This document shows positions 1-64,000 of a stretch of 64,000 bases of DNA, one piece after another. A program made the position numbers and the translations under genes. The stretch spans positions 19,148,503 through 19,212,502 of the forward strand of contig CM019715.1 of assembly GCA_009760885.1 (NCBI GenBank). The letters are read 5' to 3'. The stretch's first letter is position 1, and each line of letters begins with the position of its first letter. The stretch is from Achatina immaculata (taxonomy: Eukaryota; Mollusca; Gastropoda; Stylommatophora; Achatinidae). The notes beneath the pieces were generated by a model. That model did no database searches and was not told the DNA's origin. It worked only from the letters and a program-made list of their open reading frames with translations.

Positions 1-286
1 CCGTCTCCGAACAGGACACAGCCGACTCCGAAGTCATATGTATACAAAGTTTAAGGTTGGTACTACTAATCTATGTACATGTGCCCAGGTGCCCCAAACC
101 GTGGAACATATCCTCCAGAGCTGCATCAACTACGAGACACTGAGAAATAATTACTGGCCCAGTGAAACCACTAAAGAAGATAAGCTCTACGGTTCCATAC
201 ATGAGTTACAAAAAACAGTGAAATTTATCCAAGAGACAGGACTGCAGATATAGACAGACAGTGCGAACGAAGAAGAAGAAGAAGAA
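1..286 (+). mobile_element. LINE-A 3' end, cut by the window edge
   Basis: The reading frame is open from base 2 to a TAG at 251-253 and matches the C-terminus of the longer LINE-A copy ending near 8880, differing by a few bases. It holds the cysteine/histidine knuckle CTCAQVPQTVEHILQSC seen at the end of the LINE-A reverse transcriptase-RNase H protein. A short 3' UTR leads into a (GAA)n tail at about 272-286. The rest of this copy lies outside the window. Unlike the copy at 8.7 kb it keeps the ILQSC cysteine segment intact. Confidence 0.9.
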
Positions 287-949
287 GGTTTTCTTAATTT
301 CCACCGTAGACATAAGAAATGATTTCTCAACATGGTAAACACACTCTACCATTATGCAGTTTTTTAGCATTACAACAGAGATAGAACTGGTGGGATGTAG
401 AGCATGCACTTGACTAGCCTTATCTACTTTGTCCAGCACAATCATATTATCTCATCTTCATAATATTAATGAAAATATTTGTTTTTCAATTTTCACCACT
501 ATTTATGTGAAATGTTGACAATGTAACAATGGACAGGCTAAAGTATAAAATAAATTCTAAAAATATTCTAAAAATGCAACTGAAAAAGATTCTACAATAA
601 AGGACCTTTTATTGTTTTTGTTCCAAACCTGTGGTACCAAAGTGTTTTACTATTATGCTCAACAATGATGGTCTTGGCGATAGTGACAAGGATAGCTTGC
701 ATGCCATGATTTTCCTGATTTTTTTTGTGAGGCACACAAGCAGCTTCTCAGGCTTGTCAGGGTTCTCAGCAAGCTCCACCCTTTCTTATTTACCAAGCTG
801 TTGTGATTTATCCGTTTCCAAGTTATATAGGGTCTGTACAAGACATGCTCAAAAAGGTTTGGCAAGAATGAGAGTAGCATCCAGACATCTGCCATACCAT
901 ATACAGGGCACACATTGAATGTATTAAAGGTTGGCATGAAACTGCAGTC
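287..949. other. No recognised feature
   Basis: AT-rich sequence with short open frames on both strands. None resembles a family I can name. Confidence 0.5.
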
Positions 950-1240
950 AGTCCGTAAGAATAATGAAGAGAAAAAAACTCATCTTAAATGCGAAGAAAA
1001 CTAAACTGATGAAAACTGAGAACAGAGAAAACTTAAATATTTTGGACATATTAAACGTCATGATAATTTAGTGAAGACAGTCTTGGAAGGGCACATGATG
1101 GGAAAAAGAGAAAGAGGAAGACCACGGTGAAGATGTTTGCAAAACTGCAAAAGAATGCATCAGCAGCAGGGCATCTTGCTTACAACCGAGAGTCCTACAG
1201 GAGAGCTGTTAGGGAGGCAAATGACTGACTGACTGATGAA
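950..1240 (+). mobile_element. RTE-1 relic with internal deletion
   Basis: About 950-1018 matches RTE-1 internal coding sequence (compare 18045-18118, the KKTKLMTT segment). It jumps at about 1020 to the 3' coding end (KYFGHIKRHD, then GKRERGRPR) and finishes with a (TGAC)n tail near 1225-1240. About 270 bp present in the copy at 17.6-20.1 kb are missing, along with many substitutions and stops. Confidence 0.75.
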
Positions 1241-2458
1241 ACCGCAAATATTCCTCTTTCAAACTTGTGTTTCTGTTCAGTGTTAGTGAAAATAGGGTGC
1301 TACAAAATCAATCAATAAATTGTGTGCACTTTGTACTTCACAGAAGGTAGGATCTTAGCCAATTCTGGCTACGTGTGCTGCTATTACAGCAAGTGCAGCT
1401 GCACCTCATATAGGATAGAAGACAGAAGAAAATAAATGTTTAAATGCTCATACCAGCTTCTAGTGCCTTCAAACCACACAATATGGACCGATGTCTTGAA
1501 TGACTACCAACACACACAATCACCCGAGAGAAACCATAACTGTTCATCAGGTCTGAAGTAAATTCACACTGATCAGCACTAACAACAACAACAATATGTC
1601 GAATCCAAGAAAACCTATAAGGAAGAGAAAATCATTAGATCAGTTGGTCATTGGAGAATACTTTATTATATACAAAAGCAGAAAAAAATTGTAAAAAGCA
1701 GGGATTCTTTTAGCAGAATGCATAGAAATAGTACCTTTTAGTGGAAACAAAATTTTTAAACTTTTGAAAACCATATGACATTTTTTTAAAACCATATATA
1801 ACATTTTTTAAAAACAGTAAATTTTTAAATTCAAGTATCACCTTCCTTACATACGCCAGAGTTGTTCTAGGGATGGACAACACTTTAGTCTGATATATCT
1901 ATTTAAACCTCAAAGCATACAAATACTGTTAACCTTGGCATGCTGTATAATAGTGCTGAAAACCAATAATGAAATTGCAACATCTGTGAGAGATCAGTGT
2001 TGATATCTGAGCAAACAAGGAAGTTAACATTGGTTGTACTTTTTTTAATCCATGATACAGAGATTTAAGTCTTTTTTTCATTCCATCCAGCTACATGAGT
2101 AAATTATTGTAGTCCTTTTTTTTTTTTGAAGCTGCAACTTAGCTGTGCTTTAACAACTATGCTTGGCTATGCTGGTTCACACAAGAATTACAGCTGTCTA
2201 ATTTCAGTTTCGCCATGTCGCTGCAGGGCCTGGATGTTAGTCTGGGAGTAAAGAATATAGCCACTGTAACCTTCCATGCATGTCATAAGAAATAACTAAG
2301 GGGGTTATGTGCAGGGCCAACAACTCTGTTATGTAAAAAAACAGCAATGAATAATCAAATCTCATTGCACGATGAACCTCCAGAGTGTGAAGCTAGTATG
2401 AATGGTGGTGGTGAAAGCTGAAAGGAGTCAGTAGTGTGACAGTGGATGTTCTGACTAC
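1241..2458. other. No recognised feature; several A/T homopolymers
   Basis: AT-rich sequence with T runs near 2117-2127 and A/T runs near 1740-1820. I see no coding, tRNA-like or terminal-repeat signal. Confidence 0.5.
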
Positions 2459-3176
2459 AAAATATGAAAATGTCTGGAATGTGCAAACAATGTCTAAGAC
2501 CACAAAGTTATGAAAGATAACAGAAATGAGGAACTACACACTGCGCATCCATAGAATAAGTGAGAGCAGATGGCTAGGGACAAGGAGAATAAAAACAGCA
2601 ACAGAGGTGAAACAGTATTATTTTCAGCAAAGGAAGACCATCAACATCATGAAGGTGTAGCCATTATCTTGAAAAAAAAAAGGTTAGAAAGATCACAACT
2701 GGAGTGGACACTTATAAATAACAGACTAATAAAAATAAGACTGAGAGGGAGATTCACCAACATTATTATAAAACACTGCTACACTGCAACCAATGATAGC
2801 GATGAGGACAAAAAAAGATGAATTCTATCTCTAGCTACAAAAAGAAATACAGAAATCACCCAAACATGACTTTGTAATAGTAATAGGAGACCTTTATGCC
2901 AAGGTTGGAACAGACAATATATATACAATGAAAGAATCATGGAGAAGCTTGGTAGTGGAAAAGTAAATGATAATGGAGAAAGACTAATAAAATTTCTGTG
3001 GCCTAAATGAGTTGGTGACTGGAGGGACACTTTTTCCACAAGGGGAAATACATAAATTAAATGCCACATTCACCAAACGGTCATGAAATCACACAGATCA
3101 AATCAATGGTAGGTGGTGGCATTTCCTACACAATGTGAAAGTGAGGAGAGGAGCTGATGTGGTCATCACCTTGTAG
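2459..3176 (+). pseudogene. LINE endonuclease relic, RTE type
   Basis: Read across frames, this decays from an apurinic-type LINE endonuclease. VWNVQTM near 2465 stands for the usual WNVRTL. ISESRWLGT near 2550 stands for the usual SExRWTG, with the catalytic-region glutamate kept. VIVIGDLYAKVG near 2875 stands for GDFNAKVG. GGTLFPQGEIHK follows near 3020, and HTDQINGRW and RRGADVV lie near the end. The frame is broken many times. It could belong to the relic downstream, but that one looks like the I type, so I treat them as separate. Confidence 0.7.
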
Positions 3177-3179
3177 AAG

Positions 3180-4416
3180 CCAGGATTCTTTTTCTGCATT
3201 CAGTTTCATATACTCAGCTTTCTAAACAGGGAGCCTGGTCACCTGATGTCAGCAAGAGGTCTTCATAGGAGCCCCAGAATTTCTCCTCCATGCTTTTCTC
3301 TTAGGGCCACACATATGCAGATGACATCCTGACATAGGTACATGGAAACTGTAGAGAGAGGATATTTGCCCACATTCAAGAAAATACTGACCATATCATA
3401 CATTGGTGTGAGGACAACAACGCAGTGATAAACCACACCAAGGCCAAAATCATGTGGTGCTCATTAGATAACAGATCTGCAAAGACTACCCTTCCAGCCA
3501 TGCAGCAGAACAGAGTATATTGAGAGGGAAACATTTTTTAAATATCTTGGGATTGTGTTCAATAGGACACCATCTTTCAGTCACCACATGGACAAAGTCA
3601 TTCAGAAAGCAAAGTCTCAGAGCAGTGAAGACCATGGCAGGTGCTGGACTGCCACAACGGACACTCTGTGCAGGCATTAGTGACGTCAGTAGCTGAGCAT
3701 GGCTTTGGCCTTCTGACTTTGTCCATGACTCCAAAATCAAGCTCAAAAGAATTCAAAATGAGGCCATGAGAGCAGTTCTGGGGTGCACCAAGGACACGCC
3801 AATCACAGCTATGTGCTACTTACTGGATATGTCCAGCATGGGAGTAAGGCAAAAGTATGTGCAAATCATACCTCAGGACCACCAGCAAGGCAAACCACCC
3901 CTCCTACCAGAGCTGAACTCAGCAAAAGGCAACCGCTTCAAGCGAGGGAGATTGTGGATGGCAGAAGCAGAAGAGACACTGTCAGTAGTCTGTGACCCAA
4001 AGTTGATTCCCCTAGAACCAGAATGGATTAAAGTGTCAAATATGCAGAATCTAATGAAGGTTGTGATCCAGCTTGGCTATGAATGCTGAGACTGGGCTCA
4101 GGGTAAAACTGAAGCCCAGGTGTTGGAACAGATTCAGCATCACTCCAAACCACATGACCATGTGATTTTCACATACAAGTCTGTGGCACAAGGCCTAAAA
4201 TGTGGATGGGGCTATGTTGTCTACCACAATGCCAAACTGGCTGCCAGTAAATCAGGAGCCTATGCAACTACCACTTTGAGCTTAAGAATGAAGGTGACGG
4301 CTGCATCAGAAGCAATTTCCTGGTTGATGGAGCAGGACACCTCACATGGGGTCAGTGTAACAGACTCCCAAAACATGTTACAGAGAATCAAGAGACATTT
4401 CTTGCATAGGGAATAG
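3180..4416 (+). pseudogene. LINE-B reverse transcriptase C-part and RNase H relic
   Basis: HTYADDIL near 3310 is the reverse transcriptase active-site box. KYLGIVFNR follows near 3540, as in the thumb region of I/Jockey-type LINEs. An open stretch at 3766-4089 carries RIQNEAMRAVLGCTKDTPI, typical of the RT-RNase H linker. After a stop, 4120-4416 has the layout of an RNase H fold (VIFTYKSVAQGLKCGWGYVVY, then SEAISWLM, then VTDSQNML). The first catalytic Asp of the usual YTDGS box is replaced here. A related piece covering the RNase H C-terminus lies at 11386-11890. Confidence 0.7.
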
Positions 4417-5029
4417 GTCCAGGTTTTATTGGGCTCTCAGTTATCCAGTCCCCCTGGGAACAACTGTGTTAAGAGCACACTTATCTTAACATAGTGTTTG
4501 TGAGACAGGGAACATAGATCTATTTGCTTAAAAACTCTGACCTACTTCTGTAGCCCAGAAACTTGTAGCAATCAACACTAATTGTAATTGTTATTTTTGT
4601 GAAATGTAATGTCAGGTTGGACATGGAGATCTCTGGTGGGGATGAGGGAAGCCTGGTGTGAAACCAATGAATCCAGGACGTGACAAGCCTATATGTCTTT
4701 ACAACAATGGCTATCAGAATGATGTAAACAAAACAGAGCCAGCAGACTATAGGTGGCGGGGAATGGATATTGTTGAAGCACTCATCAGATTCCTCATCTC
4801 AAAGTCAGAATGTCTTTGTGGAACTGTCTCCAAACCATCTGACATGGAGAAGGGACTTATATACAGCCACCAGAGGCTGGAAAACAAAGTTTTGGCCAGG
4901 CCAGCCACACTGTCTTCATGGCAGTCCGAGCAAGACCACAGTCTGCCCTAGCAAGGAAAGGTGCTGAAGTTGGAGTTACCCAGCCAAAAGGCGCATTGCA
5001 AAAATCAGAGTAACACGCATTATCATTAA
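4417..5029. other. Unassigned, possibly LINE-A 5' region
   Basis: An open frame at 4658-4951 has no features I recognise. Some of this stretch may be the 5' UTR or a decayed first ORF of LINE-A, whose 5' boundary I could not fix because no target-site duplication was found. Confidence 0.35.
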
Positions 5030-8000
5030 TGAATGTCTCTATCTGCAGTATTCAAACATGGTGCTCGCCCTGTGAAGACTAACCAGGCAGGTGCAGTGCT
5101 GGGGCCCCTGCCTCGAAAAGGTCCACTCAATGCTACTGGAGGTTCTCTCAGTTCGTCTTGTGGAGTCAGGAGACATGAGAGTAGAGCTACCGGCCAAAAA
5201 ATACAACAGAAGAAAACAGTCAAAAAGCAAGAGCTTAAAATAATGCTGTGGAATGCTGAGGGTGTCAGCAATGTTAGAGATGGATAATAGCAAAAAGGTG
5301 GAACTAGAGAACATACTTTTTGCAGAGCAGGTAAGTATATGCTGCATACAGGAGACACACCTAACCAAAGATGCAGCCTTTAAAATCAGAGGCTACCAGT
5401 GTTTTAGATCAGACCGACAGGACAGAAGAAAAGGAGGAGTACTCACACTTGTTAAGAATAACATCAGCGCATGTCAGGTGGGAGTGTTCATGGAAGAAGC
5501 CGAATATCAGATGATCCATCTAAAAAGTAGTAATACAGATTTCCACCTCCTTAACTATTACTGTCCTAATGACCGCCCACTTGCTTTAGAAACAATCCCA
5601 CACAAAGAGAGACTGATGGTCTGTGGCGATTTTAACAGCCATTCCCAGAGCTGGGGCTATGACCACATAGACAAGAGAGGAGAGGAAGTTGAGAGCTGGC
5701 AGGATGATAATGGACTTCTCCTGATCAACCAGCCAATGGATCCCCCAACATTTTACTCAAGGGCTTGGCATACAAAATCAACACCAGATCTGGCATTCCA
5801 CTCTCCAGATCTGAAGTGGAACATTACACGTGAAGTTGGAAAACAACTTGGAGGTAGCGACCATCGACCAGTCTTCCTGACAATAGAAAATGAACTCCTT
5901 AACACCAGTAGCCCTCTCCCCAGATGGAACTATAAAAAAGCAAACTGGACAATGTACAGACATCATACAGGTATCCTGGTGGGACAGCTGTCCATAGAAA
6001 GTAAGGATATTAACAGCATAGTGAAGGAATTCAATGCTTGTATCCTTCAGGCCGCTCGTGAAACCATTCCCAGAGGAGCTCGCAGGGACTATAAACCATA
6101 ATGGTCTAGCGAGCTGGGAAAACTCCATGATGATGTGGAAGCAGCTCGAAAGCAAGCAGAAAATAGACCATGCCATGAACACCACAATAATTACCAACAT
6201 TCTAAGGCCAAATTTCAGACAGCCAAGCTGCAAGCCAGACGGGAAAGTTGGAGAGAGAAAACAGAGTCCCTAAACTTTGAAAAGGATGGAAGGAAACTGT
6301 GGAAACTAATCAAACAGTTAAATGATGAGAGTACTGGAAGAAGTACAAAGATTACACTAATAGAGGATGGGAAAACTCTTACAGGTAAGCAGGTAGTAGA
6401 TCACTTTGCTCGCATGTTTGCACAGGACTGCAACATTGATATCCATCCAGAGAAAGAGCGTGCAGTGCGCACTGACCCACAGAAAGAAGAGGAACAAGTC
6501 AGAAAAGTGGAGGTCATGGATGCACCAATCACATGCAGCGAGTTAGACCTAGCAATCAGTAAACTGAAACCAAGGAAATCACCAGGACCAGATGGAGTGT
6601 CCAATGAAATGATCAAGAACCTGGGAATGGCAGCAATGGGAAAGCTGTTGGATATTTTCAATATGTGCTGGAGCACAGGTAAGTTACCTCAAATCTGGAA
6701 GGAAGCAAGCATGGTACCACTGCTAAAGCCAGGGAAAAACAGTGATACTGCCTCCAGCTACAGGCCAATCAGTCTCACTAGCTGCCTATGCAAAACGATG
6801 GAACGCATCATTGACCTGAGGCTAAAATGGTACCTAGAAAGTGAAAACCTTCTCGTTCCACAACAAGCAGGATTTAGGCAGTACTACAGTACAGAAGATC
6901 AAGTGACTTATCTCTCTCAAGAGACTGAGGATGCATTCCAAGAGAAAAACCTTGTACTAGCAGCGTGGATAGACCTAAAGAAAGCCTTTGATAAAGTATG
7001 GAAAAAAGGTCTGCTGTGGAAACTAAGAAACTGCAATGTGAATGGAAGACTGTACAACTGGATAAAGTCCTATTTACACAATAGAAGAGCTAGAGTAGTA
7101 ATGGATGGACACAAAAGCCAGAAAGTACTTCTGCGACACGGTGTACCACAAGGAGGAGTCCTTTCGCCTACACTATTCCTTGTATTCATTAATGACCTGG
7201 TCAAGAAACTTCCCTATGGAATCAAAGCGGCACTGTATGCAGATGATCTAGTCATGTGGTGTACAGATGAATATGCGACAGTTGCTACACAGAGACTCCA
7301 AAGAGCAGCAGACATCTTGACATCATGGACAAACAAATGGTGTGTAAGTATCAACACAGAGAAATCAAGTACCACTCTGTTCACTCTCTCATCTAAACAG
7401 AAAGCAGGTAAGATCTTTGTAAATGAAATATCCTTAAGGATGGACAACCAACTCACTTACTTAGGAGTGACTCTTGACTCAAAACTGACTTGGAAGCAAC
7501 ACATCAACAGTGCAGAAGCAAAAGCCAGAAGAAAACTAGCCATATTAAGAAAATTATGTGGAACCACATGGGGAGCTAGTGAAAGAATCCTCAAGAATGT
7601 ATATCAGCAAAGTATTCTACCACATTTAGAATATGGCTCAATATCTTGGTGCACAGCATCAAACACTACACTGCATAATCTAGACAAGGTTCAAAATCAG
7701 TCACTACGGATTATCACAGGTGCCATGAGGTCCACACCAATAGCAGAAATGCAGAAAATAGTTGGTGTTCAAGCGCTAAAGGAACGTAGAGACACAAAGG
7801 TCATGACCATGGGAGAGAAATTCCTTAGCTCTGTAAGCCATCCCCTGAAGGAGAGATTCAATAACTTGGCATTAAGCCGGCTTAAAAGAAGCAGCTTCAT
7901 TCACCAGGCCAAGCGTATGCGTAAGCTGATACCTGACCTTCCAATTGTAGTCGCTCCATTATCATCTGTACCAGAGCATACACCATGGAAAGAAGCAGAT

Positions 8001-8909
8001 TATACACAAATAACTATTCTGACTGAAGTGAAAGGTGTGCAGAATGGTGAGATGCAAAGCAGCCTTGTAAGATCAACAGCCACACTTAGTATGCTAGATG
8101 ACAAATATCCATGTGACACCTGGATACGTGTATATACAGACGGATCTGCACACAATGCCATAAAGAATGGAGGGGCAGGAGCACATATTGAATATCCAAA
8201 CAACACCACTGACAAGATTTCCATACCCACTGGAAAATACTGCAACAACTTTGATGCAGAAGTTAGGGCAATTACTGCTGCAGTTGAAAAACTATCTGAC
8301 TCCAGAATTGATACATGTCCTGTAGTAATTCTCACAGATGCAAGATCAGTACTGGAAGCTCTTCAGTGCAACAAACTACCAGACCTTAAGGATGCCTTGT
8401 CAAAAATTGGCTTACAACATGAAGTCACTTTGCAATGGATTCCCTCTCACTGTGGGATACTAGGCAATGAGAAAGCTGACCATCTGGCCAAAGAGGGCAC
8501 TGAAATGGAGCAACCAGACATACCAATCAGCTATAATCAGAAGAAAAGCATGATAAAAACCTACAGGAAGCCACAAACACCACCACATGATGACTATCAC
8601 ATGCTAAACAGAAAGGAACAAGTCACCATCTTCCGTCTCCGAACAGGACACAGCCGACTCCGAAGTCATATGTATACAAAGTTTAAGGTTGGTACTACTA
8701 ATCTATGTACATGTGCCCAGGTGCCCCAAACTGTGGAACATATGAACTGCACCAACTATGAAACACTGAGAAATAATTACTGGCCCAGTGAAACCACTAA
8801 AGAAGATAAGCTCTACGGTTCCATACATGAATTACAAAAAAACAGTGAAATTTATCCAAGAGACAGGACTGCAGGTATAGACAGACAATGCGAACGAAGA
8901 AGAAGAAGA
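5030..8909 (+). mobile_element. LINE-A, near full-length I-superfamily LINE
   Basis: One orientation holds, in order, an endonuclease, a reverse transcriptase, an RNase H and a terminal zinc knuckle, then a short 3' UTR and a (GAA)n tail at 8896-8909. RNase H after RT places it in the I superfamily (I, Nimb or Ingi-like; I cannot separate these by eye). No clear ORF1 with CCHC knuckles is visible upstream, so the 5' end may be missing or decayed. Other copies here are at 1-286, 37215-37363 (minus) and 48755-50766. Its low decay against its neighbours suggests a recent insertion. Confidence 0.88.
5253..8880 (+). pseudogene. LINE-A ORF2 polyprotein (EN-RT-RNase H), three lesions
   Basis: Endonuclease boxes: CIQETHL near 5341, CGDFNSHSQSWG near 5620 and GGSDHRPVF near 5852. 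Reverse transcriptase boxes: KSPGPDG near 6580, YRPISL near 6760, AGFRQYYSTEDQ near 6870, IDLKKAFDKVW near 6970, HGVPQGGVLSP near 7138 and active-site YADD at 7236-7247. RNase H boxes: YTDGS at 8133-8147, DAEVRAI near 8253, LTDARS near 8330 and IPSHCG...NEKADHL near 8440, so all acidic catalytic positions are kept. Lesions: a frameshift near 5280 (the endonuclease start LWNAEG lies in another frame), an in-frame TAA at 6099-6101, and a one-base A-run insertion near 8836-8842 that shifts the end past the family TAG at 8878-8880. A short deletion near 8745 removes the ILQSC part of the knuckle. Everything else is open. Confidence 0.88.
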
Positions 8910-9052
8910 CTACTACTACTACTACTAACAACTACTACTACTACTACTGCTGCTACTACTAACAACTACTACTACTACTACTGCTGCTACTACTAACAAC
9001 TACTACTACTACTACTACTACTGTTACTGTTACTACTACTACTACTTCTCAA
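8908..9052. repeat. Compound ACT/GCT microsatellite with higher-order unit
   Basis: Trinucleotide (ACT)n starts directly at the end of the LINE-A GAA tail. It is organised in a repeated block of about 33 bp: AACAACT, a run of ACT, GCTGCT, ACTACT. The block occurs about three times before a plain ACT/GTT run. The open frame of LINE-A runs into this repeat as a spurious Leu/Thr extension. Confidence 0.9.
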
Positions 9053-9645
9053 TCAACATTTGGACACAGCTTACAGGTCTAGTCTGATGAAGGAGCCAAG
9101 CCTAGGATTTGTTGCTAGCTTGAGTGCTATAAAATATGTGAGGCACATTCAACAGATTATCAGTTCAAGATATATTTATCAGTGTCATAGTTTTTAAAAT
9201 TGTATTTATGACACTGAATTTGGTCATTCTGAATTATTTACTTGCAAATGATAATTTTTGTCAAAATGAAGATGCAACACATCCCAGAATAGATTATTTT
9301 TATGGCCTACTAACATACACTGATGGTCAGCTAATGTGCATTTAGGGAGCAACTAGCACAGACAGAAGTACAGCTGACATACATTAAAGATACAGTATAT
9401 GGTAGTTTTTCAAGGTGAAAGTTGATGGTTTAAATATGGCTGGAGGCACACCAGTCAACAAGGCTGTAGAAATGTCTACCTGGCTTGATCTAGAGGCAGG
9501 GAAGAAAGGTGTTATGCTGACCACATCACCCTGACAGGTCAAGAAAAATATGGGCACTAACATCATGTCTCCATGGCACAACAGGATTACTTTACTTTTT
9601 TTTACAGCATATGTCAAGGACCAGTTACAGTATGTATGAAATAGA
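9053..9645. other. No recognised feature
   Basis: AT-rich sequence without coding or repeat signals that I can name. Confidence 0.5.
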
Positions 9646-9846
9646 TGTGACTTTAATAGCCTAGGAGATGCCTGACTAACATAGAGGTACTTGCTTCATC
9701 ATTATGTGACTACAGTAGCCTAGAAGATGCTTGACCAACACAGAAGTACTTGCTTCATTGTTATGTGACTACAGTGGCCTAAGAGATGCCTGGCTAACAT
9801 AGAAGTACTTCCTTCATCATTATGTGACTTCATTAGCCTAGGACAG
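9646..9846. repeat. 59-bp tandem repeat, about 3.3 copies
   Basis: The unit (AGCCTAGGAGATGCCTGAC..., ending ATTATGTGACTACAGT) recurs with its AGCC/GGCC anchor at 9658, 9717, 9776 and 9835, a period of 59 bases. Copies differ by roughly 10 percent. Confidence 0.9.
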
Positions 9847-10069
9847 TGGTTCCCAATTGGTGGTATACGGACCAGGAGTCCATGACAAAATCTCAATGTT
9901 TTTTTTTTTTCCGCTGTGGAATGTTTAACATCCAGTGTTTCAGCAAATCCTATGTGGATGAAGGAACATTTTTCATGTTTAAAAATATGAAACATTGAAC
10001 CATATGTGGAAGCGATTGTTTGGAATAAAAAGCGGCATGATCTCTCTCACCATATTTAGGGTTGGTTAC
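9847..10069. other. Flank with a possible hAT-like terminus
   Basis: CAGTGGTTCCCAA just after the 59-bp repeat resembles the terminal repeat of many hAT elements. No matching inverted end was found nearby. A run of T follows at about 9900-9911. Confidence 0.25.
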
Positions 10070-11385
10070 GCTGTTGGCGATATTCTTCGGCTGCCATGCG
10101 TGGAGCGGTGCTCCTCCCGGCCAACGAAGAAAAGTGCAAATGGGGTTGCCGCGCAGCATCACTGCGGAAAAGGTGGTAGAAAGGATAAAGCGAAGCAAAC
10201 AGTCAAATCATGGCACCTCTGGTCTGGAGGTCGGCCACATCCTGAGTGCAGTCCTATCGAGTGAAATGCATGAACCGGCTTGTCCCAGAGGTTAAGACAC
10301 TGTTGGCGAGACTCTTCGAATGCCGTGCGTGGAGTGAAGCTCCTCCAGGTCAAGGAAGAAAATGCGGAAAAGAAATAAAAGTTGCTGTGCGGTGCCAATG
10401 TGAAAAGGTGGTGGAAAGGATAAAGTGAAGTTTAATCGGTATGTCCAATAGTATCGCTGACATGCCATGGCACCTCTGCTCTAGAGGCCGGCCACGTCCG
10501 AAATACACCTACACTGGTGAAATATGCCTAAACCGGCACACACCAGGGGTGGAACTTGATGGCTAGACATGTCATGCCACCTCCGCTCTAGAGGTCGGTC
10601 ACGCCTGATATACACCCATACTGGTGAATTTTGCCTAAACCAGCTCACACCAGGGGTGAATCTTGAAGGGTATGCATGTCACAGTACCTCTGCTCTAGAG
10701 GTCAGTCACGTCCCAAACACGCCCATACTGGGATAATATGCCTAAACCGGCTCAACCCAGGGGTGGAAGCCACTAGTGGCGAGGATTCGTCCTCCTGGAC
10801 AAAAGCTCCATCCTGGTCACAACTAAGAAGGGTAGCGGCCACGACCACAAAATGCTGAAGTCAGAGACACTGGACCAGGGCAGTCTAGATAGGCAACCAC
10901 CTCTCACCCGGCTGGGATATTTGCGTATCCTAATCACGCTGAGGTTTTCCGGTGAGAAAGTCCAACTCTGGACTGGATGGGCAGCCACCTCTCACCCGGC
11001 GGTGATACACGGGTATCTCAAAACACATTGAGGTTTTCCGGTAAGAAGGTCCAACTCTGGCCTGGGTGGGCTACCGCCTCTCACCCAGCGGGGATGCACT
11101 GATATCCTAAACACGTCGAGGTCTTCTGGTGAGAAACTCCAACTCTAGACTAAACTGGTGCAACGAAAACCACGGTGTCATGCAATCCGCTTCAGAGACC
11201 CACCAAGAATACAGGCTAAAGCCCTGCGATACTCTGAACCCCTTGTGGTCTCTCGTGAGTCTCATGTGGTCCTTTTGGGGACCACACAGGAGACCACTGG
11301 ACCTAATGAGGACCACAGGCATAAATTCAGTAGGATCACAGTGTGGTTTTGGTGGTAGAAGCGAATGAAGAAGAAGAAGTTATCC
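10070..11385 (+). repeat. CR composite repeat, copy 1, with (GAA)n tail
   Basis: A GC-richer non-coding element built of sub-repeats. A first module beginning GCTGTTGGCGA recurs at about 10304. A module centred on GCTCTAGAGG recurs at 10478, 10585 and 10692 (107-bp period). A third centred on CCTCTCACCCGG recurs near 10901, 10989 and 11078 (about 89-bp period). The 3' part holds a palindrome of TGTGGTCC around TTTTGGGGACCACA near 11265. It ends AGAAGCGAATGAAGAAGAAGAAG, matching the LINE-A tail. No long frame is convincing. Other copies: 20626-22016 and the chimera at 41445-42197. Confidence 0.85.
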
Positions 11386-11890
11386 AGTTTGGTGTGGATC
11401 TACTGCCCAGGTCATGCAGGTGTCAAAGGCAATGAGAGAGTGGATAACCTAACAAAATCAAAGGCAATGAGAGAGTGGATAACCTAACAAGCATGGCAAA
11501 TATTCAAGGCATCTTAAAAATAGACAAGGATGAGACTGCAAGAGCCAAACATAGAATAGGCTGCATATGTAGGATGATATTAGGTTGAATGAGTTGAATG
11601 ATATCATGAAGATGATCAAATTGGGTAAGGAGAGGGGAAGTGGGCATTTTTCTGAATGAAGTGGTTTAGCGTGCATTACCCACAACCAGTGCATGGCTGG
11701 TTTCATCAGCAGGTGCATGCTTCAGTGGGTGTTGGAACAGAAGGTGGAGCACATATGACAATGCCTGGAGCGCAGGAATGCCAGTCTCAGATTACATATT
11801 ACGGCAAGCAACAGCTATAGGGATATTAGCTTGCTGGATTGATGACATCAGCAGTATCCCAACACTTCAACGTTCACAAGAAAGCTATAT
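11386..11890 (+). pseudogene. LINE-B RNase H C-terminus and 3' end relic
   Basis: The translation LVWIYCPGHAGVKGNERVDNL begins right after the CR tail and is the last RNase H box (H and D kept). About 20 codons downstream a direct duplication of CAAAGGCAATGAGAGAGTGG occurs (about 11426 and 11459). The rest is broken by stops. Confidence 0.65.
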
Positions 11891-11959
11891 CATGCATTCA
11901 TGCCTGTTTCAAACAAAATGGATTCACTGCTGATCACTACAGAAGCAGCCAGCCATGAT

Positions 11960-12800
11960 TTACTATCCCTGCATAAGATAGTTACATCTGCTTCATCCAC
12001 CTCTGTAACAGGTTTCTCTGGGCAACATGGACTGCTAGGAACATTCCGGGTTTAAGACGTGTATCGGGCAGAATAGTGCAGAACAGGGTCAGGCAAATCT
12101 CTTACCCCACAGACCTGCAGTTAGACCAGTACTGACAGTTCACCACAGACAAGTTCACTTGGCTTGAGCCAGACAGCACCTGGCATGGCCCCATCATCAC
12201 TGGAGATAGATTCTGCTCTCTGAAGAGTCCAGATTCTGTCTGCAAGGCAATGAAGGCCGTGGTTTGGTGTACAGGCAACAAGTAGAATATTTTGCAGATA
12301 ACTATGCTTCACTGAGACAGGATGAGAGGAAGAGTCTAATGGTTTGGGGCAGAATTTCATAAGCAGCCAGAATGAACCTTGTCATCATCAATAGCAACAT
12401 GACAGATTAATGATACAGAGGTGAAATACTAACATCCCACATACAGCCTTTCCTCAATGCAAATGGACCAAGCATGATAATGCAGCAAGACAATGCTCAT
12501 CCACATGTGGCACATGTAGTCTGGGACCACTTTAAACAACAGCAGAATGATGTCTTACCATGGCCAGCTGTTTCCCTCAACCTGTCTCCCAGCAAGCATG
12601 TGTGTGATGAATTGGAGCATAGGCTGCAAAGAAGACAAAATCTTCTTGAAAACCACCACCAGTTAGCCAAAGCATTGCACGAACAGAATAACATGCCCCA
12701 AATATAGATCCAATGTGTCACTGGCTCAATGAGAAGGCCCTATCAAGCAGTGATAACACCCCAAGGTGATGGTACTGAAGTCAAGATTTTTTTTTGTGAG
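11960..12800 (+). pseudogene. Tc1-like DNA transposase relic
   Basis: Across frames the region gives RPVLTVHHRQVH near 12115, then a box like FSDESRF near 12210 (LSEESRFCLQGN), then SLMVWGRIS near 12333. It ends with an open stretch at 12474-12707 carrying MIMQQDNAHPHVAHV and LPWPAVSLNLSPSKHVCDEL. These are the second and third catalytic boxes of Tc1 transposases (QDNARPH and PWPAxSPDLNPIEHxWDEL); the aspartate of the PDLNPIE box reads as Asn here. Several stops and frame breaks make it dead. I did not find terminal inverted repeats. Confidence 0.85.
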
Positions 12801-12939
12801 GATGCCACACACTGACATGAGTTTTTCTCTTTGTTTCATGACACTCTCACTGAAATCAAATTGATCACTTTGTCTGTTATTCAATACTCAACTATACTGT
12901 GCATCAACTTTTGAGTTTACCAAAGAACACATCCACACT

Positions 12940-13836
12940 GGCCTATTTGGTGCCACACACTTTTTTTTCTATGAGTATATAGTGAACAGTACAGCCAGTT
13001 AAATAATTTAGTAAAACAACAAACCCAGACTGACAAAAGAAAATACCTTGAAGAACTAGCCAGACAAGCTGAGGATGCAGCAATGAAAGATGAACATGGC
13101 ACATTCTACAAAATAACCAACACCATCAGTGGAAGACACAGGACAGCCAACAATGTTTCTGTTAAATATAAATATGGAAGACTCATCACATCAGAATAGA
13201 GGCAAAAGGAAATTAAACAACTTCTCAACAGAAACCTACCAACAACACAGATAGACATCCCGGAAGCTGAACATGATTTAGATATAAACATAGATACACC
13301 TAATAAAGAAGAAATTATTGCAGCAATTAAAGGACTGAAAAACAGAAATCTCCAGGACAGGACAACCTGCATGCTGAACTTCTCAAAACAGATGCAGAAC
13401 TAGCAGCAGAACTGCTGCTGCCATTGTTTAAAGAAATCTGAGAAACTGCGGCAATTCTCACAGAATGAAACAAATTACCCACAAAAAAAAAAAAAAGAGA
13501 CCTTACAGACTGCATCAACTTGAGAGGAATTAATTTTTTTGTTCCAAGTAAAACATTAGGGAAAATCATCGACAGAATCTCAACAACATTAAATCAAAAA
13601 CTGAGTAATGAACAAGAAGGATTTAGATGTAACAGATGATGCATGGACCATATATTCACACTAGGAAATATAACAGAACAATGCTCAGAATGGCTGAGAC
13701 AACTATATGCAAAGATTTTGCAGAAGCATTTGATAGTGAAAGTATGTTTAGAACTTTTAGAGTTGATAGAATACCATGCCATCTTGTACGATAATTAAAA
13801 GTTTCTATGCTAGTTTCTGCATGCCGGTGAGAGCAT
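12940..13836 (+). pseudogene. RTE-7 reverse transcriptase relic
   Basis: QQTQTDKRKYLEELARQAEDAA near 13015 begins the linker before RT. GRLITS, EIKQLLNR and IDIPEAEHDLDINI follow, with RT fingers NLHAELLKTDAEL near 13365, RDLTDCINLRGIN near 13498, IDRIS near 13570 and EQEGFRC near 13612. Sequence stops abruptly near 13836, where a different LINE endonuclease piece begins. Two frameshifts and a poly-A run at about 13483-13496 break it. Confidence 0.8.
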
Positions 13837-14224
13837 TAAAAAATGGGGGACTTCAACACTAAGGTAGGGAAAGATAACACCGACGTTTAAAATGTAATGG
13901 GGAAAGAAGGAATTGACATGGCTAATCAGAACAGAGAAAGATTAATTGAAATATGTCTAACAGAGGGCATGGTCATTGGAGGCACAATATTCCCACACAA
14001 AGAGATACATAAAACAACGTGGATATCTCCAGAAGATAGAACTAGAAACCAGACAGATCATTTTTGTATTAGAAAGCAATACAGAACATCTCTCATAGAT
14101 GTAAGGGCTTATAGGGGTGCAGATGTTAACAGTGATCACAACCTGTGTATAGGGAAAATAAAACTAAAATTGAAAAGTCAACACAAGAAACCAGTACACA
14201 GAAAGATAAACAGCCACAGCCTAC
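13837..14224 (+). pseudogene. RTE-2 endonuclease C-part
   Basis: MGDFNTKVGKDNTDV, then an open frame from 13897, GGTIFPHKEIHKTTWISPED, NQTDHFCI and ADVNSDHNLCIGKIKLKL: the last endonuclease boxes of RTE-type LINEs, with GDFN and SDH residues kept. The frame is interrupted at 14236 by an RTE-1 insertion and resumes after it at 14683. Confidence 0.8.
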
Positions 14225-14235
14225 AAGAAGAAAAT

Positions 14236-14671
14236 CATTTCATTCATTTCATTCATTCCTTTGCATGTCCCTTGCGGAACTTTGCCTCCCAAACAGCACT
14301 CCTGTAGGCCTCTCGGTTGTGAGCAAGATGGCCTGCTGCTGCTGCATCCATTTCCAGATCATCAACGATGTCTTGCAGCCATCTTCGTTTCGGTCTTCCT
14401 CTTTTTCTTTTTCCCATTATGTATCCTTCCAATACGGTCTTCTCTAAATTATCATGACGTTTAATGTGTCCAAAATATTTAAGTTTTCTCTCTTTAATCC
14501 TCTTTACTAGCCAGCCTTCTTCAATATTAAGCTCTTGTAGTATAGATATATTTGTTCTTTTTTGTGTCCACGATATTTGGAGAACTCTTCTATAGCATTT
14601 ACATTCAAAGGCATTTATGTGCTTCTCAGCTGTTTTGTTAAGTGTCCAGGTCTTACAGGCATATGTTGCAT
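14236..14671 (-). mobile_element. RTE-1 3' end inserted in RTE-2
   Basis: The minus-strand translation (open 14253-14699) holds YACKTWTLNKTAEKHINAFECK, RVLQISWTQKRTNISI and GKRKRGRPKRRWLQD, with the (TGAA)n tail at the low-coordinate end. The 11-base direct repeat AAGAAGAAAAT at 14225-14235 and 14672-14682 is the target-site duplication. The copy is 5'-truncated. Confidence 0.9.
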
Positions 14672-14682
14672 AAGAAGAAAAT

Positions 14683-16070
14683 ACTAACAGTAATTTCAAT
14701 CAGGAACTTGCCAATCATTCCAAAACACCCAGTGAAGTTGAGGAGATAGGTATAGATGAATTATGGAATTCTTACAGCACAGCCATAATCACAGTAGCAA
14801 AAGCAAGCGCTGGACTGAAAAAACCTAATAGTAAAGCATGGATATCAGAAAAAAACATGGAAGTTTGACGAGCAGTCAAATTAGACATGTTGAATGCAAA
14901 AAAAGATCTTGGAAAAGATCTGGTGAAAGCAACATACAAAGAAAGCAAAAAGTTCAGTTAGAAGGGATAAAAGAGAATACATAGACAATATGGCGAAAGA
15001 GGCAGAAAAAGCAGCAAAAACAGGAGACAGCAAAACTTTATATAACATACAAAAGAGGCTAACAGGTACTATTACATTTAAAGAAAGACCAATCCTTAGC
15101 AAAACTGGAACCCTATTAACATCAAATAAAGACCAAAAGCAAAGATATGAACACTTCCAAGAAATACTTAATCGACCACACCCAAAAGAATTGTTAAACC
15201 TTGAAACCGACTTACCAGCTCCACAACTAAATGTCAACCTAGATGAAATTACATTGAATTAAATTGAAACTGCGGTGAATTTAATGGCTAACAACAAAGC
15301 TGCAGGTGAAGATGAAATAACATCTGAAATGTTAAAAGCTATCAATAGTGACAACATGAGACAACTACAGAGAATGTTTAATAAGATTTGGAAAGAAGAA
15401 AAGGTCCCCTAAGGTAAACTTGGTGAATATAACAAATAGAGAGAAGTAACCTTAATATCAGCTGTGTCAAAAGTATTCTGGAAGGTCATTTTGAATAGAC
15501 TTGAAAGATATATAGTGGAAACGCAATGAGAGAAGAACAAGCAGGATTTCAAAAGGAGAAATAACACCCGAAATGCTAAAAGCTATCAATAGTGACAACA
15601 TGAGACAACTACAGAGAATGTTTAACAATATTTGGAAAGAAGAAAATGTCTCTTCCAATTGGAAAAAATGAATCATTGTTAAAATACCAAAAAAAAGGCA
15701 ACCTTAGTGACTATAACAATTGGAGAGGAGTAACCTTAATATCAGTTGTGTCAAAAGTATTTTGCAAGGTCATTTTGAATAGACTTAAAGATATAGTGGA
15801 TACTGCAATGAGAGAAGAACAAGCAGGATTTCGAAAAGGGAGAAGCAAGAATGACTAGCTATTATTTCACAATGGAAAAAAGGAATCATTGTTAAAATAA
15901 CAAAAAAAAGGGCAATCTTAGCGACTCCAATAATTGGAAAAGATTAACCTTACTATCAGTTGTATCAAAAGTATTTTGCAACGTCATTCTGAATAGATAT
16001 TAAAAAATTAGTGGATACTGCAATGAGAGAAGAACAAGCAGGATTTCGAAAAGGGAGAAGGTGTCTCGAC
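14683..16070 (+). pseudogene. RTE-2 linker and RT fingers, segment triplicated
   Basis: After the insertion the element resumes with KAWISEKN... and AKEAEKAAKTGDSKTLYNIQKRLTG (14990 on), then LNLETDLPAPQLNVNLDEI. The fingers segment containing MLKAINSDNMRQLQRMFN and the later EEQAGFRKGR occurs three times in tandem: about 15307-15555, 15556-15866 and a shorter one at 15867-16060. Copies diverge from each other by several percent, and none is fully open. Confidence 0.8.
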
Positions 16071-17105
16071 TAAATCTTTACTCTAAGAATAATACTTAAA
16101 GAACATATTGAAAAGCAGAAACCATTAATACTGAACTTCATAGACTTTAAAAAGGCATTTGATAGCATACACAGAGATTCATTATGGAGAATTTTAAGTA
16201 TATATGGAATACCATCTAAAATTGTCAACATCATTAAGGACTTATACAATGGATATGTTTGTGCAGTCAAGACAGAAGAAGGAATGAGCGAATGGTTCCA
16301 GATTGAAACAGGCATGAAACAAGGATGTATACTATCTCCTTTGCTTTTTGGAATTGCCATATACTTTATGATGAAAAAAATGCTGCACAGGTGTTACAGG
16401 TATTGATTGGGTACATGGGACCCAACTCGAAGATCTTGATTTTGTCACTCTTATCAGTGACAATGTGAAATCGACGCAAGAAAAAAACAGATACTCTGTC
16501 CTCACTGGCTAGTAAAATAGGATTTGAAATTAACAAGGACAAAACAAAAATAATGAAACTTCCTGTCAATCAAGCAGGAAAAATTTATGTAGAAGGGACA
16601 GCTGTTGAAGAAGTAAACCAATTTGCATACTGGCAGCTACATAGACCAGGATGGTGACACCAGAAAGGAATTTAGAATTAAAATTGAAAATGCAGCACTA
16701 ACCTTAAAGAATCTTGAGAACATATGACACTCAAAAGTTATAAGCACAAAAACCAAGTTTAAGACTATTCATTTCAAATGTAATATGCACCCTCATTTAT
16801 GCATGCGAAAGCTGGAAAACAACTAAGGAAACTGACAAGAAATTAGAGACTTTTGAAAACAAATGCCTAAGGAAAATACTTGGTATAAAGTGGAATGAAC
16901 TTAAGAACAACGCAGAAGTAAGGCTAATCAGCACACAACAACCAGCCTCTTGAGTGATCAGGAAAAGGATATGTACATATGTCGATCATGTGATGAGAAG
17001 AAATAGTCAGAGAATCTCAAAACAAGCTATTAGGTGGAACACAACAGGCCGAAGAAAAAGAGGTCGGCCATGTGAAACTCTAAAGTGGACAATGTTAAGA
17101 GAGCC
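16071..17105 (+). pseudogene. RTE-2 RT palm to C-terminus
   Basis: FIDFKKAFDSIHRDSLWRILSIYGIP near 16140 and ETGMKQGCILSPLLFGIA near 16305 are RT palm boxes. The YADD box is decayed. VICTLIYACESWKTTKE near 16780 and NTTGRRKRGRPCETLKW near 17040 are the RTE-2 C-terminus. The copy ends without its tail, against an inverted RTE-2 piece. Confidence 0.8.
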
Positions 17106-17293
17106 CACATTTTTCTTACATCTTCTTACATCCTTCCCGTGCCGCTAGACGCCACACAGGGCTCGCATAGTAGTTCACCACGTTTTCCTGCTTTTGGCGA
17201 GCTTTTCAACCTCATCAAGGGATGTTATGGCCACTAAACTGGCCTCTCTTAACAATGTCCTCTTTAGAGTTTCATGTGGTCGACCTCTTTTCA
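17106..17293 (-). mobile_element. RTE-2 3' end fragment, inverted
   Basis: Minus-strand 3' coding end of RTE-2 (RGRPHETLKRTLLREASLVAITSLDEVEKLA), with its 3' end near 17115. It abuts a plus-strand RTE-2 piece with no visible target-site duplication. Confidence 0.8.
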
Positions 17294-17512
17294 ACATAAC
17301 TCTTATCAGTAATAATGTGAAATTGGTGCAAGAAAATACACATACTCTGTCTTCGCTGGCTATTAAAATAGGAAAATAGGACTTGAAATTAACAAGGAAA
17401 AACAAAAACAATGAAACTTTTCATTAATCACGAAGGAAAAATATACATAGAAGGAACAACTTGAAGAAGTAAACCAATTCTCATACCTTGGCAGCTACAT
17501 TTGGTTGTTGTA
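17294..17512 (+). mobile_element. RTE-2 internal fragment
   Basis: Matches 16440-16640 of the neighbouring RTE-2 copy (ISNNVKLVQENTHTLSSLAIKIG, then KIYIEGTT). It is placed directly after an inverted 3' end, so this is a rearranged block. Confidence 0.75.
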
Positions 17513-17575
17513 TACATTGTGCAAAATTCACACACATGTATTCCAAATTGAAATTATTCCACCTATATCCTTGGT

Positions 17576-18442
17576 TGACAATTGGCTAAGCAAGAGGATC
17601 AAGAGATCATATATTCAATATAAGATTAATAATAGAGAAATGCAGAGAATTTAATGTGAATCTATATTTATCTCTCATAGACTATTCAAAGGCATTTGAT
17701 TGTGTACACCACCAGAAACTTTGGGAAATAATGGAAAAAAAAAGGGATTTCCAACACATTTGATACAATTAACATCACTGATGTATCTAGACCAATAGGC
17801 AGCCATAAAATAAACGGTGAAACAACAACTTGGTTTGACATAAAACAAAGGGTCAGTCAGGGGTGCATACTGTTGCCTTAGTTATTTAGTTTGTATACTG
17901 AAAATATAATGAAGAATGTTAGAGAAGATTTGGACAACGAATATTAAGCTACCATAAAAATTGGAGGTTATGAAATACCAGAGATTAGATATGCTGATGG
18001 CACAGTATTACTGTCCACACCACAAAAAGGAATGGAAAAACTAATTATGTCAGTACGTAAGAACAGTGAAGAGCAAAACTTCTATCTTGATGCGAAGAAA
18101 ACTAAACTGATGACAACTGACAAAACAAATAAGGCAGTTGAAATATGTATCAATTAGGAAACATTGGAGGAAGAGAAGAGTTTTGAATATCTTGGATCAC
18201 TACTAACTAATAATGGAGATACAATGAGGGAAATTAAAAGGAGGACATCTACTGCTCTTCAGAAAAGAAAACAACTAAAGAAGCTGTGGAGAGGAACAGA
18301 CAGAACTACAAAAATAAGATTTTTAAGGGCATGCATCTTTCCCATCGCAACATATGCCTATGAGACCTGGACACTTAACAAAACAGCTGAGAAACACATA
18401 AATGCCTTTGAATATAAATACTACAGAAGAGTTCTTAAAATA
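17576..18442 (+). pseudogene. RTE-1 RT palm and C-part, left of mariner
   Basis: SLIDYSKAFDCVHHQKLWEIME near 17675 is an RT palm box. GGYEIPEIRYADGTVLLSTPQ near 17965 is the active-site region (YADD reads YADG). KSFEYLGSLLTNNGDTMREIKRRT lies in the open stretch 18164-18463. The element is cut at TA 18441-18442 by a mariner and continues at 19748. Confidence 0.85.
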
Positions 18443-19747
18443 CAAGGGGAGGTCACTAAGTAACTCGCAAATTGAAATATTTTATAGGTGGCAGTTATCA
18501 GGTAGTATTTAAATATATCCTTAGATAGTGCCATCATCCAACTTTATAATAGTTGTATGTAGCTGGGAGTTATGTGCGCATGCACAAATCAATAACAAAA
18601 TGGCTACCAAATTTAGTGTGTACCAAAGAAGAACAGAGAAGTGTAGTGCGATTTGTGTGGGCTAAATGACATTCATAAGGAAATGATTATACTTTATGTT
18701 GAAAAGTGTTTATCACGTAAAGCAGTCTATAACTGGGTAAAATAATTTTCTCAGGGACGCACCGAAATTGTTGACAAAGTCCGACTTGGCCGTCCTGTTC
18801 AGATTGCAAAAGAAGCAACTGTGCAACATGTGAATGAGATTATCAGAGCTGTTAGACGAGTAACGAAATACAGTGTAGCAAGTTTAATCAGATGTTAACA
18901 TGGCTTAGCCTACAGAATAATGCATGAGCAATTAAATTTTAGGAAAGTTTGCTCACGTTGGGTACCTAGAGATCTAAATGATGAACACAAAATAAACTGA
19001 TCTGGTTTGTCATTGCAGCATCTCTGTCATTACACATATGAAGGTGAAGACATGCTCCGCAGGATTATTACTGGAGACGAATCATAATGCACAACTACCA
19101 ACCTGAATCAAAATGTGCCTCAATGCAATGGAAATACCCGTCATCGCCACGCACAAAACAAATTCAAGATTACATCTTCTGCGGGGAAGGTTATGCTGAA
19201 AGTGTTCTGGGATTATCATGTTAACCAAGTTCCAGAAGTATGGTGACAGTGTGAATTCTGTATCGTACTGTGAAGTTCTGTCGATGCTACTGGATGCAAT
19301 TCGAAGACAACGTCCTAGTCTGCTGACTAGAGGTGTGCTTCTCCTTCATGACAATGCCAGATCACATACAGCTCGGTTAACCCAAGAGAAAATTAGCCAG
19401 TTGGGTTGGGAAGTTCTTGAACATCCACCCTATAGTCCTGACTTAACTCCAAGCGATTTTCACCTGTTTGGTCCATTGAAAAACCACCTTGGTGGGAGAA
19501 GATTCTCAAGTGACAAAAAAGGTGAAAACAGAAGTAAAAAAATGGTTCAGAAATCAGACTCCCAATTTTTATGCCATGGGTATTGCACCACTGATTTACA
19601 TGATGGGACAAATGTATAACTGTTGGTGGCGATTACATTGAGAAATAGGGGAATAATGTAGGTTCAAAAATTTAAAGTTTTCAAATTACTGTCACATTTA
19701 GTTTTTTTTTAACAGACATTTGTGAGTTACTTAGTGACTTCCCCCCA
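18443..19747 (+). mobile_element. Mariner-1 DNA transposon inserted in RTE-1
   Basis: Length is 1305 bp, the usual mariner size. The ends are inverted repeats: GGTCACTAAGTAACTCGCAAAT near the left end and the complement AAGTCACTAAGTAACTCACAAAT at the right end. TA dinucleotides flank it at 18441-18442 and 19748-19749. Removing it rejoins RTE-1 sequence exactly as in the uninterrupted copy at 40735. Confidence 0.95.
18600..19619 (+). pseudogene. Mariner-1 transposase, inactive
   Basis: An ATG at 18600 starts MATKFSVYQ-type sequence. Across frames come SRKAVYNWV-like helix-turn-helix residues near 18715, a GDES box near 19075 (first catalytic Asp), HDNARSHTA near 19349 (second) and HPPYSPDLTPSDFHLFGPLKNHL near 19425 (third). 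The spacing of the last two boxes fits the DD34D mariner class. The C-terminal half is open from 19218. Stops and shifts in the N-terminal half (for example near 18667 and 18897) make it dead. Confidence 0.9.
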
Positions 19748-20068
19748 TATCATGGACACAAAAAAGAACAAATATATCCATACTACAAGAACTTAATATT
19801 GAAGAAGACTGGCTAGTAAAGAGGATTAAACAAAGAAAACTTAAATATTTTGGTCACATTAAATGTCATGATAATTCAGAGAAGACCGTCTTGGAAGGGT
19901 ACATAATGGGAAAAAGAAAGAGAGGAAGACCAAGACGAAGATGGTTGCAAGACATCACTGACGATCTGCAAATGGATGCATCAGCAGCAGAGCATCCTGC
20001 TTACAACAGAGAGGTCTACAGGAGTGCTGTTAGGGAGGCAAAGTTCCGCAAGGGACATGCAAATGACT
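19748..20068 (+). mobile_element. RTE-1 3' end, right of mariner
   Basis: Continuation of the RTE-1 copy: KKNKYIHT, ARRLKYFGHIKCHD and GKRKRGRPRRRWLQDI, ending in GACATGCAAATGACTGA at about 20068. It is followed directly by a minus-strand RTE-2 piece. Confidence 0.9.
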
Positions 20069-20625
20069 GACTTCAGCTATTATTCTTAGAGTAAAGATCT
20101 GGTCGAGACAGCTTCTCCCTTTTTCAAAATCCTGCTTGTTCTTCCCTCATTGCAGTATCCACTAATATCTATTCAGAATGACTTTGCAAAATACTTTTGA
20201 CACAACTGATAGTAAGGTTACTCCTCTCCAGTTATTGCAGTCACTAAGGTTGCCTTTGTTTGGTATTTTAACAATGATTCCTATTTTCCATTTAGAAGGG
20301 ACCTTTTCTTTCCAAACTTTATTAAACATTCTCTGTAGTTGGCTCATGTTGTCACTGTTAATATCTTTTAACATTTCGACTGTTATTTCATCTTCACCTG
20401 TAGCTTTGTTGTTACCCATTAGATTCACTGCTGTTTCAATTTCATTCAATGTAATTTCATCTAGGTTGACATTTAATTGTGGGACTGATAAGTCAGTTTC
20501 AAGATTTAAGATTTATTAATTCATTTGGGTGTGGTCGATTAAGTATTTCTTGGAAGTGTTCAGCTCATTTTTGCTTCTGGTCTTTACTTGATGTTAATAA
20601 GGTGCCAGTTTTGCTAAAAACTGGT
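20069..20625 (-). mobile_element. RTE-2 internal fragment, left of CR copy 2
   Basis: The minus-strand open frame 20162-20449 reads MNEIETAVNLMGNNKATGEDEITVEML, KVWKEKVPSKWKIG and NLSDCNNWRGVTLLSVVSKVFCKV: RT fingers of RTE-2. It is interrupted by CR copy 2 and continues at 22017-22290. Confidence 0.85.
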
Positions 20626-22016
20626 TCTAAGGACTGTTATTGCCGGAGGTGGGGTGGAGGATACGCACTCCACTCCAATGGTGTGCATCTCAAATAGCCT
20701 CTGACAGTCAAGTCCAGCTCCTGGCCTTCTCTTGGCAGAACTGTTTAAAGTGACAGGAGAAGGGGCAAAGGCGAATATCTGGTGCCTGAAAACCAGACAC
20801 TTCGGGTAGATGAGAGTCATGTTTGGTAGCTCATCTACCGCTGCTGGCGAGATTCTTCAGCTGCCATGCGTGGAGTGGGCTCCTCCCAGCCAATGAAGAA
20901 AGGAGTAAATGGGGTTGCCATGCGGCACCACTGTGGAAAAAGTGAAAGAAAGGAATAAGCGAAGTAAATAGTAGTCAAATCACGGTACCTCTGGTCTGGG
21001 GGTTGGTCACGTCCCAAATGCACTCATATCAGGCATTAAGACACTGCTGGCGAGATTATTCAGATGCCATGCATGGAGTGAAGCTCCCCCCGGGCAAGGA
21101 AGAAAATGCAGAAAAGCAATCCGGGTTGCTGTGTGGTGCCGATGTAAAAAGGTGATGGAAAGGATAAAGTGAAGCTTAATCGGTATGTCCAGTAGTATCG
21201 TGGCGAGAGCTACCCATACCACGGCACCTCTGCTCTAGAGGTGGGCTACGCCCGTTCCACACTCATACTGGTGAAATATGCCTAAATCGGCTTACAGCAG
21301 GGGGTGAAACTTGACAGCTACGCATGTCACGGTACCTCTGCTCTAGAGGTCGGTCATATCCTAAACACGCCTATACTGGGATAATATGCCTAAACCGGCT
21401 CGACCCAGGGGCGGAAGTCACTAGCGGCGAGGACTAGTCCTCCTGGACAAAAGCTCTGTCCTGGTCACAACTAGGAAGGGTAGTGGCCACGACCACAAAA
21501 TGCTGAAGTCAGAGACACTAGACCAGGGCAGTCTAGACAGACAACCACCTCTCACCCAGCAGGGATGTATGCATATCCTAATCACGCTGAGGTTTTCCGG
21601 TGAGAAAGTCCAACGCCAGAATGGAGGGACAATCACCTCTAACCCGGTGGTGATACACAGGTATCTCAAAACACACTGAGGTTTTCTGGTGAGAAAGTCC
21701 AACTCTAGCCTGGATGGGCTACCACCTCTCATCCAGCAGGGATATACTCATATCCAAAATATGCCAAGGTCTTCCAGTGAGAAAGTCCAACCCTAGACTA
21801 AACTGATGCAACGAAAACCACTGTGTCACGCAATCCCGCTTCTGAGACCTACCAAGAATACAGGCTCAAGCCATGCAATACTCTGAACCTCTTGTGGTCC
21901 TCTCAAGGATCTCGTGTGGTAGTAATGGGGGACCACGGGACCTATAGAGGACCACAGGCGTAAATTCAGTAGGATCACAGGGCGGTCTTGGTGGTAGAAG
22001 CGAATGAAGAAGAAGC
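20626..22016 (+). repeat. CR composite repeat, copy 2, with 5' extension
   Basis: 20838-22016 aligns by eye with CR copy 1 module by module and ends AGAAGCGAATGAAGAAGAAG. Upstream, 20626-20837 is a further GC-richer stretch (starting near TATTGCCGGAGGTGGGG) that copies 1 and 3 lack. Imperfect repeats GCTAAAAACTGGT (about 20613-20625) and GCTAAAGACTAGT (about 22016-22028) look like a 13-base target-site duplication with two mismatches. RTE-2 sequence resumes outside them, so the extension is part of the inserted unit. Confidence 0.8.
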
Positions 22017-22290
22017 TAAAGACTAGTCTTTCTTTGGATGCAATAGTACCTGTTAGTTTATTTTGTATGTGTTTTGCTGTCTCCTGTTTTTGCTGCCTTC
22101 TCTGCTTCTTTCACCATATTGTCCATGTATTCTCTTTTATCCCTTCTAGCTGAACTTTTTAATTTATTGTCTAGTTCTTTGTATGTTGCTTTTGCCAAAT
22201 CTTTTCCAAGATGTGTCTTTACATTCAACATGGTTAATATGGCTGCTCGCCTTTCATGTATGTATTTCCATGTCTTATTTGATAACCTTT
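22017..22290 (-). mobile_element. RTE-2 linker fragment, right of CR copy 2
   Basis: Complement of the RTE-2 pre-RT linker (compare 14880-15090: KKDLGKDLVKATYKE, EAEKAAKTGDSKT). It completes the copy begun at 20069. Confidence 0.8.
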
Positions 22291-22295
22291 GATGA

Positions 22296-22400
22296 TGTTG
22301 AAAACCGTGATGAAGACGGGAAAACTTGGCGAACTACCATGCGAGCCCTATGTGACATTTAATGACACAGGAAGGATGTAAGATAGCATATATTTCTTCT
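22296..22400 (+). mobile_element. RTE-2 3' end fragment
   Basis: DDVENRDEDGKTWRTTMRALCDI followed by GGAAGGATGTAAGATAG, the RTE-2 C-terminus and tail. Confidence 0.75.
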
Positions 22401-22915
22401 TACGACAATAGATGATGGTAGCTCCAAATAGATTCACTTTAGAAATTAAAGGTATAATTTCTTTGCTGTTTATAAGAATTACTGGACATCCTTAACAAGG
22501 TTTAACACAGTAAGTTATGTAGGAAATAGCTGATTCATGATCATTCAACAATACCAATGCAAGATCCCCTAAAAAAAAAGGCTGAAAAAATTGGAGTCAT
22601 ATTCCAAGTGTAGAATTTTTTTCTCCAGTAACATAAACCTACAGAGCATAGAAAATTACTGTATTTAGAAAGCTTAGTTAAAAACAAAAAACATGCAGTA
22701 GGTTGCTATTGTCAAATTAAGTTATTTTCAATCTCTCTCTCTCCTTCACATTTCCCCAATTTTATTTACAAATGAAAAACCCTGCTTAAATTAAAAAAAG
22801 AGTATAATAAAAGCAATCATTTGAGACTGTACCCACTGATTCAGATATTCTTTTTTTTTCTTTGGCAACACTTCACAAAAACTACTTAACTTGCTTTTTT
22901 TAATACTGTGTTAGT
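22401..22915. other. No recognised feature
   Basis: AT-rich sequence with a short CT run near 22733-22743 and an A/T tract near 22850. Confidence 0.5.
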
Positions 22916-24125
22916 TCCATGAAGACCATCGAACCATTAGTCTTATGAGCCACGTTACCAAAATCCTGCTTCACATTGTCATGAGAAGAGTCAGGGGCAA
23001 AATAAAACCAGAAATCACTGAAGAACAGTGTGGCTTCGTCGAAGGAAAAGGCAAAAGTAATGCCACATGTATATTGAGAATATTGATGGAAAGATCAATA
23101 GAAGTAAAGATGGACCTATACTTATGCTTCATAGACTACTGTAAAGCATTCGATAAAGTGAGACAGAAATTATAAGAATACTGGAAGACATCAACATAGA
23201 TGGGAAAGACCTGAAACTCATCAAAAATATATACTGGCAGCAATCAGCAGCAAAGAAGGTTGAGAACCAAATAGGAACATTCCAAGACATAAAATTGGGA
23301 GTGAGACAAGGATGTGATCTATCTCCTGACCTCTTCTCCTTGTACAGCTAAAACATAATGAGAAATATAGAGAGCTTTCCAGGAATATCAACTGAAGATA
23401 TGCAGATGACACAGTTCTGATTTGCTACAGGCTCTTCTGGACATCGTGGTTCATGAAAGTAAAAGTAAAGGTCTGAATAAATAGAAGACTGAAGTGATGG
23501 TCATCTCAAAGAAAAGAATACCACCAAAATGTAGCATTATCATCGATGGCACAGAACTGAAATAAGCTGACAGATCCAAGTACCTAGAAACAAATATAAC
23601 AGCTGATGGGAAATGTCACAACGAAATAAAAAGCAGACATGATCAGCCCAAGTCAGCATTCCAGAAAATGAGAAACATCTTGTGTAACAGATCCATATCA
23701 ATGGAAACAAGATTCCAAGTACTTAAATGTTACATCGAGCCAATTTTGTTTAATAAGTGTGAAGCATGGTCCATGAATAAAAGAGTACAGCAAGAAATGT
23801 GGTTCATAAGAAGGATGTTGAAGGTACATGGACTGCTAAGAAAACCAATGACGAAGTCTTAAGAGAGGCTGGAAAAGGCAAATTACAACAAAGGTCATGG
23901 TCAGACAAGTGAGATTTGTAGGAGATTTTCTGAGAAGAGGAAAATTGGAACACATTGTGGCAACTGGAAAAATTGAGGGAAGAAGAGACAGAAGAAGATA
24001 GAGAAAGAGGTTACTGGACAGGCTGTCAGTGTGGCTAGGAAGAAAGTCACCGACAGATCTCATAATCAAGACAGGGAATTGTGGAGAGAAATGATCACCT
24101 ACACCACACGACATGGCACGGCACT
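22916..24125 (+). pseudogene. RTE-3 relic, RT to C-terminus
   Basis: HEDHRTISLMSHVTKILLHIVMRR near 22920 and EEQCGFVEGKGKSNA near 23015 are RT fingers. LCFIDYCKAFDKV near 23125 and GVRQGCDLSPDLFSL near 23300 are palm boxes. IEPILFNKCEAWSMNKR near 23735 and the arginine-rich GRRDRRR run near 23980 precede the end YTTRHGT near 24105-24118. Internal deletions and stops are numerous, including a lost stretch before the active-site box near 23405. Confidence 0.85.
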
Positions 24126-24477
24126 TGATTGATTGTTAGTTTCATATTCTCCTTGATCTGTTGGCAGACAAGAAGGTAATATGACTAAAATATCACCTGA
24201 TTATCTTTCTTTCCCCAACTCCAAGAAGTTCCAGACAAATTTTTGGGACGGTCTTTGTCTATAGCATCTTGAGCAAGAGTCAACTTTTGAAGGTCAATTT
24301 TCTGCAACACTGACATGAGAAATATGTGCACTATTTTCACGGGTCAGTCACTATGATTAGTATATATTAAAAAAAAACTAATAAATAAATAAAGGCTGGT
24401 TTATCATTACTGTGTTATATAATCTGTGCCCTTAATGTTTCGGTAACTCATAATTTTTCACTGGTGTTGATACTCAC
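24126..24477 (-). other. Probable intron 5' part of the CRPPA-like gene
   Basis: Unique-looking AT-rich sequence downstream (minus strand) of the exon's splice donor. If the exon call is right, this and the repeats further left belong to an intron, since no second exon was recognised down to base 1. Confidence 0.4.
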
Positions 24478-24480
24478 CTG
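24476..24480 (-). promoter_or_regulatory. Splice donor site
   Basis: On the minus strand the exon ends CAG followed by GTGAGTA, a textbook donor. The last exon base is 24478 and the intron starts at 24477. Confidence 0.7.
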
Positions 24481-24602
24481 TAAAAACAATCCACGGTATA
24501 TGCAAGAATATGTTTCCCCAACACTTTCACAAACTGTTTAGCCACAGGTAGGTTCATGCGTTCACCAGTCCCAGCCGCTGGTAGAATTACATCAACTTTC
24601 AT
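24478..24602 (-). CDS. CRPPA: Exon of a CRPPA/ISPD-like cytidylyltransferase gene
   Basis: The minus-strand frame from the ATG at 24602 encodes 41 complete codons and a split Arg codon. It begins MKVDVILPAAGTGERM, then PVAKQFVKVLGKHILAYT. This is the N-terminal nucleotide-binding signature of IspD-type cytidylyltransferases (hydrophobic strand, PAAGxGxRM loop, xKQF, xLxGxxxxxxT). In animals the family member is CRPPA, which makes CDP-ribitol for alpha-dystroglycan glycosylation in the cytosol. An upstream in-frame ATG exists at 24674, but the sequence before 24602 is low-complexity, so I prefer the later start. A T-tract ending TTTCAAAG upstream could be an acceptor of a 5' UTR intron. It is the only piece here that looks like conserved host coding sequence. 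A retrocopy is less likely because the donor site is intact. Confidence 0.72.
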
Positions 24603-24918
24603 CGTTTTCGTGCTTATACCCACACTTTGAAAAAAAAAAAACAGTTCGTTATATTTCATTGTTCCCCAATACAATGTAACAATACAATGGTCCTCATCTT
24701 TCTGTTTTTGAAACTATTCAAATTTTTTAATGCATTTTCTACAATAAGTAGTCATAAACAAATTCGACCTTTCTAAAGCTGACTTAATAATGTCCATGCT
24801 GCAATTACGAATCTAATGTATCTACAGCACACAGTCACACGCCGCAGCTTCCTCTATAGATGATCCCTAATGTATTTCAAATATTTAAGACTGTAATTTT
24901 ATAATTATTAATTTGTAC
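24603..24918. other. Upstream flank of the CRPPA-like exon
   Basis: AT-rich sequence. A 5' UTR or promoter of the exon could lie here, but I see no TATA box or initiator that I trust. Confidence 0.4.
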
Positions 24919-25287
24919 TCTGGTGACTCAAAGCACTGGTTTTCTCAAGTGTACATAATATGGAAGAAACAGAGGAAGACCAAAGCGAATATGGCTGCAA
25001 GTGGTGACTCAAAGCACTGGTTTTCTCAAGTGTACGTAATATGGAAGAGAGGAAGACCAAAGCGAAGATGGCTGCAAGTGGTGACTCAAAGCACTGGTTT
25101 TCTCAAGTGTACGTAATATGGAAGAAAGAGAGGAAGACAAAAGCGAAGATGGCTGCAAGACATCGCTGATGATCTGCAAATGGATGCATCAGCAGCAGGC
25201 CATCTTGCTCACACCTGAGAGGCCTACAGGAGTGCTGTTAAGGAAGCAAAGTTCCACATGGGACATGCAAATAAATGAATGAAATTA
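24919..25287 (+). mobile_element. RTE-1 3' end with triplicated 5' junction
   Basis: The 3' coding end of RTE-1 (RGRQKRRWLQDIADDLQMDA) runs to the (TGAA)n tail near 25285. The 14-base repeat ACGTAATATGGAAG at 25111-25124 and 25288-25301 is a target-site duplication, placing the full insertion at 25125-25287. A block of flank plus the first bases of the element (GGTGACTCAAAGCACTGG... to GGCTGCAAG) is present three times, starting at 24919, 25003 and 25080. Confidence 0.85.
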
Positions 25288-25301
25288 ACGTAATATGGAA
25301 G

Positions 25302-25821
25302 TTGTAGAGTACTGAATTAGGAACTAGTTCTTTCAGTTCTTCTGGTAAAAGCGGATACTTGGTTCCTAAAACCTATTTTGGATACAGATCGATTCCTGAT
25401 ACCGTGTAGCATCCACTTGGAACTGATTTAGAAACCAGAAACTATATCAGTTCCAAATATAAGTAGAGCCGTTTGCTAACATCAACAGCAGAGGCTGGCT
25501 TGCATGGAATGGAGGGAAAGTTGGTTTGCAAGTCTTGACACGAAAGCAAATTGTCATCGTGCCGTGTCATTATACAGCTGCCCCTCTCTCACTCTCTGCT
25601 TTCTTATGCAATAAACATTATTGATGAACCATTTAAATAGTATAGATTCCTGCAGAATGAGGTACACTAGAATACATTGTGAGTAGTTTAAAGAAAATCA
25701 GGAGCCAAATATTTCTGTAATGTGCAGTTATTAAATATGCTGATCTTATCTGTTAATGTTCAACATATTAATATACCCTCATAAAATTTTGGTAAAAGCG
25801 TGTATTTTTATTCTTTGAATC
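25302..25821. other. No recognised feature
   Basis: AT-rich sequence with several short dispersed repeats of a GGAACTAGTT/AGTTCC kind near 25320-25460. No family recognised. Confidence 0.45.
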
Positions 25822-25832
25822 GCTGTATCTAT

Positions 25833-26139
25833 CATCATCATCATGTGCCGTGCCGACTGGCGTTGGCTATTATGCTTCTCCAGAGTACACAATCCCTCAT
25901 GCAGGCCATCAGCTCAGTTGGTGATCTCCTCTCACACCATCCCGTCAGACTGTCCAGTATCATTTCTCTTGGTCTTCCTCTTGATCTTCTTCCTTCTATT
26001 TTTCCTGTTGTTATAATATTTTCAATGCCCCCTCTTCTCATTGCATGTCCTATGAAAGTACATTGTCTCTCTCTTATCTTTTTGACAAGGTTTTTTTGTC
26101 TCTCCAGCTCTTCTCCTACATTCTTCATGAGTTATTTTT
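25833..26139 (-). mobile_element. RTE-3 3' end, 5'-truncated
   Basis: The minus-strand open frame 25841-26128 reads LVKKIRERQCTFIGHAMRRGG, then GRRSRGRPREMILDSL and ASRHGT, with an (ATG)n tail at its low-coordinate end. The 11-base repeat GCTGTATCTAT at 25822-25832 and 26140-26150 is the target-site duplication. Confidence 0.92.
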
Positions 26140-26162
26140 GCTGTATCTATACGTGCAAATAA

Positions 26163-26392
26163 TGGCTCAGTCAGTCAGTCATTTGCATGCTCCTTGGGGA
26201 ACTTTGCCTTCCTAACACCTCTCCTGTAGACCTCTTGGTTCTAAGCAAGATGCCCTGCTGTTGATGCATCCACTTGCAAATCATCAACAATGTCTTGCAC
26301 CTATCTTCAACTTCGTCTTCAACTTTTCTCTGTTTAATCTTCCTTACTAATCAACCTCCTTCAATATTAAGTTCTTGTAGTATGGATATTAA
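26163..26392 (-). mobile_element. RTE-1 3' end fragment
   Basis: Complement of the RTE-1 3' end: (TGAC)n tail at about 26166-26181, then sequence ending at the KELNIEEG segment near 26380. It has an internal deletion near 26315 relative to 31200-31480. Confidence 0.85.
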
Positions 26393-26605
26393 ACGATCAG
26401 AGAATCCCAAAACAAGCCATCAAGTGGAACACAACAGGCCAAAGAAAAAGATGCAGACCGCATGAAACTCTGAAGAGGACATTGTTAAGAGAGGCCAAAT
26501 TAACAGGCATAAAATCCCTTGATGAGGTTGAAAGACTCGTTGAAGACAGGAAAGATTGGCGAACTACCTTGCGAGCCATATGTGATGTTTAACGGTATGG
26601 GAAGG
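26393..26605 (+). mobile_element. RTE-2 3' end fragment
   Basis: QRIPKQAIKWNTTGQRKR-like residues, then ETLKRTLLREAKLTGIKSLDEVERLVEDRKDWRTTLRAICDV, then the GGAAGGATATAAGATAAG tail. Confidence 0.88.
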
Positions 26606-27121
26606 ATATAAGATAAGTGTGGATATAGGTATAGCACAACATATGCATTGTTTATAGTTTTTGAGAAAGCCTTTGACAGTGTCAACATAGATGCACTGTG
26701 GAAAATCCTAAGATGACAGGAGCTACCCCATAAGATAGTGAATGTAATCAAAGCCCTATATGAGGGTTTTCAGTGCAAAGTGATTTGTGGAGAATATACC
26801 ACTAGCAGCTTTAGGGTACAAACAGGAGTGAAGCAGGGATGTGTACTATCACCAAAATCTTAGCAGTAGACTGGTTAATGAAGGAGGCAACATCAGACAC
26901 ATGCAGAGGATTACAATGGACCCCTGACACAGTGCTGGAGGACCTTGACTTTGCAGGTGAAATTTGCCACAAAGATATGCAAGATAAAATAAACAAGCTA
27001 ATTCAGAATACAAACAACATAGGACTAAAGATCAACGTGGGAAAGACAAAGTTAATGAAGCAAAATGTGAATAACAGAAATGTACTCAGAGTAGACAGTG
27101 ATGGGAAAGAGGCATGCCCTT
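26606..27121 (+). pseudogene. RTE-5 RT palm relic
   Basis: IVYSFxESL-type decay of DFEKAFDSVN near 26655, then LPHKIVNVIKALYEGFQCKV-like codons and TGVKQGCVLSP near 26825. An open stretch at 26839-27123 matches the minus-strand RTE-5 copy (DWLMKEATSD, GLQWTPDTVLEDLDFAGEI, INVGKTKLMKQNV). The active-site box FADD reads FAGE, and part of the following LLSSS segment is missing. Confidence 0.82.
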
Positions 27122-28150
27122 AAAGATCTTATTTTTGTAGTTCTATCTGTTCCTCTCCACAGCTTCTTTAGTTGTTTCCTTTTTTGAAGAGGGATAGATG
27201 TCCTCCTTTTAATTTCCCTCATTGTATCTCCATTATTAGTTAGTAATGATCCAAGATATTCAAAACTCGCCATCTCTTCCAATTTTTCCTAATTGATATA
27301 TACGAGTATTTATGTGTCTTATTTGTTTTGTCAGTTGTCATCAATTTAGTTTTCTTCACATTAAGATAGAGGTTTTGCTCTTCACTGTTCTTATGGACTG
27401 ATATAATTAGTTTTTCCATTCATTTTTGTGTTGTGAACAGTATACTGTGTCATAAGTATATCTAATATCTGGTATTTCGTAACCTCTTGTTGTTATGGCA
27501 TCATAATATTCTTTATATTATATATAATATTCTTTTCTATTAGGGTGCTAGTTGGCTAAGTTTATAGTACGCTGTTCTCTCGTGGCTAGATGGCTACTCG
27601 TCCTACTGGAGCTCATGTTCAAATCCCAGGAAATTCTCTAGTGATTTTTCTTTCTCTCACGTCTCACTAAAGTGCTTTTTCTACGATTTTTTCAAGGTCT
27701 AATCCTACAAAACTGCGTTCTCTTACTTTCCCATACCACAGCCTCATAGTTTCCTATTTATAAAAAAGTTGTTCTGTAATATTCTTTGTCTACATCTTCT
27801 CTAGCATTCCTCTTTATATTTTCAGTATACAAGCTAAATAAGTAAGGCGACAGTATGCAATCCTGATGGACCCCTTGTTTTATGTCAAACCAAGTTGTTT
27901 CATCATTTATTTTTATTACTGCCTGTTGGCCTAGATATAGCAGTGATATTAATTGTGTCACATGTGTTGGAAATCCCATTTTCCATTATTTCCCAAAGTG
28001 TCTGGTGTTGTACACAATCAAATGCCTTTGAATAGCCTATAAAAGATAAATATAAATTCACATTAATTTCTCTGCATTTCTCTATTATTAATTTTATGTT
28101 GAAAATATGATCTCTTGTTTCTCTTCGTTGTCTAAAACCAGCTTGGACCA
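27122..28150 (-). pseudogene. RTE-1 RT relic carrying a SINE
   Basis: Minus strand: QRRETRDHIFNIKLIIEKCREINVNLYLSFIGYSKAFDCVQHQTLWEIMENG near 28110-27980 and DIKQGVHQDCILSPYLFSLYTENI near 27885-27810. It resumes after the SINE with the active-site region near 27470-27430 and KRRTSIPLQKRKQLKKLWRGTDRTTKIR near 27220-27130. Confidence 0.85.
27536..27776 (+). mobile_element. tRNA-derived SINE, copy 1
   Basis: The head GGGTGCTAGTTGGCTAAG... has a tRNA-like box A (TGGCTAAGTTTATAG, near 27552) and box B (GTTCAAATCCC, 27617-27627) about 65 bases apart, as in RNA polymerase III promoters. The body runs through CTCACTAAAGTGC to CCTATTTATAAAAAAGTTGTTC. The repeat TAATATTCTTT at 27525-27535 and 27777-27787 is the target-site duplication inside RTE-1. 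A second copy is at 34630-34892. Confidence 0.85.
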
Positions 28151-28154
28151 CATT

Positions 28155-28400
28155 GATTTCTCCTTCTATTTTCTTTCAAGGTCTTCTTACATCCTTCCCA
28201 CGCCACTAAATGTCACATAGAGCTTGCAAAGTTGTTTGCCAAGAGTTCCTATTTTCGGCGAGTTTTTCAATTTCATCAAGGGATGAAATAAGTTTATATC
28301 ACTAATCTGGCATCTCTTAACACTGTCCTCTTTAGAGTTTTACATGGTCAACCTCTTTTTCTTCAGCCTGTTGTGCTCCACTTGGTAGCTTGTTTAGGTA
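28155..28400 (-). mobile_element. RTE-2 3' end fragment
   Basis: Complement of the RTE-2 C-terminus (GRKRGxPxKTLKRTVLRDAR, then a site like SLDEIEKLAENRNSW) with its 3' end at 28183, inserted beside RTE-1. Confidence 0.8.
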
Positions 28401-28404
28401 TTCT

Positions 28405-29030
28405 AAGTCACTAGTTTTACATACCTAGGAAGCATTTAACACCTGCAGGAGACATATCAATAGAAATTATGACCCGAATTGCTTTAGCGTCAAACACTTT
28501 CAACAAGCTGCAAATGATCTGGAAATCAAAACAACTCAGTAGGCACACAAAACTCAAGATCTCCAACTCCTGTGTAGTGCCAGTACTAGCCTATGGATGC
28601 AAGTGTTAGAGAATATTCCCAGCAATGGAAAAGAGACTAGATGCTTTTGAAAATAAATGCCTTCGAAGACTGCTAAATATCTGCTGGCATGATTTCAGAT
28701 TGGTTACATCAATAAGACAAGAAATTAAACAAGACTATGTATCAAATTTTATCAGAAGACGTTGGTGGAACCACACTGGCCACGTACTTAGAATGAACGA
28801 AAAACGACTCCCACACCAAGCATTTACGTGGTTACGAGGGGTTAAAAGAAAGCAGGGAAGACCCAAAGACACACTAAGAAGAATTATCACCAAGAAGTGT
28901 TCAACAATGCTCATTAGAAACACCGAATAGGTAAAGCAAGTAGCAAGGAATCACTAGACATGGAGAGCCTTGTCCTCTGCCCTATGCTCTGCCTTCGGCC
29001 CAAGAGGGTCAACTAACTAACTCACTAATT
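28405..29030 (+). pseudogene. RTE-6 C-terminal relic
   Basis: ALASNTFNKLQMIWKSKQLSRHTKLKI near 28483 and CVVPVLAYGC near 28573 precede an open stretch at 28625-28930 with EKRLDAFENKCLRRLL, WNHTGHVLRMNEKRLPHQAFTW and GRPKDTLRRII. A 3' (TAAC)n-like tail (AACTAACTAACTCACTAA) closes it near 29010-29028. It is a separate family from RTE-1, -2, -3 and -5. Confidence 0.82.
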
Positions 29031-29690
29031 CCATATAATCTTAAAATTCTCCACAATGAATCTCTGTGTATGCTATCAAATGCCTATTTAAAGTCTGTGA
29101 AGTTTTATTTTTAATTAGGATTAATGGTTTCTGCTTTTCAATTTGTTCTTCAAGTATTATTCTTAAAGTAAAGATCTGGTCGAGACGGCTTCTCCCTTTT
29201 CAAAATCCTGCCTGTTCTTCTCTCATTGTAGTATTCACTACATCCTTAATTCTATTCAGAATCACTTTATGAAACACCTCTGACACAACTGATAATAAGG
29301 TTACACCCCTCCAGTTATTGCAGTCACTGAGGTTCCTTCTAAATGGAAAAAAGGAATCATTGTTTTTTAACACTGACTCCTTTTTTTCCATTTAGAAGGT
29401 ACTTTTTCTTCTTTCCAAATTTTATTAAACATTCTTTGTAGTTGACTCATGTTGTCACTGTTAATAGCTTTTAACATTTAGTCTTATTTCATCTTCACCA
29501 GCAGCTTTGTTGTTAGCCATTAGATTCACTGCTGTTTCAATTTTGTTTAGTCTTCATCAAGGTTGACATTTAGTTGTGGAACTGGTAAATCAGTTTCAAG
29601 ATTTATTAATTCATTTGGGTGTGGTCAATTAAGTATTTCTTGGAAATGTTCAGCCCATCTTGTGCTTTTGGTCTTTACTCAATCTACACA
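29031..29690 (-). mobile_element. RTE-2 RT fragment with a hairpin
   Basis: Minus-strand RTE-2: the palm box KAFDSIHRDSLWRIL complement near 29095-29050, then fingers (NLSDCNNWRGVTLLSVVSEVFHKVILNRIKDVVN near 29345-29245), then linker to 29690. A local inverted duplication at 29334-29399 replaces a few bases of the original. Confidence 0.85.
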
Positions 29691-30100
29691 ATGCTTCAAA
29701 AGGTGCAAATCTGTTTGACAGGGCATGTGGTCAGAATGAATAACACTCAACTGCCCAAACAGCTCCTATATGGGGAACTTCTGAACGGAAAATGGAAAGC
29801 AGGAGGGCAAAAAAAGCAATACAAGGATATGCTCAAAACCTCACTCAATGCCTTCAGGATAGACACAAACTCCTGGGGGTCCAAAGCACAAGTCCACCCA
29901 TCATAGAGAGCTATAACCACTCTGGGTGCCCAGAGAGCTGAGTGCTCAGGAATTGAAAGTGCCCAGCACAAATGTGCAATGCGAAAATGTGTGAAGACAT
30001 GGAAAACCATGGGGAAATTGTCATTTGTCCTATTTGCAAATCATCAATTAGTTTTACCAACACAAATAGTTTTTGGGTGTAAGTACAAGATATATAACAC
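29691..30100 (+). pseudogene. LINE C-terminal relic, clade uncertain
   Basis: The open frame 29619-29906 contains LTGHVVRMNNTQLPKQLLYGELLNGKWKAGGQKKQYKDMLKTSLNAFRID, the usual C-terminal layout of RTE/Jockey-like LINEs (a GRPKKRYKD-like box, here GGQKKQYKD). Cysteine-poor residues after it may be a decayed zinc finger. Confidence 0.6.
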
Positions 30101-31192
30101 TAAATATATAAATATACACATAGTTGCTGCAGTAAAGCTGTGATAACAAAATGTTAAAACCATTTACAATGAAAGTAAGAGCAGCTTTATTTGTTAATGA
30201 GCTAGTTCCAAATTCACCTTTACGTAATATTCCATTTCTGCACAGTGATATTTCGTCTCTACTAGTTCTACTTTTTTCTCACCTGTAATTTATATCCCAG
30301 AACCTTCATTATACTAGATTACAAACATTCTACTCAAGCACATTAATCAATTCCATCAACCTACTTCTCAGCTTGATTACCATTATATTCCTCTCTTTCC
30401 TTACTGCATCTCCCACCCTTGATTTACTACAAACTGTATGAACTAGGAAAAAAGTAGGAACAGTTTTAGTAATTAATGAGCACACAGTTATGACATTTCA
30501 GTGTGATCCTTAATCATACAAAAACACACAGGATGAAGAAATAGATAGAAAAGATAAAGTATAAAATCACTTGAGTGCTATGTTAAAAAAAAATATGAAA
30601 TGAAAAAAATATAATAAAATACAATGAATGGAGCTCTTATCTGTGACTTGTAAGAGACTGTGTTCAGAAATGCGCATGGTGAAGTGTGGAGGTTGTTTAA
30701 TGGAGATTTGTGGTATGTGTCATAAATAAGAAAGGGAACCATGGAGAGGAGAGAGAGTGATACAATGGTAATCTAACCAGGAGAGTTGATTATAGCTGGG
30801 GTAGAGGAGTTGTAATGTGATGCTGTAAGGAGGTTCTGAACTGTGTATTACAAGTGAGAAGGGAGTGGGACTTAGTGCAGAGGGATTATGATAGTGGAAG
30901 AGGGGAATGTTAGGTGTAGCTAAATAGGGAGTTCAAGTCGTGTTGCTCCAGTGTCCCACATTCCTGAATGTAGTGGTTCTCAAGCACTAGGCAGCTTCTG
31001 TCATCAGTGTCACATTGTTTGATGGCTGATATAAAAAAACCAGATTTGCCTCTGTGGCTCAGAGAAGAAAAAAAACTCACTGTCCAAAAAACTGCTTTCA
31101 GGGCACTTATTTGACCCGGTTTTTGTCTTTCCTCTCAAATGAATTTTGCATCTGAGTTCTCTCTCCCTACAATTTAATGTTGGCAGAACCGC
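30101..31192. other. Mostly unrecognised; holds a repeat-X copy
   Basis: AT-rich sequence. The stretch 30437-30535 on the minus strand is a copy of repeat X, listed separately. Nothing else recognised. Confidence 0.5.
30437..30535 (-). repeat. Repeat X, copy 1
   Basis: The complement reads CCTGTGTGTTTTTGTATGATTAAGG..., then CTCATTAATTACTAAAACTGTTCCTACTTTTTTCCTAGTT. Similar sequence lies at 40518-40612 and 57128-57236. Confidence 0.7.
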
Positions 31193-31476
31193 CATTCATT
31201 GATTCATTTGCATGTCCCTTGCGGAACTTTGTCTCCCTAACAGCACTCATGTAGGCCTCTCGGTTGTGAGTAAGATGGCCTGCTGCTGATGCATCCATTT
31301 GCAGATCATCAACGATGTCTTGCAGCCATCTTCACCTTGGTCTTCCTCTCTTTCTTGTTCCCATTATGTACCCTTCCAAGACGGTCTTCTCTAGACTATT
31401 ATGACGTTTAATGTGTCCAAAATATTTAAGTTTTCTCTCTTTAATCCTCTTTACTAGCCAGCATTCTTCAATATTA
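31193..31476 (-). mobile_element. RTE-1 3' end, 5'-truncated
   Basis: Complement of the RTE-1 end (NEIEEGWLVKRIKERKLKYFGHIKRH, GNKKERKTKVKMAARHR-type reading) with its tail at 31193-31208. A short duplication AGAACCGC occurs at 31185-31192 and 31477-31484. Confidence 0.88.
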
Positions 31477-31484
31477 AGAACCGC

Positions 31485-31960
31485 TAATACACTTTAAAAT
31501 AACAAAGCAAAGCACACTTAATTTGTCATTCCTGTCTCTGAGTTGGAATTGGTGGGTTTTATGTCATTTCATTTTTCATTCAGATTCAGTCCTGGCGAGA
31601 GAGACGTTTTCTATTGGAGATATCATGTCTCCTCCGCAGCTCCGTGACAAAAGAAAACGATGATATGAGGCAAAACAGTTACGGTGAGACATCTTTCCTG
31701 TCCACTGTCTTATAGCTTACTTGTTGAAGACTGCAGTGGATGCAAGTTTTACACGCTTCTGTGAGAAAAATATCATTGCCCACTTCATAGCCCCGATAAA
31801 CTGATAATGTTTCTATCTTTGAGATATACGACTAGTGAGAAAAATGAAAAAAGTTCTTTTTCACTGCTATTAGTGTTGAGAGAAACCCATGTTCTTTATA
31901 TATTTGCATATATATACATATATATAATAGTTATATTAGGGTAGTATATTAGAACTATAT
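31485..31960. other. No recognised feature; TA-rich tract
   Basis: Includes a TATATA-rich tract near 31905-31925. Nothing else recognised. Confidence 0.5.
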
Positions 31961-32125
31961 CTCTCTCTCTCTCTCTGAACCTTAAGTGGCCAGGGTACAT
32001 GGGGCTTCCGCAAGGGTTTTCCACAAATGTCTGTCCTTTGCCTTTTTTTCTGCTCTTGCCCAGGTGAGCCCTCTATTGCTCAACATCATCTCTGTTGTTC
32101 TTCTCCTGTCTCTTTTGGTCTACCC

Positions 32126-33430
32126 TTACTTCTGTTCCCCTGTGGTGTCCATCTTAGTGCTACTTTTGGTAGTGAATTTTTTGTCAGTCATTCGGAGCAA
32201 ATGTCCCAACCATCGCCAGCGTCTTTCCTCAATAATTGCTGTCAGTGGCTTCATCTGCATTTCTGCCAACAAAATGCTATTTCTTATGGTGTTTGGCCAA
32301 AATATTTTTCTGATTCTTCGTAAACATTTAGTCTGGAAAGAATTTAACTTGTTTTCTATGGTTTTGGTGATTTTCCAGCATTCACTTCCATAGAATAGTA
32401 CACTTAGAACATTACTCTTAAATATCCTGATTTTTGTATTTATGCTTAGTTTTTTAGATTTCCATATAGTCTGCAGCACTGCAAAAGCCTGGTTTGCTCT
32501 AGTAAGTCTGCTGTTGATGTCCTCTGTGCTGTCTCTATCTTCTACTACTCTACTGCCAAGGTATACAAATTCACTGACCTCCTCCACTAACTTGCTATCT
32601 ACTCTCAGTACATTTCTGTTCCTCACATTTTGCTTCATTAACTTTGTCTTTCCTACGTTGATCTTTAGTCCTATGTTGTTTGCATTCTGAGTTAGCTTGT
32701 TTATTTTATCTTGCATATCTTTATGGCTGCTTGATAGCAGACAAATGTCGTCTGCAAAGTCAAGGTCCTCCAGCACTGTGTCAAGGGTCCATTGTAATCC
32801 TCTGCGTTTATCTGATGTTGCCTCCTTCATTAACCAGTCTAGTGCCAAGATAAATAATGTTGGTGATAGTACACATCCCTGCTTCACTCCTGTCTGTACC
32901 CTAAAGCTGCTGGAGGTATGTTCTCCATAGATCACTTTGCACTGAAAACCCTTGTGTAGGGGTTTGATTACATTCACTATCTTATGGGGGAGGCCATGCC
33001 ACCTTAGGATTTTCCACAGTGCATCTCTGTTGACACTGTCAAAAGGCTTTCTCAAAATCTATAAACAATGCATATGTTGTGCTATGCCACTCATTTGCCT
33101 GTTCTAATATTTGTCTAAGTACAAATATGTGGTCTATGCATGATCTTCCTTTCCTAAATCCTGCTGCTCTTTCCGAAGTTTTCTCTCAAGTGCTGGTACG
33201 ATTCTGTTGATGATTATCCTGCAAAATACTTTACTGGTGAGTGGCAGTAGGGTAATGCCTCTCCAGTTCCCGCAATCTCTGAGGTCACTCTTCTTTGTTA
33301 GTTTTACTATAAGGCCAGTTTTCCACTCATCTGGAGCTTTTTCTAGAGCCCAAATTTGTTGTAGTATCCGGCAAAGTTGTTTTGGTGTTTCTGTTTCTTC
33401 TGCTTTTAACATCTCAGCAGTCACTTCATC
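32126..33430 (-). pseudogene. RTE-5 reverse transcriptase and C-terminus
   Basis: VTAEMLKAEETETPKQLCRILQQIW and SDLRDCGNWRGITLLPLTSKVFCRI near 33420-33220 are fingers. After a shift near 33130, a 309-codon frame (33055-32126) gives KPFDSVNRDALWKILRWHGLP, TGVKQGCVLSPTLF, the active-site box FADD near 32746, FVYLGSRVVE and RRWRWLGHLLRMTD. The arginine-rich KGRPK end is shifted to another frame near 32120. Confidence 0.88.
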
Positions 33431-34629
33431 TTAACCTGATGCCCTGTCTAATTTTAGCTTTTTTATTGCCTCCTTTACTTCACTTATTGTTATTGGTCCT
33501 GTATTGATGTTTAGTTCCATTTTTGCTTCAGGTATGTCTATTGTTTGTGCTGCTTGTGTTCTGTTTAGCAGGGTGTAAAAGTGTTCCCTCCATCTTTCAA
33601 TTTTTTCTCTTTCTCCACTGACCAGTTGTCCCTTATGTGTCCTTACTGCACTCTCACATCTTGCGCTGAAGTTACCTGTCATCTGCTTTGTGATTTTGTA
33701 TATGGTTTTCATGTCATTTACATATGCTGCTTTCTCTGCTGCTTCTGCTAAGTTATCATAGTATTGACGTTTATCTTGACAGCATGATTCCTTCACATCT
33801 TTGTCTTTTTGTGCATAATTACTTAAAACTTGTTCTTTTAGCCCTTGTGATTTGGTGTTCAGCAATTTTTTCTTGATTTCTTTTCTTTGCTCTATCTTTT
33901 CCCATGTGGTCTTGCATATCCAATCCTCTTTTCTGTTTCTGATATCCCAGCACCTCTTTTGGTGTTTCCTGTAGTGTTTTATTGACTTTAGTATGGACAT
34001 TTCTGCTTTGTCTTGTAGGACACTGAACCGGTTCTTAAGTACTATTGAGAATTCATTTCTTGTTTGCTGGTCTTTCAGTTTTCTTGTATCAAAACTATCT
34101 TTCTGTGTTCTCCGATTTTGTCTTTCCTTAATTTTAGTTTTATTTTTGCTACCAGAAAGTTGTGATTACTTCCTACATCTGCTTTTTTCCTTGCTCGCAC
34201 ATCTTGTAGTGACCGTTTACACTTGTTGTTTATCAGTATGTGATCGATTTGGTTTTCTGTGATTTTATCTGGGGACCTTCAAGTCACTTTATGGATGTTT
34301 TTATGTTGGAAAATTGTAGTTCTGATGGTCATCATGTTTTCTTCACAGAAACTGAAGAGTCTTTCTCCATTTTTATTTATTTCTCCGGTTCCTTCTCTTC
34401 CCATGATTCTTCTTCTATCTTCATTTCCTTCACCTACTTTTGCACTGAAGTCGCCCCAGATGAGTAGCATATCATGCTTGGGTATTGTTTCTACTGTGGC
34501 TTGGAGGCTGTTGTAAAAATCTTCTTTTAATTTCTCTTCAGCTGCTTCTGTTGGTGCATAAAAACTATAATAGACAGCTTCGTGAATCTTGAGTTGAAAC
34601 GTGCATATAATAATCTCTCATTTATAGGG
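33431..34629 (-). pseudogene. RTE-5 endonuclease C-part and linker
   Basis: MLLIWGDFSAKVGEGNEDRRR near 34470, HKNIHKVT, NQIDHILI and VGSNHNFLVAKIKLKLR near 34180. The catalytic SDH box reads SNH, so the endonuclease would be inactive. The linker 34000-33431 is open for 189 codons (KSIKHYRKHQKRCWDIR to KLKLDRASG). Confidence 0.85.
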
Positions 34630-34892
34630 AACAATTTTTTATAAATAGGAAACTATGAGGTTTTGGTACGGTAAAGTAAGAGAACAAATATTGTAGGAGT
34701 AAACCTCGAAAAAATTGTAGAAAAAGCACTTTAGTGAGACGTGAGAGAAAGAAAAATCACAAGAGAATTACCTGGGATTCGAACATGGACTCCGGTAGGA
34801 TGAGCAGCCGTCTAGCCATGAGAGAACAGCGTACTATCGACTTAGCCAACTAGCACCCTAGGTTTAATCCTACAATATTTGTTCTCTTAGTT
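34630..34892 (-). mobile_element. tRNA-derived SINE, copy 2, with an inverted end
   Basis: On the minus strand, TAGGGTGCTAGTTGGCTAAG (box A) and GTTCGAATCCCAG (box B) match copy 1 at 27536. The copy is bounded by the 14-base duplication TCTCATTTATAGGG at 34616-34629 and 34893-34906. Beyond the 5' end of the SINE, bases 34861-34892 repeat an internal SINE segment (TAATCCTACAATATTTGTTCTC) in the opposite orientation, and both lie inside the duplication. Confidence 0.85.
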
Positions 34893-35235
34893 TCTCATTT
34901 ATAGGGGTGCATTTCAGCAATGTTCTTGATGCTTCTTTTGCTATAATCAATGGTACTCCTCCTTCATGATGATCTTCTTTACCTGACCATATTATTGTAT
35001 CTTCTGTGTGCTGTGTTGTTAATTTCCTTCTGTCTTGTCCTGTCCATCTTGCTTCTGGTATTCCTAGTATGTCTAGTTTGTATCTGTGCATTTCCTTGAT
35101 GGTTTGTGCTAGTTTTCCAGTCTGGTTAAGTGTTCTTACATTCCAGCTGCCTATTTGCATCTTGTGTTTAGGTTCCAGGAGGTCTGCAGTTGGCCTGGAG
35201 ACTTCCAGTGGCTGGGTTTCATCCACAACCTTCAT
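34870..35235 (-). pseudogene. RTE-5 endonuclease N-part
   Basis: The open minus frame carries IGSWNVRTLNQTGKLAQ, YKLDILGIPEARWTGQ and EDTIIWSGKEDHHEGGV, the first endonuclease boxes with the catalytic Asn and Glu kept. It ends at PINEKLREQIL, where the SINE insertion (34630-34892) breaks it. Across the SINE it continues with ARFQLKIHEAVYYSFYAPTEAAEE. Confidence 0.88.
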
Positions 35236-35503
35236 GGGCTCAGTTTCCTGATAAGCAAGGGAAAAAACAAATGCAGGTGGAAGGAGAAATGCTTATCAGG
35301 AAGTGTCACTTCAACTACATTGTCCAGCATCATCTTTACACACAGCCTTGTGCCGTTGCAAAGTTTTGGCGGGTAGAGGCTCCTATTAAAATAATTGGAG
35401 ATCCCACCCTAATTCACCCCCTCTCACCCCCACCCCATGCCAAAGGGGGATAAACTTGGATGTAAACGGCATCGGGAGTGTCACTATTCATTTCAGCGAC
35501 CCA

Positions 35504-36464
35504 GAAAAATATCCCCCCCCCCCCACATAAATAAAAGCAGGGGAAACTTTGTATGGAATCTGTGAAATTTGTATACACTCAGAAGAGTAATCCAAAGAAT
35601 AGATACTTAGAAATACTAGACTGACAATGAATATGGACAAAGAAGATATGCTCAGATAACAATAGTACAGAGGAGACAGACACAATGAAAAACGAGGACA
35701 CAATAAAACCTCCAACAGAAGAGCAAGATAAATGACTTAGATAAATGACAATTGTATAGACAGAATTGACGCCACTGACACATATGATATGTTTATGATG
35801 TTTGCTAATCTTAGGATGCTGTTGCACATGGTTTTGAAATAAGGGAGTAGAACGACTCAAACACTTGACCAATTAAAAATATTTAGAGGCATGGCATATT
35901 GGACCATTGACTTAAAATGTAATATAAGTCATATGAGCAGTTTTAGGAAAAGACCAGGAAGACATATAACACCAGAGAGAAAACACAAGGGAGACACAGA
36001 GGGGAAGAGCGACTGAGAAGACAGAACAGCAGGAGTGACAGAAAGAAGACAAAGGTAATGACAGATAGAACAGAGGGACAATTAGAAAAATAGATATTCA
36101 AGAGATCAGTTTAGAACTAGAGTTAGTTTTATGACAGACAGAAATTGTCTCGTGTTCGAAAAGTGTTTATTTTAGTACTGCGTGAGGAATCCAGAAGATT
36201 GGATACATTTGAAACCTGGCGTAAAGAGATTTAGTCAAGGAATTAGTTGACCATGTGTTGCAGATACGGATATAGTACAGAGTTTGGAATTGTTCTCATG
36301 TCATGTGTAGAGTATTTTGAAGTTTAGAACACTGAGAAGTACCACATATAAAATAATACTAGAGTCTGATTTTTTAACAATGATCACGTGCTTCATGTGT
36401 GTTAACACGTCTGAGTGTTATAAGGGGATGCTGCAAAAAATGTTAGAAACAAGTTTGCTATATA
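35504..36464. other. No recognised feature; C homopolymer
   Basis: A 13-base C run sits at about 35512-35524. The rest is purine-rich AT sequence with GACAGA-type simple stretches and no coding signal. Confidence 0.5.
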
Positions 36465-37203
36465 TGTGTGCCCTGTGCAGCTCATTCACTAAATCTGGTA
36501 GGCCAAAGTGCTGTTGACTGCTGCCAAGAGGCAGTTAATTTCTTCTCTACAGTGCAGTTAATCTATACCTATTTTTTCAGCCTCAAGCAGCCGGTGGAAA
36601 ATTCTTAAAGGTTGTATTGGAAATGAAAGTGTCTTAAAATCCCTCTCTGATACCAGCTAGGAGGCAGATGCTATGGCAACAGCAACAATTTTGAAATATT
36701 TCCTTAAAATTTTAAAAGCATTAGAATATATAGGTGAAGACCAGTCACAAAAGGGAGATGCTAGAAGAGAAGCACATAATATTGCAGATAAGATGCAAGA
36801 GCTAGAATTTGTTTTTATGTTGAATTTTTGGAATGAGCTTCAGCAGTTTCACTCATACATGCGCCATAAGTTCAGTGCAACAAAAAATATAAAAACAAGA
36901 TTCAGTCATGCTGAACTTTATAAAATAATTGTAGAAGACAATACTGAGTGTGCCTTTCCAAATGCAGACGTTGGCTTTCATATATTATTAGCATTAATGG
37001 TCACAAATTGCTCACCTGAGAGTTCTTTTTCTCAGCTGAAGTATATTAAAAATTCCATCAGAACAACTATGCAACAAGGCAGGCCAGATGCCTTATCTCT
37101 ATTAAGTATAGAAGCAGATGTGTTACATAAAATTAGTTTTGAGGATCTGATCGAAGACTTTGCAATTAAAAAAAGTAGGAGAAAACTTTTCCAATATAAA
37201 TAG
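36465..37203 (+). pseudogene. hAT-1 transposase C-terminal half
   Basis: VPCAAHSLNLVGQSAVDCC near 36468 is the conserved CxxHxLNL box of hAT transposases. Continuation reads EAVNFFSTVQLIYTYFSAS-like residues, then LKSLSDTS near 36635 in place of LSDTRW. The open frame 36673-37203 holds FWNELQQFHSYMRHK and the dimerisation region CSPESSFSQLKYIKNSIRTTM...LSLLSIEADVLHKISFEDLIEDFA. The sub-type resembles ZMYM1-like hAT proteins. A stop and shifts before 36673 and no visible N-terminal half make it a relic. Confidence 0.88.
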
Positions 37204-37214
37204 TTGAAGTATAC

Positions 37215-37363
37215 TTCTTCTTCTTCTTCTTCGTTCGCACTGTCTGTCTATATCTGCAGTCCTGTCTCTTGGATAAATTTCACTGTTTTTTGTAATTCAT
37301 GTATGGAACCATAGAGCTTATCTTCTTTAGTGGTTTCACTGGGCCAGTAATTATTTCTCAGTG
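37215..37363 (-). mobile_element. LINE-A 3' end, 149 bp, 5'-truncated
   Basis: Complement of the LINE-A end (TNYETLRNNYWPSETTKEDKL to the TAG and (GAA)n tail, which lies at 37215-37233). The 13-base repeat AGTTGAAGTATAC at 37202-37214 and 37364-37376 is the target-site duplication, located just after the hAT-1 stop codon. Confidence 0.95.
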
Positions 37364-37376
37364 AGTTGAAGTATAC

Positions 37377-38584
37377 AAAATTAAACATTATTTTCCATCT
37401 TACTCTAAGTTTTGTTTAATTTCGATAAATAAAATGTTATTTTATGGTTTATTATTGTTTATATTTTGAACTGCTTAGGGCCTTACTCCGGCCCCGTGTG
37501 TGTGTAAAAATGTTGCTGACACACAAAGGAGAGAGAACTCGAAATCTATGGCAGACTGAGTGGTCCGATATGCTCAGCGCTGGCCGACTGCTACTGTGCA
37601 ATTTATTTTGTGTCATGGAAATCATTATTATATCGTGTCCTGGAAATCATTACTACATGGTATTACGGAAATCATATCTATGCTTTGGAATATCGTAAAC
37701 TGTCATCGTTCGTGAAGAGAAAATGATTTTGTCATGTCCTGTCGTAGTTAATGGCACACCAAGGTCCATCATGTGTATTTCTGTCATGTGGTTATTACTG
37801 GAGTGGGATCAGGAGATGCCCAAAATCTGGCAGCATGAGCTGCACAATCAATGAGGTGCATGGCACTGTTGATTCGATAATCGGAGGCATGGAGGGCAGC
37901 TGTGTGATAATTCAGTGCATTAGCACCAATGGAGCTTGTGAGGAGGCGGATTGGAGATATTTCATGATATTCAGTGCATCAGTACAAGATGGTGATTCAT
38001 AGCTGCAGTGGCTGCGTATGTTAATAAGTGCATTTGCACATGTTACATGTTAGTTTATGAGAGGGCCCAGGCCAGCATCATATATATATATATATATATA
38101 TAAAAGTTATGCTTAGAAATGTCTGTTACACTGATGATACATGCCATTCTCGAATGTGTTACCTTGATGATACATTATATTTATGTCATGTTTGTTACAG
38201 TGATGATACGTGTGGATGACCTGTGTATGTCATGTCTGTGTGACATCATGTGACATATGTAGAGTTTAATAAATGGTTGTAACTTGATTTAATGACTTGA
38301 AATTATGTATTTCATGTTTTATTGCGAAGTGTGGATGACTGGCATATAGTATCCTGGGAGGAAAATCCTGGGTTGTAGAATGGCCACCCAGGATAGTAGT
38401 ACATAGGCCATGGGTTTTGGGGTTGCAGTTGGGTTTTTGGTCCTGTCCCACCGTTTACTGTCCCCAATATGTGGACTTCACAACCAGTAAAGTTTACATA
38501 TATATGCAATAATTGCATGAAGTGTTTTCAGAATGTCTAAGAGAAAGTGTTCTCTTCAGGAATAATATACACAGAAATGGTCTT
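37377..38584. other. No recognised gene; (TA)n microsatellite
   Basis: A (TA)n tract lies at 38080-38102, followed by loosely repeated GTTACAGTGATGATAC/GTTACACTGATGATAC phrases at about 38127-38205. Nothing coding recognised. Confidence 0.5.
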
Positions 38585-38820
38585 TTATAAAACGAAGGAG
38601 AAACAGTCATGAAGCAGAATGTAAAATGTGCAAGCGTATTTCCATTGCACATGACGGAAGAGCGGATATAAAAAGATTACGTAGCAAGAAGATATATCAA
38701 ACATGTATTCTGCTGACACTTCTAAAAGACTTTGATAGTTATTTTGTGTCCAAATATTCTGAACAGGAAAAATCAGTTCAAGCAGCGGAATTGACAATGT
38801 GCTATCCTACAATTAAACAT

Positions 38821-39031
38821 CTCTCTCTCTGAACCTTAAGTGCCCAGGGCACATGGGGCTTCCGCAAGGGTTTTCCACAAATGCCTGTATTTCGCCTTTT
38901 TTTCTGCTCTTGCCCAGGTGAGCCCTCTATTGCTCAACATCCTTTCTGTTGTTCTTCTCCATGTCTCTTTTGGTCTACCCTTACTTCTGCTCCCCTGTGG
39001 TGTCCATCTTAGTGCTATTTTTGGTAGTGAG
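38821..39031 (-). mobile_element. RTE-5 3' end inserted in hAT-2
   Basis: Complement reads LPKIALRWTPQGSRSKGRPKETWRRT, with the (GA)n tail at 38821-38830. The 13-base duplication TACAATTAAACAT at 38808-38820 and 39032-39044 flanks it exactly. Confidence 0.95.
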
Positions 39032-39667
39032 TACAATTAAACATCATATGTCTTTTATTTCAGTGGACCAAGTGAAACTTTAATTTTTTTTTTTTAATTT
39101 CAAATCAGCAAAAAATGTGGCAATAGGGAGAACTAAAGCAACAGGAATGGTAAAATCTATTTTAGCTCCTGACATGTGATGATTTAGCAAATGCTCACTA
39201 TTTTGATACTGCGACTGATGGTAGTAACCATGCTGCCAAAAATTTTCCCACTGATTGTTCAGTACTTCAGTTTTTAAAATGGTATGATTATAGAACTGCT
39301 TAAATTGGTTTCATTAAAAAGTGAAACTGCTTCTGAAATAAGCAATTACAGTGTTAATGCATTAGAAGAGAACAATGTTGACAAGCGTAAATGCATTGTG
39401 TTTTGTGGTGACACTGCAAATACGAATTTTAATGGAGTACGATGAACTGGTACGAACAAGTACGATGAACTGGTACGAACAATGTGTTCACAAAATTGAA
39501 GAGTGAACTAAATGAAAACCACCCCGGTGTCAGACGCCCTGCAAACATACTTCATAATGCGGTAAAGGCAGCACCTGATGGTCTAACTGCAGATGTGGAA
39601 ACTATAATAATTATAATAATTTATATTAATTAATAAACTGTAAAGAATTTTGCAAATACATGGATAT

Positions 39668-40402
39668 CTCTCTCTCTCTGAACCTTAAGTGCCCAGGGCA
39701 CATGGGGCTTCCGCAAGGGTTTTCCACAAATGCCTGTCCTTCGCCTTTTTTTTCTGCTCTTGCCCAGGTGAGCCCTCTATTGCTCAACATCCTTTCTGTT
39801 GTTCTTCTCCATGTCTATTTTGGTCTACCCTTACTTCTGTTCCCCTGTGGTGTCCATCTTAGTGCTATTTTTGGTAGTGAGTTGTCAGTCATTCGGAGCA
39901 AATGTCTCAACCATCGCCAGCGTCTTTCCTCAATAATTGTTGTCAGTGGTTTCATCTGCATTTCTGCTAATAAGATGTTATTTCTTATGGTGTTTGGCCA
40001 AAATATTTTTCTAATTCTTCGTAAACATTTAGTCTGGAAAGAATTTAACTTGTTTTCTATGGTTTTTGGTGATTTTCCAGCATTCACTTCCACAGAGTAG
40101 TACACTTAGAACATTACTCTTAAATATCCTGATTTTCATATTTATGCTTAGCTTTTTTGATTTCATTTAGTCTGCAGCATTGCAAAAGCCTGGTTTGCTC
40201 TAGTAAGTCTGCTGTTGATGTCCTCTGTGCTGTCTCCATTTTGTACTACTCTGCTGCCAAGGTATACAAATTCGTTGACCTCCTCCACTAACTTGTTATC
40301 TACTCTGAGTACATTTCTGTTGTTCACATTTTGTTTCATTAACTTTGTCTTTCCTACGTTGATCTTTAGTCCTATGTTATTTGCATTCTGAGTTAGCTTG
40401 TT
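39668..40402 (-). mobile_element. RTE-5 3' end, second insertion in hAT-2
   Basis: Complement carries KINVGKTKLMKQNVNNRNVLRV, KLVEEVNEFVYLGSRVVQNG and RRWRWLRHLLRMTDNSLPKIALRWTPQGNRSKGRPK, with a (GA)n tail at 39668. The short repeat TGGATAT at 39661-39667 and 40403-40409 is the likely target-site duplication. Confidence 0.88.
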
Positions 40403-40517
40403 TGGATATAGAATATAAAAAAATGCTGTCACGTGCAAAAATATGGTGGTTGTATTTGCTTCCTGCAGTGGAAAAGAGCTATTTCTTCGCAGTGGAAAAG
40501 AGCTATTTCTTCGCCCT

Positions 40518-40612
40518 GTATGTTTTTGTATGATTAAGGCTCACGCCGATATGTCACAAATGTGTACTCATTAAGTAATAAACCTGTTCCTACTTTTTTT
40601 CATAGTTTATAC
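40518..40612 (+). repeat. Repeat X, copy 2
   Basis: TGTATGTTTTTGTATGATTAAGG, then TGTCACAAATGTGTACTCATTAAGTAATAAACCTGTTCCTAC, close to 57135-57225 and the complement of 30437-30535. Confidence 0.7.
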
Positions 40613-40734
40613 ATTTTGGTATCACAGTTTTACTGCAGTGGCTCAGTGTATAGTTATATACTCATACACTAATTACTGTGTGTTAAGAAACGTGTCATGC
40701 TTATGTTCAGAGGTGGATGCCGCATCTGTAAGAG

Positions 40735-41068
40735 TTCTTCAAATATCATGGACACAAAAAAGAACAAATATATCCATACTAAAGAACTTAATATTGAAGA
40801 AGGCTGGCTAGTAAAGAGGATTAAAGAGAGAAAATTTAAATATTTTGGACACATTAAATGTCATGATAATCTAGAGAAGACCATCTTGGAAAAGTACATA
40901 ATAGGAAAAAGAAAGAGAGGAAGACCAAAGCGAAGATGGCTGCAAGACATCGTTGATGATCTGCAAATGGATGCATCAGCAGCAGGCCATCTTGCTTACA
41001 ACCGAGAGGCCTACAGGAGTGCTGTTAGGGAGGCAAAGTTCCGCAAGGGACATGCAAATAAATGAACG
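40735..41068 (+). mobile_element. RTE-1 3' end, uninterrupted reference copy
   Basis: KNKYIHTKELNIEEGWLVKRIKERKFKYFGHIKCHDN, GKRKRGRPKRRWLQDIVDDLQMDASAAGHLAYNREAYRSAVREAKFRKGHANK, then AATAAATGAACGAATG. This is the cleanest C-terminus of the family in the window; the frame is open 40697-41065. Confidence 0.9.
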
Positions 41069-41431
41069 AATGGGGCCTCTTTCTGTGGGTATTAACTTTT
41101 ACAAGTTTCTTGTTAGTAGAAAAAAATGTAGCTGTGCAAAATGCAAAGCATATCTTTGAGAGTTGCAGGATGACAAAGCAAACTCAAAAAGAATTCATGC
41201 ACAAGACGGATGTACTAGAGCAAAGATGCAAAATAATCCAACTATGCGAAGAATTACAGTGTAGCTTACCTACTCAGATGACATTACAACAAATTTCAAC
41301 CAGGCAGGAAGAATAACAGGCCCCAAGCCTGGAAGGGATTCATCTAAAATGACTAATGACCACCCTGCTTTGTGCCATGCGATTTCCTGGGGGGGGGCAG
41401 CTACTAACCATACAAATAAATCCAACATCCT
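41069..41431 (+). pseudogene. Possible LINE-A-like C-terminal relic
   Basis: NVAVQNAKHIFESCRMTKQTQKEFMHKTD near 41118 resembles the knuckle and tail of LINE-A (TVEHILQSCTNYETLR). The rest has no signature. A run of nine G sits at about 41389-41397. Confidence 0.35.
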
Positions 41432-41444
41432 ACAAATGAATGCT
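41432..41444. repeat. Target-site duplication, left copy
   Basis: ACAAATGAATGCT, identical to 43538-43550. The two flank the chimeric retrocopy. Confidence 0.93.
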
Positions 41445-42197
41445 TCTTCTTCTTCGTTAGGTGGACGAATACTCGCTACTAGTGACTTCCACCCCTGGGT
41501 TGAGCCGGTTTAGGCATATTATCCCAGTATGGGCGTGTTTGGGAAATGACCGACCTCTAGAGCAGAGGTACTGTGACATGCATAGCCTTCAAGATTCACC
41601 CCTGGTGTGAGCCGGTTTAGGCATATTTCACCAGTATGGGTGTATATCAGGCGTGACCGACCTCTAGAACGGAGGTGGCATGACATGTCTAGCAATCAAG
41701 TTCCACCCCTGGTATGTGCCGGTTTAGGCATATTTCACTAGTATGGGTGTATTTCGGACGTGGCCGGCCTCTAGAGCAGAGGTGCTGTGGTATGTATAGC
41801 TCTCGCAGCGATACTACTGGACATACCGATTAAATTTCACTTTATCCTTTCCACCACCTTTTCACATCGGCGCCGCACACCAACCGTTATTTCTTTTCCG
41901 CATTTTCTTCCTTGACCGGGAGGAGCTTCACTCCACGCGCGGCATTCGAAGAGTCTTGTCAGCAGTGTCTTATCTTCTGGGATAAACCGGTTCATGCATT
42001 TCACCCGATATGACTGCACTCAGGAAGTGGCCGACCTCCAGACCAGAGGTGCTGTGTTTTGACTGTTTGCTTCGCTTTATCCTTTCTACCACCCCTTCCG
42101 TAGTGGTTCTGCGCGGCAACCCCATTTGCACCTTTCTTCATTGGCCGGGAGGAGTACCGCTCCACGCACGGCAGCTGAAAAATCTCGCCAGCAGCGG
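41445..42197 (-). repeat. CR composite repeat, copy 3, 3' part of a chimera
   Basis: On the minus strand, CR begins CCGCTGCTGGCGAGATTTTTC at 42197 and runs through the first module twice and the GCTCTAGAGG module (107-bp period) to GGTGGAAGTCACTAGTAGCGAGTATTCGTCC near 41462. There it goes straight to AACGAAGAAGAAGAAG. The 89-bp modules and the palindromic 3' part of copies 1 and 2 are absent, so this is a shorter 3' variant with the same GAA tail. Upstream (higher coordinates) it is fused to 18S rRNA sequence. Confidence 0.9.
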
Positions 42198-43054
42198 ACC
42201 TCCAGTTCCGAAAACCAACAAAATAGAACCGAGGTCCTATTCTATTATTCCATGCACCATTATTCAGGCAGCTGGGGCCTGCTTTGAACACTCTAATTTT
42301 TCAAAGTAAACGCGCCGGCCACCCGGGACGCTCAGCAAAGAGCACCTGCAGGAGAGAGCCAGCAGACGGTAGGGCAGGAGACAACGGGCAGTGAACCGGC
42401 GTCAGCCGGACCACCCGCCTGCGCCTGAGATCCAACTACGAGCTTTTAACTGTAACAACTTTAATATACGCTACTGGAGCTGGAATTACCGCGGCTGCTG
42501 GCACCAGACTTGCCCTCCAATAGATCCTCGTTAAAGGGTTTAAAGTGTACTCATTCCAATTGTTATTTTTCGTCACTACCTCCCCGGGCCGGGAGTGGGT
42601 AAGTTGCACGCCTGCTGCCTTCCTTGGATGTGGTAGCCGTTTCTCACGCTCCCTCTCCAGAATCGAACCCTGATTCCCCGTTACCAACATGGTAGGCATG
42701 TCACGTACCATCGACACTTGATAGGGCAGACATTTGAAAGATGCGTCGCCGGCACAGAAGGTCATGCGATCAGCACAAAGTTATCCAGTCACCAGTTGGG
42801 ACACCGCGCCCCGCAAAGGGCAACGACAATTGGTTTTGAACTAATAAAAGCGCTCTTTCCACGAGGGTCGGAGCTTGGTAAGCATGTATTAGCTCTAGAA
42901 TTGCCACAGTTATCCGAGTAGGATCGTGTCATCTAAGGAACCTCGACTGATTTAATGAGCCATTCGCGGTTTCACCGTGAGACAGTGTGAACTTAGACAT
43001 GCATGGCTCAATCTTTGAGACAAGCATATGACTACTGGCAGGATCAACCAGATA
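42198..43054 (-). rRNA. 18S rRNA 5' part, retro-pseudogene
   Basis: The minus strand starts TATCTGGTTGATCCTGCCAG at 43054 and shows canonical 18S landmarks: GCCATGCATGTCTAAG, TACCACATCC-type sequence, GCCAGCAGCCGCGG near 42500, AGTTGGATCTC at the V4 start, TTTACTTTGAAAAATTAGAG, and TTGTTGGTTTTCGGAACT near 42210. It stops at GGAACTGGAGGT, about 857 bases in, where CR begins. A functional 18S would continue for about another 1 kb. Small changes at conserved sites (AAAGATTGAGCC for AAAGATTAAGCC, a shortened A run after CTTTG) agree with a non-functional copy. The V4 sequence (CGGGTGGCCGG...GTTTACTTTG) looks lophotrochozoan. Confidence 0.95.
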
Positions 43055-43537
43055 GCTTTCTTCACGAACCTTTGTCGGATATCTGCAGACAGACCGACGC
43101 GGGGCAAGGGAGACAGCACTCTGATCAAAGTGGATCCTTTTTGACCCCGGCGGCGTTTCATTTCCTTTAACCAGCGGGGGCGACTCTCTCTGCTCTAACG
43201 AACGAGAAGAAAGCCCGGCCACCCACAAACAACACACATTACATACTGCAGACCCGATACTCTTTGCGAGAGATGGGCCAATTTCGAGACCATCAGTCAA
43301 CAAAAATGTACTACACTGTTAGCACGAACCTGGCTGGCTAGCCGTTTATATGCTTCGCTTGACGGACAAACCACTCACTTCTGCAACGAAACACCTTAAC
43401 TGTTGCCGTCCGGGAAGGGAGCGAAAGCCTGTCTCCCCACGCATGGAACTCGTGAGCACTTTTTCGCCAAAAGAATGGTTGGCCTGCGCAACAGCAGCAG
43501 CCCGCGCTGTGCAGCTCAGCGCGTCTCTGCGCGGCTG
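43055..43537 (-). other. 5' external transcribed spacer of pre-rRNA, retrocopied
   Basis: Directly upstream of the 18S start on the minus strand lie 483 bases of GC-rich, non-repetitive sequence ending at the target-site duplication. Nothing here resembles the neighbouring elements. Its position shows it is the 5' ETS. Its outer end (TCAGCCGCGCAGAGACGCG on the minus strand) may be at or near the polymerase I start site if the cDNA reached the RNA 5' end. Confidence 0.8.
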
Positions 43538-43550
43538 ACAAATGAATGCT
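43538..43550. repeat. Target-site duplication, right copy
   Basis: ACAAATGAATGCT, identical to 41432-41444. Confidence 0.93.
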
Positions 43551-43881
43551 GAAGTTAGAAATAAAAAGATCTAACTCATCAAAAAAAAAATTCATAGACC
43601 TTTCATGTACGCAGGAAGCACATCTGAAGGCAGAAAATGGATTCACAATAAGAGGATACCAGATATTCAGACATGAAAGGACACGGCAGTTAGGACACTG
43701 ATTCTTTTAAATTAAATAGCAGCCTAGGAAAAAAACACGAAAATATCAAAATGATAGGAATAGACACTAGGCATACGGAAATAGAAAGAAGTTTATATCT
43801 TCCTCCTTCCCCCTCCCCAAATAAAATACAAACAAAGCATAAGATGTTTACAGAAGCAGAAGCCACTTAATCTCAGTGCCT

Positions 43882-44066
43882 CTCTCTCTCTCTGAACTAG
43901 TGCCCAAGGCACAAGGGGCTTCCACAAACACCCGTCCTTTGCCTTTTTTCTGCTCTTACCCAGATGAGCCTTCTATTGCTCAACATCCTCTCTGTTTTTC
44001 TTCTCCATGTCTCCTTTGGTCAACCCTTACTTCTGTTCCCCTATGGTGTCCATCTTAGTGCTATTT
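43882..44066 (-). mobile_element. RTE-5 3' end fragment
   Basis: Complement of the RTE-5 end, with the (GA)n tail at 43882-43893. The 15-base duplication TTAATCTCAGTGCCT at 43867-43881 and 44067-44081 flanks it. Confidence 0.94.
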
Positions 44067-44299
44067 TTAATCTCAGTGCCTAGCTGAAGGAAAAACTACC
44101 AACCATACTGGGAATAAGAACTCCAACAAATTGAAGACAGCTGTAAAGTGACAGCTGCAAAAGAAGTAGCTGAAACTAAATAAGACAATGAAAGTAATAT
44201 AAGACTAAGAGAAGCAAGTGGTAGGTATAGGAGAGAAGCTAACCAAGCAGCTTCTGGAGAGATAAAACAGAAAATTTAAACCTAGATAAAAGTATTGCA

Positions 44300-44694
44300 G
44301 ACAGAACTACAAAAGTCAGATTTTTAAAGGCATGCATCTTTCCCATCACATCGTGCGCCTGTGAGACCTGGACACTTAACAAAACAGCTGAAAAACAAAT
44401 AAATGCCTTTAAATGTAAAGAGTTCTTCAAATATCATGGACACAAGAACTACAATATTGAAGAAGGCTGGCTAGAAACAGAGAAAACTTAAATATTTTGG
44501 ACACATTAAACGTCAATTTAGAGAAGACCGTCTTGTAAGGGTACATAATGGGAAAAAGAGAGGAAGACCAAGGCATCATTGATAATCTGCAAATGGATGC
44601 TTCAGCAGCATGGCATCCTGCTTACAACTGAGAGGTCTACAGGAGAGTTGTTAGGGAGGCAAAGTTTCACAAGAGACACGCAAATGACTGACTG
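44300..44694 (+). mobile_element. RTE-1 3' end fragment with deletions
   Basis: RTTKVRFLKACIFPITSCACETWTLNKTAEKQINAFKC, then decayed KYFGHIK and a tail CAAATGACTGACTG. Imperfect 12-base flanks AAAAGTATTGCA (44288-44299) and AAAAGTGGTGCA (44695-44706) are probably its target-site duplication. Confidence 0.85.
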
Positions 44695-46640
44695 AAAAGT
44701 GGTGCAAAACTGTGGACACTTATAAAAACTCTAAACCATGAAAACACAAATGCAAACCAATAATCACAGAAAGCAATGGGATAACCCTAAAAGGAAAACA
44801 AGATGCAAATGCTCTTATAGAAAACTGCATGAACATCAGCCAAGTCAAAGCTCTGCTCCAAAGAAAAGACAATGAAATTTACAAAGAACCTAAAGTCTGC
44901 GACAACACCGGTCAGTAAACTTAACCCTCCATGAGTTAGAAACATATCTAAAAGCTCTAAAATGTAGAGAAACAGTCCCCAAGGGAAAGACGGTATTGCA
45001 AAAGCAAAATCCTTGAAAAATATTCAATACCAGCTGGAAGACAGGAACAGTGCCACATATATGGAAGGATGCCACAATGACGCCAATACACAAACCAGGA
45101 AAAATCAAAACTTGCCCAGGTAGTTATAAACCTTTAGCTTGTTAAGCACCGTATTAAAACTAATGGAAAGAATCATAAACACATGACTTGTATGGCACCT
45201 AGAAAGCAAGAACCTGATTTTAAAAAAAGACGCAAGCAGGATTTAGACAACATCATTCAGCAGAAGACAAAGTATTGCACATATTACATGAGACTGAAGA
45301 TTCAATCCAAGAAAATAAAAACACAATAGCAACATAGATAGACATAAAAAAAGGATTTGACAAAATCTGAAGAAAATGCCTGCTGCTAAAACTCAGAAAG
45401 AATGATATACATTGAAGAACGTACACTTGGATAAGATAAATATCTAAACAACAGACATGCACGAGTACAATTACATGGACAATACAGTCCCTCAAAAAAG
45501 TCTTCAGCAAGAAGTACCCAAAGGAGGAGTCATGTTCCCACTCTATTTCTGATACATATAAATGGCATCGCAACCAACATGCACCAGAAAATACATCACA
45601 CATTATATGCAGTTGTAGCAATATGGACATCAGAACAGAACACAACAGTATCCACTAAAGGAATACAAGATGAACTCTGTGCTTGAAAACTAAACCAAGA
45701 GATGGCCAATGACTATTAACGAGAAAATACAACATAGACAATCTCCTCGCTATCAAACAAAATACAAAACACAGACCTAAACAATCTCCTAATGGAATTC
45801 AGCACAATAGTTATGCATCACACTAGACCCCTCCCCTCCCACCCGACTTGGAAAAACATCAACAAATGGTGTTTTTTTATGCACGTCAAAGAATGGAAAA
45901 GATGAAAATACTAGCGAGAACTACCTGGGAAGCAAACCTCAGCATACAAAAATGATATGCACAGGAAGAGTGAGGCCAAAATTGGAATGTGGTGTGACAG
46001 CATGGGCAACAGCAGCCAAAACCAATCTTAACAAACCAGACAAAGTACAAAATCAGGGACTGAGAATCATAACAGCAAAACAAGATCAAAACAACACTAA
46101 TTGCAGAATTGGAAAGTGTAACACAAACACATCTAGAAAACAGAAAAGAACTAAAAATGCTACTACAAGCAGAGCAATTAAAAAGATTAAAAGAACACTC
46201 AATGTATGATTGCATGCACAAGCAAAGCAAAAAGGGGCAGACTAAAGAGAACTAACTTCATCCAAAGAGCAAAGAAACTCCAGCAAGATGACCCAACAAT
46301 ACCACATACACAAAGCAAATCTCTGCAATTATTTTTCCAAATTCCCACCATGTAAAATAATTTTTAAAATCCCACAACTGCAAGGTCAGCTTTCAGCCAT
46401 ACAGTACAAATTGAACTCAAATAGTAAAAGAAAAACAATTGATAGCATTAGATTTTTTTTTAAAACTGTCCCAAAAAGTACTGGACACACATTTACATAC
46501 ACAGACCTATCCGCTACAAACGCCACAGAAAATGAAGGCGGAGACATATGCATAAAACTAAAACAACAGCAAACAATATTGATGGGTATACCACCAGGCG
46601 TCTATTCAAATAATTATATAGCAGAGTCAGAAGCAATAAA

Positions 46641-47010
46641 ATGTTCTTACATCCGTCTCGTGCCGTTAAACGCCACATAGTGCACGCATGGTAGTTCGCC
46701 AAGTTTTCCTGTTTTCGGCGAGTTTATAACCTGATCACGGGATTTTATGCCTACCAACTAGTCATATCTTGACAATGTCCTTCTCTCAGAGTTTCTCGTG
46801 GTCGACCTCTTTTTCTTTGGCCTGTTGTGTTCCCCTTGATAGCTTGTTTTTGAGATTCTCTGATTCTTCACATCACGTAACCGACATATATCCATCTTTT
46901 TCTGAGCACCCATGACAGGTTGTTTTTCAATCATCTGCCTTACCTCTGCGTTGTTCTTGAATTCGATCCACTTTATGCCGAGTATTTTCCGTAGGCATTT
47001 GTTTTCAAAA
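46641..47010 (-). mobile_element. RTE-2 3' end fragment
   Basis: Complement carries FENKCLRKILGIKWIEFKNNAEVRQM, QPVMGAQKKMDICRL and NRPKKKRSTTRNSE, then the LCAV end and GATGTAAGAA tail near 46650. It is joined to hAT-3 at about 47010. Confidence 0.88.
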
Positions 47011-47985
47011 GAAAAAAAGCTGCTGAAACAACAATGGCTCAATCACATTAACAATGACAGCTTCACATTTTGTTCTGGCTAGCCTAAACTTTGTTTCAAA
47101 GAGCTTTGAAATCAATTTAGATGAACAATCGGTTGACCTAAAGCTGAGATTGTGAATAGCAACATGAAATGGAAAAGTTACTTCTTTAGCTACTATGAAA
47201 AATTCTTTGTCACTTAATAAATCGGTACCTTTAAAATATGAGAATATATCTGAGGAAGTTCCTGCCGCTGCTACTAGGCTTGCCTTATGTTTCGCATACT
47301 TCAAGTGATTTGTAACGTCCGAACAACCACCATGAGCTACTGAACATTCTGAAAAGCATAGTTCACATTTGACTTTGTCAATACGATTACAGACTTTTTT
47401 CAAAAACGGATAATCCTTTTTTTTTAATTCATCAGTAAACACGCAGTTTCTTTTTTTACATTTTGGATATTACATTAATTTAATGTACAGTACAGAATAA
47501 TGGTAAATGCCGACTCCCAATTTGAACTCAACTAAGATAGAACATGCACAACAATGACCTGGGCAGTGTAAGTTCCAGTGTAGCCAACTCTAACTGAAAC
47601 TAAATATCTAAAAAAATGAAAAAAAAATCTGGATCTCATAGGCTATATGCTATTATAAATTCTGTGAAAAAATATGTGGATGAAAAAATAAAACATCTAA
47701 ATTCATTAGGTCACATGCTCTAAATTTGGGGGGAAAACATTTAAACTTTAAAAGTACTTTGATCTGGATAAAAAATATTTAGATTGGCAACAGTGAGTGT
47801 AACAGAGGGGATATTTTGCCACATTGCCATTTTGTCAGAGGCTGCACTTTTTTTACTTCTTGTATATTCGGCACTTAAAATTTTACTAAATAACCGGGAC
47901 AAAATGACAAGCTGGCCGGGACGCAGAGACCACATCATCAAACCAGGACAGTCACGGTCAAAACGGGACGTCTGGTAAACCTAAT
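47005..47985 (-). mobile_element. hAT-3 N-terminal part with a terminal repeat
   Basis: A minus-strand open frame (47442-47005, 145 codons) holds KVKCELCFSECSVAHGGCSDVTNHLKYAKHK, a BED zinc finger (CxxC...H...H) like that of hAT-2. IFSYFKGTD, AKEVTFPFHVAIHNLSFRSTDC and TKFRLARTKCEAVIVNVI follow, matching the start of DUF4371-type hAT transposases. Upstream, TTAGGTTTACCAGACGTCCCG at about 47985-47965 (minus strand) looks like a hAT terminal repeat, followed by subterminal CCGGGAC-like motifs. Its downstream part is cut by RTE-2 at 47010. Confidence 0.75.
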
Positions 47986-47999
47986 CATGATCATACTTA

Positions 48000-48572
48000 T
48001 ATCCTTCCCGTGCCGTTAAACGTCATTTAAGACTCGCAAAGTAGTTCGCCAATATTTCCTGTCTTCGGCGAGTCTTTCAACCTCATCAAAGGATTTTATG
48101 CCTGTTAATTTGGCCTCTCTTAGCAGTGTCCTCTTCAGAGTTTCACGCGGTCTGCCTTTTTCTTTGGCCTGTTGTGTTCCACTTGATAGCTTGTTTTGGG
48201 ATTCTCTGATCATTTCTTCTCATCAAGTGACCAACATATGACCATCTCCTTTTCCTGATCACCCATGAGACTGGTTGTTGTCTTATCTCTGCATTGTTCT
48301 TGAATTCGTTCCATTTGAATCCGTGTATTTTCCTTATGTATTTGTTTTCAAAAGATTCTAATTTCTTGTCTATTTCTTTAGTTGTTTTCCAGCTTTCGCA
48401 TGCATAAATGAGGGTGGATATTACATTTGAATTGAATAGTTTAACTTGGTTTTTGTGCTTAGAACTTTTGAATTCCATATGTTGTCAAGGTTCTTGAAGA
48501 TTGATGCTGCTTTTGCAATTCTGATCCTAACTTCCTTTCTAGTGTCACCATCCTGGTCTGTGTAGCTGTAAA
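48000..48572 (-). mobile_element. RTE-2 3' end, longer fragment
   Basis: The minus frames 48478-48143 and 48213-48016 give FNSNVISTLIYACESWKTTKEIDKKLESFENKYIRKIHG, RRWSYVGHLMRRNDQRIPKQAIKWNTTG and GRPRETLKRTLLREAKL, with the tail at 48000. It joins a minus-strand RTE-3 piece at 48573. Confidence 0.9.
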
Positions 48573-48754
48573 CATGGATTTAAGCAATTCATTGGGCATA
48601 TAACCACTGTTGTAAGTGTCATTCAGTAACTTGGTTAGTGTTTTTATTCCTATCTCCTCTAGTGCCCTATTTCTTCTATTGTTATATTATCAGGCCCAGC
48701 CGTTTTTCCTTTCTTTATGTGTTTGATGGCATCTATGATTTCATTTTCAAGTCA
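48573..48754 (-). mobile_element. Older RTE-3 copy, segment 1
   Basis: Complement of RTE-3 RT fingers (KHIKKGKTAGPDNITIEEI..., LLNDTYNSGYMPNELLKSMF). The same copy resumes at 50767 beyond the LINE-A insertion. Confidence 0.88.
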
Positions 48755-50766
48755 ACAGTACAGAAGATCAAGTGACCTATCTCTCTCAAGAGATAGGATG
48801 CATTCCAAGAGAAAAACCTTGTACTAGCAGCGTGGATAGACCTGAAGAAAGCCTTTGATAAAGTATGGAAAAAAGGTCTGCTGTGGAAACTAAGAAACTG
48901 CAATGTGAATGGAAGACTGTACAACTGGATAAAGTCCTATTTACACAATAGAAGAGCTAGAGTAGTAATGGGTGGACACAAAAGCCAGAAAGTACTTCTG
49001 TGACGTGGTGTACCACAAGGAGGAGTCCTTTCGCCTACACTATTCCTTGTATTCATTAACAACCTGGTTAAGGAACTTCCCTGTGGAATCAAAGTGGCAC
49101 TGTATGCAGATGATCTAGTCATGTGGTGTACAGATGAATATGCGACAGTTGCTACACAGAGACTCCAAAGAGCAGCAGACATCTTGACATCATGGACAAA
49201 CAAATGGTGTGTAAGTATCAACACAGAGAAATCAAGTACCACTCTGTTCACCCTCTCATCTAAACAGAAAGCAGGTAAGATCTTTGTAAATTAAATATCC
49301 TTAAGGATGGACAACCAACCTACTTACTTAGGAGTGACTCTTGACTCAAAACTGACCTGGAAGCAGGTGCAGAAGCAAAAGCCAGAAGAAAACTAGCCAT
49401 ATTAATAAAATTAAGTGGAACCACATGGGGAGCTAGTGAAAGAATCCTCAAGAATGTATATCAGCAAAGTATTCTACCACATTTAGAATATGGCTCAACA
49501 TCTTGGTGCACAGCATCAAACACTACGCTGCAAAATCTAGACAAGGTTCAAAATCAGTCACTACAGATTATCACAGGTGCCATGAGGTCCACACCAATAG
49601 TAGAAATGCAGAAAATAGTTGGTGTTCAAGCGCTAAAGGAACATAGAGACACAAAGGTCATGACCATGGGAGAGAAATTCCTCAGCTCTGTAAGCCATCC
49701 CCTGAAGGAGAGATTCAATAACTTGGCACTAAGACAGCTTAAAAGAAGCAGCTTCATTCATCAGGCCAAGCGTATGTGTAAGCTGATACCTGACCTTCCA
49801 ACTGTAGTCACTCCATTATCTTCTGTACCAGAGCATACACCATGGAAAGAAGCAGATTATACACAAATAACTATTCAGACTGAAGTGAAAGGTGTGCAGA
49901 ATGGTTAGATGCAGAGGAGTCTTGTAAGATCAACAGCCACACTTAGTGTTTTAGATGATAAATATCCATGTGACACCTGGATACGTGTGTATACAGATGG
50001 ATCTGCACATAATGCCATAAAGAATGGAGGGGCAGGAGCACATATTGAATATCCAAACAACACAACTGACATGATTTCCATACCCACTGGAAAATACTGC
50101 AACAACTATGATGCAGAAGTTAGGGCAATTATTGCTGCAGTTGAAAAACTATCACTTCAGAATTGATACATGTCCCATAGTAATTCTCACAGATGCAAGA
50201 TCAGTGCTGGAAGCTCTTCAGTGCAACAAACTACCAGACCTTAAGGATGCCCTGTCAAAAGTTGGCTTACAACATGGAGTCACTTTGTACTGGATTCCCT
50301 CCCACTGTGGGATACCAGGTAATGAGAAAGCTGACCATCTGGCCAAAGAGGGCACTGAAATGAGCAACCAGACATACCAATCAGCTATAATCAGAAGAAA
50401 AGCATGATAAAAACCTACAGGAAGCCACAAACACTACCACATGATGACTATCACATGCTAAACAGAAAGGAACAAGTCACCATCTTCCGTCTCCGAACAG
50501 GACACGGCCGACTCCAAAGTTATATGTATACAAAGTTTAAGGTTGGTACTACTAATCTATGTACATGTGCCCAGGTGCCCCAAACTGTGGAACATATCCT
50601 CCAAAACTGCACCAACTACGAGACACTGAGAAATAATTACTGGCCCAGTGAAACCACTCTAGAAGATAAGCTCTATGGTTCCATACATGAATTACAAAAA
50701 ACAGTGAAATTTGTTCAAGAGACAGGACTGCAGATATAGACAAGACAATGCGAACGAAGAAGAAGA
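48755..50766 (+). mobile_element. LINE-A, 5'-truncated 2-kb copy
   Basis: Starts inside the RT fingers (STEDQVTYLSQE) and runs to the TAG at 50737-50739 and (GAA)n tail near 50757-50766. YADD is at about 49103, YTDGS near 49995, SHCGIPGNEKADHL near 50304, and the knuckle CTCAQVPQTVEHILQNC is complete near 50560. It is about 97 percent like the copy at 6870-8909 by eye. Lesions include TGA near 49002, a TAA near 49291, a deletion near 49366, a TAG near 49906 and small shifts near 50150 and 50370. Imperfect 10-base flanks ATTTTCAAGT / ATCTTCAAGT fit a target-site duplication in RTE-3. Confidence 0.92.
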
Positions 50767-51082
50767 AGATCTTCAAGTCTTGGTGGTCCATCATAGTTTT
50801 CAGTATCTTGTGTTAATTCTGGTCTTTCTCCTCCATACAGCTCTCCGATGTACTCTATCCACCTGTCCACAATGTCTTCTTTTCCCATTACCTTCTTTTG
50901 ATTTCAGGCATCCTGTGGTATATTTTGTTTTCCTGCCTGTGAGTTCACTAATTCGAATGTGCATGTTTTAGCTGTCTTTATTATGAGAGTCATCTATTTG
51001 TCTGCACTGTTCATTTAACCACACTTCCTGTGCTTCTTTGCATTTGCGTCTTATTTCTTATTTATCTTGCTATATTTTTCTT
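50767..51082 (-). mobile_element. Older RTE-3 copy, segment 2
   Basis: Complement of RTE-3 bases equivalent to about 52560-52890 of the full copy (NSRTDRQENKIYHRMPEIKRR and the segment before LEDEI). It is interrupted on the right by the full-length RTE-3. Confidence 0.9.
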
Positions 51083-51414
51083 CTGGGGCGACCATCCCCA
51101 ACCCAGCGCGTCACAGGTGGTGGATGGTGAAAGTCCTCCAGATATGGAGGATCCCTGTGAATAAGGAGTTGTCCAAATAAGCAGGCGTGGACCAACTGGT
51201 GGTAGACTCAGAGAGCGAGGTTGGGTAGTAGGTGGCTCTACTACTCCTATAAAGTGCCTCAGGTGCTCAGTGAAGGGCGGGTCAGAGGCGCCTTAAAACC
51301 TCTCGCTCCCGCTGCCTTGCATGTAGGACAGGGAGTCCAAAGGCTAGCGGAGAGTCCGTACACAAACCGACAGAAGGCAACGGGAAACCACTGTTGTAGT
51401 TCCCAAGAATAGTT

Positions 51415-52422
51415 ATGCTTGAACAGAATAATCGATTCATCATGAACGACGTTAATGGATGTTCCTCTGGAACAGCCTCATCCGGTAGGGCATCTCACGA
51501 GCCACAGGTGAGGCCAGATCGTCATCAAGCTACTGGTGACAAAACTAACAAGTTCAAAATAGCAGCATGGAATGTTAGAACTTTATTCCAGGCTGGAAAA
51601 TTAGAAAATGTAAAGATGGAAATGGAAAGGATGAAGGTCAACATATTAGGAATGAGTGAAGTTAGATGGACAGGTGCAGGGAAGATAAACTCTGATAAAT
51701 ATACAATAATATATTCAGGAAGTGAGAAACATGAACGAGGAGTAGGAATTATATTTGATGAACAAACGGCAAGGACAATTGTAGGATATTTGAACATCTC
51801 AGACCGAGTCCTGCTAGCCCAACTGAAAGGACAACCAATAAACATAAATATTATACAAGTGTATGCTCCAACATCTGAAAGCTCTGAAGAAGATGTACAG
51901 CTATTTTATAATGACATAGAGACAGCACTAAAACACACAAAGTCACATGAAGTTACCATAGTCATGGGAGATTTTAATGCCAAAGTTTGTAAAGGAAGAA
52001 CTTCAGACGTCGTTGGTGACTATGGACTAGGGGAGAGGAATGACAGAGGTTATAAATTAATTGAATGGGCAAGAATACACAGCATGGTTGTAGGAAACAC
52101 CTGGTTTAAACAACATCCTCAAAGACTGGCAATGTGGTGCAGCCCAGACAAAAAGGCTTTTAACCAGATGGTCTACATATTAATCAACAAACGATTCCGC
52201 AATGCATTGCTGACAACAAAAACCATGCCAGGAGCTGACTGCAATAGTGACCATGATCCACTCTGTGGAAAAGTTAGAATAAAACTAAAGAAAACAGGCA
52301 GAAAAGTGAGAAACATCAAACTGAATACAGAACTTCTTAAAAATGACCAAGAACTGCGAGAACAATACAAAGTTATTATAACAAATAGATACAATGCAAT
52401 AGCAAAGATAAATAGTATATGA
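51415..52422 (+). CDS. RTE-3 endonuclease region
   Basis: A 335-codon frame from ATG 51415. After about 45 variable residues come IAAWNVRTLFQAGKLENV, NILGMSEVRWTGAGK, YSGSEKHERGVGII, INIIQVYAPTSESSEED, VTIVMGDFNAKV and finally GADCNSDHDPLCGKVRIKLKK. These are the boxes of apurinic-type LINE endonucleases, with the catalytic Asn, Glu, Asp and His all present. It nicks target DNA for target-primed reverse transcription. Normally it is fused to RT in one protein; here the frame closes at 52420-52422, and a shift separates it from the RT at 52683, so this copy probably cannot make the full enzyme. Confidence 0.9.
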   Translation: MLEQNNRFIMNDVNGCSSGTASSGRASHEPQVRPDRHQATGDKTNKFKIAAWNVRTLFQAGKLENVKMEMERMKVNILGMSEVRWTGAGKINSDKYTIIYSGSEKHERGVGIIFDEQTARTIVGYLNISDRVLLAQLKGQPININIIQVYAPTSESSEEDVQLFYNDIETALKHTKSHEVTIVMGDFNAKVCKGRTSDVVGDYGLGERNDRGYKLIEWARIHSMVVGNTWFKQHPQRLAMWCSPDKKAFNQMVYILINKRFRNALLTTKTMPGADCNSDHDPLCGKVRIKLKKTGRKVRNIKLNTELLKNDQELREQYKVIITNRYNAIAKINSI

Positions 52423-53942
52423 ACAATGAGAAATGTTTAGAGATTCTATCCACCGAACTGTTAAGGAGATAATACCACCAAAAAAAGAAGCCTCTAAAAA
52501 TAAATGGATGACAGATGACATCTTAGGACTGATGGACAAGAGGAAGAGGAGTAAAAATCATGAGAAAAAATATAGCAAGATAAATAAATAAATAAGACGC
52601 AAATGCAGAGAAGCAAAAGAAGTGTGGTTAAATGAACAGTGCAGACAGATAGAGGCCTCTCATAATAAAGAGAAAAAAAAACATGCATAAACGAATTAGT
52701 GAACTCACAGACAGGAAAACAAAATATACCACAGGATGCCTGAAATCGAAAGAAGGGAAAATGTTAATGGGAAAAGAAGACATTGTGGACAGGTGGACAT
52801 GGTATATCAGTGAGCTATATGGAGGAGAAAGAGCAGAATTAACACCAGATACTGAAAACTGTGATGGACCACCAATACTTGAAGATGAAATCATAGATGC
52901 CATCAAACACATGAAGAAAGGAAAAGCGACTGGGCCTGATAATATAACAGTAGAAGAAATAGAGGCACTAGAGGAGACAGGAATAAAAGTAATAACCAAG
53001 TTACTGAATGACATTTACAATAGTGGTTATATTCCCAGTGACCTGATTAAATCCACGTTTATAGCACTACCAAAGAAACTAGGTGCAAAGGAATGTAACG
53101 ACTACCGGACTATCAGCCTCTCATGTCACATAATGAAGCTACTTCTGAGAATAATTATGAGAAGAACAAGGAAAAAGATAAAAATGGAAATAGCAGATGA
53201 ACAGTTTGGATTTGTTGAAGGAAAGGGAACACACAATGCCATTTATGCTTTATGAACACTAACAGAAAGAGCTTTAGAAGTACAGAAAGATCTCTACTTA
53301 TGCTTCATTGATTACACCAAGGCATTTGACAAGGTGAAACATAATGAAATTATTAAAATGCTTGAAGACATCAGTATAGACGGCAAAGACCTGAGGATTG
53401 TAAAACATCTATACTGGCAGCAAGAAGCAGCAGTTCGAGTTGAAAATAGAACTGGAAAATATCAACCTATAAAACAAGGGCTGCGACAAGGATGTGTACT
53501 ATCTCCAGACCTTTTTTCTCTGTGTAGCGAGAATATTCTAAGAACAATCATCACAGAACCAGGCATAAAAAGTGTAGGATACAATATTAACAACCTTCGG
53601 TATGCTGACGACACAGTACTGATAGCTGAGACCCAACAAGACCTGCAAAATCTCTTGGATATAGTCGCCAAAGAAAGTGAACAGAAAGGCCTTTCTTTGA
53701 ACATCAAAAAGACAGAGACTATGGTTATATCTAAGAAACAGAATTCACCAGCATGCAGTATTAATTAAATTAAACGGAACTATTCTAAAGCAGGTGCAGA
53801 AATTCAAATACCTTGGAGCAGTAATAACTTCAGATGGGAAATGCAGAACAGAAATTAGGAACAGAATAGGCCAAGCAAAGACTGCATTTCAGAGAATGAG
53901 AAACATATTAGCTAACACATCTTTATCAATGAATGTTAGAAA
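52423..53942 (+). pseudogene. RTE-3 linker and reverse transcriptase
   Basis: The linker (RDSIHRTVKEIIPPKKEASKNKW) is interrupted by shifts near 52425, 52590 and 52670. The RT frame 52683-53255 reads GKATGPDNITVEEIEAL, KSTFIALPKKLGAKECNDYRTISL and EQFGFVEGKGTHN. It stops at TGA 53253-53255 and resumes in the same frame: LCFIDYTKAFDKV near 53300, IKQGLRQGCVLSPDLFSL near 53470 and LRYADDTVLIAET (active site YADD at 53601-53612). The TGA may come from CGA. A stop near 53766 and a shift precede KFKYLGAVITSDGKC. Confidence 0.9.
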
Positions 53943-54333
53943 TCTTATATCTTATATCCTTCCCATGCCGTTAGACGTCACATAGGGCTCGCAAAGTAGT
54001 TCGCCAATTTTTCCTGTCTTCGGCGAGTCTTTCAACCTCAACAAAGGATTTTATGCCTGTTAACTTGGCCTCTCTTAATAATGTTCTCTTCAGAGTTTCA
54101 CGCGGTCTGCCCCTTTTTCTTCGGCCTGTTGTGTTCCACTTGATAGCTTGTTTTGGGATTCTCTGCTCATTTCATCTCATCAAGTGGCCAACATATGTCC
54201 ATCTCCTTTTCCTGATCACCCGTGAGACTGGTTGTTGTTCAGTCATCTGTCTTATCTCTGCATTGTTCTTGAATTCATTCCACTTGATGCCGAGTATTTT
54301 CCTTAGGCATTTGTTTTCTTTTCTATTTCTTTA
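53943..54333 (-). mobile_element. RTE-2 3' end inside RTE-3
   Basis: Complement of the RTE-2 end with its ATAAG-type tail at 53943-53958. The 12-base duplication GAATGTTAGAAA at 53931-53942 and 54334-54345 flanks it and is part of RTE-3 coding sequence (NVRK). Confidence 0.95.
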
Positions 54334-54345
54334 GAATGTTAGAAA

Positions 54346-54792
54346 ACGAGTCCTAAAATGCTATATTGAACCTATCTTGTTATATGGAAGTGAATCATGG
54401 ACAATAGGCAAGTCTGCACAAAAATCATTGGAAGCAGCAGAAATATGGTTTATTAGAAGAATGTTGCGAATCCCCAGGACACCAAAAATAACTAATGAAG
54501 AATGTATGAGAAGAGCTGGAGAGACAAAAAACCTTGTCAAAAAGATAAGAGAGAGACAATGTACTTTCGTAGGACATGCAATGAGAAGAGGGGGCATTGA
54601 AAATATTATAACAACAGGAAAAGTAGAAGGAAGAAGATCAAGAGGAAGACCAAGAGAAATGATACTGGACAGTCTGATGGGATGGTGTGAGAGGAGATCA
54701 CCAACTGAACTGATGGCCTGCATGAAGGATCGGGTACTCTGGAGAAGCATAATAGCCAACGCCAGTCGGCACGGCACATGATGATGATAAGG
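54346..54792 (+). pseudogene. RTE-3 C-terminal domain
   Basis: The frame continues to 54781: CYIEPILLYGSESWTIGKSAQKSLEAAEIWFIRRMLRIPRT, QCTFVGHAMRRGGIENIITTG, GRRSRGRPREMILDSLMGW and RSIIANASRHGT. It is intact from 54377 and matches the minus copy at 25833-26139 closely. Confidence 0.9.
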
Positions 54793-55035
54793 ATATTTTT
54801 CTTGGTTATTTTTACTCCTTATCCACTTGTCCATCAGTCCTAAGATGTCATCTGTCATCCATATATTTTTAGAGGCTTCTTTTTTCGGTGGTATTATCTC
54901 CTTAACATTGCCAGTTGTTCATCTATACTATTTATCTTTGCTGTTGTATTGTATCTATTTGGTGTAATAACTTTGTATTGTTCTCGCAGTTCTTGGTCAT
55001 TTTTAAGGAGTTCTGTATTCAGTTTGTTTCTTACT
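54793..55035 (-). mobile_element. Older RTE-3 copy, segment 3
   Basis: Complement of RTE-3 linker (KLNTELLKNDQELREQYKVITPNRYN, KKEASKNIWMTDDILGLMDKW). It completes the older copy of which segments 1 and 2 lie to the left. Confidence 0.9.
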
Positions 55036-55839
55036 TTGGAAGAGAACTATAGAAGCAAAAAAAAAACACTCCAGATTATGATAATATAGACTAAGAAATA
55101 CACAGGATGTGCCATAAGGAAAAAGAGAGAAGGCTAGATAACAACTGCAAAGAGATAGAAGAGATGGGGAAACGGAAGAAAAGAGATAAAGAAAGTCATA
55201 TTCACGAATCTGAAGGTGAATCAGAGGGGATGCATTAAAAGCAAACAAGGACACCTTGTGATGGAAGGCTCAGACATAAATAAAAGGTGGGAGGAATATA
55301 TCAGCGAGCTTTATGCGGACACAGAAATAAAAGCCCACACAGACAATAAGATGCACCCAACAATACTAAAAATCAGAATTAGGCTAAGAGGTCTAAGGAT
55401 GGATCAAAAACATGGAGTATGACAAAGAAAGATGAACAAACAATTGCAGATCTTTGAGAACAAGATCCTAAAAAGAATCTTTGGGCCAATAAAGGATACC
55501 AACACTGGAGAATGGAGAGCTTAGAAAGAACACTGAACTGAGCAGTGTATTTAAATCCCATCGAATTATAAACATCTTGAAACTGAGCAGACTACGCTGG
55601 CTGGGGCATCTAGAGAACAATAGAAGAGAACAGACAAATGAAAATGATGTATGCACAATAGATGAGGGAAACAAAACCAGGGGATAGACCAAGACAGAGA
55701 TGGAAAGACAACATAGAAGAGGATATAAAAGAAAATAGTGTCACCAACTAGAGAGAGAAGATTAGGAATAGTGAGGAATGGAGGCGAACTATCTGCAAGA
55801 ATGAGACTTAATGGCTCGAAAAGCTGAAGAAGAAGAAGA
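55036..55839 (+). pseudogene. RTE-4 relic with (GAA)n tail
   Basis: GCIKSKQGHLVMEGSDINKRWEEYISELYADTEIKAHTDN near 55220 is a linker. A large internal deletion follows, to LQIFENKILKRIFGPIKDTNTGEW near 55443, LSRLRWLGHLENN near 55582, RPRQRWKDNIEEDIKE near 55691 and ERRLGIVRNGGELSAR near 55755. It ends ATGGCTCGAAAAGCTGAAGAAGAAGAAGAAG at about 55811-55840. The tail is of the same GAA kind as LINE-A and CR. Confidence 0.8.
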
Positions 55840-56370
55840 AGGTCCGAGGAAACAATTAAGTGGTGCATGTTTACTGCGTAAATGCAGAGTGTATTCATTT
55901 GTTGCTGTGACATACATGCTTTCTAATGTCATTCCCATGGTAGAGAAACTGAATTGGACATTTCAGAATAATTCAGTGAAGATATCATCAGTGAAACATG
56001 ATAAACAGTAGCAAAAAGGCACTCCATGCTTTAACTCCTGGTCCAAAAGAAAAGGATAAAGAACTGGATAATGAAAGTACAGTTTGTGATGATGTTACGT
56101 TGACAAGTTATACTCGACAAACAGATGTTTGACAAAGAGTGAGACGCATTCAAGAACTAATTTACTACTTTAATGCAAGTATCCATCAAATGTTTATGTC
56201 TGGTCAATTTGTTGCATCAAACCTAATTCAGTCTAATAACATTTATTGTTGAATCGGGTGTAACAAAATCTGTACATAACAGTGTCATACATAAATTTGA
56301 GATAATTATTTTGATCAGACATTGTATTATGAATTGTCCTTTTCATTGTTCAAATTCCTTCAGTGTACAG
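55840..56370. other. No recognised feature
   Basis: AT-rich sequence. Residues like DSVCDDVTLTSYTRQTDV in one frame near 56079 might be decayed hAT sequence, but I cannot support it. Confidence 0.45.
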
Positions 56371-56770
56371 GAATTCTTATCTTATATCCTTCCCATGCCG
56401 TTAAACGTCACATAGGGCTCGCAAAGTAGTTCGCCAATTTTTCCTGTCTTCGGCGAGTCTTTCAACCTCATCAAAGGATTTTATGCCTGTTAACATGGGC
56501 TCTCTTAATAATGTCCTCTTCAGAGTTTCACGCGGTCTGCCCCTTTTTCTTCGGCCTGTTGTGTTCCACTTGATAGCTTGTTTTGGGATTCTCTGATCAT
56601 TTCTTCTCAAGTGACCAACATATGTCCATCTCCTTTTCCTGATCACCCATGAGACTGGTTGTTGTTCAGTCATCTGTCTTATCTCTGCATTGCTCTTGAA
56701 TTCATTCCACTTGATGCCGAGTATTTTCCTTAGGCATTTGTTTTCAAAAGTCTAATTTCTTTTCTACTTC
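56371..56770 (-). mobile_element. RTE-2 3' end fragment
   Basis: The minus frame 56673-56401 reads EQQPVSWVIRKRRWTYVGHLRRNDQRIPKQAIKWNTTGRRKRGRPRETLKRTLLREPML, with its ATAAG tail at 56375-56386. It is very close to the copy at 53943-54333. Confidence 0.93.
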
Positions 56771-56979
56771 GGAGTTGGCATCCCTGATGCTCTGCGAGTT
56801 TCCATAACGATATCTTTTTTTCCCATCTGGAGTTGCCTCTAGATAGGTCCCAGGATAAGGTTGTTAGCAATATGCCCAACTCCGGGTACATGATATGTAA
56901 CAGATCAAGCGGAATTCCGCTGATTTCTGCATGCCGGCGAGAGCGTTTTAAAAACGACCGCCATCTTGCACGTCACGCC

Positions 56980-57012
56980 GGAATTGTATACAGGAATTGC
57001 CTGTATACAATT
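56980..57012. repeat. Perfect inverted repeat
   Basis: GAATTGTATACAGG, loop AATTG, then CCTGTATACAATTC: 14 paired bases with a 5-base loop. Offset ACGCCG (56974) and CGGCGT (57018) could extend the stem. Confidence 0.95.
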
Positions 57013-57127
57013 CACAACGGCGTTTCTGAACGAGCGTCTGAAATCTACATATTCTTTCAAGCTAAGTGCTCTACTCATTTTATTTATTATTTTTTTAAAC
57101 ATAGTGAATCTATAATTTATCTCCTCT

Positions 57128-57236
57128 CTCTAATTCTTCGTCCTGTATGTGTTTGTATGATTACCCATGCGAAAAGTCACAACTCTGTAGTCGTTAAGTA
57201 ATAAAGCTGTTCCTATTTTTTCCCTAGTTTATAAAT
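57128..57236 (+). repeat. Repeat X, copy 3
   Basis: TTCTTCGTCCTGTATGTGTTTGTATGATTA, then AAAAGTCACAACTCTG...GTTAAGTAATAAAGCTGTTCC and CCCTAGTTTATA; matches the copies at 30437 and 40518. Confidence 0.7.
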
Positions 57237-57336
57237 AATGTGTTATAAATATGAAGGTGATCTGCGATGAGTTTTCCAATGTCATAATTGAAGTGTTGGT
57301 GAAAACACGATGTAACAAAAGTTGTTCCTAAGTGTA

Positions 57337-58613
57337 CAAGGTCCGACAATTAAGTAATGAGACTGATTTTATTATGGTCAAGACAAAAATAGCATCTATA
57401 AAGCAAGGTGTGGAATCCAAAGAGGCAACTTTCATCTATGATCCTGCAACTTTTCATCGCCGCCCAATAAGCAGACGACAAACAAGCCGCCATTCTGTTG
57501 ACCTAGTCAGAGGTGCATTGTTACGTAATCAGCATGGAGCAAAAAGCTAACATTAAATTCTTTTTAAAACTCGGAAAAAGTGCCATTGAGACAGTTGAAT
57601 TGATACGATAAGTTTATAGGGATAATTGTTTATCTCATACACAGATATTCAGGTGGTATTCACGATTCAAAAGTGGCGTGGAAACGATTACAAATGCAAC
57701 TATACATGGACGCCCAATTTCTGGTCTTAATGAGGAACTCATTGCAAAAGTCAGAGAATGAATACAAGAAGATCGTTGTTTGACTGTGAGGATGATATGG
57801 TGTTAACAGAGAGACCATTCGTAAAATTTTATTGGAAGATTTGGGCAAGAAAAATGTTGCTTGCCGGTTTCTACCACATTCGTTGTCAGATGGCCAAAAA
57901 CATCAGCGTGTTGAGTACCCAAAAGACATCATCAAAACATGTCGCAGAAATAAACATTTCTTAAATCTGATTGTTGCAGAAGATGAAACATGGATTTTCC
58001 GCTATGATCCCATAACTAAACGCCAAAGTGCTCAGTGGAAGTCACCATCGTTACCAAAAGGCAAAAGTCTTCAAAAGTTGAAAGTGAAGACAATGTTGGT
58101 ATTCTTCTACGACAACAAAGAATTTATTCCAGAGGGACAGACTGTCACTGCCGAAGTTTATTTCAGTATTTTTAAATGCCTATTGAAAATGATTCTCCGA
58201 GTCCGACCCGAGTATTCAACACCTGGCAGTTTTTTCCTTCTTCATGATAATGCACTGTCTCACTGGGCAGTAGTTGTACATGAATTTTTACCCCAAAAAC
58301 TAGTGTGTGTTCTCAACCATCCACCATATTAATACCCCAGATTTGTATCCCTGTGATTATTTTCTATTCTCTAAAGTTACCATTGAAAGGATGCTTCTCT
58401 GATGATACTGATGACATCCAAAGGGCCATAACATCGAGTTTAATTGGCAAACCAACAGAAGAACTGCAGAGGTCGTTCCAGTGTCATGCCACTCGCTGTA
58501 TCAATGCACAAGGGGCTTACTTTGAATAAAATACAAGTTATATATCTTCGACTGTTGTTTTATTTTATTTTTTTTTAATGTAATTAGTCTCATTACTTAA
58601 TTGTCGGACCATG
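57337..58613 (+). mobile_element. Mariner-2 DNA transposon with clear TIRs
   Basis: 1277 bp between TA dinucleotides at 57335-57336 and 58614-58615. The terminal inverted repeats begin CAAGGTCCGACAATTAAGTA and, on the complement at the right end, CATGGTCCGACAATTAAGTA. They match over about 30 bases with only two or three differences. It is a different family from mariner-1. Confidence 0.96.
57534..58527 (+). pseudogene. Mariner-2 transposase, several lesions
   Basis: ATG at 57534 starts MEQKANIKFFLKLGKSAIETVELI, then IFRWYSRFKSGV near 57651 (helix-turn-helix region) and IHGRPISG. The open frame 57832-58332 holds VAEDETWIFRYDPITKRQSAQW (first Asp), VKTMLVFFYDN and FFLLHDNALSHWAVV (second Asp). 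A shift near 58330 moves PDLYPCDYFLFSK (third Asp box) to another frame. Stops at about 57609 and 57759, and a shift near 57790, break the N-terminal half. The last two boxes are spaced roughly as in DD34D mariners. Confidence 0.9.
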
Positions 58614-58615
58614 TA

Positions 58616-59308
58616 TTACAAAGAAAATGTTGATAAACCAAGGACTGGCTCTAGTCCGGGGCAGTTGTCACTCTTTAAGCTGATGTGAGAGTTACATGCT
58701 AGTATAATATTGAAGTAGTGTGAACTATCATATTGTTGACGGCACCAGTATAATATTGATGTGGTGTGAATCATATATTTCTGAATAGTTCCATATTGTA
58801 AAATTGAATCTTACAGATGCTCTTTGATTAACACCTCACAGGTTTCACAAAACTTTACCACATTCACTAGATCAGAGCAAGTGATATGAAATGTTCCTCC
58901 ATTATTTAATTCTGATTAATAAGATCAAGATGTATTGTCAACAATATCACTTGGATTCAATCACTTAATCATTTGTTCACAATATCGAACTCTGTCATAT
59001 TCTACATGCAGCATTTCTCAGCATTCTCAACTTCACAATATTCTATACTTGATACAAGAACATTTCCTAACTCAGCATTATATCAGATCTGCAACACGTA
59101 GTCAACTAGTTTCTCATCTAAAACCACTTTACTCGAAGTTCCAAAAGTATCAGATCTTCTTAATCACTTGAATCACAACTTCAGTCTAACACTACTTCTG
59201 ATTCTATAATGTCTTGTTCTCTTTCTTGTTCCTCTGTGTTTCTATCATCTCCGTGTCTCTCTGGTGTGTGTTCTCTACTTCTTCTACTGCACACTGACTA
59301 TTCACTGA
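58616..59308. other. No recognised feature
   Basis: AT-rich, then CT-rich sequence leading into the minisatellite. Confidence 0.5.
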
Positions 59309-59745
59309 CAGTCCTTGTTCCTCCGTCTTCGGGGCTCCTTCCTCTGTATACACTCTCCTGTACTTACATACTTCTTCGTTCGTACTCTGATTGTCTGTTC
59401 TTCCATCTTTGGCCCCCTCCCCAGTCTCCTCTCTCCTGTACTTCCGAACTTCTTTGTCCTAGATTATCTGTTCTTCCATCTTCGGGCTCCCTCCCCAGTC
59501 TCCTCTCTCCTGTACTTCCGTACTTCTTTGTCCTAGATTGTCTGTTCTTCCATCTTCGGGCTCCCTCCTCTGTCTCCTCTCTCCTGTACTTCCGTACTTC
59601 TTCATCCATGATTGTCTGTTCTTCCGTCTTCGGGCTCCATCCTCTGTCTCCTCTCTTCTCCACTTCTTTTTGTCCTAGATTGTCTGTTCTTCCATCTTCG
59701 GGCTCCCTCCTCTGTCTCCTCTCCTCTACATCCATACTTCTTGGT
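59309..59745. repeat. 74-bp minisatellite, about 5-6 copies
   Basis: The unit includes TGTCTGTTCTTCCATCTTCG, GGCTCCCTCC and TGTACTTCCGTACTTCTTTG. The TCTGTT anchor lies at 59394, 59467, 59541, 59615 and 59683, spacings 73, 74, 74 and 68. It is pyrimidine-rich on the plus strand. A 239-codon frame (59209-59928) runs through it, but because 74 is not a multiple of three the repeats are read in shifting frames; I regard it as a by-product of base composition. Confidence 0.92.
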
Positions 59746-60889
59746 TCCCTCCTGTCTCTCCGCTCGCCTTTTTATCTTCAAGTCAGGTTTGACGGATTAA
59801 CCAATAAGTATTTTGGCTCCACCCTTCAGATGTCCACTGGTTCCCATGAACTGTCTGATTGTCCGTCATTCAAACTGCCCCATGACTTATCTCTCGTAAG
59901 TCAATTGTCCAATAGGCCACGCCTCTAAATATTTAATTGGTCAGCTGGCTGAGTCGTCTACTCCTTTATTTAAAAACCGTGTGCAGTAGCATCCTGTCAT
60001 GCATGTCAGTTCCGTCTATACAGTTGTTATTTAGCTAAGTCATTATCTTGCTCTTTCATGTGAGATGTTTTATTGTGTCCTCGCTTTTCATTGTGTCTGC
60101 CTTTTTATGTTTGTCTTTTCTATTTTGTTTACACGTGTCAACGTCCAGTCACCACTTTGTTATAACTGGACCATCCTGCTTTCTGGCATCCTTCCTTTGT
60201 ATTACCTATATCTCAGCATCACTGAGTCTTCGTATTTTTCTAATTACTGTTTACTGTCTGCGTTTTGTTCTAGTGTCATGGAAGTTGTATACATTTCTCT
60301 TCCTTTCCTACCTACTTTTCTTTGTCGCTCTTCGGTGTTACTATTTTGTTTACATTATATTTTTATAATCATATTCATTAATAATAACAACTATAATCAT
60401 TACTTACATGATACACTAGGTGTGGGTTCTATTGCCAGTCTTAGGATTAAGATTAGAAGAAAATTTGATAGTAAAAACTTATTAGAATGAGAAATTTTCT
60501 GGGAGGGGAGTTTACTCGGGTCTGTTGTCTGCATCATACAATTTTAGTTTGTTTTTTTTTTTTACATCAAACAGCAAAATACTAAATTGAAACCAGTATC
60601 AATTTTCGTTGGAAGATGTACAAAAAAATTTCTTCTGTAAAGAACGTGTTTTCAAAATTTGCCTTATTTCTGCACAACTAAACAAGATGTCTAAATTCTA
60701 CAATGAGGATAATGGACTATGTATGTTTGTTTCTGTTCGAGGGATGGTGTTCAACATGATTGCTCTATGCATATCAGTTTTTTCTGTTGTTCTTGTTGCT
60801 ATCTCCTTGGTCAAGAGTTTTAACGCTAAAGAAACAGTTTTGCATTTAAAGAAGATGTGTTCTTCTGTTTCTTGTATTTTGCCTACATA
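59746..60889. other. No recognised feature
   Basis: T-rich sequence with open frames of hydrophobic composition (for example 60065-60490) that I take as compositional. The right end may run into the minus-strand LINE relic. Confidence 0.45.
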
Positions 60890-61770
60890 GTTTACATCTG
60901 ATAAGTCTGTTGAATCTGCGGGAGACTCTTTGTGTGGTCGGTGTTATGTTGAGCAATAGTCTGTATGTTATCTCTCATGCACTTGGTGAGATTCCTGTCT
61001 CGTGTAGGTTTTGAAATGATTGTGTGTAGTCAGTAATGAAGTATTTGTATTATCTCTTTATTCTGTCCTGTAATGGTGGCTCCTGTTTCCTGACCAGATA
61101 TTTGTAGATGTCTGATGTTTTCATTTTCATGTGTATTAAGTGTTCATGTTCAGTTACACTTTGTGTGCATTGTCTGTAAAAGAGTGGTATAGTACCAAAG
61201 TGATGGGGGTGCGCGTTGTTTAATTTACTAAGTTTGGTTAGTCTCAGCCCAGTGTATAGTGTGTATTTTTGTGGGTGTTGGACGATTTGTCCCACATATT
61301 TAATTAATCCTGAGCGCCTGGCCCTTTGTAAAGAGATGCCTTCTCCTTTCTTGTCTTGCATCAAAGTTTTCTGCTGGATGCTGTGTACTATGTGTCGGAG
61401 AATACATAAAGTTGCTAATCTGTAAGTGACTGTAGGTAGGAGGGAAGATGTTTGCTGTGTATATCATTTGTGGGATGACATAGGTGTTGACTGCGACACT
61501 TCTGCCGAATATGGTGGTGGTTTTATATTTGTATATAAAGTCTGTTTTTGATTTTCTCAATTATATTCGCCATCTTGGTTTACTGTTATTTGACGGCGCA
61601 GCTGTAAATAAAATTCCGTATATTTTTATTTCATTGACTTATATTAATGTGAATAGGAAGTCTGATTTGTTGACCAATTTGCCTAAACACATTATGTGTG
61701 ACTTGTGCATGTTTTATCTTGGCCCGCTGCCTTGTCCGAACTCTTGTTCTGTATCTCATCCCTTTTTCTT
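60890..61770 (-). pseudogene. LINE C-terminal relic with a zinc-knuckle end
   Basis: Minus strand: NIIEKIKNRLYI-like residues near 61560, FGRSVAVNTYVIPQMIYTANIFPPTYSHLQ near 61510-61420, then GLIKYVGQIVQHPQKYTLYTGLRLTKLSKLNNAHPHHFGTIPLFYRQC near 61310-61170 and DIYKYLVRKQEPPLQDRIK. Below that, VNYVGKIQETEEHIFFKCKT near 60890-60830 is a zinc-binding RT end (xCxxxxETExHIFFxC). The layout resembles L1/Tx1-like LINEs, but the clade is uncertain. Confidence 0.6.
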
Positions 61771-61973
61771 TTTTTTTAAATACACCGCATGGTGCTGCTA
61801 GATAATTGTACCACCTCGCGATGGTGAGTGTTTTAGAACTCTTTCTGTGCCTGTCGTCAGATATCTGATGCTTCTGGTGGATGCCAGTTGTCAAAGATTT
61901 GACGTTTGGTATGTTTCATTACAAAAGACCGGTGTAACGTTTAGATTGTACACATTTCGTGCGTGTGTCCGGT

Positions 61974-62475
61974 AAAACAAATGAAGAATCTGTAGAGAGG
62001 AGCAGACAGAACCACAAAAATACGATTTTTAAGGGCATGCATCTTTCCCATCGCAACATATGCCTGTGAGACCTGGACACTTAACAAAACAGCTGAGAAA
62101 CTCATAAATGCCTTTGAATGTAAATGCAACAGAAGAGTTCTTCAAATACCATGGACACAGAAAAAGAACAAATATATCCATACTACAATAACTTAATATT
62201 GAAGAAGGCAGGCTAGTAAAGAGGATTAAAGAGAGAAAACTTAAATATTTTGGACACATTAAACATCATGATAATCTGGAGAAGACGATCTTGGAAGGGT
62301 ACATAATGGGAAAAAGAAGGAGAGGAAGACCAAGGCGAAGATGGCTGCAAGACATCATTGATGATCTGCAAATGGATGCATCAGCAGCAGGCCATCTTGC
62401 TCACAACCGAGAGGCCTACAGGAGTGCTGTTAGGGAGGCAAAGTTCCGCAAGGGACATGCAAATAAATGAATGAA
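61974..62475 (+). mobile_element. RTE-1 3' end fragment
   Basis: LWRGADRTTKIRFLRACIFPIATYACETWTLNKTAEKLINAFEC, KYFGHIKHHDNLEKTILEGYIMGKRRRGRPRRRWLQDIIDDLQ, then AATAAATGAATGAATG. The flank TGTCCGGT at 61966-61973 and 62476-62483 is the likely target-site duplication. Confidence 0.92.
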
Positions 62476-62483
62476 TGTCCGGT

Positions 62484-63360
62484 GACACTTTTCAAAATGG
62501 CGAAAGAGTTCTTAGTTACGAATGATGTCGAGTGAGAAAAATGAAGAGAAACATCGAGAAATTTTTTACGTATTTGGTAATAACCCACTGGTTTCTAGAC
62601 AGCCGGATAGTTGCCTGGCTGTTATCCATGCCATCACCTTGCCAATATATTTTGTAATGTTACAGTTATTCCAGTTTTCCCCCTATTTTTGGCAACTAGT
62701 GTAACCACTTATCAGTTTTCAAACTCTGGTTGTAATCTTGTCATCTGAGTTACAACTCTTTCGTCAGTACTAGACACTTTCTGGACGCAGCACAATGCTA
62801 TAGGAGGACAATTTTGTTGTAAGTTCTGAGATTTAATTCCCTTGCTTCTTTACAAGTGTTTAATTTTTATTGTTACTTGGCCCTAGGTGATATGTGACTC
62901 TTTGAGTGCTGATTAGCACAGGGTTCTTGAAACTCGTGCAGAGAATGTCTCTGAATAATAACTCATTCGTGAATGATTTGAGATCTTTCAGCGGTAATAT
63001 ACAAAGTTATGGTATGAAAATGCTGCTGAAGACTTGCTAACATATATGAAGCAAGTAACGACATAAGATACCTATTATCGACATAGCGGATGTTGGACTG
63101 TCCATTACACCAGGACAAAATGTGTTTTAAACCTAAGTCCAAGGTGTTCTTGGTGTATCGAATGACTGAATGGCTGCAAGGAATGATGTTGCTAACGTCG
63201 AGGTGCTCTGATGCGAACAGGGTGGTTTTGGATGGCTAGTTCAAGCTTATTTTCTGGTATGATGGCTATGCTAACAGTGTAGTTATCCTCATGAAGTACA
63301 GTACTGGTATGGATTTATCTTTTAATTTACAGAACCGGTGCAGTTGAGACTCTGCGGTCA
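62484..63360. other. No recognised feature
   Basis: AT-rich, no coding or repeat signal recognised. Confidence 0.5.
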
Positions 63361-63765
63361 ATGCTGCAGCAGCATCTACATAAGGAGTTATATAGCGGTG
63401 TAAGGAGAACAATGAACCATCATGGAGGAAAAGAAGAGCACTTGAAACGCAGGGAAAGGTCTAAATCTGAGAGAATCCTGCTGGAATGCATAAATGGTGG
63501 TTATTGGAAGAACAGGAGCGCCAGACAACGTGGACCTGTCTTGGAGCATATGTTATATGATTTTGAAATAATGCTCTTACAGGAGACACACGGTCTGTGA
63601 TTTCCCAGATTCATGTGTCATTCCAACCAGGTGAAAGGAAGTTGTAATGGGCTAGCGATTCTGATCAGAACGGGATTGCGACATGAAATAATTGACATGA
63701 CAGAGAGGAACATAGACAGCTTGGATTTACATGGCATGCAAGTTTTTATTGTATATGGAACATGA
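63361..63765 (+). pseudogene. LINE endonuclease N-terminal relic
   Basis: An open frame 63361-63600 includes PVLEHMLYDFEIMLLQETHGL, the first catalytic Glu box of LINE endonucleases. After a TGA at 63598-63600 it continues in frame with GSCNGLAILIRTGLRHEIIDM and DLHGMQVFIVYGT, the next strands. Preceding residues (GKEEHLKRRERSKSERILLECINGG) may be the endonuclease start or the end of an ORF1-like linker. Confidence 0.65.
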
Positions 63766-64000
63766 TATAATTGTAACTAGTATTGTATCACATGCTGTAC
63801 ATTTAAGGTAAACGTATGTTATCTGAGATAACATGCATTGAAAAGTCACATATGATGACAAAACTTAGCCAAATCAGAGCATTTGACCATGACTTGAATT
63901 GTACATGCATGTCTATGGTTTTGAGTGTTTTGATGAACGAGCACCGAGTTAGCGTTTACTATCTGATGTGACTTTTATGCAGTTATGAGAATTCTGTGGC
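63766..64000. other. No recognised feature
   Basis: AT-rich to the window end. Confidence 0.5.

Follow-up and report, generated by a model that had tools for sequence, protein, structure and literature searches.

The window considered in the current analysis (the whole stretch of DNA of 64,000 nucleotides) contains on its minus strand a chimeric block, in which an ETS-like segment and the first part of an 18S rRNA sequence are fused to a composite repeat referred to here as CR (Table 1). Read along this strand, the flanking sequence ...TATTTCTAACTTC is followed by a target-site duplication (TSD), AGCATTCATTTGT, then by the ETS-like, 18S and CR segments, the last of which ends with AACGAAGAAGAAGAAG, and then by the TSD again. 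The block target reads AACTTC/AGCATTCATTTGT (a slash marks the site boundary) and the block tail is CGAAGAAGAAGAAG. Two further copies of CR (k10 and k20), a LINE and two 5'-truncated copies of the same LINE have also been identified. The anatomy given in the original prediction, namely 483 nucleotides of ETS-like sequence, about 857 of 18S from its first nucleotide and CR with (GAA)n, is borne out, coordinates included, by the match to Rfam family RF01960, by the other CR copies and by the tail.

Table 1. Features of the chimeric block and of the related elements in the window
Feature	Position	Strand	Description
Chimeric block	41445-43537	minus	ETS-like 483 nt, then 18S 857 nt, then CR 753 nt with (GAA)n end
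TSD, 5' copy	43538-43550	minus	AGCATTCATTTGT in CR sense; exact 13-bp repeat of 41432-41444
TSD, 3' copy	41432-41444	minus	Directly after the GAA tail; its own AG could also be tail
Segment directly 5' of 18S, 483 nt	43055-43537	minus	Putative 5' ETS of pre-rRNA
18S rRNA copy, 857 nt from first nucleotide	42198-43054	minus	RF01960 match
CR repeat of the block	41445-42197	minus	Core modules and three 107-bp tandem units; 3' end short, with a tail of (GAA)n
Putative TSD relic in 18S, from a former insertion of CR	42198-42209	minus	TTTTC/GGAACTGGAGGT/CR; fits YTT[GC]/ plus 11-13 nt
Second CR copy, k10	10069-11380	plus	5' breakpoint at most 1 nt from that of the block; has 3' module and tail GCGAATGAAGAAGAAGAAG
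Third CR copy, k20	20626-22014	plus	5' end about 213 nt longer; TSD 20613-20625 / 22015-22027, 2 mismatches
10-bp all-Watson-Crick hairpin in k20	20805-20839	plus	Within CR, the block breaks 2 nt, and k10 1 nt, inside the 3' base
LINE	5244-8909 (about)	plus	Exo_endo_phos endonuclease, RVT_1 and RNase H domains; frame broken by in-frame stop; tail GCGAACGAAGAAGAAG; start coordinate provisional
5'-truncated LINE copy	37202-37376	minus	TSD (G)TATACTTCAACT, 12-13 bp (37364-37376 / 37202-37214)
5'-truncated LINE copy	48743-50779	plus	TSD ATTTTCAAGTC / ATCTTCAAGTC, 11 bp, one mismatch (48743-48753 / 50769-50779)

Identical 13-base duplications had been claimed to bound the block of 2093 bp. The two copies of ACAAATGAATGCT agree at 13 of 13 positions, and a search of both strands finds this 13-mer at these two places of the window only. 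None of 20000 shuffled versions of the TSD occurs in 42201-45200. By a harsher yardstick, 170 of 20000 trials in which a 13-mer was taken at a random place find it again 0.3-3.3 kb downstream, a count that reflects a repeat-rich window and does not require adjacency to a tail. The inner junction between 18S and CR is devoid of any duplication. The name ETS for the segment 43055-43537 is putative and derives only from its position upstream of the 18S sequence, with whose first nucleotide it is contiguous; the segment has no match elsewhere in the window at an E-value of 1e-3.

The match of RF01960 on the minus strand begins at 43054 (579 bits; at 43051 in another run) and runs from model position 1 onward. 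The matches continue past the junction into CR (to 42134 and 42130), and the end of the 18S part has therefore been set from the consensus and from protein frames. Two of 30 database 18S frames (P0121 and P0122) read NWR and then end, the others differing there. An end after NWR fits the native GGAACTGGAGG-TAA (GGAACTGGAGGTAA) and thus places the end of 18S homology at T 42198, in agreement with the switch point 42197/42198 of the original prediction. Exact scans with an 18S 22-mer gave no match in viral contigs and none in prokaryotic contigs, where little is expected, and plasmid records yielded two distant 18S-like matches.

With respect to RF01960 the 18S copy has a gap of 25 nt, which removes a stem-loop, and another of 7 nt within the strongly conserved UAACGG stretch. 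Among 321 strongly conserved columns 9 are deleted and 11 substituted, as counted over nine alignment rows, which do not include those with model positions 691-746 and from 838 on; part of the substitutions may be normal variation of the clade. In RF01960, sequence conservation is weak in most columns of the missing hairpin. As far as is known, animal 18S rRNA keeps this hairpin. Devoid of both the hairpin and the 7-nt conserved stretch, the copy reads as a pseudogene and not as rDNA. These losses speak against a functional ribosomal gene or a plain misassembly of rDNA, and are compatible with loss at the time of copying as well as with later loss.

CR is represented by three copies in 64 kb. 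The CR part of the block matches 10069-10796 (91%) and 20838-21444 (78-85%); the identities over aligned columns are 682/743 for the block and k10, 517/619 for the block and k20 and 997/1161 for k10 and k20. About 560 nt of the 3' part present in both k10 and k20, including three 89-bp tandem units, are missing from the block (at 41445-41470). Splicing has been rejected as the cause, since the left edge has no GT in the alignment. The CR copies contain no reading frame longer than 108 residues, a protein search with the frame of the k20 5' module gave no match, Rfam reports nothing over 20500-22100 (the k20 region) up to E = 1, and an exact scan of viral contigs with a CR 17-mer gave no match, little being expected there. 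Given the lack of a long frame and a tail held in common with the LINE, CR looks like a SINE-like passenger; ARAGORN finds no tRNA in the window, so CR is not put forward as a SINE of tRNA type.

The k20 copy interrupts another repeat, of which an uninterrupted paralogue at 15088-15100 shows the target. At 20613-20640 a second look-alike, TCTAAGGACTGTT, lies beside the TSD copy GCTAAAAACTGGT of k20, as if the target had been duplicated twice. A search for a TSD around k10 gave one exact 8-mer match and two 10-mers with one mismatch, none of them convincing. The 5' neighbour of k10 (9844-10068) starts, after a 59-bp tandem array, with CAGTGGTTCCCAA, presumably a hAT-like end; its 3' neighbour resembles LINE RNase H sequence, and the two flanks do not seem to belong together.

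A protein search with the LINE of the window gives 1484 relatives. Of the 120 matches listed among these, eight carry organism names, which are Littorina, Bradybaena or Batillaria; these are gastropod genera, and the host is thus probably a gastropod. The closest relative among the matches listed is 69% identical. In the window, four LINE 3' ends have the sequence GCGAACGAAGAAGAAG; k10 and k20 have GCGAATGAAGAAG, which differs by a single CpG transition, and the block has CTAACGAAGAAG. The tail AACGAAGAAGAAG, of the type GAAYGAAGAAG, is common to the block and the four LINE 3' ends, and the duplications of the LINE copies, of 11-13 bp, are also like that of the block. From these shared features the GAA-tailed LINE with endonuclease, reverse transcriptase and RNase H domains is the likely source of the enzyme for the block, and we infer that it was this LINE rather than a relative that provided it. 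CR, in turn, looks like a non-autonomous passenger of the same family. The LINE-like AACGAAG in the block tail had prompted consideration of a tripartite chimera (LINE tail, CR and 18S), which was rejected, the AATGAAG of k10 and k20 differing from it by one CpG transition.

These observations bear on the original prediction that reverse transcription began on CR RNA and then jumped to unprocessed pre-rRNA. The part that stands is a single target-primed retro-insertion, a reading of the whole block that is supported by the one TSD, the 3' tail, the absence of an inner duplication, the pseudogene-like 18S and a LINE with like tail and TSD length; the jump is not established.

The CR breakpoint of the block lies at a predicted secondary structure. 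At the end of the additional 213 nt of k20, positions 20805-20814 can pair with 20830-20839. Of the four stems of at least 10 pairs in k20, this one alone is free of G-U pairs. A stem of at least 10 pairs ending within 2 nt of the breakpoint appears in 1 of 500 mononucleotide shuffles of k20, and the 91-nt hairpin piece is only modestly more stable than its shuffles (z -1.8; 13 of 200 as good). In the simplest reading, a k20-type hairpin would stop reverse transcription at this point. Alternatively, the 213 nt could be a foreign head on k20. An extension of this alternative considers the breakpoint as a recurrent head-swapping point, since three copies carry three different upstream sequences (pre-rRNA, the hairpin-ended module of 213 nt and another stretch) at the same nucleotide to within 1 nt, and supposes that CR regularly gains new heads, Pol I transcripts included. 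We regard this as doubtful; if true, the CR passenger could found new families.

The sequences preceding the TSD have been compared at the four mapped insertions and read TTTTG/ (37202-37376), ATTTC/ (48743-50779), TTTTG/ (k20) and ACTTC/ (block). A motif YTT[GC] before a TSD of 11-13 bp can thus be read at all four, that is at the two truncated LINE copies, k20 and the block. The 18S sequence before the join reads GGTTTTC/GGAACTGGAGGT/CR, with the motif 12 nt before the CR junction. Of 818 candidate junctions taken from the 857-nt 18S part, those that fit at a TSD length of 11-13 nt number 26 (3.2%) for YTT[GC], 20 (2.4%) for TTT[GC] and 5 (0.6%) for TTTT[GC]; at 10-15 nt the numbers are 51 (6.2%), 39 (4.8%) and 9. 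The motif was chosen after the 18S sequence had been seen and was drawn from four sites, the block among them. At three of these sites the limits of the TSD can be drawn in more than one way: the G before the boundary may belong to the TSD in the 37202-37376 copy and in k20 (13 bp, then TTTT/), and if the AG of the block is tail, its TSD is of 11 bp after CAG/, which misses the motif. The occurrence of the motif at TSD distance in 18S gives modest evidence, no more than suggestive, for a prior insertion of CR there, weakened by a definition made post hoc from few sites with partly ambiguous edges. A check for such a motif, one TSD length ahead of the join, could serve to tell transduction and template switching apart in other chimeras.

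We lean slightly, over a template switch, towards the reading that the block is a LINE-family copy of read-through rRNA from a ribosomal gene with an earlier CR insertion, which the original prediction had named as its alternative, and hold its probability to be about even. A 5'-truncated CR copy would first have inserted at GGTTTTC^GGAACTGGAGGT of an 18S gene, an occasional insertion into rDNA being expected from the density of CR copies. Read-through of the interrupted gene, presumably by Pol I, would then give an RNA with the order 5' ETS, first part of 18S, CR and (GAA)n. We propose that 18S interrupted by CR could not mature, so that the ETS stayed on. The LINE enzyme would seize this RNA by the CR tail and copy CR along with everything upstream, the outcome being a 5' transduction in which the rRNA promoter would act as the promoter lying upstream. 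A cotranscript of this kind would account for the colinear sense orientation and the retained ETS with no need of a second RNA. Against the read-through count the two retrotransposition events that it needs and its demand that the read-through RNA end at the CR tail or that copying start there internally, and no 18S gene holding CR has been sighted. All 30 matches of a protein search with the junction-spanning frame fall within residues 1-34, in the 18S part, and no predicted protein found in the collection spans the junction; this also counts against the read-through, predicted proteins being a weak test.

In a template switch, the LINE reverse transcriptase would start on the GAA tail of CR, stall at the base of the 5' hairpin, jump to a pre-rRNA fragment ending inside 18S and copy towards the pre-rRNA 5' end. 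The block, a different RNA in sense orientation joined bluntly to a truncated element, has the traits published for LINE chimeras, namely sense orientation, TSDs, predicted strong hairpins just upstream of the switch sites and no microhomology (accessible part of PMC2104539), the last provided that k20 represents the CR donor. Cases of 28S/L1 are known among L1 chimeras (n = 18, the 28S segments being in sense in 83%; accessible part of PMC13174262). The position of the break at the hairpin, where k10 also breaks to within 1 nt, favours a switch as well, but the same hairpin would equally be expected to truncate a CR copy inserted in 18S and so does not discriminate between the two, and with four comparable stems and a modest fold it is not unique. 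A switch would also need a pre-rRNA broken just at the join, or an internal jump, and would leave the 18S motif at TSD distance as a coincidence of 2-3%. We consider it less likely than not. A ligation that joined fragments of pre-rRNA and CR RNA, with the usual target-primed copying to follow, fits the blunt, homology-free junction, and the RtcB route has been named for U6/L1 chimeras (PMC13174262, accessible part); nothing specific speaks against it except the site motif, which it leaves unexplained, and we judge it quite unlikely.

Two further explanations depart from a single retro-insertion. rDNA is prone to misassembly, which is the general ground for suspecting an assembly error or relocated rDNA, but the exact TSD at both ends, the tail at one end and the deletions in conserved 18S parts make this very improbable. 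Two separate insertions, of an ETS-18S retrocopy and then CR at its end or in the reverse order, draw on the frequency of CR in the window. A later CR would, however, leave a like short sequence on both sides, and its flanks differ (GGAACTGGAGGT before it, (AG)CATTCATTTGT after it), AGCATTCATTTGT recurring at the far end of the ETS-like segment; the single TSD around the whole block contradicts such a history, which we find scarcely credible.

Among known systems, the LINE template-switch chimeric retrogenes (U6-L1 and others in mammals, WEIRD/MGL in Magnaporthe) share with the block a cellular RNA on the 5' side that is joined in sense to a retroelement truncated at its 5' end, with one TSD, no microhomology and a break at a predicted hairpin (PMC2104539, PMC13174262, in their accessible parts). 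They differ in that the partner in the block is pre-rRNA with ETS-like sequence and 5' 18S, the element is a non-autonomous passenger and the 18S site motif suggests another route. The human tailless retropseudogenes of 18S and 28S are likewise LINE-made rRNA pseudogenes, with only two 5'-truncated 18S cases reported in the accessible text of PMC5322556; the block, in contrast, retains the 18S 5' end together with ETS-like sequence, and its fusion partner is a tailed element.

The rDNA elements R2 and R8 and the R2 SIDEs combine element and rRNA in one cotranscript, as proposed for the block. CR is not confined to one rDNA site, k10 and k20 lying outside rRNA sequence, where Rfam finds no rRNA. 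The LINE of the window has an Exo_endo_phos endonuclease, which R2-type elements are not known to have. R2 also jumps to U12 and tRNA (PMC3414825, accessible part), and R8 is located in hydra 18S genes (PMC5035012, accessible part).

SVA_F1 arose by transcription from upstream. In this fusion of SVA with MAST2 exon 1, a non-autonomous composite with tandem repeats is joined to another transcript, as in the block (PMC10681720), and SVA is mobilised by L1 in trans (PMC7353768; both papers in their accessible parts). The fused transcript of the block would differ in being a Pol I rRNA precursor.

LINE chimeras themselves are already known, and their partners in the accessible parts of the literature examined are mostly small stable RNAs, mRNAs and fragments of mature rRNA. 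What is new in the block, in a probable gastropod, is that a LINE passenger is joined to precursor rRNA comprising ETS-like sequence and the beginning of 18S; among the titles and abstract openings searched outside subscription papers, no report of an ETS-18S/LINE chimera was found. Such a copy would mean that precursor rRNA, and not only mature rRNA, reaches the LINE enzyme. Were the read-through reading correct, a ribosomal gene would have been invaded by an element that has no specificity for rDNA, and this element would have used the promoter of the gene and moved on again carrying rRNA.

The window contains other repeats also. One LINE 3' end is present in six copies (40730-41070, 14248-14669, 19747-20070, 31192-31478, 44297-44697 and 62053-62477), which are mostly 90-95% identical, the 44297 copy being 74-80% identical; part of this end forms a tandem array of 81-bp units near 24921-25159. 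Two fragments (57796-58332 and 36661-37203) match Transposase_1 and also, with scores under the curated cut-off, the hAT dimerisation domain, the second of the fragments adjoining a truncated copy of the GAA-tailed LINE. A 74-bp tandem repeat of 5.8 copies at 59316-59742 lies within an open frame of 254 residues.
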